From assembly GCA_963281255.1 (NCBI GenBank), contig OY725494.1, positions 3,547,934 through 3,611,933 on the forward strand: a DNA stretch of 64,000 nucleotides, read 5' to 3'. The DNA comes from Aphrocallistes beatrix (lineage: Eukaryota > Porifera > Hexactinellida > Sceptrulophora > Aphrocallistidae). A program made the position numbers and the translations under genes. The notes beneath the pieces are model-generated. The model did no database searches. It saw only the letters and a list, made by a program, of their open reading frames with translations, and was not told where the DNA came from. Shown piece after piece: positions 1-64,000 of the stretch (position 1 is its first letter; the number at the start of each line of letters is the position of its first letter).

Positions 1-3000
1 GGTTCCCCCGGTATCCGGGGAACGGGTTCAGAGTAGGTAGGGTCCGCTCCTTGCAGCAGGAGGTGGAGCGTTTCGAAGAGGGTACCGTTCAGAGCTGTTT
101 CACACAGCGATTGATTCAGTTCCGTCTGCTCATCAGGAGATACCTCCGCAACGGATCCTCTCGCTCCCTTCTTTAGCCAGGCTTTGTCTTTGTACTTAGC
201 TGAAATGAAGCTTTTGCGTATGTCGGACTGCTCATCAGAGAACATCTTCTCTCCGTGGTAGCGGTCCAGGTAGAGCTTGTTCACCTCTTCATTCCCGAGG
301 CAGATGAGTAGCTCGATCAGTGCTGCATTCCAGACGGACTTGTCCAAATCGACTGAGCGGACCTGGAGAATGGAAATGAGAAGAATTATATGCTTGCATG
401 CCTCATGATTGAATCGGAAAATGCGAGGAGATCGCAGAGGAATTCTCTACTACACCATAGAACTGCTCTACTACACCATCCCTAGATCTGCCACTGGAAC
501 GGTACGGTTTATGCATAAATAAAATACTATTTTAGAAGTACAGTAGACACAAAGTCATCCCTACCTTGGACAAGTGAGCTCCGAGTGCTCTGTGCACGCC
601 GCTGCATTCAATGCACACCAGCACACAGAGGTTGAGACTGACCCAGGACGGGTTAGCCGCCTGGCAGTCCGCACACTGCTGGTTGGAAGGGTTAGTGTAG
701 AGTGTGCTCAGGATGTCCTGGCCTTTGTTCTGGTCGAACAGAGTCAGGGCCTGTAGCACACTGAGAGTGAGAGCGTCGATCCATATTCGAAGCTCAGACA
801 TTTCCCTGCACTCAAAAATATAGTTCCTACCTCCGACTATAACGATCTCAAATCTACAAGATGGTAGGGAGAATGAACCATGGTTCTCAATGACAAGCGA
901 ATTTAACATGAAAGCCGCACATTTAGAACGGAAACAATTTTTTAACTACCATACGAGCCTATTTAGGGAATTTGTTCAATTCATGTATCTAATGTAAACA
1001 AAAGATGTATAAACATGTTTAAACATGTTTAAACATGTTTAAACACGTTTAAACACGTTTAAACATGGATGTTTAAACATGTTTAAACATGTTTAAACAT
1101 GTTTAAACACGTTTAAACACGTTTAAACATGTTTAAACACGTTTAAACACGTTTAAACATGGATGTTTAAACATGTTTAAACACGTTTAAACACGGATGT
1201 TTAAACATGTTTAAACATGTTTAGACACGTTTAAACACGTTTAATACCCGACTCCCTATATTTTAGTGCAGCTCCTAGCATAAGAGATGCCTTATGTTAT
1301 GATCGGTGTCGAACGTACGTACGTGCATCAGTCAGCTCGCTCATGTATTAGCCAATCAAAATCCAGGGATTATATCTAACTCAATGAACATATACAAGTT
1401 AGAATCACTCTCTAGCCCAGTGGCAACTATTCTAACTATTCTTGGGACCTGAATATAACTCACTACGTATAATTGAAATACATCCCTAAGCTCTACCCAG
1501 CAAGATTGTAGACTTGGGCACATTTTGCATTATCTCAAAACACTTATCCATCCTTCTCTATCCCTGGTCCAAATTAGTGCAAGTAGTGCATAGTCTAACA
1601 TGACACCCGAAGTTTGTAGGAATCGTCAGAGCCTAAATGTATGTAGGTATGCCTATGTTGAGACTTCAAAACAAAAGGAGGGCAACTCTGTAGTCTAATT
1701 TTAGTTTGTTGAAATATTACGCTCATTACGTAGTCGTTGCAGGTAGTAATTAAATTTTAATTACAAGAAATAAGAGAGTATCATAGATTTTAGTTTTCTT
1801 TCTCAGTATATTCTAAAATAAGATTAGAGGAATAAACCAGCCCGGAGAGTGATAAGAATTTGAAAATGCTGAAAGCATGACTATTTAAGGCGTCGAGATC
1901 AATGTATGATGCAATAGAATATCATATCAAATCAGCAGAATTATTCCACATTGCCGAAAGTAAAACTTGATACTTTATAGAGCTACCTTAGTTATTCCCC
2001 TTACTTCCAAACAGGGGATTAAAAATATAATCTAAAGTTAGTAAGGAGACTACCTCGGTTGTCCATCAGGTCCAGGCTTGGGCCTGACAGCTGCTAATCT
2101 CATGTTGATGGTGTTTATCGGATTTCCAACTTTGAAGTCTTCCTCGCTGTAATAGTAAGCGAGGCGGGTGTCTTTGAGAGCACAGAATCTCGGCTTCCAA
2201 TCTTTGTGGAGATTATGTCCCTGTTTTAAAAGAATCCCAGTCTTGTCCGGATCATTCATCGTTCCACCCTCAGCCATAGCCTCAGCATTGGGCTTGTAGT
2301 TGGAGATCGCGGTCTGGAGAGTGTTCACCCACCGTTTGAAATCTGTCTCAGTGGCGACGTGGAAGTAGTAGCTCCTAATAATGCACTGCATAAATACAGA
2401 ATGGCTGTGTCTGTGCAATGCAATCAATTCGTTACCTGCTGAGTGTGACGAGTACAAACCGAGTCTGCCTCCCGAGCATCCTCATAGAACAGTCTCCATT
2501 CTGATTCCCGGATGTTTCTATCCCGGTCTGGATTTCTTTCATGGTACCAAGGGGAATGCGACCCTGGCTCTCCTTAATGATCTCCGATTTAAAATATTTA
2601 AGTTCATAACCGTCAAATATAACCCATCGCTTCTTCCAGCCTTTGTTCGCTCTCAGGCCTCCTTGTTTGTACAGCCAGCCCTCCAGTGTGGAGACAGGGG
2701 TGGAGGAAATGGGATCACAGGGTACGATCTGACTACTTGATCCGAACTTGAGTGGCAACTTGGGACTGTTTTGACCGTGAACCAATCCAGTCTAGACAAA
2801 AATATCACCTTCAAAATACTAGATACGTATTTGTATGCTTTAAAGAAACTCAAAATTGTTAAGGAAATTGTTGAGAATGAATGAATAATAATAAATCGAA
2901 TAATTTCAATGCCAAAAGCAAAAACAACCTATCAGTTATATAACTGCTCACCGTTGTGTAACACCTCTTGGGTCCCTCAGGTGCTGGAAACTCACACACG

Positions 3001-4541
3001 GGGAGAGAGGAGGCATTCAATTTTGGACGAGACAGCTCCGCCAGGACATCTCCTGCCTCCACCCCATCATCACTGCTGGTCCCAGAGTCGTCATCCACTC
3101 GCATCTGGTCGCTAGGCAGCATGAAAGGAGGAGGGTGAGGGGGGCCAGGAGCCGGCCGCATGGGGGTGTAGCTGGAGTAGAATCGGTGGACCTCTTCACT
3201 CGGCACGTAGATGGGGTTGTTGACCTTCTCCAGGGGGGAGGTGATGTCCGGGTAGTTCGAGACAGCTTGAGGAGAACTGCTCTTGAGGGAGAGGGTTGGT
3301 TGGTTGAGAGCGGTTTTGTTCCCGTGAGACATTAGTCTCTGTGCAGAGAGGTTATTACTCTGATGTGAGTGCGAATTGTATCTGGCAGGAATCGGGGGGG
3401 TGCTGTCTATGGAGGTGAGAAGGGGGCTGGAGGGAGAGCGCCTGGGCGCGGGGGTCGGAGTCAGGGAGAGACTTGAGTCTGCTTGCGATTGAGAAGACTC
3501 TTTCTTCAAACCGAGTGCGATCTTCGTCCCGGTGGGGAGTTTATCTAGCTGGGGGGTCGGGGACAGGGGACAGGAAGCTGGCATTATGGTGGGCTCCAGT
3601 GAGACGGCACTCAGCTCGTCGTAGTCCGAGGCAGGCTGTGTCTTCTTGACATGCTGCGGCATGAGAGGAAGCACGGGCTCCTCTATCTTGCTCTCGTCGA
3701 TTATCGTGTACTGATGCCTGTCCACTGGCAGTCTGTGGGAGCGAGACGGACTGTGCGAGTAGGAGATAGGAAGGGAGTCTGCTGAGTTTTTTTTAGACAT
3801 AACTCGAGGGACGGATATGACTCGGGGGATGGGAACAGGGAACACATCAGTTTGGCTCCGAGTGAGAATGAGCTGCTGCTGAGTGAGAGGGTCTAAAGCG
3901 GTCATCTCTTCAACACAGGAAGTTCCGTTCTCTCCTGCTCCCAGTTGGAAGATAGGCTTATCCTCCGGCTCCAACACATCGTAGGCCTGATCAGGATCTG
4001 CTTGCTGGCTGCTGGGCGGAAGGATAGCCAGCAAGTCGAAGTAGTCCGAGCTAGGACTGCTGCCGCTGCTGCGTAAGGGAAGAGAGGTGTTACTCAGAGG
4101 AGACAGGAACGGGTGCGGACTGCTCCGCACGTCTGGGTTAGAATCGCTTCGAATTAAATATGCAAGATCAACCGCTTCTCTCAGTTCGTAATTCCCACCG
4201 TTGAGGCTCTCGTCCACTGCTTGCCGGATTTCCTCGGAACTTCTAGATCTCCTCCTGGAGCCGTCCATCCCGTGGTCCAGACCCAGACCCAGACCCAGAC
4301 CCAGCCTCAGCCTCACGTCGGAGCTAGAGAGCTTCGAGATTGCCTTCGTCATTCTGCACACGTGGCCCGGCAGCGTGATGCCCATCTGCTCCAGCTTGAC
4401 TCTAGTAAGCCTCCTGCAGTCCTGCACGCTTGAGAGTCCTCTCTGTCTGAAGAGGTGCGCATACTGGGGCAGTTTCAGATGCTGTAGCCACAAGTCGACT
4501 TCACTACAGGAGAGTTTCGCGGTAGCTGTGTGATTGCTCAT
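1..4541 (-). CDS. ARAP: ARAP-like Arf GTPase-activating protein (5' part; gene runs off left edge)
   Basis: ArfGAP of the ARAP family, which controls Arf and Rho GTPases at phosphoinositide-rich membranes. Exons read 4541-2952, 2791-2436, 2374-2054, 853-565 and 362 to beyond base 1, with matching phases and GT-AG borders. The start at 4541 opens directly into a SAM domain (about residues 8-75). A long Ser/Pro-rich linker with scattered Tyr follows, then PH1 (about 555-675), PH2 (about 695-785) and the ArfGAP zinc finger. The finger shows CADC and CIEC pairs and the arginine-finger segment GVHRALGAH. The last exon begins what look like ankyrin repeats. The RhoGAP, RA and later PH domains expected in ARAPs would lie outside the window. 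SAM plus tandem PH plus ArfGAP is diagnostic of ARAP rather than ACAP, ASAP or AGAP. A CAGACC microsatellite at about 4275-4300 encodes an alternating Leu-Gly run after the SAM domain. Confidence 0.9.
1010..1240. repeat. 10-bp tandem repeat built on the palindrome GTTTAAAC
   Basis: About 22 imperfect copies of a 10-bp unit, ACATGTTTAA or ACACGTTTAA, lie in the 1.2 kb ARAP intron between the two PH2 exons. Each unit contains the self-complementary core GTTTAAAC. Three interruptions (GGATGTTTAAAC) break the period. The T/C variants occur in blocks, which suggests block duplication. No coding function is visible. Confidence 0.95.
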
Positions 4542-5629
4542 AATGGTTTAAATAATGGAAACTAAAATGCATTTAATTCTGATTTGAAAGTCAAGAGTGA
4601 TTAATATAGTAGTCTATGTTCTCCGGAGTCAGGATTGATTACAAAGGGAAGCATGCCTCGTTGCGATCTCTCATTTAGCACAGTATCGTTAAACTATATA
4701 TGATGTACAAGTGATGTATTTTCTAATGTAAAAAGCAGAAAATCAGTTACTACTTGTTTAATTAATTATAAAAATAGTACCTATATCTCATGATTATGGT
4801 ACGTGTCTATTGTACTGGCCAATTGCAAAACGATGGGATACGTATTTAATGATGCATAGTCGAACAATAAAAAATTATATAATTTCATTCCTGGCAATTC
4901 TCGAGTAAATTCGTGAGATTAGTTGAATGGATTAATCACTTCTATTTGTATGATCATCCAATTGATTCCAAGCAAATATGGCTTTGGAAAACCAATTTTT
5001 CGATTAGGTATTTTCATATTCGACAAAGTTATAGACTAAGGACGTAATTCAGTTCGTTCGGTGAATAATCGAGTTTCATGGAAAACTAGCGACTAAAAAG
5101 GAGATAACACTGATGAGAGAACTTAATTATTTAATTATTAAAAAGACGCATTTGTGCTACGCGTCAAGTTGGTGACAACCCGCATCGTACCAGATTGAGT
5201 TAGAATGGCATTCCAAATACGTAGAAGCGTATCTAATATAATCTCTGATTTAATTGAAAAAGGCATTTATTCACAAGTAAGAACGAGTTAGATATTCATA
5301 TTCCGGTGTCGAGTATCACATGCATATCATGTACAATGTGCTGTGGTGACAATGGCCGACGTCGCCCGCAAACTTCGAAATCTCTCCTAATATTCCACCC
5401 CGCAACGTGTATATAATCACCATGACATGCACATGAAAGTACAAGGAAGGTAGATTCGTTTTATTAACATCATCATCATTCTATTCAGTAAAAATGTATT
5501 GAATTTGCAAGACAATATAAATACTAGTATTCAGGCTTAATTAAGAGACTCCTTGTTAAATCCAGCAACTCACACACGCTCATATAGCGATGAGTGAATA
5601 AAGTGTCTAATTCTTCTACCGAGATTTTA
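4542..5629. other. Intergenic spacer between ERCC6 3' end and ARAP start
   Basis: About 1.1 kb of AT-rich DNA without a supportable gene. It should contain the ERCC6 3' UTR (minus strand) and the promoter and 5' UTR of ARAP. I see no clear repeat or RNA gene in it. Confidence 0.6.
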
Positions 5630-8600
5630 TTAAAAGTAATCAAGCTTCAACTTCCATACGCCACACCCTCCAACCTTGGCGAAGGTACAGATCTTCTTGA
5701 GAATGGCCTTGAACAGGAGAGACTGGTTCTCAGGGAGGTAGGAGAAGTGAGTCAAGATCTCTTCAGTGCTGGCCTGGCCAGGAAGGGGAGCTCTCCCACT
5801 CAGAAAGGTGTGAATATTCCTGATGAGTTCCTCCGTGTCTCGATCCAGTGCGTCCATATCATTTAACTCACTTTCCCTCGCATTCCTGTCCCTGATGGCG
5901 GAGAGGAGATCAGAGGAAGAGGGGGCGGAATTCGCCTCAATGAAGGCCCCACTCCCTGAGAACACCCCTGGCACACGAGATGCGTCGCCTGGAGTCGCAT
6001 CTCTCCTCTGCGCCACTAGCAGGGGCACGCCCCCCCTCTGTCCTGTCCAGGTGGGGATCCCTATCGGCTGACTCTCCAGCCTCTCCCTAGCCCGCTGGAT
6101 AGCCGCTGCGGCAGCCTCTGCCTTCCTCAGAGCGGACTCCTTGACCAGGAGGGAGTCCCGCTCCGTGCTCTCCTCCAAGAGGTCGTGTCTCAGCGTCTGG
6201 TCCAGAGAGCAGTGCTGCAGCAGCTCCCTCAGGAGGCTGCGGTCCTGACTCGCGGAGTCCATGTCCAAATCTGACCTCTGGTAGCAGGTGGAGACGTCCA
6301 CGCCTCTGATCTGCTGTCCGTCTACCTCGGAGGATGAGATGGGGATGTGCTTTCTTCGCTTGCGCTTAGACTGTGATTTCTTAGGTTTGGATAACTTTTG
6401 TTTTTTAACAGAAGCATTAGCCAACTCATCTTTCCTTATAGAATCACCAGTTCCTAAATCTAAATAAGAGCGCATGGTACGTATGGCTGTGTTAGAAAAG
6501 TTCCATACATGCCAACCTGAGCCATTATAAAAACGGGACGCAGCGTTGAATTTCGCGGGACATGGCGGGGCGCAATAGAAAAGTATTATACATGAGTAAA
6601 AAAAAAACGGGATATAATGGGGAAATTTCATGTAAAAGTGGGACACTCGAGAAAATTAGCTCAATAGAAGAGTGAAAAAAGCGGGACGTCCCGCCAAAAA
6701 CGGGACAGTTGGCAAGTATGGAAAGCATATTATTTTCTAGTTAGTGTGCAGATCAGTGCTGTGAGTAAGCACCTCCATCGAGAGTGTCCAGGTCGTCCTG
6801 AGTGATGCACCACTCTTCCGTATCCGCACAGGCTGAGCCAGGAGAGTCGCGTCCGGAGAAGAGAGGATCGGGGAGAGGGTGCAGGGGGGTGGAGAGAGCG
6901 CCGGGAGGGGCAGCGCCCTCGAGCAGAGCGGGAGTCTCAGCAGCGTGCGGCGTGTCCTCGAATGAGAACAGCTCGTGGATGTCGCTGTAGGTGAAGAGGC
7001 GTCTCTGTCGTGGGTCTTTTAAAACTCTAAAGCAAACAAACTTAAGCAATAATACACAAAACCTACAAGAGTCAGTGCACACCTGTTAGTGAGGTACTGC
7101 TTGAATATCTGCCTCTGGTACATCTTCTCCTCCACAGTCCCACTGGTCACCAGTCTGAACACGGAGACCTCTCTCTCCTGTCCGATACGCCACGCCCTCT
7201 CCCGCGCCTGAATATCAGTGCTGGGGTTCCAGTCGGGGTCGAATATGATGACGCGGTCAGCTCCTGTCAGGTTGAGGCCAAGTCCCCCTACGCGCGTGGT
7301 GAGCAGGAACAAGAAGACAGAAGCGTCCTCGTTGAAGAGACGCACCAGCTTGGACCGCTGAGCTACGCTGGTGCTCCCGTCCATCCTCAGGTAGGTGGAC
7401 CCGGTCTCCAGTGCCAGCTGCTCTAGCAGGTCCAGCGTCTGTCTGGTCTGAGAGAAGACGAGCACGCGGTGCCCCTGAGCTCCCCAAGCCAGCAGCAGTT
7501 CCCGCACCACGCGCATCTTCCCGGACAGGGAGTAGTGTCCCGAGGAGACGGGAGACAGACTCCCGTCACTCTCAGGGTCCGGCATCACCATCGCCCTGGA
7601 GCGGACCTCCTTCATGTACTGACAGATTTCGAATGTTTCCGCGCTATGGTGTATGTCTGTTACATTAGCACACTACTAGCAGCGATAAATATGCTTACTC
7701 ATACCTGAGCGCTGTCTCCCCTTCCCCATCTTGGTCCTGTCTGCTCCTGCTCCTGACCAGGATATCGGGATGGTTGCATATCTTCCTCATCACACAGATA
7801 GCAACGAACAGGTTGGTGCCGCCCCTGTACCCTTTCCTGGCCTCCGCCGTCTGCAGGTACTTCCTGTAGATGAGGGCCTGTAGTCGGGTGGGTCTGCAGA
7901 ATAGGACCCTCTCACTCTTCTCAGGAAGTTTCAGCTCGCTCTCCACTTCTTGCTTTATCCGCCGGAGAAGATACGGCTTCAATGCGTCTCTCAGCACACA
8001 GGCACACCTGTAAGCTGTTTGCACCTAAGAATTATCTGCAACCAAATTTGCACCTATCAAGTCTACGTACTTTTTATGTGTGGAATAATAGGACCAGAGT
8101 GAGTACATCTGAGTACGTACATCTATACCTGCTCTTCAGTGGCAGAGGCGTACCCGCCTTGTGTGATGGGTCCGGCTAGTGTCTCCAGGAAGACAGGAAG
8201 TATGCCGAGAGCGCCAGGAGACACAAAGTCCACTAGAGACCACAACTCCTTCAAGTTATTCTGGACAGGACAGCCGGACAGGGCTAAGCGGTGTGGAGTT
8301 CTCAGCTGCTTGCAGACCTGAGTTATGTCTGCGTTTGGGTTCCTGATGCGGTGAGCTTCATCGAGAATAGCGTAATGCCAAAACACCTGACAATAGCGGG
8401 GTAAAATCAGAAAATAAACGAGCTAGCTTATCTGCTTAACAGTATTGGAAAGAGAAATTACTTGTAGCAGATGCTTCTTCATGATCCGGAGCATCTGGTA
8501 GCTGGTGATGATTACTACAGAAGAGAGATTGAGCGCTTGCTTGAGTGTAGAGCTGTGAGAAAGACAGCTGTCTCCAGCTGAGTGCAGCATCACGACACGC

Positions 8601-9874
8601 AAGCGAGGAGCCCACTCGTGCAGCTCGCTCACCCACTGGCGCAGCAAGGTAGCAGGACACACGATCAGAGTGTGTCCGAGACCTCGGAACCTGCTACAGG
8701 TGGGAACATCCTCATCCCCCGTCACATTGTACACTTCATCAGGGAGCTGGCTGTAGTGCAGTGAGTTGAGGAATGAGCATACCTACCATTTAGAAGCGTT
8801 GTGTAATGCTGGACTAAAAAAGGTTCAGCATTTATGTATACAACCGCGCTTTGAGTTATAACTCAAGTTATAAATCTCGAATTATAACTATGTTATGAAA
8901 TTTCGTTTGTAGTATAATAGCAGCGTCTTTTTTAATAAAATAAGTTCTGTACCAGAGATTGCCTGGAATTAGTGATTTGGAATAAATACCTGTACAGTTT
9001 TCCCAAGGCCCATCTCATCCCCAAGAATCCCGCCTGTTCTGTTCTTGTGCAGCGAGCACAGCCAGCGCACCCCCTGCCGCTGATACTGGAGGAGACGAGA
9101 CCAGACCTCCGTGTGTAGAGAAAGCTCCCCGGATATGAGCTCCACTTCCTTCGTACCGTACTTCCCCTCGGCCTGCTCTAAGCGGGAGAGATAGGCTTCC
9201 TCAGTGACGTCATCAGCAGCTTGCTGAGAGATAGAGTTTCTGAGTCTTGAATTTCTAAAGAAGATCAAGAAGGTAGTATGGAATGTCAATTCAGACTCGT
9301 ATATGAATAGATGAAAGTAGAGTCATTACTAGCCTCATTCCCGCTCGAGGTCGCCCCTCTTCTCCAGAAGAATCGGAGTCTATCGGAGAGACAGATCTTG
9401 GTCTGGGGTCGTGGGTGGTGAGTCTGATGGTGGCCATCTCTTTCTCGCGCTGGGGGAGATCGGAGAAGAGAGATTTCAAGGCAGAGTCGAAGTCTGTCAG
9501 CAGCAAGAATAGATAAATATTAACAGGCGTATGAGACTAAGTGAACAATTACCATTATCCTGATTATGTGTCTGTTGCGTCGATTCAAGAGATTTGGAGG
9601 TCGACTGTCTACTTCGCTTGTTTGCAAACTTGAGTGCCTGACTCGTGAGCTGGGCTTCTAGCTGCTTGATGAGATTGTCTTCGAACGTAGATTGGTCATA
9701 CTCGCACACTCCGGAGAGAGTTAGGCTGCTGCTGCTGCTAAGTTGAGGGATCTGTCTCCTGTCCACCTGCACTCTGGGGATCTTGAATCGGGCTGTGCTG
9801 CGTGACGTCACCTGCTGAGAAGCTGAGTCAGTAGGTTCGTCAGCCACCTGCGTCTCACTGTCTGCGACACTCAT
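5630..9874 (-). CDS. ERCC6: ERCC6/CSB, SNF2-family transcription-coupled repair ATPase
   Basis: Cockayne syndrome B protein, a SWI2/SNF2 DNA translocase that acts on stalled RNA polymerase II to start transcription-coupled repair. About nine exons run from ATG 9874 to the stop at 5630. Approximate exons: 9874-9553, 9495-9332, 9255-8991, 8785-8460, 8386-8124, 8008-7705, 7618-7085, 7017-6773, 6493-5630. The N-terminus has the CSB-type motif around [12 protein letters not shown]. The helicase core shows Walker A (GDEMGLGKT), the DEAH box ([12 protein letters not shown]), motif V in [11 protein letters not shown] and motif VI in [11 protein letters not shown]. After the core come [18 protein letters not shown], the [10 protein letters not shown] segment and a C-terminus ending VWKLKLDYF, all hallmarks of CSB. 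I estimate about 1,090 residues, shorter than the vertebrate protein (about 1,490), mainly in the linkers. All motifs look intact. Confidence 0.93.
6503..6721. repeat. MITE with CCATAC(A/T)TGCCAAC termini in an ERCC6 intron
   Basis: The intron between the last two ERCC6 exons begins and ends with matching inverted termini: CCATACATGCCAAC at 6503 and the reverse complement of CCATACTTGCCAAC at 6708-6721. The interior is rich in GGGAC and short A runs. No open frame of note. The flanks do not show a clear target duplication, so I do not assign a superfamily. Confidence 0.75.
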
Positions 9875-10447
9875 TCAGAGATCATTATAGCTATGATAGC
9901 ACTATAGTAACTGGGAATATTTCAAGTTCACATTCGTGAGGAGCTAATTGCATGTCCTGCAAAGCTTATAATATCTGAAAATGAGAATGTACTACTATAA
10001 CAGAATAAAATGATTAAATAATTCTCCTAGTTAATAATCTTTATTTTTCAGCACAATGCTAGTTCAAGTTAGTACTACACTGAATAATCCCCCTAGTTGA
10101 ATTAATTATAGTAGGAAAGTTTGACAAGTAGGGTAAGAGATGTTGAGAAACTGACCCCTTGAACAAATGAAAAATGTCGATGAGAGCATTAGTTTACTCC
10201 AAACCTCCAGTAGTGTTAAAATCGGATAAATAACTTATAATAAATTAATATTACATTGTATGAAGAAAAATAAAAGCAGAGGGCCGATTGAGCAATTTAG
10301 TACACAGAACATAGATAACCGATAGCAAGGCTGAGAATTAATTTATAAGCAGCAACAAATTCAACATCTCGCGGGCATAAGATCTGGACGTGGAAGATGA
10401 AACAGAGAATAGAGCATGAAGTGATGAATGGGAGTTCTTGGGTATAT
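9875..10447. other. Intergenic spacer between AGAP stop and ERCC6 start
   Basis: About 570 bp of AT-rich DNA holding the AGAP 3' UTR and, presumably, the ERCC6 promoter. Both genes are read on the minus strand. I see no gene or clear repeat here. Confidence 0.6.
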
Positions 10448-13400
10448 TCAGATGACTAGGTTATCAGAGGAGTTGGATGTAGCAGTGCTGACTGGATACG
10501 TGTTGGTGAGCTGTGATATTAAATGTGTGAGAGAATCGTGTGAATAATCGATTGCTCGTTTTCCTCCGATGTCCTGTAAATTTGGGTCTACATGGTTCTA
10601 GAGAAAAACCTGAAATTACACACAAACAAGGGTGATATACCAGAACTTCTGTCTATTACTAGTACATAAAGTCTGATTATCTAATAGCAAAATCTCCATA
10701 CCCAAATCAGCAGTAGAGTCAGCGAGTAGTTATCAGCTAATACACTGAGATGTAATAAGCTCCTCATGGTGAGAGGGTTCTGATAATTCAACTGTTTCGG
10801 AGAGCAGAAAGGAAGCAGAGAGTACACCTCTATAATGTCTTCTTTCTCCACCGCTGAGAACAAAGTCTAGAAGGACAAATTCAAAGTGTATAACAGTATC
10901 AATTGTGAAGGGAGTTGAAGTGACTAGTACCTCTTGGAGGTAGAATGTGTCTATTAGGAGAGGCTTCAAGAATGCTTTATTCTGGTACTTGCTTCTAATC
11001 CAAGATTCTCTCTCTTTCCTATCGAATTGTACAGGATAATCTCGTTCTATATTATCAATTTATCATCTTATTCTTTCAGAGTTATAAATTTAATCCAATT
11101 AAAATGATCAAATACCGAGAACATGTAGCATAGTCAGGAGGTTGAATTCCATTCATTTGTGAAGTCGCTTCCCATACCGTTCTACACAATTCGTTGCCAA
11201 GTGATAGAGCGAGAGCAAGCTGATGTATCCTGTGGATATAAAGAATAATTTCGCGATGTTTTAATAGAAAAAGCAGATGATGCAGAGTAGACTAACGTCC
11301 ATTCGTCGAGTTCTAATGATTTAATGCGAGAAACATGCGTCCCCATTTGTCTATGCACTGAGGAGCAGTGGACACAGATCACAGTTCCTAGATTGATACT
11401 CGCCCACTCTGGATCTATCAAAATAATAATAATAATAAATAGAGATGTGTGATTAATCGCATCAACATACAATGTTGTTCTTTTTATTTCTTATATCTCA
11501 GTTTGACGTATATTGAGAAATTAAAGCATACTATGGGGCAGGGGCGCAGCCAGTCAATCCGATCCGGGCCTGCATCAGTCTAAAACGACTAATATACACG
11601 TCCTGGCGGGTCTGCTAGAAGTTTATTGGACCTGCCGGCAGGTCCTTGGCTACGCCCTTGCTATGGGGCGGTCTCTGAAAATGTATAGACACTAAGAGCA
11701 TCTACTAACCACAAGTCAGGGAGTAATTAGATAGTATAAGAATCTCACGGATCTACAATCTCACGAATCTATGCAACAGCTCTCTTAATTATCATAAAAA
11801 CCAATGTACATGTATGTATTTTCGATATTATGATATTTGAGCATTAAAGGTATAGAGGGGCTGTTCAGTTATACTCTAATACAACTCCTGAACTCACCCG
11901 GAGCGAGACAGTCACAGCATACGTCATTTCCTTGTGTATTTCTAATCTTTGCAACTTGACTGCTGTCTACGATGGAGGAAGGTCGGATCTAGGGGAGACA
12001 TGAGATGAACAGTACCAGATCATAGAAGAATTAGGGAGCGAGTCAATACATAGAAACGTATCACTGTAATTGATGTATCACACAATTTCAAACGTCTCAC
12101 TATATAGTCACATAATCGCATATGTATAACAGTAGGCATGTATGCTAATTCGGTTCATAAAGGATAAGTGTTGTCGGAATGGGGTGCGATCCACTTTTCA
12201 GTAAAGTAGACGCTCTCCCCAGATCTCCATCCAGGCACATCCTTCATTATCTCCAGCTCAGCAATCTCAAAGTCCTTCATCCGCTTCAGGATTATTCTGT
12301 CGTTCTCAGCGAGCAGAAGAGGGTAGATAGCAATTCTAGCGTCCATCATCTCCCTCCTCCGTCTCCTAATCTCCCTGTTTGCTCGAGCCAGCAACACCCA
12401 CCCGAATGCACAGATTCCAAGGGTCCCTAGCATAAGGGTGAGTCCGCTAGGCCCCCTTCCTTTCAGATTGCGTTTGAAAGGGATATCTCCATAGCCACCT
12501 TTCGGTGCCACGTCTTGGCGTATCGGGAGCTTGTTCAGATAGTCTGTCATCTGACAGCTAATTTAGGAGCGTAGCATCACAAATAAATTTTTGTATTTTC
12601 ATTCATTAATTACATGAACTGCATTAACCAGTATCGCTGTAGCTTACACGAGCAATTTGTTATAGCCAATTGTTATTATATAATCATTCTACACTCACGC
12701 CAACACACATATGAGAAAAGCATTATATCAGATAGAGATATGTACAATGCATTATAAATATACTACACCTTCCTTCTGAAATAGAGATTCGATATATCAA
12801 AATGCAAGGCTCTTAGGAATCCAATAGTGTCATTAAAACCGTTCAGAGTCTACTGTTTCTTAAAATATCGCTTCATGAGTTCAACCAACTCGTCTATCCC
12901 CTGACCCGACACAGCAGAGGTAGAGTATATCCCACTCAGGCCGTCCTCTCGGCTAATCACCTCTTTAGAGAAGTGGAGAGAGATCTCATCCAGACTGAGT
13001 GCACCGGGCAGCTCCTGCTTATTAGCCAGCAGCAAGGTAGGGATGCGCAGAGACATGATCTTGTCGCTCAGCTTGTCTAGCTCGAGCTTAGACTCCTGTA
13101 GTCGCTCTCTGTCGCTGCTGTCTACAGCGTAGAGTATCGCGTCTCCCCCTTCTACCCCACGCACCCACTGGTCCCTGTACTCGGCCCTGCCCCCGAAGTC
13201 ACGGACGGAGACATTGAGAGAGCCGGACAATGACAGTGACTCTACATTAAACAAGGCGGTAGGCTCGGGGTGCCCGCAGTCTCGCGTTTTGATGTAGTTC
13301 AGTATGGAGGTCTTTCCAGACCCGTCCAGTCCGAACAGCAGGAGACGGAACGTACCGTAGCTCACAATATTGCGCTCCCTGCGTGCATCTAACACCTTAT

Positions 13401-16400
13401 TAATGGCTCCACCCATATTAAGCTACAAGGACACCAGGAGACTAAACATACAGTGTAACCGGAATAGTGTGGCAAGAATGCAAGACTTAGGAAAAGATTT
13501 AATGCTTGGATTATATAGATAAATATTAAATTAATTAGTTTATAATTTACACATGCAATAAATGAATGGGACTACTGAGATATGACAGGAAATAACTGTA
13601 TTTCCAATAGAATTATTCAATTAATGTCATGAAGCCATGGCTTAGAAAGGGACGTGACTAAGTGGGCGCTTATTTTCAAGTATACAATGTCATCCTTCAG
13701 GAAGAGAACGAGCGAGGAAGACTGCCTGACCTGACGGTGTGATACGAACTTGACTAACGAGGCGTCCACCACTTCACCGGGTTCTAGCACATTAAATTGC
13801 GTAGAGACCATGTAATGGCTGTCATCGCTTGTCTGATTCAAGAGAGAACAGTCGAACTTCAGACGGAGGGGAGAGTTGTCGCTGCTGGTCGCCACGTGAG
13901 GGAAAGACGCCACGAGGGAAAGAAAAGAATCAGAATTCTCGTCTAGACCGTTACAGTGTAGTTTGACGCTGAAGTGGATGCCTTCGCTGGTGAAGAGGGA
14001 TGGACTCAGGAGAGTGCCGCCATCCTCCATCAACGCGTTTATCTTCCTCACCTTCCAAACGTACGGGGACTTGTTGGTTATACTGGCAATCGAGTCCTGC
14101 AGACTGCTGATCTGTCTCCCCAACGTTCCCATCTCAGACCGGTGGCACTCTTCCTGGAGCTGGGAGTGCTGGTACAAGTGCTCCAGGTGCAGCTGCACGT
14201 TGGCAGACAGGTGGCCTGTCAAGTCTCTGCGGGAACATTCGTGCTCACAGCCATACTTCTGATACTTGCAGGGGAGGACCGTGAGGGGACAGTCCTGGTC
14301 CAAATGTCTCTTCAGTTTGCACCGCTCCACCGTTGAAGACTGGCAGCTGTTCGGACAAAGAATAGGATACAGATTGCAGCCGATACTCCAATGCTCCTCC
14401 ATCTCTCCTAGTGAAACCTCCCCTGTGCAATACTGGCAGTTCACTTTCCTCATCATGCACTGTTTGGAGATGTGTGAGTCCAGTTCACACCTCATGACCA
14501 CCACGCCACAGCCCAGTGAACACTTGACACGGTACATCAGGCACGCCGTGCTCAGGTGACGCTTGCAATCTCCCAACTCTCCATTCCACTCACAGCCTTT
14601 CGCCTTGAGAGGGCATTGAATTCTCTTCTGCCGCACCCACCTGTTGATGAAGTCCTCCTCCCTGATGCTCTCCAGCTCCATCAGGGTGTTATCCAGCGGA
14701 CACCTGGTCTCTGTCGTCTGGCTGTAAAGCCTGGTCTGGGAGAGACAAGCTTTACAGAAAACGTGACCACAAGGTGTGAGGAGCGCATCTCTGAGAATTC
14801 CTTTACAAATGTGGCATAGAAAAAAATCCTCCACCAACTCATCAAACAGATCAGGATTGTATCCACCATAAATGTTCCCCACTTTAACTGAGAGCAAGAC
14901 TGATGGAATGTCTATGTCAGAGGTGGTCAGGGGGAGAGGATTCAACTCAAGTTTGAGCTGACGAAACTCAGGTGCAGGAGAACCGGAGCCAGCCATACGA
15001 TCAATCACGATTATTACAACCACTCCAGTAGAAATAGAGAAATACTTACAGCACAGATGTGTTGAACAGAGAATGGGAAGATAATAAAGAAGACCTTTAT
15101 TTAAGTTTTAATAAAATAATTATTTCAATCAACTTTGATGATTGATATTATATATCTTGTTGATCTATGTGTGGAGATGAAGCATTACAATTGATTTTTG
15201 GTATCACTATGGATAGATATACCACAATTACTAAGATAACTAAGAATCAAATAGCTAAGCACATACATGTTGTCAAGGGAGGAAAAGTATAAGGAAGGGT
15301 ATATGTATGATTAATATCTCACAGCAAATAAATAATAAAACTTGATCATATATTCTATCTAAATTAAAATACTAAATAACTTACATTTTTCTTGTTTCCG
15401 GTTGACGCAATGAGCGCAGCTTGTATCTGTTGCTCAATCAATTTGATCCATGCATCTTGCTCCTAATAAATAAATCAGAAAGGGATAGAATATCGTTTTC
15501 ATTCAAACTTATTAATTGTAGTAGTTACCTCTGCGGAGCCGGCATCGAACACCCAGTATTTCCCATCCAAAGATATTATATGAAACTCGAAAGTGGTAGG
15601 ATACATGGTGTTCTCTAAACAATAATTTAATCAGTTGAAAGACGCTATCATAGAGATCTGACCTAACGCTGCTAAAACTCCCACAACAGGAGCCTACCGG
15701 GAGTAGCGGGAGCTGGGAACCTGACCGAAGTGAGGTCACTCTTCCCACGGATGTGTCCACTTTTAAGGTAGGCATGCAATTTTCGAGTTTTCTTCTTGCG
15801 AGCTTTAGGATCTAGACTCGAGTGTAGGATTGCAGGGCCGTTGGTATCATCCTCTGGCTCTGAATATGTCTCCCCCCTACGAAAACACTTGCTAGTAACT
15901 ATTAAGTAAAGAGAATGGTCGGAATATTCTCACTACCTTCTGAATAGTTTGTTAATGACTGTATGGTCAATTGGACTAACAGGATTGTGTGTAAAGAGAG
16001 GATTAACAAAGCTAGCTGGCTTGGAGAACACAGCACTAGCTGAGAAAATCGTATCTTCTTCATCTGAAACGTCAGTGAAAGCACCGTCTGATATGAACTA
16101 AAAATTGCCATTAAATTACTCACAATTATTTACACATGGTACGCAGTGGGGTCCGAATATTGGACAGAACTCACCCCCATGTGATCAAGATCAGTGAGCA
16201 GGTTATTCCTCTTCCGTTTGGGAGAACCTTCGGAGATGCTGTGAGTCCTGTAGTATCGCGGGAAAGTATCTGCATTTTGGCGTAAGATGGAATCGGACCG
16301 TGTAATTCCTGTTGGATCTTTCCCTGGAATCTTGACCGTGCAATGTAAGAGTTTTATAGATTTCCCATTGATCTGGTTCATGTAATCCTATTAACAGTAT

Positions 16401-18702
16401 CCGTTTATTGCCATACATTACACGAGGGAGAGTATAAGTCAATCAGATGGAGAACTAACATGAGAGCTCGGGTAGTAAGTAACCGTGTCTTGTGTCAGAA
16501 CGAGAAATTTCTTCCTCCAATCCTTCTTGCGCTTATTCCCACGCTTCAAGATCTTGCTCTGCAGAAGTGAATCTCTTAAGTAAGTATTATTAACGAAATT
16601 AGTTTTGAAGTAGGCATACCTCTTTGATAGGAATATCTCTCCCTGTTCCCAGAAGTGGGACACCATTTGAGAGTTCAAAATTAGATTTCATCTAGAAATA
16701 TAAAAAATTAACATAAATATTGCAAATGTCAGCATAATACTGACTGAGCTAAATACTAATGGAAAACTGCAATTCAGCTAATGAAGATGCTAAACTGACC
16801 TGACTACACTTCTTGATCACTTTCTTGCGTTTGTGCGAGCTTCTCTCTGTACTGATTGGTAGGCTGGACTGACGGACAAGTTTGAGCGGCTCACTCCCGT
16901 TCATGGTTAGAAATTTGTTCAGAGAAGAGTGGGTGCTTTGTCTCCTACAGGGCAAGAACTGGGGTGTGCGTGGTGAAACAGGCTCACAAGCTGAGAAACA
17001 GATAAACGGATGAGTAAGAAAGAGTGCAAGAGAATAGATACGAGAATTGCAAGAATATCGTTATCCTAGTACAGTGGTCTTCAAACTTTTTTCCCAGCGT
17101 ACCCCCTGGCTATTTTTTGAACTTTACGGTACCCCCAAGTAAGGAGAAATTATGGTTGAATGAGATATAACATACTTAACAGACTCGTCTCAAAGAGAGC
17201 TCGCGTACCCCCATGAAAAGCCTCGCGTACCCCCAGGGGTACGCGTACCCCAGTTTGAAGACCACTGTCCTAGTAGATATTCCTATGCCAGAACAACCTA
17301 CTGTCTAGTCTATCAACTTTCTTAAGACTGAATTATCGGAAGAAATAGCGATAAATGCAGTAAAATGTAATTGAAATCATTGAACATGACAGATATAGAA
17401 AACAGAAGGAATCAATCCGTTTAACGTATTACCCTGTCCATGAATGGACTGACTAACTGAGGCTTCGCCTAACGAACTAAGATATAAAATCTAACCAACA
17501 GTGTTCGACACGAATACGAGTTCATCGGCAATGGTATGCTCACCTTGGTGGAAAGAAGCTTCTACGTTAACTCCGTTCTGAGGAATCACTTCAATGTACG
17601 GAGAATTGTCCATGTGATCTGTAGCGAACTCCATAGCAGCTGAGTGGCTAACAAGACGGGGAGTAGAGTCATCTACAGATTAGTTATCCAATTAATCGTA
17701 ACATCAGCTGTGATTCACTGTCATAGCTCAAATACCTTGGACACCAACAAGGATAGATGGAATGGAGTCGAGACCAGATTTTGACCTGTGCTCGTCCATC
17801 ACTTGGTAATAATTGTAGATGGAGTTGAAGCTATCTGGGTTATCCATGCTGAACACGAACATCGCAGTGTCGGCCCATAATGCTAACTAATCGAAACAAC
17901 GATAAAGAATGACTGCAGCTATTGAATCAAGGCTGCAGTGGATTCCTCACCTGCTTGGATGGCGCACCAGTAACTTCTCTGATAAGAAGTAGTTGATTCT
18001 TCCCTTCCATGTAGAAATCTTTCTTGTGTCGAACTTCTAGAAATAAAACACAGTAGAACCTCGTTGCTACGAACACGGATAATCCGAACAGGTATTTTAT
18101 CCTCTACAGAGATTGCGGAAATATGAACAAATATCGGCCGTCCCCTGGTGTCCGTATTAACCAGGTTCAACTGGTCATACTCAATTCAAGTGGAACAGTG
18201 TTAGGTGTGCATGTTTTTTATTAAATAACAAAAAAAACCCCGAACCTTCTTCATTCGGAATTTCTACATCAAGAGTTCCGTAGAGGTACTGCATTATCAA
18301 CAGTGATTTTCTGGATTCTTCTGTCCCGATAATGGCCTGAATGAGTTAAATTTGATAAATTTTAGTTATATCAACTCAGAGAATGCAGATGTTTTATTAG
18401 TATAGTTAACCAACCTACCAATCGTACGTCCCTCAGAGATCTACTCCGGGTCCACTCAGGAGTGAGTTTGAGAGTTTCTAGCAATCAATAAAGATAAACA
18501 CGAATATTTTCAGACAATTGATTGAATTACTGAAAATCATTAGCATGCCTTCCATCTTATCAAGTTCTTGCAAAACCTCAAGTTGGTTAGATTCTGACAT
18601 CAGGGAGTGCAGATGGCTCTCAATCAGCGTTCGCGTCTCTTTCCATTGATTAATCATAAAATAGAAATTTTCTACTTCCTGCCTCGCTGCTGTCTGACTC
18701 AT
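10448..18702 (-). CDS. AGAP: AGAP-type ArfGAP (GTPase-like, split PH, ArfGAP, ankyrin) hosting three nested genes
   Basis: Centaurin-gamma family ArfGAP acting in endosomal trafficking. Exons follow the AGAP order: 18702-18531, 18477-18419, 18336-18246, 18036-17951, 17886-17736 and 17672-17544 (GTPase-like domain); 16990-16800; 16691-16620, about 16558-16460, 16387-16175, further linker exons, about 15611-15531, then an exon ending at 15385 (PH); 11988-11898 and an exon from about 11420 (ArfGAP, CCDC and CVHC pairs, arginine finger VHRQMG). Exons at about 11235-11118, 11050-10935, 10868-10685 and 10605-10448 give the helical linker and ankyrin repeats. Phases agree across every join I checked. 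The P-loop reads GTEESRKS, so the second glycine of GxxxxGKS is Arg and nucleotide binding is doubtful. The phase-0 intron 15384-11989 contains complete TRAF, ARL and NDUFA13 genes. The start is supported by an AGAP-like N-terminal helix. Confidence 0.9.
11539..11660. mobile_element. hAT-type MITE, 122 bp, 8-bp target duplication CTATGGGG
   Basis: Lies in the AGAP intron that splits the ArfGAP domain. Termini are CAGGGGCGCAGCCA and, on the other strand, CAAGGGCGTAGCCA. Bases 11531-11538 and 11661-11668 are both CTATGGGG, an exact 8-bp duplication as expected for hAT transposition. No coding capacity. Confidence 0.9.
12155..12550 (-). CDS. NDUFA13: NDUFA13 / GRIM-19, complex I accessory subunit (nested in AGAP intron)
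   Basis: Small single-helix subunit of mitochondrial NADH:ubiquinone oxidoreductase. The 131-residue intronless frame starts [20 protein letters not shown], and the family-typical [14 protein letters not shown] segment is present. A transmembrane helix follows (about residues 36-55, [20 protein letters not shown]), then an Arg-rich patch [17 protein letters not shown] and MKDVPGW, a conserved GRIM-19 signature. It is slightly shorter than the human protein (144 residues) at the C-terminus. It sits with ARL and TRAF on the same strand inside one AGAP intron, so it must have its own promoter or be processed from the AGAP transcript. Confidence 0.95.
   Translation of the reverse strand: MTDYLNKLPIRQDVAPKGGYGDIPFKRNLKGRGPSGLTLMLGTLGICAFGWVLLARANREIRRRRREMMDARIAIYPLLLAENDRIILKRMKDFEIAELEIMKDVPGWRSGESVYFTEKWIAPHSDNTYPL
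12850..13416 (-). CDS. Arf-like small GTPase with altered switch II (nested in AGAP intron)
   Basis: A 188-residue intronless Arf-like GTPase. It has Gly2 (MGGAINK), so N-myristoylation is plausible. The P-loop is GLDGSGKT and the switch I threonine lies in PTALFNVES. Two departures from Arf consensus stand out. Switch II reads [12 protein letters not shown], so the catalytic Gln of GGQ is Arg, which predicts little intrinsic hydrolysis. The base-specificity motif is NKQE rather than NKQD. The SAV guanine motif (TSAVSGQG) is present. The protein ends in a basic KRYFKKQ tail. I cannot place it in a named ARL subfamily with confidence. The altered GTPase sits beside two ArfGAP genes, but no functional link is shown by sequence. 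Confidence 0.88.
   Translation of the reverse strand: MGGAINKVLDARRERNIVSYGTFRLLLFGLDGSGKTSILNYIKTRDCGHPEPTALFNVESLSLSGSLNVSVRDFGGRAEYRDQWVRGVEGGDAILYAVDSSDRERLQESKLELDKLSDKIMSLRIPTLLLANKQELPGALSLDEISLHFSKEVISREDGLSGIYSTSAVSGQGIDELVELMKRYFKKQ
13617..15023 (-). CDS. TRAF-family adaptor / E3 ligase (nested in AGAP intron)
   Basis: Intronless frame of 468 residues; a second ATG at 14996 ([11 protein letters not shown]) may be the true start, giving 459. TRAF proteins link surface receptors to ubiquitin signalling. Order: RING finger (about residues 68-115, [20 protein letters not shown]), four or five TRAF-type zinc fingers with C/H spacing (about 135-280), a short coiled coil (about 285-315) and a divergent C-terminal MATH/TRAF domain that starts with YVWKVRKI and contains VKFVSHRQ and DDIVYLKI. 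The coiled coil is short for a TRAF and the MATH domain is weakly conserved, so trimer and receptor binding may differ from known members. It is the first of three genes inside the AGAP intron, about 360 bp downstream of the preceding AGAP exon. Confidence 0.9.
   Translation of the reverse strand: MVVIIVIDRMAGSGSPAPEFRQLKLELNPLPLTTSDIDIPSVLLSVKVGNIYGGYNPDLFDELVEDFFLCHICKGILRDALLTPCGHVFCKACLSQTRLYSQTTETRCPLDNTLMELESIREEDFINRWVRQKRIQCPLKAKGCEWNGELGDCKRHLSTACLMYRVKCSLGCGVVVMRCELDSHISKQCMMRKVNCQYCTGEVSLGEMEEHWSIGCNLYPILCPNSCQSSTVERCKLKRHLDQDCPLTVLPCKYQKYGCEHECSRRDLTGHLSANVQLHLEHLYQHSQLQEECHRSEMGTLGRQISSLQDSIASITNKSPYVWKVRKINALMEDGGTLLSPSLFTSEGIHFSVKLHCNGLDENSDSFLSLVASFPHVATSSDNSPLRLKFDCSLLNQTSDDSHYMVSTQFNVLEPGEVVDASLVKFVSHRQVRQSSSLVLFLKDDIVYLKISAHLVTSLSKPWLHDIN
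17072..17267. mobile_element. hAT-type MITE, 196 bp, 8-bp target duplication TCCTAGTA
   Basis: Lies in the AGAP intron 17543-16991. Termini CAGTGGTCTTCAAAC are perfect inverted repeats. The interior carries the GCGTACCCC motif in both orientations. Bases 17064-17071 and 17268-17275 are both TCCTAGTA. No open frame. Confidence 0.95.
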
Positions 18703-18896
18703 TATAGCTGGCTAGTGTTAGAACGCATTGAGGTAATTTAAACCAATGTAACATCAGTGGAGAATAAAATGCATTCACCACAGAAGTCCTTCAATGTTAA
18801 AGTGTCGATTACATTTATCAAGTATAAATTTCGCGATAATTATATGTGAACACTCATCAGTAGAGATAACTTTATTGATACAACACTAGTCTAGTT

Positions 18897-18939
18897 CTTA
18901 ATTAATTTCGTTTGTGGGTTACAAACGAAATTAATTAAG
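18897..18939. repeat. Perfect 19-bp inverted repeat with 5-base loop
   Basis: Arms CTTAATTAATTTCGTTTGT and its exact complement surround the loop GGGTT. Just downstream (18958-19022) is GC-rich DNA with CTTGCTTGCGC and a GGCGGACAC hairpin. Related CTTGCTTGCGC-type sequence occurs inverted at about 57795-57836, so this may be one end of a dispersed element. Confidence 0.8.
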
Positions 18940-19204
18940 GATTTCACTATTATTATTACAAGCGCGTTTCGCTTGCTTGCGCTGTGCGTCTGGCGGACAC
19001 AAAGTGTCCGCCGGAGGCGCCTGGGGTTACATTGATTAATTATGAGGAAAATAACATCTCTAAATGCGTCTATCTTACTGTCATAATCAATATCACACGA
19101 AAAATCACAAAATTTGTCAATTTTTAAAATTTTGATGCGTAATGACGCCATAACAAAGTGATGAGTCATCATTTTTTGATGATAGTTGCATCATATGTGA
19201 GGTA

Positions 19205-19447
19205 TGTTCGTATACAGATTCTTTTAAAATTTCAGCCTTCTATATAATGGCTGAGTTATCCTCGAATAACTGTATTGCTTAACTTTTAAAAATGTGACAA
19301 TGACGTCATAATTCCATGATGAGTCAACATTTTGCTCTGATCTCAGAACTTAGTGGAGCCATAGCCAAAATACTCCCACATGCCAAAAATCAGCTTTCTA
19401 CGCCCGGCAGTTTCTTCAATCAATTCGTTACATATATATATATAGAG
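19205..19447. repeat. Dispersed repeat block, copy 1
   Basis: About 240 bp that recurs in the same orientation at 35021-35255 with roughly 90% identity by eye. Both copies end in ATCAATTCGTTACA followed by a TA dinucleotide run. The second copy lies inside the 34750 hAT-like element. Confidence 0.9.
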
Positions 19448-20144
19448 AGAAATTTTTTAAATCTTAGATGCTCAAATATCGATATACAGCTATTGTTGTT
19501 ACCTGGGGAAAAGAAAATCTCGGACTATAGTGGAAGAAAAATGTAATTGGGATATATATTTAGACTCAATTAACATTATTTTTGGGGTTTAGTTATAACC
19601 ATAGCATTCTATACACTAAGGCAATGGTGCTGATTAGTGGACTTGGACTAGGGATTGGTTAGATCAGTTAGTTTACTTTGATTTCAAAATTCTAATACAA
19701 TTGTAAATTTCTGTAACTACCCATATTAAGTAAATAATTAATAACCTACTTCCCTTTTATGAAATCATGAATGGTCTGGAGATAATTTAAATATAGTGGA
19801 CATGTAATAAGTAAATTAATAAATAATCAAGCAGAAATAAGTATAATTGATAACATATGATTCACAGTTAAAAAGAGCATAGAGGTAGTTTAGAAAGTTG
19901 AGTAGAAGCGAGATATGATGATAGGGGTAGAATGTAATTCCGATGCGTCTTGAATAAGTGTCATTGTAGCCGTTAGTGGAGTTCCTCGATAGTGATAAAG
20001 TAGAGAATTCTTTCAGATGGTTGTAGATACAGGAGTGATAGATCATGTCGGGGGATTTATCTATAAGAATATATTACAATAATTAGGTACTAACTTTGGT
20101 TCGAAATAATATTTGTAACGGGTATAGATAATTATCAGTACATA

Positions 20145-20417
20145 CAGGGTGTTTCAAATGTCTTGGTACCGCTTCTAATAGAGCCACGAAAACAAACTAA
20201 GAAATCAAAAAATTATCAATCGGGCCGCTAAAATAGTAATATCGAAATCATTCTAAGAGAATTTAGTGAGTAGTATGCCAAATCGAATTAGGAAAGTACT
20301 AGAATTGAAAGGTGATTATATTGGCAAATTAAATTCAAAGTGAATGGAATTCAGCATGTATTTTCTGTAGTATTTAAGTTAAAATGTTCAAGGGGCCAAT
20401 ACTTTTGAAACACCCTG
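20145..20417. mobile_element. Mariner-like MITE with TA target duplication
   Basis: Termini CAGGGTGTTTCAAA are inverted and each is flanked by TA (20143-20144 and 20418-20419). About 273 bp, no coding capacity. TA flanks suggest Tc1/mariner mobilisation. Confidence 0.8.
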
Positions 20418-20422
20418 TAATG

Positions 20423-20607
20423 CAGCGGATCTGAACCTGGGGTACGCATAGCACCCCCAGGGGGTACCTAAATTTGTTAAATTAAGTAATATGTTCATGC
20501 AGTCCATCCCAAACCAAACCAACAAAACAAAACAAAATTGAGAGGGATACGTGAAACCTCATATTGACACCAAGGGGTACACTGACTGAAAAGGTTCAGA
20601 ACCACTG
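20423..20607. mobile_element. hAT-like MITE with degraded flanks
   Basis: Termini CAGCGGATCTGAACC and CAGTGGTTCTGAACC are inverted. Interior GGGGTAC motifs resemble the MITE at 17072. The 8-bp flanks CTGTAATG and CTGGAGAG match at only five positions, so this is an older copy. It abuts the mariner-like element. Confidence 0.65.
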
Positions 20608-22149
20608 CTGGAGAGCATCAACAAATAGATATCAACTCTCGGTATCACTCATTGTTTTAGTTATAATTGGAAATATATCAACCGCGGAGCTAGACCCAAA
20701 CGGATTGGACGAACAATTGTTGGAAATACAATTGTGGGGATCACTTGGACTGTCGATGGCGCCGAAAACAGTGGAATGAAATATTCACTGTTAAAATGTA
20801 TTTCACTTATGTCTAGGTATGATCAATAAGCTCAATTTTTACTTATAACTTCATTGAGGATGGTCTCAACTTGGCGAGTGTCATTTATAGAAATTCATGA
20901 GGTTGGAATTGTGACGTTTTTATTCTCAAATGCTTTGATATATAATTCGTCGTTAATTGACATGGATCGGTCATGAAAGGTCCAGTTTCTGAAATAACTA
21001 TCAACTATCTCGATAAAAGATAAGAGTTGCTACACATGAGCTATCCAGCCGTTTCGTAGGTCGATTAAATTTAATCTAGAAAGAAGAATGGAAATGAACT
21101 AGCTAAGAACTTATCTACCTTTTCTTCGTAGTCAGTTATGCTCTTAGATTAGGCAGATTCCATCAGCAAACGTTCTTTGTGATCCAAAGATAGTCTCTTA
21201 GCTAGGAATTGGATTCGCATAGATAAGAAGGTTGGGGAATGGGTACTGCAGTTTATTGAGAGCTATTCTATCTCAGGAAACTGTAACAGTGCGAAGCCCG
21301 TCATTGTAGGTAATGGTTCTCTCAAATCTCGATGTCATCTGGTTTGAAATGATGTACACATACCTAAACGGTGAGTAGAAGTGTAAATGTGACGATCAGT
21401 AAATCAAACATAATTATAGTAGAAAAAACTTACTTTCATTTGGTGTTTGCAGTCCTTCCGTGGGTGTGGAATTGCTCTAAACCTTTCTTCAGTTTCAGAT
21501 TTTCAGAGGTAGATTCTGCTTGACTTCTATCATTAGACTTGCAGCCTGGACATGACATTGTCGTTCGAAAGTAACAATAATTTGATACTTTTGAGCAATC
21601 AAGTGTGTTTCAGATTGAGTTTGATTTGTGTATATGAAAAGACATTGATTTGTAAAAACTTTACAACAAGGTAGTAAATTAATATATAATTAATGTGGTT
21701 GACTTTAAAGCAACGCAAATAAGTAGTATGTTTATGTATAAAAGTAATGTGGTTGGTTTAAATTAGTTAAACCATAAATTCTCTACATTGCTATCCTCAA
21801 ACGATTTTGATGTAAATCGATGTAGAATTCATGAAAACGATTTGTATATAATGTACGAAGCTATATACCAGCATAATCGAACAATTTTTAGGAAATCAAA
21901 TTTTTGACTGATCTAACCAATCCCTAGTCCAAGTCCACCAACCAGCACCATTGCCTTAGTGTATAGAATGCTATGTTATAACCTATAAGTTTGTGTGGAG
22001 TCCTGCCATACCACAACTTCCTCCACTGCTCCACACATGTTATAACACGTATTATAACATGTCTTTTCATTTTGATTTTATGGGAGTGCTGCATTTGTTC
22101 CGTTCGAATCGTATATAATTGAATATATTATGTACTTAAGTAGAGTGCA

Positions 22150-22290
22150 TTCAGCAAAATTTGGACAAATGTAATATTCCAATAATGCATACTACAAAAT
22201 TCGGACAAATGCTTACTACAAAATTCAGACACATGCATAATACAGATTCGGACAAATGCTTACTACAAATTCGGGCAAATGCATGCGTCC
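22150..22290. repeat. Short imperfect tandem array, unit about 28 bp
   Basis: Four to five imperfect copies of a unit containing TACAAAATTCGGACAAATGC. No coding role seen. Confidence 0.7.
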
Positions 22291-22886
22291 CTATTTTATT
22301 TCTGAGTTGAATCCCAGTTTAATCCCCGGTCACTATCGCATCCCTACAAACTGGAAGCAATAGGTCCTCCTCCATCAGCGTGTCGCCCCTCTCTAAATTG
22401 ATTATAACGACTAGATATGCAGAGGCGCAGGCTACGGTAGGGTCGGTATGGCATGGCCCTACCAATAATTCTCGATGGCTATTATATTCAATTCACCATA
22501 ATATGATTTGTCCAAAACGGTCATACCAATCCTGGGTCCTCTTCCAAAGGCCCTACCAATCCCCATCCAGGATCTACGCCCCTGATAAGGATCAATAACT
22601 GCTTGCCCTTACCATAATTTCCCATTCAGTTATTGTGTAATTAGGTATGGGGTGTTTCAAAAACTTTTTGGACATTCGAACACTAGATATATACAAAATT
22701 CCTAAAGCTTCATCTCTTGCTGTCACACTTGGTTATCTTTCTGTACTACACAGCGTTACGTGAATATTAATTACTCGACTCTTTGTCAACAAGCGATATT
22801 GAGTGAACAGTACGTATGTTGTTTCTAGAAAGATTGACACTAAATAAGTAGTTTATATTTTTTCAAATTATTTAATTAAGTTTATC

Positions 22887-23324
22887 ATGGCTGACATGGA
22901 AGCTCCTGACGTCATCACCCTCCGGCCCACCACTCAAAACTATCCTGCTCCCGGTCAGAACTCTCCTTCCCCCGGTCAGAACTTTCCTGGTCCCCCTTAC
23001 GACTCTAGGATAGGAGTCATGATGGAGTCTCCTCCCCCCAATATATCTGGTATGGACTTCAGTAAGGTTACTCCTGCCACCTCCAATCCACCTCAGCAAC
23101 ACGCACAGCCACAAGCTGCCACTTCGCACTACAACGCAGAAGCTACTCATAATGCGAGACAGCTTGACACAAGTGAATTGGGGAACTTGAGACAGCGAGT
23201 CTTCAGTCTAGAAGACAAAATGTTCAGTTTGCAGAAAAGTAGGAAGTGGGACAGCCGGATTTTGAAATTAATCTTATTTATCGGAACTGGTTACTTCGTC
23301 TGGACATATTTTAAAACGAAATAG
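22887..23324 (+). CDS. Small tail-anchored coiled-coil protein, possibly MFF-like
   Basis: Intronless frame of 145 residues starting at the first ATG after a TA-rich leader. The N-terminal half is Pro/Gln/Ser-rich with a doubled PAPGQN-type motif. Residues about 94-115 form a short amphipathic coiled coil (LGNLRQRVFSLEDKMFSLQK). A single hydrophobic helix follows (ILKLILFIGTGYFVWTYF), ending in KTK. A coiled coil directly before a C-terminal anchor with a basic tail is the layout of mitochondrial or peroxisomal tail-anchored proteins such as MFF, but the MFF N-terminal Drp1-binding motifs are not convincing here. The function is unknown. The next gene downstream is PPM1 on the same strand, 615 bp away. 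Confidence 0.65.
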   Translation: MADMEAPDVITLRPTTQNYPAPGQNSPSPGQNFPGPPYDSRIGVMMESPPPNISGMDFSKVTPATSNPPQQHAQPQAATSHYNAEATHNARQLDTSELGNLRQRVFSLEDKMFSLQKSRKWDSRILKLILFIGTGYFVWTYFKTK

Positions 23325-23938
23325 TAGCGGATGAAGTTACATATTCGAATTGAAGTCGTGAGAACACCCAACTTGCCCTTCTAATAATATCTCCCACTCT
23401 TACTTGATAGTGTAGAATTAGTTAGCAAATTAATCATTTTAATTAAATATCTCTATCTGTTGAGTTATTCACTTTTTTGTGTAATAATTGTTTAATGCAT
23501 ATAATTAGTATAATTATAGTGTACATTGCATAGACACTCGTTCATGTAGACCCAGGCTTCTCCCAGCCCGTTATGGCGATACGCCTTCAAAAAATCCAAG
23601 GGAGAACCCTGGCACTGGTAGACTAGACACCATCCTTATTATGTTAATCTATCTTTGTAAGTTCTGCCAGATAGTAAACTTTTATCTGTGCTCACTGTCC
23701 ATGCTGGTGAGTTTTATTCAACTGCGTTCCTGTCTGTCTACTCATACACATTACACTTTGATTCGATATTAGAATTTCATATTTTTATAGTACAGTAGTT
23801 TTGTACTTAAAAATTCCAGCAGTCGTGATCTGCTCACAGAAAATTTCTGATTATTCCGTAGTCTTTAGTGAGAAGTTATCCCATCCATACTCCCCTTAAT
23901 TAATTAATCAATAGTTTAGTCTTGCTATTCAGGAATTG
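23325..23938. other. Intergenic spacer
   Basis: About 600 bp of AT-rich DNA between the tail-anchored protein gene and the PP2C gene. I see no gene or repeat. Confidence 0.6.
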
Positions 23939-25577
23939 ATGGCTAGTGCTAGCAGTGACTCAAAATCTCTCAGTTTCAAAGAGTTCATGGAGAAAGTCAC
24001 CTCTGATCCTCCGTCAACCCCTGCTGCAGACCCGGGCGAGCAGGAGGAGCCACCTGTGCAGCGAAGGATGATGCGAGTAGACCCGTACGACGATAGCGTC
24101 CCCCTCAGAGCGACGGAGATCACCCCCTACCTGCGGGCCGAGGCGATGGACTTCGTCTACAATCAGGGCTGCCCCACCGCCTACGTGCCGTGCGTGGCCA
24201 ACACGCTGGCCGCCGAGGTGCTGGGGGCAGGATCTCTAGACGCGTGCAAGATAGAGAGGCCGAAAGGATTGCCGGAGAAGATAAACTATGACAGATATCA
24301 CATGCCTAAAATCCGCGAGATGTTCACATCTTGTCTCCGAGAACTCTCCTCTTCCTGGCTGTCCGAGAAGACCCAGCCCCCTCGCCCCCTGGAGAGCAGC
24401 GGACTGTCCGCGAGTGTGTGGGCTGACCGGGGCAAGAGGCGGGCCATGGAGGATCGACACTTCGTCTGTCTCGACACTGACAGTTTGTTTGGGAAGCACT
24501 GCGAGGAGGACAAGGTGGGAACTTTATGCGGCGTGTTCGATGGACACGGAGGCGTCCACACGGCTGAGTACGCGTACCACCAGCTGTTCCACAAGCTGCT
24601 GACACACTCAGACATCGAGACGGATGCGAAACGGGCGATTCGGGACTCGGTGCTGGCTACGGATGAAGCATTCACTGAGCTAGCTCAGCTGGAGAAGTGG
24701 AAGTGCGGCAGTACCGTCCTGCTAATCTACATGAGAGGACTGGACAAGCTGCACGTAGGATGGGCTGGAGACTCGCAGGCCTTCCTCTACAGACAGGGGA
24801 AGGCTATTAAGGTGAGGAGTACTGGTGACTAATGAGGATTGATGTGCACTGAGAGCTCATCAATTAGCGAAGCATCAAAATTCAAAAATTTAATCTAAAA
24901 TTTAATCTTCAAAAATTTAATCTAAAATTTAATCTTCAAAAAGTGTTTGCAATCCACGAGATATGAAGATATCAAAAATTGATCGCTTATTAAAAGACAA
25001 GACCGGTATTGCAGCAGGTTAAGTTACAAAATGCTATAACGATCAAATACATATATGGTAAAACAAATGAAAAATTTTATATCAAAATAATTGCTGCCCG
25101 ATTTATTACACTCCCAATTACATCCAGATAATGACACCGCACAAACCCGAGGATGAGTCAGAGAAGGAGCGGATTGAGAAGGCAGGGGGGTTCGTGGCAT
25201 TCCTGGGGGCTTGGAGAGTTAACGGGGTCCTCTCTGTCGCGCGGGCTATCGGGGACATCCAGCAGAAGCCGAGCATAACCGCAGAGCCCGATGTGTGCAC
25301 GGTAGACCTGACTGGGGAGGAGGACTACCTGGTGATGGGGTGTGACGGCCTCTGGGACGCGATTAACCCGGACAAGATCCCTGAGTTCGTCGAGGAGCAT
25401 TTCAAGAAGGGAGGTACGCAAGAGGCGTTTTCTGAGTTTCTCGTGGGGCGCGCGCTCAAACTCGGCTCTATGGACAACATCACAGTCGTTGTACTATTCT
25501 TCCCCGCCTACCACCCTCCTAAGCGACAGCCGATCCAACCGCAGAAATCCATGACTCTAGCCGATTACTTCACCTGA
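23939..25577 (+). CDS. PP2C-family Ser/Thr phosphatase, PPM1E/PPM1F-like
   Basis: Metal-dependent protein phosphatase. Exons 23939-24811 and 25128-25577 join in phase 0 (KAIK to IMTPHKPE) and give about 440 residues. An N-terminal helical extension of about 155 residues (FKEFMEKV) precedes the catalytic domain. PP2C motifs are intact: RRAMEDRH, FDGHGG, WAGDSQ, SVARAIGD, MGCDGLWD and GSMDNITV, which supply the metal-binding aspartates. The WRVNGVLSVARAIGD stretch and TPHKPEDESEKERIEKAGG match the PPM1E/F (POPX) group, whose members dephosphorylate PAK and CaM kinases. The 316-bp intron contains a short AATTTAATCT tandem array at about 24885-24940. The ATG at 23939 is used because it follows an untranslated AT-rich leader and no upstream ATG is in frame nearby. 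Confidence 0.9.
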
Positions 25578-26199
25578 CCGCTGCTGTAGATATCACGCTA
25601 TCCTAGCCAGTTTGTATTATACTCGACTGCTGTGTTCTCGCAATATATTGTGTATTGCTTGTGTCATGCTCTATTTTACGATTGATTGAATTGTTTTATG
25701 TTATATTAAAGGAGAGTTGTTATTCTTCGATGCTTCAAATTTCTAATTTAGAGAATTGTAATAAATATATATATTTTGTATCCCATTCATTGACTGTAAT
25801 CTCTTCCAGTGTCCAGTCATAACTGTATAGATACAAGATGGGATTCTAGGATGTTAACCCTAACTAGAATATAATTAATTTCTGAGTACCTATGCAAGTT
25901 TCCTACAGATTAATAGGAATACTTTATCAATCTTCAATTCATAAGTTTTAATCTTGATATGTGCACCTACTGCTTACTGGATCTCCATCTCTAATGCTAG
26001 ATTTCTAAACTTTTTTAAATTTTACAGGTCGGATGAAATGAATCACTTTGTTTCGTATTTATTTCTTCTGAATAATATTAGCAGTTCGAGCATTCATTGT
26101 GTATACGTATATGGCTGCAATTTACCATGCAGATTGTAGGACATGTTTATTATGCTTCTCGCTTCAATAGCTCAGTACAGCTAGTGTAGGTATACCGCC
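25578..26199. other. Intergenic spacer
   Basis: About 620 bp between the PP2C stop and AP-3 mu. It includes ATTAAA and AATAAA-like sites at about 25706 and 25760 that may serve polyadenylation of the PP2C transcript. No gene seen. Confidence 0.55.
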
Positions 26200-27453
26200 A
26201 TGATTCAGAGCATCTTTCTGATTAGCCCTTTGGGAGATGTATTCCTGGAGCGTCATTGGAAGAAGATTCTCACTCGCAACGTCCTAGACGTGTTCTATGA
26301 AGCTCAGGCTAAGTCCTCTTCTCCTGACGACCTTCCCCCCGTGATATCCGGCGGGACCTTCTACCTGATACACATCTTCAAGCACAATATCTACTTCGTG
26401 GCCGTACTGGGCGGGGAGTGCCCCCCTCTCTTCGTGATCGAGTTCCTCCACCGGATGACTAACATATTCACGGAGTACCTGCACGAGTGCACGGAACAGA
26501 AGATCCGAGAGAAGATAGTGCTCATCTACGAGATCTTGGACGAGATGGTGGACAACGGGTTCCCTCAAGCCACGGAGCCCAACCTCCTGAAGGAGCTCAT
26601 CCAGCCCACCAACATAGTCACTGACGTCATCCACAACATTACCGGCAAGGACACCATTGCTTCGCACCTGCCTGCCTCCCAGATCTCTAACATGCCCTGG
26701 CGCCGCTCCGCTGTGAAGTACGTCAACAACGAGTTCTACATGGACATCACGGAGGAGATCGACTGCATCATCGACAAGAGCGGAGCTCAGGTCTCCTGCG
26801 ACATCATCGGGTATGTGGACTCTGTGTGTAAGCTGTCCGGTATGCCGGACCTCACGCTCACTTTCATGAACTCCCGGATTCTGGACGACGTCAGTTTCCA
26901 CCCCTGTGTGCGCTACCGGCGCTGGGAGGCTGAGCGGACCGTCTCATTCGTACCGCCGGACGGCAACTTCCGGTTGATGACGTATCAGGTCAGCGCTCAG
27001 AACTGCACCACCCTGTGTCTCCCTATCTACGTGACGCCCATATTCACTCTCAAGGAGGCGACCGGTCGCATGGAGCTGCGAGCCGGCACCAAGAACACGT
27101 TCGGCAAGGCCCTGGAAGAAGTGGAGGTGATATGTCCGATGCCGAAGCAGGTGAATAACGTCAACCTGGTCCAGACCATGGGGACTTACTCCTTCGACCC
27201 GGTTACAAGAGTGGTGCGTTGGAAGGTGGGGAAACTGATGCCCGGGAAAATGGCCAATCTGGCCGGCTCCGTCAGTCTCAATCCGGGCTCCGTGGTGCGG
27301 TGTCGTCCTGAGGTGAGCGTGCACTTCATCCTCCCTCTCCACGCGGCCTCGGGCCTGAAGGTGAACAGACTGGAGATGTACAGCGAGGACTTCAAGCCGT
27401 ACAAAGGCGTGAAGTACATGACGAGATCTGGCACCTTCCAAGTCAGGTCCTAG
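26200..27453 (+). CDS. AP3M1: AP-3 adaptor complex mu subunit
   Basis: Medium chain of the AP-3 adaptor, which sorts cargo from endosomes to lysosome-related organelles. Intronless, 417 residues, full family length. The N-terminal longin-like domain starts MIQSIFLISPLGDVFLERHW and contains PPLFVIEFLHRMTNIF. The linker has LPASQISNMPWRRSAVKYVNNE. The mu homology domain (about 175-417) contains KLSGMPDLTLTFMN, DDVSFHPCVRYRRWE and FVPPDGNFRLMTY, and ends GLKVNRLEMY, KGVKYMTRSGTFQVRS. These segments match animal AP3M1 and AP3M2 closely. The start context CGCCATGATT fits the family N-terminus. CCDC180 starts only 178 bp downstream on the same strand. Confidence 0.97.
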   Translation: MIQSIFLISPLGDVFLERHWKKILTRNVLDVFYEAQAKSSSPDDLPPVISGGTFYLIHIFKHNIYFVAVLGGECPPLFVIEFLHRMTNIFTEYLHECTEQKIREKIVLIYEILDEMVDNGFPQATEPNLLKELIQPTNIVTDVIHNITGKDTIASHLPASQISNMPWRRSAVKYVNNEFYMDITEEIDCIIDKSGAQVSCDIIGYVDSVCKLSGMPDLTLTFMNSRILDDVSFHPCVRYRRWEAERTVSFVPPDGNFRLMTYQVSAQNCTTLCLPIYVTPIFTLKEATGRMELRAGTKNTFGKALEEVEVICPMPKQVNNVNLVQTMGTYSFDPVTRVVRWKVGKLMPGKMANLAGSVSLNPGSVVRCRPEVSVHFILPLHAASGLKVNRLEMYSEDFKPYKGVKYMTRSGTFQVRS

Positions 27454-27631
27454 CTCCCCTGCTGGACTTCCGGTTAGACTGATATATAGTTATATTATTT
27501 GTATATGAGATCCCACCCATTATATTGTCAAGTAATGAAATGAGCTATGTGAACTGTTATCCCTGGTTCCTGGATGCTGATACTTAGAAGAACTAGCATT
27601 TGTTTGTATGATAGTTCTTATTAGCTAGAGG

Positions 27632-30600
27632 ATGCTAGCAGCGATCGCAGTGTCTCAGAGAGAACTGGGGGGCGACGAGTCGGTGGTGAGGAATCTAGCC
27701 GGGGAAGTGGCGGAGGTGAGCGGACTTCCGGACTCTCTCCCCCGATTGGGCAGCAGCTCTGAGACGGTGGACAGGGTGAGGAGGAAGCAGCAGGAGAAAC
27801 AGGAGAGAGCGCTGCAAGAGTTCCGCGACAAACTCTCTGAGCTCAGCTCCCAGCACGAGAGGAGGATGGCCGAGGCGTCCAGCTCCCTCAAGGAGCACAT
27901 GGATGGGATCACTGCCGAGATGGAGCAGGTAGTCTGATGGGATTTTTATAAAATTAATTTCAATTAATCGAGTGTGTTATCCTGTACAAATTTCAACCTT
28001 AACATAAAATCTATGCGTTCTGAATCAATAATAACAGTATGGTGTGGAACAGTGGCGGGCAACCTTAATCCTTAAAACCTCTCGCGCTCCTAAAAAAATC
28101 TTGATTGTGTATAATGCAAATGTGTAGGAATGAATGAGCATTTCTCTTTAGTTGTTTTCACCGCTTTCTGACAGAGACACCCTCCTCTCCAGCAGCTACT
28201 CTCAGATCGAGGATGTGTGGAGCCAGACACTCACGCTGAGTGGGCTGCAGCAGTCCAGTATAGACAGATTCAGCGACAACCTCTCAGAGATGGAAAAGAA
28301 GAAGAGCTCCTCTCTCAACGGAATATTCGTAAGGTACTCAGCCCAGTTCACAAGGATGGGCTATCTCACTCCTCCTCAGTGCGTAGCTCTGCTGGAAAAC
28401 GAAGCTTGGAAGATGAATCAAACTCTGCTAGATAACCAGAGGAGCTGTGTACAGCTGTTGTTCAGACTCAGGACTTCTTATCTAGGTGAGAGGCAGGTTC
28501 TACCTAACCAACGTCTTTGTTTATCTGGTATGCTGGTACATAGTTAAAAGCGACCAAAAGTACGTATGTTTCTGCATAGTTATGTGACCCGAGGGTATGC
28601 TGCTACATAGTTAAGCGACCTAAAGTATGTTTCCACCTAGTTATGTTACCCTAGGGTATGCTGCTACATAGTTAAGCGACCTAAAGTATGTTTCCACCTA
28701 GTTATGTGACCCGAGGGTATGCTGATACATAGTTAAGCGGCCTAAAGTATGTTTCTACATAGTTACGTATGTGACCCTAGGGTATGTTTCCATATAGTTA
28801 AGCGACCTAAAGTATGTTTCCACCTAGTTATGTGACCCTAGGGTATGCTGCTACATAGTTAAGCGACCAAAGGATGTTTCTACATAGTAACGTATGTAAC
28901 CATATGGTATGTCGCTACATAGTTAAGCGACCTAAAGTATGTTGCTACAATCTGTAGAGCATAAAGACTACATGTATAATCTGACCTTTGAGGGATGTAT
29001 CATCATTTTATATCGTATTGTTGGGCTCTTTTTCTTCCTTGATGTGAAACACTGAATATTGTACGTTGGTAATTATGATATTGCATAAATCCATTTACAG
29101 TACGTATTATACAGCTGGTATTTTCTAACATCAAAACGTTGTGTTTATGTTACTCAATGTGGAGTCAGACAGCAATGTAACGTTATTGAGTTGTTTTTGA
29201 TATTCCATGAATACTAGAAAATTGATATCTGCTTAGCGTCCAAAAATGATAACTTATAGGTATTACTTCTCCTAGAAACCCCAGGAATGTTACCTGGTGG
29301 TACTTTTACGCTATTTTCCTCCATGACTCCTTTCTAGGTCAAGAGAAGAGGTACCACGACCGCTGGCTCTCTGTTCTGGACCTCTGGAAGCAACTCAAGG
29401 TGGACGCAGCTGTGGAGCAGTTCGGCTCCTTCATCTCCAGCGACGAGATACAGAACCCTCCGGAGTTCTCTCGGCTGCTAGAAGAACTGTCGAAGGAGCA
29501 GGAGACAGTCAATAGGGAGAGGAAGAATCTCATCTACTCTATTACAACCCTTTGCCCCCCTTCTGTCACTGCCAGCTCTGTAGAAGAGTGGGAGCAAATG
29601 GCCAAAGGGATTCACAACTCGCTCGAAGCTCTCAACTCTCGCTACCTTGTGATGCTGAGCGACGCCCTGTCCCGCGTGCACGAGTACAGTCTGTCGGAGG
29701 CGATGAGCGTCAAGAACATTCTCCTCACCGAAAAGGTAGACTTCATCCCTGGTACTTCCTGTTCCTGACGAGACTAATGCGGGGGCCTATAACTGAGCGT
29801 TATTAGGTATGTGATGAGGAGGAGGTGCTGGAGGTGATGAACGAGAGACTGCTGTCTCCTGTGGAGGAGCGGGAGGACTGTAATGAGGAGTTAGTCCACT
29901 CGGTTGAAGAGTCTCTAGACACCATCCTCTCACAGCAGAGATCTCAGCTGGAAGATATTGCAGACGCGATAGGGGATACACAGGTTCTATGGGAACAACA
30001 CCAGGACGGCCTGAGGGCCAAGGAACGGCGAATCCAGGAGCAGCTGGACAGCACGCGTGCGGAACACAACGTCAAGAACCAACAGCTCGAGTCCTCCCTG
30101 GACCTCTGGCTCGATAGGCTGAGACAGGCGCCTAATAAGTCTGAGCTCCACTACCAGTTCAATCTGGTGCGTAGTAACTGGACGCTGTGTCTATCTTTAC
30201 AACCATTAGTTGTTGTTGTTATGCTGATAAATGTTTACTAAATACATCTCTCAACAGGCTAAGAAATATTTGCGAAACATCTCGGAAGGTTATACAGAGT
30301 TTGAGCAGGGCATGCGAGAGATTGTGGAAGGTTATCCTCAACAGATCTCCTCCCAGGTTCGTGTCTGTTTTCTGCTTAACATTTTGAGTAAAGTTAGTGA
30401 GTAGGTATAATTTCATTAAAGCTACTAAACTAAAGGAAGGATTTAGGCACTTATAATCGTATACAAAATACTTGTCATGAAACTCAGTTTTAGATTCAAT
30501 GCAGTTTGGGTATGTTTGCATAATAACTAACTCAAGTGTGTTAATAATATGGATTTCGTATATGTACGTACATGTGAGTATTTGTTTTTTCGTACTTCTG

Positions 30601-33346
30601 ATTGTTCTGGAGCTGCACTATAGTCTGTTGGCGAAATTTTAATCATTCTACTTTACAGCTAATTTTATATGAGGATACGCTACTGAAAGGTCTCTCTGTC
30701 ACCAAAATGCCTCCTCATAAACATTTCCAGAAGCGTAGAAGCGTACCTGATAACTTCATCGCCGGGGGCAGAGTGACCAGGGCCTCTAGTCACGGGGGTG
30801 GACTTTCTAAGCCGGCCTTCTTTAAAACAGAGCCTCTCCGCACCGAGAAGGGCAGCACCTACTACTGGGCCATCCCTCCGGAAACGGTACAGCTAGAAGA
30901 CACTGAGTGCTTCATCACGCAGGTAGCCAGGACAGAATGATTTATCTTCAAAATTAATTAAGTGAAACACACACACAATTTATTTGATGTTGGTATTTTT
31001 TAGGCTTCAAGCAAACACAACTTATACATTGAATTAGCCACCAGCAATGTGAATCTACCCGACCACTTAGTGTTCTTGTTCAAGAAGAGTCTCATTCTGG
31101 GCTATCTCAACCATCTCGAAGTGTGGAAGAAGGAGGGAGTGGAGAGAGCTAGAGCGGTTGTGAGTTCGAAAGGAGAGGAACTAAACTCTGAGTTGGAGCT
31201 GCGATTTCATCTGCACGAACCAAGAGAAAACAACATCAACCAGGACATTAGGGATGTGCGTGAGCGAGAGATGATGGAACATGAGCGCGCATTTGAAGAG
31301 CTCTCTCTGAGTGGAGAATCTTCTCTAGAAAATCAGAGATATGCTCTGAACATGGAGACCACTACAAAGGTTGACAAAATGACTGCTGAGTTTCGTGAGA
31401 GCCTGAAATCTCTAGAATCTCACCTCAGTAAGCTGGACAAGCAAGCTCAGCTACAGGGAATAATAGATGTAGCTGAATCTACTAAATTAGCTCACTTGAA
31501 ATCTCTCAAGACTTTGATTAAAAGCTTTAGAGTTACTCTCGATGACACTCTCTTCGCCGTTAAACAATCAAACGCCGTCTACAGATCCAACTTGAAGACG
31601 TTTTCAGAAGGTGGTAATTTCGCTCCAGAAGAAATAGAGCATTTTTCTCGAAAGTTAGAATCTGTGACGAAGAATATCGATATTTTCGAGACAACAGTTA
31701 AGGCTGAGTTGGATACACTTCAGAGTCACCACTATCAGAGCGCTCTCGACTCTTTTGCCAAGATTTGTGATAGGTTTGAGCACAGCCACAAAGACATTAA
31801 CTTCATGGATCGCATAAATGCGAAGTTCAATGAGATTCAGCTTCAGATCAAGATAGAGACAGCTGCTAGCAACTCTCAAGCCGAGGATATCCAGCATCAC
31901 GTGCACCTTCTGGACCAGATCGTAGAGTCGCTGCCCAAGAAGTTCGAGGAGATGCAGATGCCAGACTACGAGCTGATGAAGTGCGCCATTCAGGAGTTGT
32001 ACAAGAAGACTCAAGCCCGTATCGACTACCTCTTCTGCAGTCCCAGCCAGTTGGATCAGATCCCCCTCATCAAGTTCCAGAAGATCACTACTGATGTGAT
32101 ATCAGCGATGGGTGTCACACGCTCCATCCTGCGCCCACCCTCTAAAGTAGATAGACGCAAGAGTCCTTTCGGACAAGATTCCTCGACTCTCCAAGCTTTC
32201 GACAATGATAGACCCAAATCCTCAGCGAAACTCACCCCCTCCTATCTTAACGGACGGCGATCATGTACTCCATCATTTTCAGGAAAAAATTTGGGAGGAC
32301 GGAAGGGTGTGAGTCGGTACCTTCTCCTCAAGAACCCTAATTTCGGTATGGAAGGAGGAAACGACACTGCTAATAGCACTTCATTACTCCCAAAGATTCG
32401 AAAAATTCTTTATTCCAAGAATGACGAGCTCTTCCAGATGAGTGATCACTTCTATCGGTCACGTAGTAGCAGGACATCTCTGCATATTGAGTCGCTACCA
32501 GAGACCTCTGAGATGTGCATGCTCAATGTCAACAAACGGTTGCACTCGTACCAGAGTCAGGTAGAGGAGTACCGCGAAGCCTGTATCCAAGAGCTGAGAT
32601 CTCAGATGGAGAGGCTGCACGCGATTCTGGCGAAACTGCCCTTAGCAGTGTTCAGTGGTGTTCTCTACCAAATAACCTTCTCGTTGCAGTCAGAGAAAAA
32701 GAATATTGTCGACATCTATTCTCGAAAGTTGACAGAGTTTGAGAGAGTTAAAGAATCGAATCGATCACAACTCAGGCCGAATCTTGGCCACATGACGAAT
32801 AAACAGATCCTAGATAAGTTGTGTCAGACTGAAAATGAAAGGCATGAGTCTGCTGGTGAATCATTCGCGAAATGTAACAGCTTAAAGAAGAAGCAATTAA
32901 TCCAGTGTGGAGATAGTTTCACGTCTCAACTTGAAGAGCAGGTCAATCTAATAAAGGATTTGTTTAAAAGTGTTATTTATCCCACTGACATCATCAAAAT
33001 TCAGAAACAGACTAATCCCCACACACCCGTATCTACACCAGAGATTGAGACTCCCAAGGAAGCGCTTCCATGTCTCTACATTCAAATACCTAAGACATGG
33101 TACAACATGGCAGCTGAAGAACTGGAACAGCTGGATCTCACTGCCTCTCAGTCCAATCCTGAAAGATCGGAATTGTATTTAGCTCTCTTTGAAAGTAGAG
33201 ACTCGGTGTTCCAAGCTATGTTAAAAGATTTCATTTTCGAGCTCAAGGATATCGAAGAAGAGTACGAGAAGAGGCTGAAAAGAGAAAATACTGCTTTCGA
33301 GTTGTGGAACAAGTCAGTTAGTGAGATAATAACATTGTTCACGTAA
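27632..33346 (+). CDS. CCDC180: CCDC180-like coiled-coil protein
   Basis: Large coiled-coil protein of a family found in ciliated animals. Seven exons join cleanly in phase: 27632-27928, 28152-28485, 29338-29735, 29807-30166, 30258-30356, 30659-30922 and 31004-33346, giving 1,364 residues. Long heptad-rich helices dominate. The last exon encodes the strongest family match, with WKKEGVERARAVVSSKGEEL, NSELELRFHLHEPRENNI and SEGGNFAPEEIEHFSRKLES, as in vertebrate CCDC180. Exon 6 includes a basic, probably disordered segment (KHFQKRRSVPDN). There is no signal peptide or membrane span. An additional upstream 5' exon cannot be excluded. The mechanism of the family is poorly known; a ciliary or sperm role is inferred from its phylogenetic distribution. 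Confidence 0.88.
28520..28945. repeat. 61-bp tandem repeat in a CCDC180 intron
   Basis: About seven imperfect copies of a 61-bp unit made of two related halves: CATAGTTAAGCGACCTAAAG and CTAGTTATGTGACCCGAGGG type sequences. It fills half of the second CCDC180 intron (28486-29337). No coding function. Confidence 0.9.
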
Positions 33347-33692
33347 CTACCAAGTGATGAGTATCACGTTTATTGTATGCCACCCCAATATCCATTATCT
33401 TACAGTAGTACCAATAATGTTCTGGACTGTAAGCTCTAGATTATCTTGCTCTATTAAACTCCTGAGATTGCGTCGAGGTAGTAGTGTTTTCGAAAAATCT
33501 GTCCGGGCGTAAAAATTGTCCGGCCGGACAGATTTTTCGAAATATAATACTTCTTCGTAAAAAATGTCCGGATCCAAAAAATTGTCCGGCCTAATAATAG
33601 AACTTGGGAAACCATATCATTAGTCGTCAAATCATCATATAATTTCCGTTTTCTCATCAAAGCTGACTTATCAAGGCATTTTGCAGCATGTC

Positions 33693-33985
33693 CAGTGTTC
33701 CCTCTAAGGCCGGCCGGCCGATATTTTTTTAATTTGGTGGACGGCCGGCCGATTTTGACTGGATTTCGGCCGATAAACAAATGTAAAAAATATGAAAAAA
33801 GTCGATTCCTTAAACAAGAGCCCCTCCAGACATGCCATTGATCAAATGACGTACATTGGGGCTGGACCTAGTTACGCCCCTACATTTGTCGGCCGATATA
33901 ATTTGTTTTTGAAAACGGTGTGGCCGATGCCCTGCCGGCGCCAGCCGGTCGGTCCGAAATTTTTGGATCCTTAGAGGGAACCCTG
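33693..33985. mobile_element. hAT-type MITE, 293 bp, 8-bp target duplication AGCATGTC
   Basis: Inserted into the left arm of the large inverted repeat. Termini CAGTGTTCCCTCTAAGG and CAGGGTTCCCTCTAAGG are inverted. Bases 33685-33692 and 33986-33993 are both AGCATGTC. The interior has GGCCGGCCG palindromes. No open frame of note. Confidence 0.95.
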
Positions 33986-35270
33986 AGCATGTCTACAATG
34001 CCTTCCAAATATTAACCGATGAATTTCATAGATCTAATCGTCAAATGGACTTTCTAGTATTGAAGGATATTATTAATTTTTTGCATCATTCATTTCTGCA
34101 CCAAACCCAAAATACCCCTCATTGCCCGCTTCTTCCCCCTAGATAGGGGGGGGAGGGCAATTGCCCCCCCCCTTCCTACGCCCCTGCATCAAACTTGACC
34201 ATTATCATTTGATATTATTAGTAGATAGCTAAAAAAGTGACCTTCTCCAATGGACGAATACACAGAGTATCCGAGAAGAGAGAATTTCAGTGATTTGTTT
34301 TTGTGCTGGAGATGAATTGTTTTCGAGATTTCTGCATTCTCGATCCTGAGATGGTTCATTTCCATCATAAATAATATTGGAATGTTTTTGAAAATAATTT
34401 CAACTTGTTTCTTGTTTCTTCCTTGCATTTTCGACATTTTTGTGCTTCATGAGTTCTAATAATAGGCCGGACAGTTTTTCCGATCGGGACAATTTTTAAG
34501 GAAGTAAATAAGTCCGGGTGGACAGATGTTTCGATAAAGATAATATTAATTCACTTTTGGGTTACAATTCATACCAGCTTGAAATAAATGTCTTTCTACT
34601 CGAATACACATATATTTAAACAAATAACTGAAATTCTCCTTCCCGGATACTCTGTATTCGTCCATTGAAGAGTATAATTTTTTATTAGACCTCCGAAGAT
34701 ATCCAAAGAGAATCTACCCTTAATCAGATCCCAGTACGATCGTCTATCTCAGTGGTTCTCAACCGGGGTGCCGCGGCACCCTGGGGTGCCATTTGCTTCC
34801 TCTAGGGGTGCCACAGGCCTTACCACACTTACATACTGCTTTATTTTATTTTCTATTGATACCATTGTCAATGTTGAATTTGATGATTGTCCTCTGACAA
34901 TCCTCTGGAATAATTTATTACACAATATTCACAATAATTTCCTAGTTTATTAATTAGTTATTCTATATAGTGGTGCGGCATAGCAAAACAATTGTGCATT
35001 TTGTGATAAAAGCACATGTTAGTATACAGATTCTATTAAAATTTCAGCCTTCTATCTCCTATAATGGCTGAGTTATGCCCGAATAACTGTGTTGCTTAAC
35101 TTTTTAAAATGTGACAATGACGTCATAATTCCATGATGAGTCGACATTTTGCTCTGAACTCAGAACTTACTGGAGCCATAGCCAAAAGACTCCCACATGC
35201 CAAAAATCAGCCTTCTGCGCCCGGCAGTTTCTTCAATCAATTCGTTACAGATATATATATATATATATAT

Positions 35271-35742
35271 CAGGGTTGAAACCGAATAGTTGATTATTCG
35301 GTTCGACCAAATATTATTTGCAAATAATTGATATTTGGTTTGTAACCAAATATCATTATTTGGTATTCGGTTGAGAACCAAATAATTTGGTCAACCGAAT
35401 ATTTGGTCCACCGAATATTTGGTCAAACAAATAACTTGCATGCTTTCCCAATACAATCACACGTTCTTACATGAGGTGGTCCGAACACAAATTAATATAA
35501 CAGGCCTACTTATACTTGATTATATTTTTGTATAAATATTTATATAATAGATAAAAATTTATGCAAAAAATATAATCAAGTATTATTTGGTTAACCAAAT
35601 TATTTGGTTGACCAAATATTCTGTTGACCAAATTATTCGGTTGACCAAATTATTCGGTTTGACCATTATTCGGTTAACCAAATTATTTGGTCTGACCATT
35701 ATTCGGTTAAAATGGTATTTGGTTGAAGCGGTTTCAACCTTG
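35271..35742. mobile_element. Nested foldback MITE with CAGGGTTGAAACCG terminus
   Basis: Termini CAGGGTTGAAACCG and CAAGGTTGAAACCG are inverted. The interior is an array of ATTATTTGGTTGACCAAAT-type palindromic units. It is flanked on both sides by (AT)n, so the target duplication cannot be resolved. Confidence 0.85.
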
Positions 35743-35788
35743 ATATATATATATATATATATACAATCATCGAGTTTTAATAGTAAGG

Positions 35789-36212
35789 ATATTGACCATA
35801 TTTGGAGAATTATTTTGGTTGCCTGTCCCTAGCAATGGCCAGGAATGTTGAAAAATTCCGATCTCCAAATTTTGGAGGAACCATATCGAGTGACCCCTTG
35901 TTCTTCTCGGCTAGGTTCAGCGAGTACGAATATGCTAATTAGAATGCTCTGATATATCATATGTGGAATATATGAAAGTTTTGTGGTATGCCATAGTGGA
36001 AGGTATAGTTGAATGTGGTAAAACATTCATATATTCCACATATGATATATCAGAGCGTTCTAATTAGCATATTCGTACTCGCTGAACCTAGCCGAGAAGA
36101 ACAAGGGGTCACTCGATATGGTTCCTCCAAAATTTGGAGATCGGAATTTTTCAACATTCCTGGCCATTGCTAGGGACAGGCAACCAAAATAATTCTCCAA
36201 ATATGGTCAATA
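35789..36212. repeat. 424-bp near-perfect palindrome
   Basis: Arms 35789-35976 and 36026-36212 are inverted copies with very few mismatches; the loop is 49 bp. Such a structure can form a hairpin about 187 bp long and is probably a foldback element. Near-identity of the arms suggests recent origin or arm correction. Confidence 0.95.
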
Positions 36213-37689
36213 TATATATCAAATTGCTGGAAATTTCGTGCTGGACACGAATTTAACAATCAAAATATGATCTGTTGTGATTAATTAATTAAAAGAAGTT
36301 ATTGATAGGGGACCATTCCAGCAATACTATCGGACGTGGTCATTTGGGCCAGCTGTCATGGCTGACATAGGCATCGTTTCAGGTGGCCCAATATCCAAAA
36401 ATGTTCATAGTATATCAAAGTACATGTGTACCAATTTTGGTGCTTTTATCACAAAATACACAATTGTTATAAATTTCATGCTATGCCGCACCACTAATAA
36501 TAAAGTCGTAATAATTCAAATCAATCTCCACTTTTACTATCATTTGTTCATTGCCCTGCCCAAGTCAAATTAAGGGGTGCCGCTGAAAGGCATAAGTTTA
36601 GAAAGGGTGCCGCGAGAAGAAGAAGGTTGAGAAACACTGGTCTATCTTATCAATAATTGACATATTCAGTAGTTAGATATATTCAAAAATATTATTCTTT
36701 ACTATAATATCATTTAGTCATTTAGTGATTAGATCTATGAAATTCATCGGGTTAATAATAGTAGGATTAGAATTGTCATCTTTGATGAGAATACGGAAAT
36801 TATATGATGATTTGACGACTAATTATATGGTTTCCCAAGTTCTATTATTAGGCCGGACAGTTTTTACGAAGAAGTATAATATTTCGAAAAATCTGTCCGG
36901 CCGGACAATTTTTACGCCCGGACAGTTTTTCCGAAAACAGTAGTAGAGAATATCTATCTAACTGTTTGTACGAGGAGATTCATCACACTTATTCAACATT
37001 TCAACATAGTTATTGTAACATAGCCCATGTAATTATCATTCTAGTGACAAAGTGGTTATATAACAAAGTGGTTATATAACAAAGTGGTTATATAATGGGA
37101 TCGGTTATGTTTTGAAGGTCAGTAGTGCAAGGAACAAACAAATTGAACTATTCCATATTAAGCAATCCTAATGAATGCTTTTATGCTATTTTAGGACTTA
37201 TATGTGTTGATGATACGCGACATTCGTATTTTACAGTAGCTTAGGGGTTCAATCATTATTCATTTTCATTTAATTATGTCTGACATAGTTCCTGCTGCTG
37301 ATTGTTCATATATTCTACTTAAATCATATCCCTCGACATAAGTATGCAATTAATTACATACGTTTACCATATTAGGCGACTTCTCACTCATTTATTCATC
37401 AGTCAATGCATATTTGTTGGCCAATTTTGGTTCATTATTTTTAAAATTGCATATCGTGACATTTTAATTATAAAGTAAAACACCTGGTCCATAATACGGG
37501 TTTAGTTCAGATAAATAATGATGATTTGTGCAATTCCCGAAAATATTCTCCTTAATAATATGGTCTACATAGTTTAATTATTTATAGCCTTAAAATCAAA
37601 ACAAGCCAATTACAATTCAAACCACATAAGTAAATTGTAGCTACTATCTTGCATACCACAAGAATTCTAATAATGCTTATATAATTGTC

Positions 37690-40600
37690 TCAAATCTGAA
37701 CTCGGACCTCATGCACGTATGTGTATACATTCCTCCCCGATCTTGCGCAGCAGAGGTACACACCTTCATTACTTCTTTCCACACCCTCGAAAATTAAATC
37801 ATTTGAAAGAGAGGGATTCGGTATGCTGTACTTCCTCAAATTCTTACTCCACTCTCGATTCGCTAGCAAAGTTGAGTTGCAATCAAGACTCAAAGTTTGC
37901 CCCTCAAACACTGTATGCCTCTGGATATTACTGGGAGTGTACGGGAGCTGGACATTCACAGTGTACGTGTATCGGATTCTCCCCTGAGAGTTCGTTGCAT
38001 CACATCTGTACTTCCCCGCATCGTTCATATCTGGATCATGCACCGTGATCTCCTTCCTGCCACGGTTTGAGACAATGTTTGGAGATCTGTTAAATCTAAT
38101 GATGGAGTCGTTGAAGTACCATTTGTACACGGGTCTAGGCTTTCCTGTCACTGGGCACAGCAGGGTGAACTGGTTGTGGCAGTTAGGGAACACGATTCCT
38201 GGGCGGGTAACTTGAGTTCGTACCACTCGCAGCTTCGAAGTATCTGTTGCCGTCACTCGTAATCTGATCGTTCTCTCAGAACTTCCGCATGTGGTGTTGA
38301 TGCGGCAGGTGATGGGACCCGAATCCTCCTGTGTAGCCCAAATCCTCAACTCGACTGTATTTGGATCTGGCTTACTGTAGCGGAGCCTATTTGTTTGGCT
38401 TGTCACAGCTAATCGTTTCGATCCAAGAAAAAATTCAACAGAATCTGCAACTGTCTCTTCTCTTAATGAACAAGTGAATGCCACCCAGGATCGTTCCTCT
38501 ACCTCATCTTCACCTGTCAACTGAACGTTTATTTCCCCACAAATGGTTATTTCAAACATTACTTCCCACTGTCCATAGGGATTCCTCCCACTGCAAGAAT
38601 AGAGCCCAGTGTTGGACACCACGGCATTATTGATGGTTATCCGATCGTTGTTTATGATGAAGTTATCTCTAGATTCCAGCTCCGAGTTTCCCAGCATCCA
38701 GCTGTATCTCGGTTGTGGAACCCCTCGGATAGGACAATTGATATTCACCTCTGAATTAGCTCTAAATACCTGCCTGCTTATGAACGGAATTTCCCAGGGT
38801 GGGGACACTACCGACAGTTTGTGCACTTGTGCGATGCTTCCATGGTTATTGTAAGCTAAGCATTGATAATAGCCTCTACTGCTCATGTTGACTCTCAGCT
38901 CCAAATTGGAACCAATCAGTCTTAGATCGTCTTCCCGCAAGGTGACAATAGCCCCATTACTTGCCTTTCTCCATAACAACCTTGTTGAACACTGGTAAAG
39001 GTTTTCTTCGATCGGACACTGGATCGTTATCAAGTCTCCTACAGTGGCTGTATGGTTTAGAAGGGTGGTTCTAAAACTAAGCGGGCCGCAAGTTCTCACA
39101 TACAGCCTTGCTCCGACATAGGTCCACCCCACACTGTTCCTTGCTGTGCACCTGTATGCTCCTTGGTCACTACTGGCGACATCTGAAATGCACAATGTAT
39201 TATTAGCCTGGTTGATGCTTACTCTCTCTTGATTCGCGATTGTTACTCCATCCTTCGTCCACTCGACCGTAGGGACCGGGTACCCTTTTAGGAGATAGCA
39301 ATCAAAGCATGCCGTCACTCCCAATCCTGCGTATTGACTCGTGATACGTCTGAGTCTTGGCACCTGATACACAGCCAGACTAATTGATAGAAACACACTT
39401 CCCATTCTGTTTTCTGCTAGGCACTTATACCTCCCATTGTGCAGCCCCCTACTAACGTTGTTTATTCTGAGATAAGGGAGATATTCCAGTGAATAATGGC
39501 TATTGCTACTGATTCTGTTCTCTGCGTAGTACCAAGAGATTGAAGGGGTTGGGTGTCCACTAGCTCTACACCGCAGAGAGACAGCATTCCCCTCGACAAC
39601 AATATACTCCCTGCGGGTTGCTGAGATGATCGGTGCAGTTTCTTGGTCTTGATAAGAATTTATATTGAATGTTTTTTCACCCACTCCCTCACAATTTGTC
39701 GCTTCACATTTATAATTTCCTAGGTCTTCTGGCTGGAAATTCGTGATGCAAAGTTGCCACACATTAGTTAAATTATACCTTGTCGAGTTCGTTATGTCGC
39801 TATCTTCCTTGTACCATCTGTATGTGTGCATAACTCTTGGAATAGGCAAACAACTGAGGCAGAAATCTTCGGTCAGTACAGGTAGCCGCTGTTCTGTCTG
39901 ACGAAAGGTGGGTAGCGGCGTGTCTTGGAAGAATGCCCAGAATCTGAAAGTTCTCCAAGAGAATGGATTGGAAGCATTGCACATGTAATACCCTGACTTA
40001 TTGGATGGACTATTGATGATGTTCAGACTGTTCTGCTCGTCAACATAAAAACCACTCTCACCACTAATTATCCTTTCACCCTTGAAATACCATCTTATCG
40101 TTGGTTCAGGGAATCCTGTCGCCTCACAAGGAAATGCAACTGTATCCCCACTGCAATATCTGAATTTGTCTACAGTACGGGTAATTTCAATGTTTTGTCT
40201 TACACTTAGTTGATGTGTCTGTCTCAAGTCGGAGGCACAGCTTGATACAACGCATGTGTATTCTCCAGTATGTTGTTTGTTGATTGTTGAGAAAGAGAGA
40301 ATGGAATGAATTGCTAATCCATTATATTGTTGCTTCGAGATTACGACATCTTGTGGTATATCTTGATTTTCATCTTTATACCATGTTATTTCTGCTTCCA
40401 ATGCACCGTACACTAGGCAATAGATACGCGCACTTGTCCCCACTGTTTTCAGAATTCTCTGTTCCCTGCTAGCTATCCTCACCCCAGGTGTTGCTTGCAC
40501 CCTACAGGCGATGCTATCCGAGCTGTACTTGTTACTGGCTCGGCATATGTAAGTTCCGACATCATTTAAGCTAGAGTTGACAATAGTGAGTTTCCCGTTC

Positions 40601-42033
40601 GAATAGAGTTTGTATTTACTTGAAGGCGTAATACGAGTGTTTGGATCTGTTTCCTTGTACCAACTGTATGTTAATGGTGCATCACTAGTGGCTTCACATT
40701 TTAATTTTACACTATCACCCCTGCACAAATCTGTATCACAGTTTGTAGTTTGAATTTCTGGCCGTACTCCCAATTCCAGCGTGTACACAATCTGCCGTTG
40801 TATTCCATTGTCTTCAATGCGACACACGATTCTAACTCCGTCTTGCCCTTCTCCTAGCGGGCCGATCCTCAGCGTGTTTGCCTTACTCAGGTTAAATATA
40901 TTGGATAGAGAAGGGTCCAGTGTTTGACTGCCATAGTACCATGTCACAATCGGTTCGGGATGCGCGTAATAAGCACATGGGAGTTCTAAGATAATACCCA
41001 CAACATAGGGCGTGTTTCCTCGTGGTTGTGCTGTCGTGAGAACCGCGTGCATGTATATACTGAAGTTTGATGAAGACGTTTCTTCCTGGTTCACCGCGCG
41101 AACCAAGTAATCGCCAGCATGCTCAACTCTTAAAGGTACAATGTCCATTCTTTTATTATTGCTTTGAAAATAGATTCCATTTCCTGCCACCATTTTGATG
41201 AGAGAGTTATCAACAATACGATACCAACTGATTACGTAGTCCGTTTGCCGACTAAGGGTTACTCTGAGTATGAGAGAGGTTCCGACTCTATGATACCTGG
41301 ATTCCGGCGCCCTCGTAATGGCTAGAGGAGCCCCCAATCTCACATCTACCGAGATGGAATGAGAACCTGCGTCATTGGATGCAACACAACGATAAATAGC
41401 TTCATCACTGCTTGAGAAATACCGATCTCTGTACTCGCTGCCTCCTCTCTGTATAATATACGACCCTTTGTACCACTGCAATGTTGCAGGCTGTGGACTC
41501 CCCCCTGTCGCCCTACAGAACATTGTGAGGGGTCTTCCTTGTCCGACGTACACCACTTGCTGGAAGTTGCTCGAGTAGTATCCTGGCTCACGCACCTCAA
41601 GGCTTGCTTCAGGTATTTCCCAGGTGACAACAGCTGGTGTAGTAGGAAGTGTAGTCGTTTCTCTCCTGTGAGTTTCTATTCTTCTATTTGTTTGGGTTTG
41701 AACAGTTTCTACAACGACAGTGAAGCTAGTAGATCCAACACCCTCACTATTCCTACCCTCACAAATGTATTCACCATTATCATCTCCATCCGCATTAGAA
41801 ATCCTGTATGTGGAGAAGTATTCAGTTCTAGGAGTTTGAATCACTCGACCATCTTTTGTCCATTTCACTGTCGGCGCTGGCGTAGAACTAAATATACATC
41901 TCAATGTCAGATCACCCCCTTGTTGTATTCTCTTGCTTCCTCCGCCATAAACCAGTGTTGGAGGTTGGAGAATATTGCCTGCATTACAATAATACAAGAA
42001 TGTAATTAAAATGACTGTGATTATAAGCTGCAT
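37690..42033 (-). CDS. Secreted protein with 15 immunoglobulin domains, intronless
   Basis: A single frame of 1,447 residues. The N-terminus MQLIITVILITFLYYCNAG is a signal peptide. I count 15 consecutive Ig domains from the Cys-Trp-(YxC) pattern, spaced about 90-95 residues. Many have the I-set signatures WYKDG or WTKDG and DxGxYxC. Domain 3 (about residues 232-330) lacks both disulfide cysteines (LILRVTLS and DYLVRA in their place). The protein ends after domain 15 (YTYVHEVRVQI) with no membrane helix or anchor signal, so it appears secreted, resembling the Ig block of hemicentins but without VWA, TSP or EGF domains. Its start faces the receptor phosphatase gene, 1.2 kb away. Biological role unknown; adhesion or recognition is an inference. 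Confidence 0.9.
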   Translation of the reverse strand: MQLIITVILITFLYYCNAGNILQPPTLVYGGGSKRIQQGGDLTLRCIFSSTPAPTVKWTKDGRVIQTPRTEYFSTYRISNADGDDNGEYICEGRNSEGVGSTSFTVVVETVQTQTNRRIETHRRETTTLPTTPAVVTWEIPEASLEVREPGYYSSNFQQVVYVGQGRPLTMFCRATGGSPQPATLQWYKGSYIIQRGGSEYRDRYFSSSDEAIYRCVASNDAGSHSISVDVRLGAPLAITRAPESRYHRVGTSLILRVTLSRQTDYVISWYRIVDNSLIKMVAGNGIYFQSNNKRMDIVPLRVEHAGDYLVRAVNQEETSSSNFSIYMHAVLTTAQPRGNTPYVVGIILELPCAYYAHPEPIVTWYYGSQTLDPSLSNIFNLSKANTLRIGPLGEGQDGVRIVCRIEDNGIQRQIVYTLELGVRPEIQTTNCDTDLCRGDSVKLKCEATSDAPLTYSWYKETDPNTRITPSSKYKLYSNGKLTIVNSSLNDVGTYICRASNKYSSDSIACRVQATPGVRIASREQRILKTVGTSARIYCLVYGALEAEITWYKDENQDIPQDVVISKQQYNGLAIHSILSFSTINKQHTGEYTCVVSSCASDLRQTHQLSVRQNIEITRTVDKFRYCSGDTVAFPCEATGFPEPTIRWYFKGERIISGESGFYVDEQNSLNIINSPSNKSGYYMCNASNPFSWRTFRFWAFFQDTPLPTFRQTEQRLPVLTEDFCLSCLPIPRVMHTYRWYKEDSDITNSTRYNLTNVWQLCITNFQPEDLGNYKCEATNCEGVGEKTFNINSYQDQETAPIISATRREYIVVEGNAVSLRCRASGHPTPSISWYYAENRISSNSHYSLEYLPYLRINNVSRGLHNGRYKCLAENRMGSVFLSISLAVYQVPRLRRITSQYAGLGVTACFDCYLLKGYPVPTVEWTKDGVTIANQERVSINQANNTLCISDVASSDQGAYRCTARNSVGWTYVGARLYVRTCGPLSFRTTLLNHTATVGDLITIQCPIEENLYQCSTRLLWRKASNGAIVTLREDDLRLIGSNLELRVNMSSRGYYQCLAYNNHGSIAQVHKLSVVSPPWEIPFISRQVFRANSEVNINCPIRGVPQPRYSWMLGNSELESRDNFIINNDRITINNAVVSNTGLYSCSGRNPYGQWEVMFEITICGEINVQLTGEDEVEERSWVAFTCSLREETVADSVEFFLGSKRLAVTSQTNRLRYSKPDPNTVELRIWATQEDSGPITCRINTTCGSSERTIRLRVTATDTSKLRVVRTQVTRPGIVFPNCHNQFTLLCPVTGKPRPVYKWYFNDSIIRFNRSPNIVSNRGRKEITVHDPDMNDAGKYRCDATNSQGRIRYTYTVNVQLPYTPSNIQRHTVFEGQTLSLDCNSTLLANREWSKNLRKYSIPNPSLSNDLIFEGVERSNEGVYLCCARSGRNVYTYVHEVRVQI

Positions 42034-43263
42034 TTACAGTTGCTGTACTCAAGGCATTGGCAGAATCATCCTTTTATAGAATCAAGCACAGCTCTCACAT
42101 AGCTTAGATGTATCAGAGCTATTTTTCGTGATCAAATTACTTGCTGATTAAACCCTTTGGATTAAAAGATAATTGAAATTGTGTCTATTTGAGGTTCATT
42201 AACGCCACTATACATCCATCCTAGGGAAATAGTCGATCCCCTCTTCTAACGATCCTTTTATAAAGTATACTATTAAGATATTTAGAAGTGGAATATCGTT
42301 CTAGGTTCAAAAATGTATACACTCGAACCTCTCTTATCCAGACCTCCGATATCCAGGCACCTCTCTCAACCGGGCAGCCCTTTCGACATTTAGTCAATAT
42401 GTCAATTATTAACCACAATTCCTGCAATCATTATCATGTAATATTATTTAATGTACTTTGATAATGCTGCGAATCAAAACGCAGCATGCTGCGTTTTATT
42501 ATATTTTCACACTAATGATAGACACATTTTCACACGATTTGATGAATTTTGAAAATTATGCTAGAGACTAGCTTCCAACGATTGACATGGGGTTTTTAGG
42601 GATGTAGATTTCGAATATCATATTTTCAGATCGATATGATAAATTATTTGTTTACTTTTGTTTACAATATAATATATTGTGAATATATACATAAAGTAAA
42701 CAAATTACAAAAATAGGCTAAAGACTAGCTTCCAACAGATCCTGCGAAAGCAGTTTGATTTCACCGTGTATAATCCTACTTCTGTATTTCAAGTTGGTTA
42801 GTACATATTTTCACACCTTTTAACAATATGTACTAACTTCAAGTACTTTTGTATAGAGTATTACTATGTAGAACTTATAAGTATAGGTAAAATAGGAAGT
42901 TTGTTTATAAATATTTGATCCGTCATTACCACATAACATTTTAGTATGAAATTAGGCATTTCCTTGATCTGAATCGTCCGATGGAACATACGATTCATAT
43001 AATTTTAAACTATATACATAAGTAGGGCTTTATTTCAGTGTCAATATATTTGTTTATTCAAAATTGAATCTATAGATTAACTAAATAATCACTGAATTTT
43101 GAAATAGCATTGCACTCACTATACAGCTCTAGTAAACTTTGATAAGCAGGGTATATGACTCTATGTAATTATGTGGGAACAGTTCGAGACAATGTTTGCC
43201 ATTTTACATATGAACAGCGCGATTTATGAATTTACAGTGCAGAATGTATTTCATTTAGATTAG
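42034..43263. other. Shared upstream region of two divergent surface-protein genes
   Basis: About 1.2 kb between the ATG of the Ig-repeat gene (minus) and the ATG of the receptor gene (plus). AT-rich. It holds a direct repeat around AGACTAGCTTCCAAC (about 42567 and 42722) and a pogo-like terminus resembling CACTCGAACCTCTCTTATCC near 42321. Both promoters must lie here, but I cannot pinpoint a core element. Confidence 0.6.
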
Positions 43264-46200
43264 ATGTATCCGAGACTACTCATACTTGTATGTTTGCTGG
43301 TGGGAACAGTATTCAATGGGCTGAGAAATGCACATGGACAATCAGCTGACAGTATTCAATCATTGACAGGTGTTACTGTTTCTTCAACAGAGAGTGCGAC
43401 ATCTACTCCCGATCATTATAGTATCTCAGAAAACATTATTTCAAGTAGCATCTATTTGTTTGATAATGCAATCATACCAACTACAAGATATTCAATTATA
43501 TCAGCAAGTGAAGAAACAAAACATTTGGTACTAAGTACAAGCATTAAATCGACGAATAAGATAAATGGAAACTCAATTCCATCAAGCTATACACCACTTG
43601 GTTCCACACCCATTCCGGTTCTTAGCAGTTCTATTGCTAACATGATTGCTCCCACTCCTCTTTCTTCAGAAGGTTCTTCTCAATTTGTTCCTCAACTTCA
43701 AAGATCTACCATCGTAGAAGTCACCTCTCCAATTGCATATTCCTCACCCATTCCGGTTCTTAGCAGTTCTCTTGCTAACATGATTGCTCCCACTCCTCTT
43801 TCTTCAGAAGGTCCTTCTCAATTTGTTCCTCAACTTCAAAGATCTACCATCGTAGAGGTCACCTCTCCAATAGCATATTTCTCACCCATTCCTGTACTTA
43901 GCAGTTCTCTTGCTAGCATGATTGCTCCCACTCCTCTTTCCTCAGAAGATCCCTCTCAATTTGTTTCTCAACTTCCAGGATCTACCATCATAGAGGTCAC
44001 CTCTCCAATAGCATATTCCTCACCCATTCCGGTTCTTAGCAGTTCTCTTGCTAGCATGATTGCTGCCACTCCTCTTTCTTCAGAAGGTCCTTCTCAATTT
44101 GTTCCTCAACTTCCAGGATCTACCATCGTAGAAGTCACCTCTCCAATTGCATATTCCTCACCCATTCCGGTTCTTAGCAGTTCTCTTGCTAGCATGATTG
44201 CTGCCACTCCTCTTTCCTCAGAAGATCCCTCTCAATTTGTTTCTCAACTTCCAGGATCTACCATCGTAGAGGTCACCTCTCCAATAGCATATTCCTCACC
44301 CATTCCGGTTCTTAGCAGTTCTCTTGCTAGCATGATTGCTCCCACTCCTCTTTCTTCAGAAGGTCCTTCTCAATTTGTTCCTCAACTTCAAAGATCTACC
44401 ATCGTAGAGGTCACCTCTCCAATTGCATATTCCTCACCCATTCCGGTTCTTAGCAGTTCTCTTGCTAACATGATTGCTCCCACTCCTCTTTCTTCAGAAG
44501 GTCCTTCTCAATTTGTTCCTCAACTTCAAAGATCTACCATCGTAGAGGTCACCTCTCCAATAGCATATTTCTCACCCATTCCTGTACTTAGCAGTTCTCT
44601 TGCTAGCATGATTGCTCCCACTCCTCTTTCCTCAGAAGATCCCTCTCAATTTGTTTCTCAACTTCCAGGATCTACCATCGTAGAGGTCACCTCTCCAATA
44701 GCATATTCCTCACCCATTCCGGTTCTTAGCAGTTCTCTTGCTAGCATGATTGCTCCCACTCCTCTTTCTTCAGAAGGTCCTTCTCAATTTGTTCCTCAAC
44801 TTCAAAGATCTACCATCGTAGAGGTCACCTCTCCAATTGCATATTCCTCACCCATTCCGGTTCTTAGCAGTTCTCTTGCTAACATGATTGCTCCCACTCC
44901 TCTTTCTTCAGAAGGTCCTTCTCAATTTGTTCCTCAACTTCAAAGATCTACCATCGTAGAGGTCACCTCTCCAATAGCATATTTCTCACCCATTCCTGTA
45001 CTTAGCAGTTCTCTTGCTAGCATGATTGCTCCCACTCCTCTTTCCTCAGAAGATCCCTCTCAATTTGTTTCTCAACTTCCAGGATCTACCATCGTAGAGG
45101 TCACCTCTCCAATTGCATATTCCTCACCCATTCCGGTTCTTAGCAGTTCTCTTGCTAGCATGATTGCTCCCACTCCTCTTTCTTCAGAAGGTCCTTCTCA
45201 ATTTGTTCCTCAACTTCAAAGATCTACCATCGTAGAGGTCACCTCTCCAATTGCATATTCCTCACCCATTCCGGTTCTTAGCAGTTCTCTTGCTAACATG
45301 ATTGCTCCCACTCCTCTTTCTTCAGAAGGTCCTTCTCAATTTGTTCCTCAACTTCAAAGATCTACCATCGTAGAGGTCACCTCTCCAATAGCATATTTCT
45401 CACCCATTCCTGTACTTAGCAGTTCTCTTGCTAGCATGATTGCTCCCACTCCTCTTTCCTCAGAAGATCCCTCTCAATTTGTTTCTCAACTTCCAGGATC
45501 TACCATCGTAGAGGTCACCTCTCCAATTGCATATTCCTCACCCATTCCGGTTCTTAGCAGTTCTCTTGCTAGCATGATTGCTGCCACTCCTCTTTCCTCA
45601 GAAGATCCCTCTCAATTTGTTTCTCAACTTCCAGGATCTACCATCGTAGAGGTCACCTCTCCAATAGCATATTCCTCACCCATTCCGGTTCTTAGCAGTT
45701 CTCTTGCTAGCATGATTGCTCCCACTCCTCTTTCTTCAGAAGGTCCTTCTCAATTTGTTCCTCAACTTCAAAGATCTACCATCGTAGAGGTCACCTCTCC
45801 AATTGCATATTCCTCACCCATTCCGGTTCTTAGCAGTTCTCTTGCTAACATGATTGCTCCCACTCCTCTTTCTTCAGAAGGTCCTTCTCAATTTGTTCCT
45901 CAACTTCCAGGATCTACCATCGTAGAAGTCACCTCTCCAATTGCATATTCCTCACCCATTCCGGTTCTTAGCAGTTCTCTTGCTAGCATGATTGCTGCCA
46001 CTCCTCTTTCTTCAGAAGGTCCTTCTCAATTTGTTCCTCAACTTCCAGGATCTACCATCGTAGAAGTCACCTCTCCAATTGCATATTCCTCACCCATTCC
46101 GGTTCTTAGCAGTTCTCTTGCTAGCATGATTGCTGCCACTCCTCTTTCCTCAGAAGATCCCTCTCAATTTGTTTCTCAACTTCCAGGATCTACCATCGTA

Positions 46201-49200
46201 GAGGTCACCTCTCCAATAGCATATTCCTCACCCATTCCGGTTCTTAGCAGTTCTCTTGCTAGCATGATTGCTCCCACTCCTCTTTCTTCAGAAGGTCCTT
46301 CTCAATTTGTTCCTCAACTTCAAAGATCTACCATCGTAGAGGTCACCTCTCCAATAGCATATTTCTCACCCATTCCTGTACTTAGCAGTTCTCTTGCTAG
46401 CATGATTGCTCCCACTCCTCTTTCCTCAGAAGATCCCTCTCAATTTGTTTCTCAACTTCCAGGATCTACCATCGTAGAAGTCACCTCTCCAATTGCATAT
46501 TCCTCACCCATTCCGGTTCTTAGCAGTTCTCTTGCTAGCATGATTGCTGCCACTCCTCTTTCTTCAGAAGGTCCTTCTCAATTTGTTCCTCAACTTCAAA
46601 GATCTACCATCGTAGAAGTCACCTCTCCAATTGCATATTCCTCACCCATTCCGGTTCTTAGCAGTTCTCTTGCTAGCATGATTGCTGCCACTCCTCTTTC
46701 TTCAGAAGGTCCTTCTCAATTTGTTCCTCAACTTCAAAGATCTACCATCGTAGAAGTCACCTCTCCAATTGCATATTCCTCACCCATTCCGGTTCTTAGC
46801 AGTTCTCTTGCTAGCATGATTGCTCCCACTCCTCTTTCTTCAGAAGGTCCATCTCAATTTGTTCCTCAACTTCAAAGATCTACCATCGTAGAGGTCACCT
46901 CTCCAATTGCATATTCCTCATCCATTCCGGTTCTTAGCAGTTCTATTGCTAACATGATTGCTCCCACTCCTCTTTCTTCAGAAGGTCCTTCTCAATTTGT
47001 TCCTCAACTTCAAAGATCTACCATCGTAGAAGTCACCTCTCCAATTGCATATTCCTCACCCATTCCGGTTCTTAGCAGTTCTCTTGCTAGCATGATTGCT
47101 CCCACTCCTCTTTCTTCAGAAGGTCCTTCTCAATTTGTTCCTCAACTTCAAAGATCTACCATCGTAGAAGTCACCTCTCCAATTGCATATTCCTCACCCA
47201 TTCCGGTTCTTAGCAGTTCTCTTGCTAGCATGATTGCTGCCACTCCTCTTTCTTCAGAAGGTCCTTCTCAATTTGTTCCTCAACTTCCAGGATCTACCAT
47301 CGTAGAAGTCACCTCTCCAATTGCATATTCCTCACCCATTCCGGTTCTTAGCAGTTCTCTTGCTAGCATGATTGCTGCCACTCCTCTTTCTTCAGAAGGT
47401 CCTTCTCAATTTGTTCCTCAACTTCCAGGATCTACCATCGTAGAAGTCACCTCTCCAATTGCATATTCCTCACCCATTCCGGTTCTTAGCAGTTCTCTTG
47501 CTAGCATGATTGCTGCCACTCCTCTTTCTTCAGAAGGTCCTTCTCAATTTGTTCCTCAACTTCAAAGATCTACCATCGTAGAGGTCACCTCTCCAATTGC
47601 ATATTCCTCACCCATTCCGGTTCTTAGCAGTTCTCTTGCTAGCATGATTGCTGCCACTCCTCTTTCTTCAGAAGGTCCTTCTCAATTTGTTCCTCAACTT
47701 CAAAGATCTACCATCGTAGAGGTCACCTCTCCAATAGCATATTTCTCACCCATTCCGGTTCTTAGCAGTTCTCTTGCTAGCATGATTGCTCCCACTCCTC
47801 TTTCTTCAGAAGATCCCTCTCAATTTGTTCCTCAACTTCCAGGATCTACCATCGTAGAAGTCACCTCTCCAATTGCATATTCCTCACCCATTCCGGTTCT
47901 TAGCAGTTCTCTTGCTAGCATGATTGCTGCCACTCCTCTTTCTTCAGAAGGTCCTTCTCAATTTGTTCCTCAACTTCAAAGATCTACCATCGTAGAAGTC
48001 ACCTCTCCAATTGCATATTCCTCACCCATTCCGGTTCTTAGCAGTTCTCTTGCTAGCATGATTGCTGCCACTCCTCTTTCTTCAGAAGGTCCTTCTCAAT
48101 TTGTTTCTCAACTTCCAGGATCTACCATCGTAGAGGTCACCTCTCCAATTGCATATTCCTCACCCATTCCGGTTCTTAGCAGTTCTCTTGCTAGCATGAT
48201 TGCTGCCACTCCTCTTTCTTCAGAAGGTCCTTCTCAATTTGTTCCTCAACTTCAAAGATCTACCATCGTAGAGGTCACCTCTCCAATTGCATATTCCTCA
48301 CCCATTCCGGTTCTTAGCAGTTCTCTTGCTAGCATGATTGCTCCCACTCCTCTTTCTTCAGAAGGTCCATCTCAATTTGTTCCTCAACTTCAAAGATCTA
48401 CCATCGTAGAGGTCACCTCTCCAATAGCATATTTCTCACCCATTCCGGTTCTTAGCAGTTCATTTGCTAACATGATTGCTCCCACTCCTCTTTCTTCAGA
48501 AGGTCCTTCTCAATTTGTTCCTCAACTTCCAGGATCTACCATCGTAGAAGTCACCTCTCCAATTGCATATTCCTCACCCATTCTGGTTCTTAGCAGTTCT
48601 CTTGCTAACATGATTGCTCCCACTCCTCTTTCTTCAGAAGGTCCTTCTCAATTTGTTCCTCAACTTCCAGGATCTACCATCGTAGAAGTCACCTCTCCAA
48701 TTGCATATTCCTCACCCATTCCGGTTCTTAGCAGTTCTATTGCTAACATGATTGCTCCCACTCCTCTTTCTTCAGAAGGTCCTTCTCAATTTGTTCCTCA
48801 ACTTCAAAGATCTACCATCGTAGAAGTCACCTCTCCAATAGCATATTCCTCACCCATTCCTGTACTTAACAGTTCTCCTGCTAGCATGATTGCTCCCACT
48901 CCTCTTTCCTCAGAAGATCCCTCTCAATTTGTTTCTCAACTTCCAGGATCTACCATCGTAGAAGTCACCTCTCCAATTGCATATTCCTCACCCATTCCGG
49001 TTCTTAGCAGTTCTATTGCTAACATGATTGCTCCCACTCCTCTTTCTTCGGAAGATCCCTCTCAATTTGTTCCTCAACTTCCAGGATCTACCATCGTAGA
49101 GGTCACTTCTCCAATTGCATATTCCTCACCCATTCCTGTTGTTACCATGATTGCTCCGACTTCTGTTTTTTCCCAGGATTTCTCTGAGTCTGTTTCTCAA

Positions 49201-52200
49201 TTTCCTGTTTTCATCAGTTCCCTTTACAATATGGTTGCTCCTACATCTGTTTCGTCTGAAGATTATCCTCTGTTTGCTTCTCCATTTCAGAGTTCAACCT
49301 TTTCTGATTTAACATCTTCAATACAGTACTCCATCCCTCCCTCTTCTTCTTCTTTAATTCTATTCCCCACCCCCGCTTCTCTCGATCTTATCATTATAAT
49401 TTCAATTTCTCCTCTGCTTGTATTCCCGGGAGATACAATAAATTTAGTGTGTTACTCTAGTTTCCCAAGTTTAATTTTCCAATGGATCGATCCCATTTCT
49501 AATTCTACTCTCTCCACTGAGGCTACATTTTCATACATACTGCCTACTGATAGTCTTTCTCCGCGCTATTTTCAATGTCAAGTATTTGATAGCTCTAATC
49601 TTGATCAGCCTCTTGCTTTCAACACTAGTTTTATTAATATTGCTTTCGTTGACAGTCTTAATCTGAGTCTGATCAAGACACAGGATATAAATAATGTTGA
49701 TGAGATTACTATTGAATGTCTCGCTTCTTCTACTGTATCACTCTCCCCTTCCATAGCCTGGTATTTCACATCAACGAATAGTAGGACCAAGATAGAACCT
49801 TCTACTGCAGGCTACATACTGTCAAGTACCAAATTGACTATCATAGCTACAGATCCCATTAGATCGGGAGAGTACGAGTGTAGTGCTAGTCTGAACAACG
49901 TGACCTCCACAGTTCGGAGAATGTCCATTCTTATTCAAGTATACTCCCCTCCTACCGTCTCGATAGAAATGGCTTCTGATCGAGATGTGTTCTCTCCACT
50001 GGAGCGTTCCATGTTTCAGGTTAACTGCACCATATGTGGACTAGAGACGCCAACTTTTCGCTGGCTAGTCAACGGCAATCCGATCAACCTTAACAATGTT
50101 TCTTTAGACACATTGATCAATGAACCAAGTGAGTTTATTTGTACAGTGGATGTTAGTTATATAAACGTTCTGGTTATGGCCCTATCTTAGGTCATAATAA
50201 CGGATTGTTCTACATATACAGTTAACTCCGCTTAATAGGGTCATATTTACAACCGTGTGAAATTCTAATCAGCTTATTTTTTTAAATTACATATTTCTTC
50301 ATTCAGCTCTCGACTCGCACAACATCTCTACAACTCTGTCTCGTATCGAATCCTATGTCAGATTCTCAAGTGTGGGGTTAGACTTGAAGTCCGTGAGGTG
50401 TACTGCTACTAACTCACTGGGAACTGATTCTGTGGAGGCTGAGGTACGAGTTGAGAGGCTAGGGAGACCTTGTGCACCCGTCCAGCTGAGAGAGATCGGA
50501 TCTGAGTCTTTGAGCTTGTTGGAGTGGAGAGTGAACACGGACTGTGCCGAGAAGTTTCAATTTGCATCTAGTTACATATTTGAAGTGACTGCTTCTAGCG
50601 GCGAGAGGAGTGAAGTGGAGTACATTGTTGGAGAGGAGGAGATTGGAGATAAGATGTTTAGTTTCTATCTTACTGGACTAACACCTAACACTGGTTACCA
50701 GGTTATTTGCTATTGCCGCATATGAAACGGAATCATTTTGGGAAGGGGAGGATTTTTAAAACTATCTTATTTCTTAATTATGCTTTCAATGGTTAATTTT
50801 ATAATGATGGCGCAATCGAGTGAAATGTAAACATGCTGATAAAGCAGACATTAATAAAATCGTTTAACAGACCGATTATGCAGCTACAGTAAGTGACTAG
50901 ATGAATGCGAAATGTGATTATCTTAATACATCGAAAATAATTATATTAGAGACTTTCTGAAATTTGAAATCTACAGCCTGGATGAGATCTCGGTTTAACG
51001 ACGAATTTGCCATAAATTTGACCGGATTTTTCATACATATATAACAGGTACACTTGTATTCCCTACGATATTGAACATATATACATTTATCAGCTGAGCG
51101 AGTCACACAGCACAACCAATCTAAACAGTTGGTTAATTAGTATTGAATGTTTAGATTCGTGTGTCAGGAGTGAATGTGCACGGAACTTCCAAGTACAGTG
51201 GTCGTATCACAGTGGTGACAGCACCAGTAGGAAAGAAAGTGATGTTCTACTACGGAGCTGAGAATGGAGACAGTGAGATGGAACACAATTATGGGGCTCA
51301 GTCTCCAGCTCTCCATCTTGCTACTACTATCCCAGTGGGGGCTGCTAGAGTGGATTCAGTGTTTGTGACACCTTTTGGTACCATTTCCCTTGACAGGAGG
51401 AGCTATTCTTGGTCCCCTCAAGCATTTCCTGGCAGCTATACAAGTTGTGAGTTACTAGTGTTTGCATTTGAAATAGCGCTATGGAATGTTTTTAGGAACA
51501 TAATGTTTTATCGAATAATTGAACATTATACTCGTGTATATATATTCAGTCGACTTCGCTTAATAGGGTCACTGGTTAATTGAGTTAACCGCTTAATCGG
51601 ACCAATTTTGGCAGGACCTGAGTAGCTCTTACACATAGAAGCTAATACAAAATATTTTCGGTTGATAGGGTTCTGCGCTTAATCGGGGCAAAATGTCCTC
51701 TGACCGATGTGACCCTATTAAGCGGATTCGACTGTACTACCATATGCATACATATAACAAAGTTGCATGCAGAGATAATTATATGATAATATTTATAAGT
51801 TTCTAGATTTTGCATGGAAATAGGTATTTTAAAAATTACATGCAAATCGTGCATTTAAGTATGTTTAGAGAGATTAGTTAATGTGACTTGTTTATCAGCT
51901 CTCTTCATTTTGGCTCCTTTCTGGTCGGACGTTGACTACTCCGAAGAAGGTCACATCTCGTACAGAGTGTACCAGTCAGGGTCTGACGTGGTTGAGAACA
52001 GAGTGGTAGCAGAAGCCACAGAACTGTCTCAGGCGCAGGCTGGAGCCCCTCTCAACTTCACAGCACAGGCAGTGATAGTAGCCACCTGGTCAGAAGTGGT
52101 CCCATACCAGAGTTTGTATGTAGGCACAAATACATTCCAGGCAGCGCTTGTGACAGACTATGAGCAGACATATGTTCTGTTCGGCTACAACTGTGGAGAG

Positions 52201-55200
52201 ATGTCTTGGTCCTCTAGTACTCTCTACCCCACTAAACCTGTGATAGGATTAAATGCAGGAGGAGTGTTGTTTTTCAATCATAGACTCTCAAAGATGACTC
52301 GCTCTCATCAAATTGGTTGTCTATATTGTAAGTTTCGTTTATTCATTTACGGTAAAACTGTTTACAAACAACTGTTATGAATCGCCTTAAAAATTGTTTC
52401 GAAATTTGACTGATATTATGGCAATTTCGATCAGTAGAATGATAGAGTGGCATCAATTCGTTTTAAAAAAAGTATCGGTCTGTTTACCGACATTTATTAT
52501 TAGTTGTGTTGCAAGTAATGCACGCGCTTTTTTGTATGCAAGATTTTGAGTCATATGTTCATCTAACATTAATCATTGTGGATTTGTGTCTATTATTTTC
52601 CTCCTCTAGCTGATAGTACGATAGTGGGATATAAGGTGTCTTTAGACCTACCCTCAGATGACACACCAGAATCCGCCTGTATAAAATGGTTTCTACAAGA
52701 CCAGCTGATTAACCCAGACATCCTTTCATCACCCGCTTCTCCCTGTCCCTGTAACCTACAACAAGCGATATTTGATGCTCAGTTTCGATTTGATTTCGTC
52801 TTCTTTCTAACCAACACGTTTTCAACCGATGTCCTCTGTTTTGTGTCAAGATTCCCTAATTCTGGAGTTTATCAAAGGTTGGGATTAGGTTTTACCCATA
52901 TCGCGTATTGAAACTATTTCTAACTTCACATCTTTGAGGATACTTGGATTCAAACGAAGTAGAACTTTGCTTATGGCAATTTACTTTTCATGTCCAAAAT
53001 TAGGAATATGTAAAATTATTATATTTAGAGAGATAAAGCATATTATTGGTGAAGTTGCCTCATAGTATAGCACCATTTATTCAATAAATGGTGCCTCATC
53101 TAATCGTTCCTACGTTGCTATGGGAATGTAATATCTTGATTTGGGGATCTTCTAATTTTAAACTGTACTTATCAGTAAAATCTACCAAACATCGGAAATA
53201 CCGAAACGCTAAAGCGATATGAGAATAATTAGTCAGCATCATATCTCATAAACGAGTGAATTATAGAAATATTCTCTAGATGTTGCTTCGGATCAAACTC
53301 AGGCTTCTTTTTCTTCTTTTCCAATACTCCTCTGCTTACTTCTGGGAATGAGAGGGGATCTCTCCTCTCCACCACTCCACGCTTCTACCCTGACTCCTTG
53401 TACCAGAGGTACAGAGAACAGGATGAAGAGGGGTACACCCAGTGCTGTCTCCTCTCAGACAGCTGTCATCTCTACTTCAGGAGGAGACCTAGTGATGATT
53501 GCGCTGGCTACGTGTTTATCCCGTTTACGTGGGCATTTGGAGACCCACATGTCATTACCATAGATGGACTCAAGTACACTTTCAACGGAGTTGGTATGTA
53601 CTACGCATTACAAAAGCTTCCAAAATATCGTACTTGTATTGATCCTACATTCCATCCTAGGAGAATACTGGTACCTATTTCCAGTTGGAGATTGTGACTA
53701 TCAAGTGCAAACGCGAACTGAACTTTTCAGAGACACAAATGCGACTGCATTCACTGCGGTAGCGGTTACAATCAACAACTGTTCTAACGTGTTCGTATCT
53801 CTCCTCGGTGAAGATGGACTCTCTCTCTTTGTTGACAATATCAACCGGACAGAGGAGGCGAGATCTCTTGGAGAACTGATTGTAGGCGATTGTCTTGAAA
53901 TAGAGTATATGAAGGCTAACGGCACACAGGTAGATTGGGTATTTTTAATCAAACTTGTATAAGAGATGCCCTTATATAATGGAAAGTGTGTTTCGTGTGA
54001 GATCTAGCAATCCGATGTTTATCAAATGTATATGCGTTTGGTATGTCGGATCCCTTTCACGTGTAGTTGTGAATTGCGAACTTAATATATTCGCAAAAAA
54101 TAATTCTCAATCCCAATGTTCCCAATCTTGTCCCAATCTTGTCTCAATCCTCAAACATCTTTTACAGTATCCCTAGTCCAAAATCCGCAAGCTACTGTTG
54201 GCCATACTATAGTACAGGGCTGTCCAACTATATTTACTTCGGGCCGCAACTGCTTCATACTATTTAGTGGCGGGCCGCAATACAGGGGCGTGCACTCGGG
54301 ATGGGTATGGATAGAGGCATTTTGGAGAGATTGAAGCAGGCAACGCGGGCCGCCTGTTGGACAGCGCTGCTATAGTAGACCATGATATTATATTAAATCT
54401 CTTATATTAAAAAGTAACTCGACACGAAGTGTCAACAAGCCTCGTAGCCCAAGCAAGCCAAGCTTGCTTGTTTTTTAAGATTTCATTTAAATTAGCTGAT
54501 TTTCTAAAAGATTTACCATATATACTGTAATACGTATATTACTGTTATATAATTGTCAATAAATAGAAAACTCAAGTCAAAGCAGCATATAATAACGGCG
54601 CTTCCCTGAATGTGCAATCAGACGGAGACTTGATCACCATGAACCTCACTGTCCCAGAAGCCTGCAAATTAAGCACTCAAGGGTTGTTAGGTCAGTGGGA
54701 TGATAACACAAACAATGACTTTCTGATGAGAAATGGCACTCTTCTGTCTCCTAACGTGACTGACAGGATAAAGGAGGAATTTGCAGAATCTTGGAGGATA
54801 ACTCTCGAAGAGAGTCTAATGAATTATATGACAAGGGATTATAACCAGTACAAGTGAGTATCATGATAATATATAATCTTATTATTAAAACGCTACCTAT
54901 AATTGTTTGTTTGTTTGTCCGAATTAATTGAAGAACTGGCAAATTGTAGAGCTATTAAAATTGGCATGTAGTTGTCAAATGGTGACAAATCTGTCTCTGA
55001 GTATAACTCCGTTGTTCATGTCCGTCTCACTAATGGCCAGACAATGCCAGTACACATCACTCCATTCAGGATGATATCTTGCGGGCCGCGGCTATATAAA
55101 TCTGGCAATGGCTGCGTGAAAATAATTGCCACCCCGATAAAATTTACTCCAATGAATAAAGTATCAACCTTTGCCACCATAGGTAATTAGGTAAATCACC

Positions 55201-58200
55201 ATCATGCATACAATGGTTAAATTTGGCCTACGTGGCACAAAGTTTTTGATAATTTGAAGACGTTGAGAAAGAACTATTGATTATAAATATTCTGTTAGGA
55301 TTAATTCGAATGTGTTTCGAATCTAAAGCCCGATTAGTTGTATCCCTGACGTTTAGAAGTATTCCCCTTCATGAATAGACCCATTTTACTACTACGTATT
55401 TGTATGTGAAATAATGAAGTGTTCAAATGTTTTTGTCTGGGTAGTGTATATTTGAATATAATTGTACTATATACGGTATACGCAGACCGTCCATGTCATT
55501 AGTGTATCCTCTATTGCGAAGTGTGTTTCTGGATTCAGTTAAATTCAATATTTCTCGTTGAAGTTTATGAACAAATAGATGATCAATTATCTTAATATAT
55601 CCGTGTTAACTATATCTTGTTCTTTTAGTCAAATTTACACAGCTACTATTTTCTTGGACGAAATGATTGCCAATATTTCCATGGAAATAAAAGAGTTGTG
55701 TATGGACGAAGTGAGCTGTCTCTTCGACGCATTTGTAACCAACGACACATCCATAGCCACAGCATCTCTTTCCATAACAACGGAGTCTCAGGCCTCTGTC
55801 CAGATAGCCAGCAACATGCCTCCTCTCATCCTAGCTCCTCCCTTGCTCAATCTGACTCTGAACAACCTGATCACTTACCAGTTCAATGTGACAGATGAAG
55901 ACGACTTCTCTGTCTCTCACTTGCTCTTCCCTCTGCTCTCTTTCCAACAAGTCGCACTCTCCAACTCGTCACTCACACAATTCAGTCTCCAACTGAGTCT
56001 GATGGACATTCCTGAGTCATTAAATGTGACAATAATCGCGAATGACTCTCTCGGCGTCAGTATTAGGAGTGTGACAGTGGTTGTCTGTCACTGTGAGAAT
56101 GGAGGCTACTGCACCCCTGACGTACCAGCTGTAGGAGTGAGTGGCTTCAGTAGATCTTCTTGTCAGTGTCCTCTCTCGTATGAAGGTCTCTATTGCTCCT
56201 CTCCTGTCACTGACATGTGTCTGCAGTCTGCTTGTCTCACTGAAGCCTGTCCAGCTGGAACGATTGAGAACACAAACACAGCCAAGTGTGAAGGTAAATT
56301 CTTTATTGTTAGGACTTAGAGGCTCTCAATTTGTCCTGTAACTATTTTATTGGTCAATATGTGAATATGACCACATTTTTCAGTGAATGTCATACAACAT
56401 GAATATTATTAAGACCGAAATTGATGGGATTTCGAGAAAATGCCATAGTCGTGCAGGTAATGCAGAAATGGTTCGACTTTTCGAAAAAGGAAATAGACTT
56501 TTTATCATTATGATTAATGGTGGTTTTTATGTGAACTATTTCCTTTTTTGGAAAGTCGAACTATTTCCGGGTTTTTTTGCGAACTCTTTCCACCATACCG
56601 TCGTACAAATCCACACCATAAAAGAATCTTACATGCGAAATTTGGTAAAAGTCGGACTATTAGATTTCGGAAGTTCTCGCGTATGCACATCAGCACATAC
56701 ATAAATATTGAAGAGTACTCCGTTCATGCCATAAAGGCATCTCCCTATAGAAGCTGCACTAAAATTGATTTTCTTTAGACATTGACGAGTGCACCACTAA
56801 TTGTAAGCAGCTGCATCAGGTGTGCAGCAACACCTACGGGAGCTACCTGTGCTCCTGTGAGGCCGGATACCAGATGGAGGATGGAGAGTGCGTAGACTCT
56901 GATGAGTGTTCTCATCCCATCTCTCCTTGCCAGCACCTGTGTACCAACACTCAGGGTAGGAATTGAATCCACACGATGAGTTGTTGACACACTTGTTTAC
57001 TGTTGACTGTTAGGGTCCTTCACGTGTGAATGCAATCAGAACTATCAGCTACAACCAGACCAGTCCTCGTGCAGGGGAATAGATAGTGGTTCCTGTCCTA
57101 ACGGAATGGAGCCTCCTTACCAATGTGAAAATAACACGTGCACACTTCAAGGGACGGAATTAGTGTGTCAGTATTGTCCTAGAGGCACAGAGCTGAGCAG
57201 TAACGGGAGAAGATGCGAGGATGTAGATGAGTGTGTGTTGCAATCTGATATCTGTCCTCCTGATAGCTCTCTCTGTAGGAATGTGTATGGGTCTTTCAAC
57301 TGTCTCTGTTTCAAAGGATACGATAATGTTCAGGTTGGAACATAACTAAATACTCCTATCAGCTTAGCGAGTCTTTGATGTCAACTTCTTAACACTAGAC
57401 CTTGCTAATTGGAACACGGTTAAGACAGTATATCTGAAACTACGTATACCTGTTCCCAATAATTAGTTTGTCAACGGAAACAACGGACGTTGACAATTTG
57501 TTATACACGCCATAATACATACATGACAGCTTGGGGCATTTAATATCCTCTATATATTATAGAGATAAATTTATCGATAAATTTATTGATAAATTTATCA
57601 ATAAATTTATGCATAATTTACTTTTGTTTACAATAGGTACATAAAGTAATTTTTGAATCCATTTATCATGGACCTAATTTTTCTTCTACAGTTCTGAATT
57701 CATGATTCATCTTAGATGAATGACTTTTGTTCCCTAGTAGAGAATTGGAAAGCAATCAACCGTTTCTCTGATATCTCCAGGCGCCCACAGTGGCCGCAAG
57801 CCGCGCAGCGCAGCGCAAGCAAGCGAAGCGTGCTTGTATATATGTAAAATAATATTTTATGTGAAATGATCACTTTATTTACTGAGCAGGACACGTGTGT
57901 GGATGTGGATGAGTGCTTCAGTATTACCCCCGTGTGTGGTGCTGGTGAGTCTTGCTTTAACACACCAGGAAGTTATGTGTGTGCTTCCTTCTGCTATCTC
58001 CCAAACAACTTCCTCACTCCCGATGGACAATGCAGAGGTAACCTGCATTTCTTAGAGAGATTGTTTAATTTTTAATCTCTATCTCTTCTTCGAAGTTGTG
58101 GAGAGTGACGTGTCAAGAATTCCAGAGAACACAGAACGACTTATCATTGCATTCAGTCTGAGTTTCTCTGAATTATCAGAATCGCTGACAGTTCGATCTC

Positions 58201-60418
58201 TTTCTCTGTCCACCCTCTACTCAGCTCTCAACTCCACTCTCCGAACGCCGAGAGAAGACATCCTGTTCATAGAGCTGCAGACTTCTGAGGGTGCATTCCA
58301 GCTACTCGCGATATCTGACAGTTTCCAAGTAGACCCATCTCTTGTGACTGGACTCTTAAGGACGGATTTTGCACCTGAATGGGCTCCATATTATTCCTAT
58401 GTCACCAACACATCTGTAGATAGTAAGCTATTAATATTTTTATAATGAACTTACGTACATATGAGAAATGATCTATCAATTGATATTAATATGTTTCACC
58501 GTAATTAACTTATTTAGTTATATCTGCACCTGTATCCGTATCGGCGCTCTCAACAACAACACTGATCATAGCTGCTGTATGTGCTGGTACTTTTCTGGTG
58601 ATTCTTTTATTCGCGATCTCTTGGTTCTGGGCTTTTTATATTCCTAAACTGAGACTTGACGGAAAGGATGAAGATGACTCTATCAATGAAGAATTACTGA
58701 ACGAATTGTTAGTGAAGATTTATTCTAAATTCATAGATAGCTATAAGTACTAATGCATACAATCAGCGTCGCTTTTATCAGCTCCTAGGATCGATTGTTC
58801 TAATAAGATAGTGCTAGTTCTGTAGATGGATGTTAAGCCGGTTCAAGTGAAGTGATCCTGAGTGCAGTCTAATTATTTCAACTGTTAGTAAGGGGTTTCG
58901 ATTTTCGAATCTGTAGATTACGAAAATGTTTTTTCGATTCCCTATGAGAAATAATCTGTTTTGTTCACGATATATAATTGAGTCGACATTGTTAATCGAA
59001 ATGCAGGGCATTCATTTTATATCAATATTACAGAAATTAATATTTCGAATCAATTTATTTTCTAAGTTAATACAACCACTCACTGCTCTACGATGAATTG
59101 TCCTTTAATCAAATAGTGAATTGATTAGAATCAGCGCATTCATTATTGATTGTCGATGTAGGATTGTAATGAATTTTTTATTCTCAGAAACAAATTAAAA
59201 AGCAAAAGAATCCAAGCTCGCCTAACAAGCAGAACGAGTGGCCACTTGCCTAAATGGCCTAAAGGGATTGTGAAATCTAGTTCCCTAATTCCATCATTTC
59301 TCTCTTATCTACTTGCTGAAGATCCTCCCCTCGTATTATTTGACGAGTTTGACAGCATACCAATGCACTATGCGACAGGTGCGATCCTCTTCATTACACA
59401 TTGTTCATTTTGACTTTAATATGTGTTGTAATATCTCCCTTTTCACTCCTAGTTGAGGATATTCCTCCTGGCTGTGAACAGAAGAATCGTTTCAACAATA
59501 TCCTACCCCCTCCTCACTCCCGGGTACCTCTCTTCCTCAAGTACGGACTCCCCAACTCGGACTATATCAACGCTAACTTCGTTCGCGGTTACGATATGAA
59601 GCCGAGAGTGTACATTGCGACTCAGGCTCCTCTCTTCGAAACAGAGCAGGATTTCTGGAGGATGGTTTGGTTAGGAATACTAATAAGTAGACCCCATTTA
59701 ACATACTACTATATCAGGAACAGAATAGTGCCGACTGTTCCATAAATTTAATTTTTTAAAATAAATTATCGGTCGATTGGATTTTCTATTGATTACGCTC
59801 TATACTAGGGAACAGAATACAGAAGTGATTATATTGTTAACAGAAATGGTGGAGAGAGGGCAGAAAAGGTGCATTCCATACTGGCCTGATAAGGATGTTT
59901 TAAATTTAATTCGATCTGGCGATATTGAAATTATTTCGAAGCAGAAAATTACAAGAGAGCACTATCAGATTGACGAGTTTATATTGCATCATGTTAATGT
60001 GAGTATTTGGAGTATTGTATTATACCTTATTTCTGGTAATCTGATTGTGTTAATATGATATTCATAGTTCAATGAAGTACATGAGGTGTCTCACTACTGG
60101 TACAGGAAGTGGCCAGAGTACGGAGTGCCCTGTGATCCCAGCCCACTCGTGAGCATGCTGATAGAGAGCCGCGCGAAACCTCGCAACAGCAGCCATCCTG
60201 TGGTGGTGCACTGTGCCTCTGGCACCGGTAGGACGGGAGTGGCGCTGGGGGTGGACATAGGAATGCAAGAGCTGGATGAGACTCGGTCAGTGGACATTCT
60301 ACGGAATGTGTGTTTGATGAGACAGGACAGAGGTGGTTTGGTCCAGACCCAGGACCAGTACCACTTCCTCCACAAGTGTGTCTGTGTATATGCGAGATAC
60401 ATAGACAGCCACCAGTAG
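43264..60418 (+). CDS. Receptor-type tyrosine phosphatase with mucin/MUC4-like ectodomain
   Basis: Eighteen exons, all joins phase-consistent, give about 3,964 residues: 43264-50128, 50307-50701, 51155-51446, 51899-52327, 52610-52877, 53280-53593, 53661-53929, 54567-54853, 55629-56293, 56779-56955, 57014-57333, 57890-58037, 58096-58422, 58518-58707, 59188-59378, 59453-59669, 59809-59998, 60068-60418. Order: signal peptide; forty 46-residue Ser/Thr/Pro repeats (115-1954); three Ig-like domains (about 2044-2330); FN3 (about 2340-2435); NIDO (APFWSDVD, about 2480-2640); AMOP (about 2670-2830); VWD ([11 protein letters not shown], about 2835-3020); a MUC4-like linker; EGF plus four calcium-binding EGF (DIDEC, SDEC, DVDEC, about 3194-3475); SEA-like segment; transmembrane helix (about 3598-3626); one PTP domain (about 3690-3950). 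PTP motifs: [35 protein letters not shown] (Cys about 3897) and VQTQDQY. The WPD loop reads WPEYGVP. Least certain joins are exons 7-8 and the 50702 donor. Confidence 0.85.
43606..49125 (+). repeat. Forty tandem 138-bp coding repeats (mucin-like)
   Basis: The unit encodes [20 protein letters not shown] then [20 protein letters not shown] and SPIAYS, 46 residues. I count 40 units, all in frame and without stops. Variation is confined to a few positions: LAN/LAS/IAN, APT/AAT, SEG/SED, VPQLQR/VPQLPG/VSQLPG and AYS/AYF. Units 6-8, 9-11 and 12-14 form the same three-unit higher-order repeat (414 bp). Beyond 49126 the pattern decays into related S/T/P-rich sequence before the first Ig domain. Confidence 0.97.
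50219..50252. repeat. Solo pogo/Tigger-like terminus in intron 1
   Basis: CAGTTAACTCCGCTTAATAG at 50219 resembles the inverted terminus of the element at 51547 (CAGTCGACTTCGCTTAATAG). No partner end is seen. Confidence 0.5.
51547..51734. mobile_element. Pogo/Tigger-like MITE in receptor intron 3
   Basis: Inverted termini CAGTCGACTTCGCTTAATAG and CAGTCGAATCCGCTTAATAG enclose 188 bp. The homologous intron of the downstream paralogue (62854-63115) aligns on both sides but lacks the element, so it marks an empty site. The clean TA duplication expected for pogo elements is only partly visible (TT on the left, TA on the right). Confidence 0.85.
54215..54369. mobile_element. hAT-type MITE, 155 bp, 8-bp target duplication CTATAGTA
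   Basis: Lies in receptor intron 7 (53930-54566). The left end is CAGGGCTGTCCAAC; the right end on the other strand is CAGCGCTGTCCAAC. Both are followed by GGGCCGC-type sequence. Bases 54207-54214 and 54370-54377 are both CTATAGTA. No open frame. Confidence 0.93.
57781..57840. repeat. Dispersed GC-rich repeat with GCAAGCAAGCGAAGC core
   Basis: A GC-rich block in an AT-rich receptor intron. Its reverse complement closely resembles 18956-18990, and a looser relative occurs at about 54440-54472. The self-complementary CAAGC/GCTTG motifs can pair. Family unknown. Confidence 0.6.
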
Positions 60419-61319
60419 AGGGCTGTTTAAAAAATATAATAATATGTAAATTTTTTTATGAAATAATGCCTTTATTTTACAGTTTTCAACAACACCGAAT
60501 TACTTAATTATATGTATTAATAATGTTAATTATTTATTTATTTATTTCAGATATTTTTATACATTGAAGCACCTTTAGACAATAGCGAGGATAATTTCTT
60601 TGGCGACGTAGACGCTAATAATTTATTTTGATAAGAACATTTTTCGTGCTTATTTTCGTGGCAGAGGATGATATTATAGAGTCTCACTTTAATTGTTCTC
60701 CCTCATTGAATACTTTAATTTGTATAATTATCGTCTAAAATCTTGGTATCTTTAATCTAAAGCCCACCATACAGATGCAACTTTGTTACATACAACTGTT
60801 AAATTCAACAAAGTTGGATAACGGATGGTGAAATTTCCATGCAACTTTGTTGCTCGGAAATAGAACAAGTTCTATTTTCATACAACAATGTTGCATGGAA
60901 AGTTTGTTACGTAAAAATTGCAACTTTGTTGTACCGTGTATGGTGGTCTTAAGTATTGTATTAAAACTAACCGAAACACGGAGCGGTTACCAAAAGAGAA
61001 GAGTTAATAATTGTCAGTGTTAAAATATTTCCAACATCCACTACGAAAACTTGGTTAATTTGTTGCCAAAGCCATCAAATGTCTCATTTTTGTTTAAATC
61101 AGTCGATCTAGTTGACGGATAATACGACCACAACAAAATGGCAATAATGTTGCAGTTTGCATATTCTTTCCTTTAAAATGCTGCATTGAACTCGTAATAT
61201 ACATAATTCGACTAAATTTTATCACACAAGGATTCCTTTTGAATAATTTCCCCCTTACATTTGTCTGAATTAAAGTAGTAAATTTTCTTCACATGTGACT
61301 AGCTCTTCCTTCAGATTCA
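60419..61319. other. Spacer between tandem receptor paralogues
   Basis: About 900 bp with no gene seen besides UTR sequence. It contains the MITE listed at 60761. The paralogue's promoter should lie here. Confidence 0.65.
60761..60949. mobile_element. PIF/Harbinger-like MITE, 189 bp, TAA target duplication
   Basis: Termini AGCCCACCATACA and AGACCACCATACA are inverted. Both sides are flanked by TAA (60758-60760 and 60950-60952), a 3-bp duplication typical of PIF/Harbinger elements. The interior repeats GCAACTTTGTT in both orientations. Confidence 0.8.
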
Positions 61320-64000
61320 ATGTCTTTCACCAAACGAGTATTCTTTCATCTAATCCAATTGTTTGGACTCGCACTGTTAATTCTGAATAGTCCACAAGGG
61401 CAGTCTGCAGGTACTCCAATGAACACTACACATAACCACAGTGTGAATGTGTTCTTGACAAGGAAGCAAGATAGCAACAATCTTGATGAAATTGAGATAG
61501 AGTGCTCCGCTAATTATTCAGGAACAATAGTGCCCTCCATATCCTGGTATTTCACATCAACGAATAGTAGGACCAAGATAGAACCTTCTACTGCAGGCTA
61601 CATACTGTCAAGTACCAAATTGACTATCATAGCTACAGATCCCATTAGATCGGGAGAGTACGAGTGTAGTGCTAGTCTGAACAACGTGACCTCCACAGTT
61701 AGGAGAATGTCCATTCTTATTCAAGTATACTCCCCTCCTACCGTCTCGATAGAAATGGCTTCTGAACGAGATGTGTTCTCTCCACCGGAGGGTTCTATAT
61801 TTCAGGTTAGCTGTAACATCAGTGGACTAGAGACGCCAACATTTCGCTGGCTAGTCAACGGCAATCCTTCTAATAACACCGATGCCACGGTACACAGTGT
61901 TATCACTAGACCGAGTGAGTTATATTTAACTTAAATGGTAGGTGGTCAATAAATATATTAAAAAACAAAAAATTCAAAAATGATTGATAAAACCTTTCCG
62001 CTATTATTACCCAAATTAAGATTAAGGCTTGAAATATGAGTTTACCAAAGTATTTGATAGCTCTCGACTCGCACAACATCTCTACAACTCTGTCTCGTAT
62101 CGAATCCTATGTCAGATTCTCAAGTGTGGGGTTAGACTTGAAGTCCGTGAGGTGTACTGCTACTAACTCACTGGGAACTGATTCCGTGGAGGCTGAGGTA
62201 CGAGTAGAGAGGCTAGGGAGACCTTGTGCACCCGTCCAGCTGAGAGAGATCGGATCTGAGTCTTTGAGCTTGTTGGAGTGGAGAGTGAACACGGACTGTG
62301 CCGAGAAGTTTCAATTCGCATCTAGTTACATATTTGAGGTGACTGCTTCTAGCGGTGAGAGGACTGAGGTGGAGTACATTGTTGGAGAGGAGGAGATTGG
62401 AGATAAGATGTTTAGTTTCTATCTTACTGGACTAACACCTAACACTGGTTACCAGGTAATGCAATTTTTAAAAAATACCTATTTTAAAAGCATTAAATTC
62501 TATTAATATATAAGTATCACATGTCACAAAGCTCTTTTAAAAAAACAATCGTAATTAGATTCGTGTTTCAGGAAAGAACATTTTCGGAACTTCCAAGTAC
62601 AGTGGTCGTATCACAGTGGTGACAGCACCAGTAGGAAAGAAAGTGATGTTCTACTACGGAGCTGAGAATGGAGACAGTGAGATGGAGCACAATTATTGGG
62701 CTCAGTCTCCACCTCTCCATCTTGCTACTACTATCCCAGTGGGGGCTGCTAGATTGTTTTCAGTGTTTGTGACACCTTTTGGTACCCTTACTCTTGACAG
62801 GAGGAGCTATTCTTGGTACCCTCAAGCATTTCCAGGCAGATACTATACAAGTTGTGAGTTAGTGCTTGCAATTTAATTAAATAAACGAAATGGAATGTTT
62901 CTAGGTGTATAATGTTTTATCGAATAATTGAAAATTATATACGTATATACCACATGCGTACGTATAACAAAGTTGCATGCAGAATTATATGATAAGATTT
63001 ACTAATATATACCACATTTTGCATGGAAGTAGGTATTTAGAAAATTACATGCAATAAAACGAATCGTGCATTTAAGTATGTTTAGAGAGATTAGTTAAAG
63101 TGACTTGTTTATCAGCTCTCTTCATCTTGGCTCCTTTCTGGTCGGACGTTGACTACTCCGAAGAAGGTCACATCTCGTACAGAGTGTACCAGTCAGGGTC
63201 TGACGTGGTTGAGAACAGAGTGGTAGCAGAAGCCACAGAACTGTCTCAGGCGCAGGCTGGAGCCCCTCTCAACTTCACAGCACAGGCAGTGATAGTAGCC
63301 ACCTGGTCAGAAGTAGTCCCATGGGGATACCGGCGTGTGCATGTAGGCACAAATACATTTCAGGCAGCGCTTGTGACAGACTTTGAGCAGACATATGCTC
63401 TGTTCGGTTACAACTGTGGAGAGATGTCTTGGTCCTCTAGTGCTACCTACCCCACTAAACCTGTGATAGGATTCAATGCAGGAGGAGTGTTCTATTCTAA
63501 CCATTTCCTTTCAAAAAATGATTTTTCTCATCGGATTGGTTGTCAGACAGAAAATTGTGAGTTTTACTGTCAAATCCCTCGAAACATAAAGCAATTTTAT
63601 TTAATTCCCTTTGCCCAATGAGATGTCCTCATGTCAATGAAATTTGTATGCCCGTATTTGTATATAACATTTCCTCCTCTAGCTGATAGTACGATAGTGG
63701 GATATAAGGTGTCTTTAGACCTACCCTCAGATGACACACCAGAATCCGCCTGTATAAAATGGTTTCTACAAGACCATCTGATTAACCCAGACATCCTTTC
63801 ATCGCCCGCTTCTCCCTGTCCCTGTAACCTACGACAAGCGATATTTGATTCTCAGTTCCGATTCGATTTCGTCTCCTTTCTAACCAACACGTTTTCAACC
63901 GATGTCCTCTGTTTTGTATCAAGATTCCCTAATTCTGGAGTTTATCAAAGGTTGGGATTAAGCAAATAATGAGAGGTGTATCCTAGCATATTAGAATGAA
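61320..64000 (+). CDS. Tandem paralogue of the MUC4-like receptor, lacking the mucin array (5' part)
   Basis: Exons 61320-61914, 62061-62455, 62559-62853, 63116-63556 and 63683-63950 have the same phases as exons 1-5 of the upstream receptor; the gene then runs off the right edge. A signal peptide (MSFTKRVFFHLIQLFGLALL) is followed within about 15 residues by the second Ig domain of the longer paralogue, so the mucin repeats and first Ig domain are absent. FN3, NIDO and the start of AMOP follow. Exon 2 differs from the upstream exon 2 at only about 8 of 395 bases. Whether this copy also carries VWD, EGF, a membrane span and a phosphatase domain cannot be seen here. It could be a receptor phosphatase, a decoy receptor or a secreted form. 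Confidence 0.85.

Follow-up and report, generated by a model that had tools for sequence, protein, structure and literature searches.

A predicted receptor-type tyrosine phosphatase with a MUC4/SUSD2-type ectodomain in glass sponges

Gene structure and domains of copy A

The window analysed here is a stretch of 64,000 nucleotides from the glass sponge Aphrocallistes beatrix (C8:3547934-3611933 of a 100.5-Mb, 28-contig genome). On its forward strand lies a gene, copy A, for which we built by hand a predicted model of 18 exons (window 43264-60418), set by GT-AG introns and matching phases (Table 1). The model encodes 3963 aa with zero internal stops. A first-pass annotation of this DNA had proposed one phase-consistent exon chain, and the parts are found where it placed them. 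From the N-terminus, the predicted protein has a hydrophobic leader, 40 repeats of 46 aa, two Ig-like domains, FN3, NIDO, an AMOP-like region, VWD, a MUC4-type C8-3, EGF_CA domains, a transmembrane (TM) helix and a single protein tyrosine phosphatase (PTP) domain.

Table 1. Predicted exons of copy A and the part of copy B that lies in the window (window coordinates)
Feature	Position	Strand	Content
Exon 1	43264..50128	+	Hydrophobic leader (probable signal peptide), repeat array 43602-49144, first Ig-like, start of second Ig-like
Exon 2	50307..50701	+	Remainder of second Ig-like domain, most of FN3
Exon 3	51155..51443	+	FN3 end, NIDO start; acceptor common to copy B
Exon 4	51899..52327	+	NIDO core
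Exon 5	52610..52877	+	AMOP-like part 1 (E 4.7e-4, below cut-off, plus alignment)
Exon 6	53280..53593	+	AMOP-like part 2, VWD start (GDPHVIT); start set by copy C and Oopsacas P0001 (QRCCY)
Exon 7	53661..53929	+	VWD
Exon 8	54567..54853	+	VWD end (GLLGQW)
Exon 9	55629..56293	+	MUC4-type C8-3, linker, cysteine-rich EGF-like part
Exon 10	56779..56955	+	EGF_CA type
Exon 11	57014..57333	+	EGF_CA type
Exon 12	57890..58037	+	EGF_CA type
Exon 13	58096..58422	+	Membrane-proximal extracellular domain, at SEA position, without SEA match
Exon 14	58518..58707	+	Transmembrane helix, start of cytoplasmic part
Exon 15	59188..59378	+	Cytoplasmic juxtamembrane segment
Exon 16	59453..59669	+	PTP domain part 1
Exon 17	59809..59998	+	PTP domain part 2
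Exon 18	60068..60418	+	PTP domain part 3, stop codon
Copy B exons 1-5	61320..63950	+	Leader, Ig-like, FN3, NIDO, AMOP start; without repeat array

Some candidate boundaries were rejected. An open stretch at 54972-55190, between exons 8 and 9, was dropped because exons 8 and 9 already join in phase when it is skipped; it has no match in its frame in copies B and C (described below), and short other-frame matches at 54928-55002 in copy C resemble a dispersed repeat. Acceptors at 51168 (exon 3) and 54583 (exon 8) were dismissed on phase, and those at 53346 and then 53355 (exon 6) by comparison with copy C and a protein of the glass sponge Oopsacas minuta. The divergent neighbour of the copy A gene is an intron-free 1446-aa frame with nine I-set stretches (window 37696-42033, minus strand). 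Further PTP matches lie just upstream of the window (C8:3537744-3539584, minus strand).

The part of copy A after the repeats was scanned against Pfam. The PTP domain matches positions 3-232 of the 234 in PF00102 (E 8.9e-67), and matches were also obtained for NIDO (E 1.2e-23), EGF_CA (E 1.7e-23, four stretches), VWD (E 6.8e-10, 39.9 bits against a cut-off of 22.9), fn3 (E 6.6e-07) and C8-3_MUC4 (E 4.9e-06, 26.2 bits against a cut-off of 25). For the Ig part, I-set scores 23.7 bits, which is at its cut-off, and Ig_3 falls short with 23.8 bits against 30. AMOP falls under the 25-bit cut-off in all three copies (20.7 bits in A, E 4.7e-4, appearing only with the corrected exon 6; 21.8 bits in B; 22.4 bits in C), and Oopsacas P0001 has no Pfam match to it; the AMOP-like region is backed by its position and by common cysteines (CPC, QRCCY, CC). 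Thus, among the domains named in the first-pass annotation, NIDO, VWD and PTP were recovered by profile searches and AMOP was seen below threshold. SEA, which it had also named, was not detected, with no Pfam match at E<=1 in copy A, copy C or Oopsacas P0001. As a further check for SEA, AlphaFold was run on exon 13 alone and gave a poor model (pLDDT 41).

A TM helix is predicted by hydropathy in copies A, B and C, and the one in exon 14 of copy A has the highest hydropathy of that protein (2.59). Hydropathy also predicts a hydrophobic N-terminus in copies A and B. The array in exon 1 comprises 40.2 copies of 138 bp with 95% matches (TRF). These repeats had been described as mucin-like. The array itself is confirmed in copy A, but its composition is 30% Ser+Thr and 15% Pro, and the usual mucin threshold is near 40% Ser+Thr. 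The array is also absent from the gene models of copies B and C, the latter with a short Ser/Thr/Pro-rich stretch only.

Copies B and C in the same genome

A NIDO search of the genome gave five matches, and the best three are all on the plus strand of C8, at copies A, B and C. Each is followed on the same strand by PTP matches; measured from where the NIDO match starts, these begin at a distance of 7.6 kb in A, 5.6 kb in B and 7.1 kb in C. Both B and C keep the NIDO-to-PTP chain. The PTP search of the genome returned at least 155 matches (150 of 168 candidates scored); among the matches listed, none is near the two remaining NIDO matches, which are on C12. Large clusters of PTP matches were seen at C15:65915-276551 and C2:51758-86825; the frames are long and intron-free, and many hold two domains. 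A separate region, C15:518424-538475 (minus strand), is one open frame of 7538 aa in which AMOP matches five times and C8-3_MUC4 ten times; it is a putative giant gene of repeated MUC4-type domains, with no PTP match among the matches listed.

Copy B is in tandem to copy A. Its exons 6-18, including those for the TM helix and the PTP domain, continue past the window end, and its model is stop-free over 1885 aa with the same 17 junction phases as A. Copy C, at approximately C8:3900442-3910835 and about 300 kb away, has 19 exons and a stop-free frame of 2032 aa. Eight successive ectodomain junctions are common to C and A, as are five more between the TM exon and the last of the PTP exons they share, and C has two extra introns, one in the Ig part and one in the P-loop. 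Pfam finds Ig, fn3, NIDO, VWA and PTP in copy C, with VWD (15.5 bits) and C8-3 (22.9 bits), like AMOP, below cut-off. The VWA domain sits where A and B have EGFs, which suggests an exchange, within the family, of the ectodomain segment next to the membrane. In copy C the TM exon is followed by an intron of 91 bp, with little space for a second promoter. Both copies were modelled by hand with A as the guide, and thus their phases agree with A partly because of how the models were made, which does not apply to the stop-free frames and the motifs.

Comparison of copy A with its tandem copy supports the exon borders of A through the contrast between exon and intron identity. Exons 2-13, 16 and 18 are 92-100% identical between A and B, and exons 1 (last 600 bp), 14, 15 and 17 are 63-82% identical, whereas 13 of the 17 introns are at 44-61%. 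The other four introns are at 78-100%: the one after exon 3 is at 78%, and three short ones are at 98-100%. The dN/dS ratios are 0.0254/0.0564 for exons 2-13, 0.329/1.217 for exons 14-15 and 0.0379/0.154 for exons 16-18, and for exons 14, 15 and 17 a dS of 0.8-1.5 indicates an old divergence between A and B. This pattern would be best explained if A and B were old duplicates homogenised by gene conversion in exon islands, with exons 14, 15 and 17 (TM and juxtamembrane parts included) having been spared.

A relative in Oopsacas minuta and the origin of the fusion

A public predicted protein of the glass sponge Oopsacas minuta (P0001, 1478 aa, 54% identity over the whole alignment) carries the same NIDO-to-PTP chain. 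Like copy A, it has NIDO, an AMOP-like region (by alignment), VWD, C8-3_MUC4 (33.4 bits), EGF_CA, a TM helix (at 1113) and PTP (at 1223) in one order. The P0001 model begins inside NIDO, and its comparison with A, B and C runs from NIDO onward. The protein is called 'Mucin-like protein', a name that reflects the ectodomain only, and the fusion is unremarked in the public database.

The NIDO-to-C8-3 part of copy B, searched against 5.8 billion proteins, gave 16 matches, one of which has a PTP domain; this is P0001, at 56% identity, and the next match by E-value is at 29%. With a profile built on P0001, B and C there were 154 matches. Among the best 120 of 154, NIDO and PTP occur together in P0001 alone, P0035 and P0049 have PTP without NIDO, and the best named sponge relative listed, Halichondria panicea P0018, has NIDO, VWD, C8-3 and EGF without PTP. 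The PTP part of copy B gave 709 matches, with P0001 first (72%) and the sole carrier of NIDO among the best 120 of 709. These searches took proteins 0.55 to 1.75 times the query length, and glass sponge proteomes are possibly few in the database. The first-pass annotation had held that the fusion belongs to no described family. We found no account of a NIDO/VWD receptor phosphatase in the open-access journal literature covered, and neither 'phosphatase' nor 'mucin' occurs in the main text of the genome paper on Oopsacas or of that on Aphrocallistes. However, as P0001 makes clear, the architecture was already present in a public proteome.

Phylogenetic trees of the two halves of the protein agree. 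In a 29-row PTP tree, which took PTP loci of the same genome from one strand, A, B, C and the Oopsacas protein form one clade (100/100). A 34-row PTP tree with all eight loci from both strands recovers this clade (100/99), with C outside (Oopsacas,(A,B)), and a 20-row ectodomain tree gives it at 100/100 with the same inner order. The topology (C,(Oopsacas,(A,B))) is common to all three trees, each of which used a chosen subset and carries long-branch warnings. Since the ectodomain and PTP trees share one history, they indicate a single fusion, older than the split from Oopsacas minuta, that was followed by duplication into C and A-types before that split. Three loci and a protein of a second species make chance a very unlikely origin for the arrangement, and the fusion is very probably real.

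The fused clade falls among first (D1) PTP domains (95/96, 34-row tree). Among single-domain PDB entries, scores near the top were those of PTPRR (197 bits), PTPN5 (195 bits) and PTPN7 (193 bits), whereas a protein search of the PTP part pointed to LAR-type and related receptors. We do not assign the family to a human PTP subgroup, because in the trees the family sits on a long stem among D1 domains without a supported sister.

Catalytic motifs, alternative readings and known receptors

The PTP domains of the family differ in their catalytic motifs. Copy C has KNRY, WPDYGIP and HCSSGAGRTG and is probably an active phosphatase. Copies A, B and the Oopsacas protein have KNRF, WPEYGVP and an altered P-loop, and this branch is more probably a slow or phosphotyrosine-holding PTP. 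The Cys and Arg of CX5R and the QT..QY motif are kept in all four. The WPE motif looks secondary, since the PTP domain groups with D1 domains, and the change is old, being common to Oopsacas. The first-pass annotation had expected this protein to signal by removing phosphotyrosine. The PTP domain is there as predicted, but with the Asp of WPD replaced by Glu and the P-loop altered, the activity of the A-type proteins is uncertain.

We conclude, with a probability of about 0.83 that includes the mechanism proposed here, that copy A is one gene for a single-pass receptor-type PTP with a MUC4/SUSD2-type ectodomain, and that it belongs to a small family derived from one fusion before the Oopsacas split. 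We infer that an A-type protein would be at the cell surface, where its NIDO-AMOP-VWD-EGF stalk could attach to matrix or to adjacent surfaces. The repeats of copy A would hold the stalk far out, a long spacer found in A only among the three copies. Binding or clustering could then alter how readily the single cytoplasmic PTP domain reaches phosphotyrosine proteins. The locus may conceivably also yield a secreted form, or a cytosolic PTP initiated at an in-frame Met near the end of exon 15.

The locus could be misread in several ways. Two adjacent genes might have been taken for one, with exons 1-14 encoding a MUC4-like membrane protein and exons 15-18 a separate PTP: intron 14 is 480 bp, reading on from exon 14 meets a stop 46 bases later, and the in-frame Met in exon 15 is a possible start of a short PTP. 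We consider this improbable, because B and C have the same order and junction phase, the corresponding intron of C is so short, P0001 is predicted as one protein, and ectodomain and PTP give one tree shape. The claim of the first-pass annotation that this is one receptor-PTP gene with a MUC4/SUSD2-type ectodomain is upheld by the three loci, the Oopsacas protein and the concordant trees. That an assembly artefact joined unrelated exons is hardly credible, given that the arrangement recurs at three loci, in two places some 300 kb apart, and in a protein of another species. The gene could also encode a mucin-type matrix protein that is secreted or shed and whose PTP tail is incidental and non-functional, in line with the large NIDO relatives of Halichondria and molluscs that lack PTP (among the best 120 of 154). 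This is very improbable: the PTP exons of A and B have diverged under constraint (dN/dS about 0.25), identity to Oopsacas is 72% for the PTP part against 54% for the whole alignment, and there is a TM helix in A, B, C and Oopsacas.

Harder to dismiss is the proposal that the PTP of A, B and Oopsacas is a pseudophosphatase, which would bind phosphotyrosine proteins and recruit or shield them without hydrolysis. This is a special case of the receptor reading and not exclusive of it, and we give it somewhat less than an even chance. The WPE motif and altered P-loop, set against WPD in copy C, speak for it, as does the occurrence of WPE in five of the seven second-domain (d2) rows from database receptors in the 34-row tree (the other two, from corals, have WPD). 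Nevertheless, CX5R Cys and Arg, QT..QY and KNR are kept, the family sits with D1 and not D2 domains (95/96), and turnover results are given for the WPE domain in a paper on PTPN21, which has a WPE loop (PMC10901363).

A receptor-type PTP of this kind would carry an ectodomain type new to the class; the one public relative that we found had gone unremarked. Known surface proteins with a MUC4-type ectodomain are adhesive or protective, and among the relatives listed they carry no phosphatase. The fusion would be a natural case in which NIDO-AMOP-VWD sensing could be read as a change in phosphotyrosine, and it would widen the range of receptor PTP ectodomains in an early branch of the animals. 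Because the paralogues differ in having WPD or WPE, loss or retuning of catalysis can be tested directly. We speculate, while holding the full scenario to be unlikely, that glass sponges evolved a class of receptor PTP of their own, whose adhesive MUC4-type stalk reports contact across largely syncytial tissue. A WPE branch that holds phosphotyrosine proteins might have descended from an active, C-like ancestor. In A and B, gene conversion might preserve the likeness of the ectodomain and of most catalytic exons, leaving the TM and juxtamembrane exons free to differ, so that one input could lead to two outputs.

Each part of copy A has counterparts in known proteins. The NIDO-AMOP-VWD-C8-3 block is that of the MUC4/SUSD2/mesh family, several members of which also have EGF domains. 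The cytoplasmic tail of MUC4 is short and not known to be catalytic; copy A has a PTP domain in its place, and Ig and FN3 domains in front. In MUC4, the NIDO, AMOP and VWD domains reportedly act jointly in cancer-cell signalling (PMC5354666). Receptor PTPs (R1-R8), like copy A, combine Ig/FN3 ectodomains, a TM helix and a cytoplasmic PTP. The ectodomain types described for them in PMC10815196 are Ig/FN3, MAM, FN3, short disordered, carbonic anhydrase-like and SEA, with no NIDO/AMOP/VWD type among those described, and copy A differs from them in having that ectodomain and in its single PTP domain. R3 receptors, FN3-type PTPs with a single domain, have been traced to sponges (PMC5336234). PTPN21 shares the WPE loop with copy A but is a FERM protein without an ectodomain (PMC10901363). 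Five of the seven D2 rows from database receptors share that loop as well, whereas the PTP of copy A groups with D1 domains and has no D1 preceding it.
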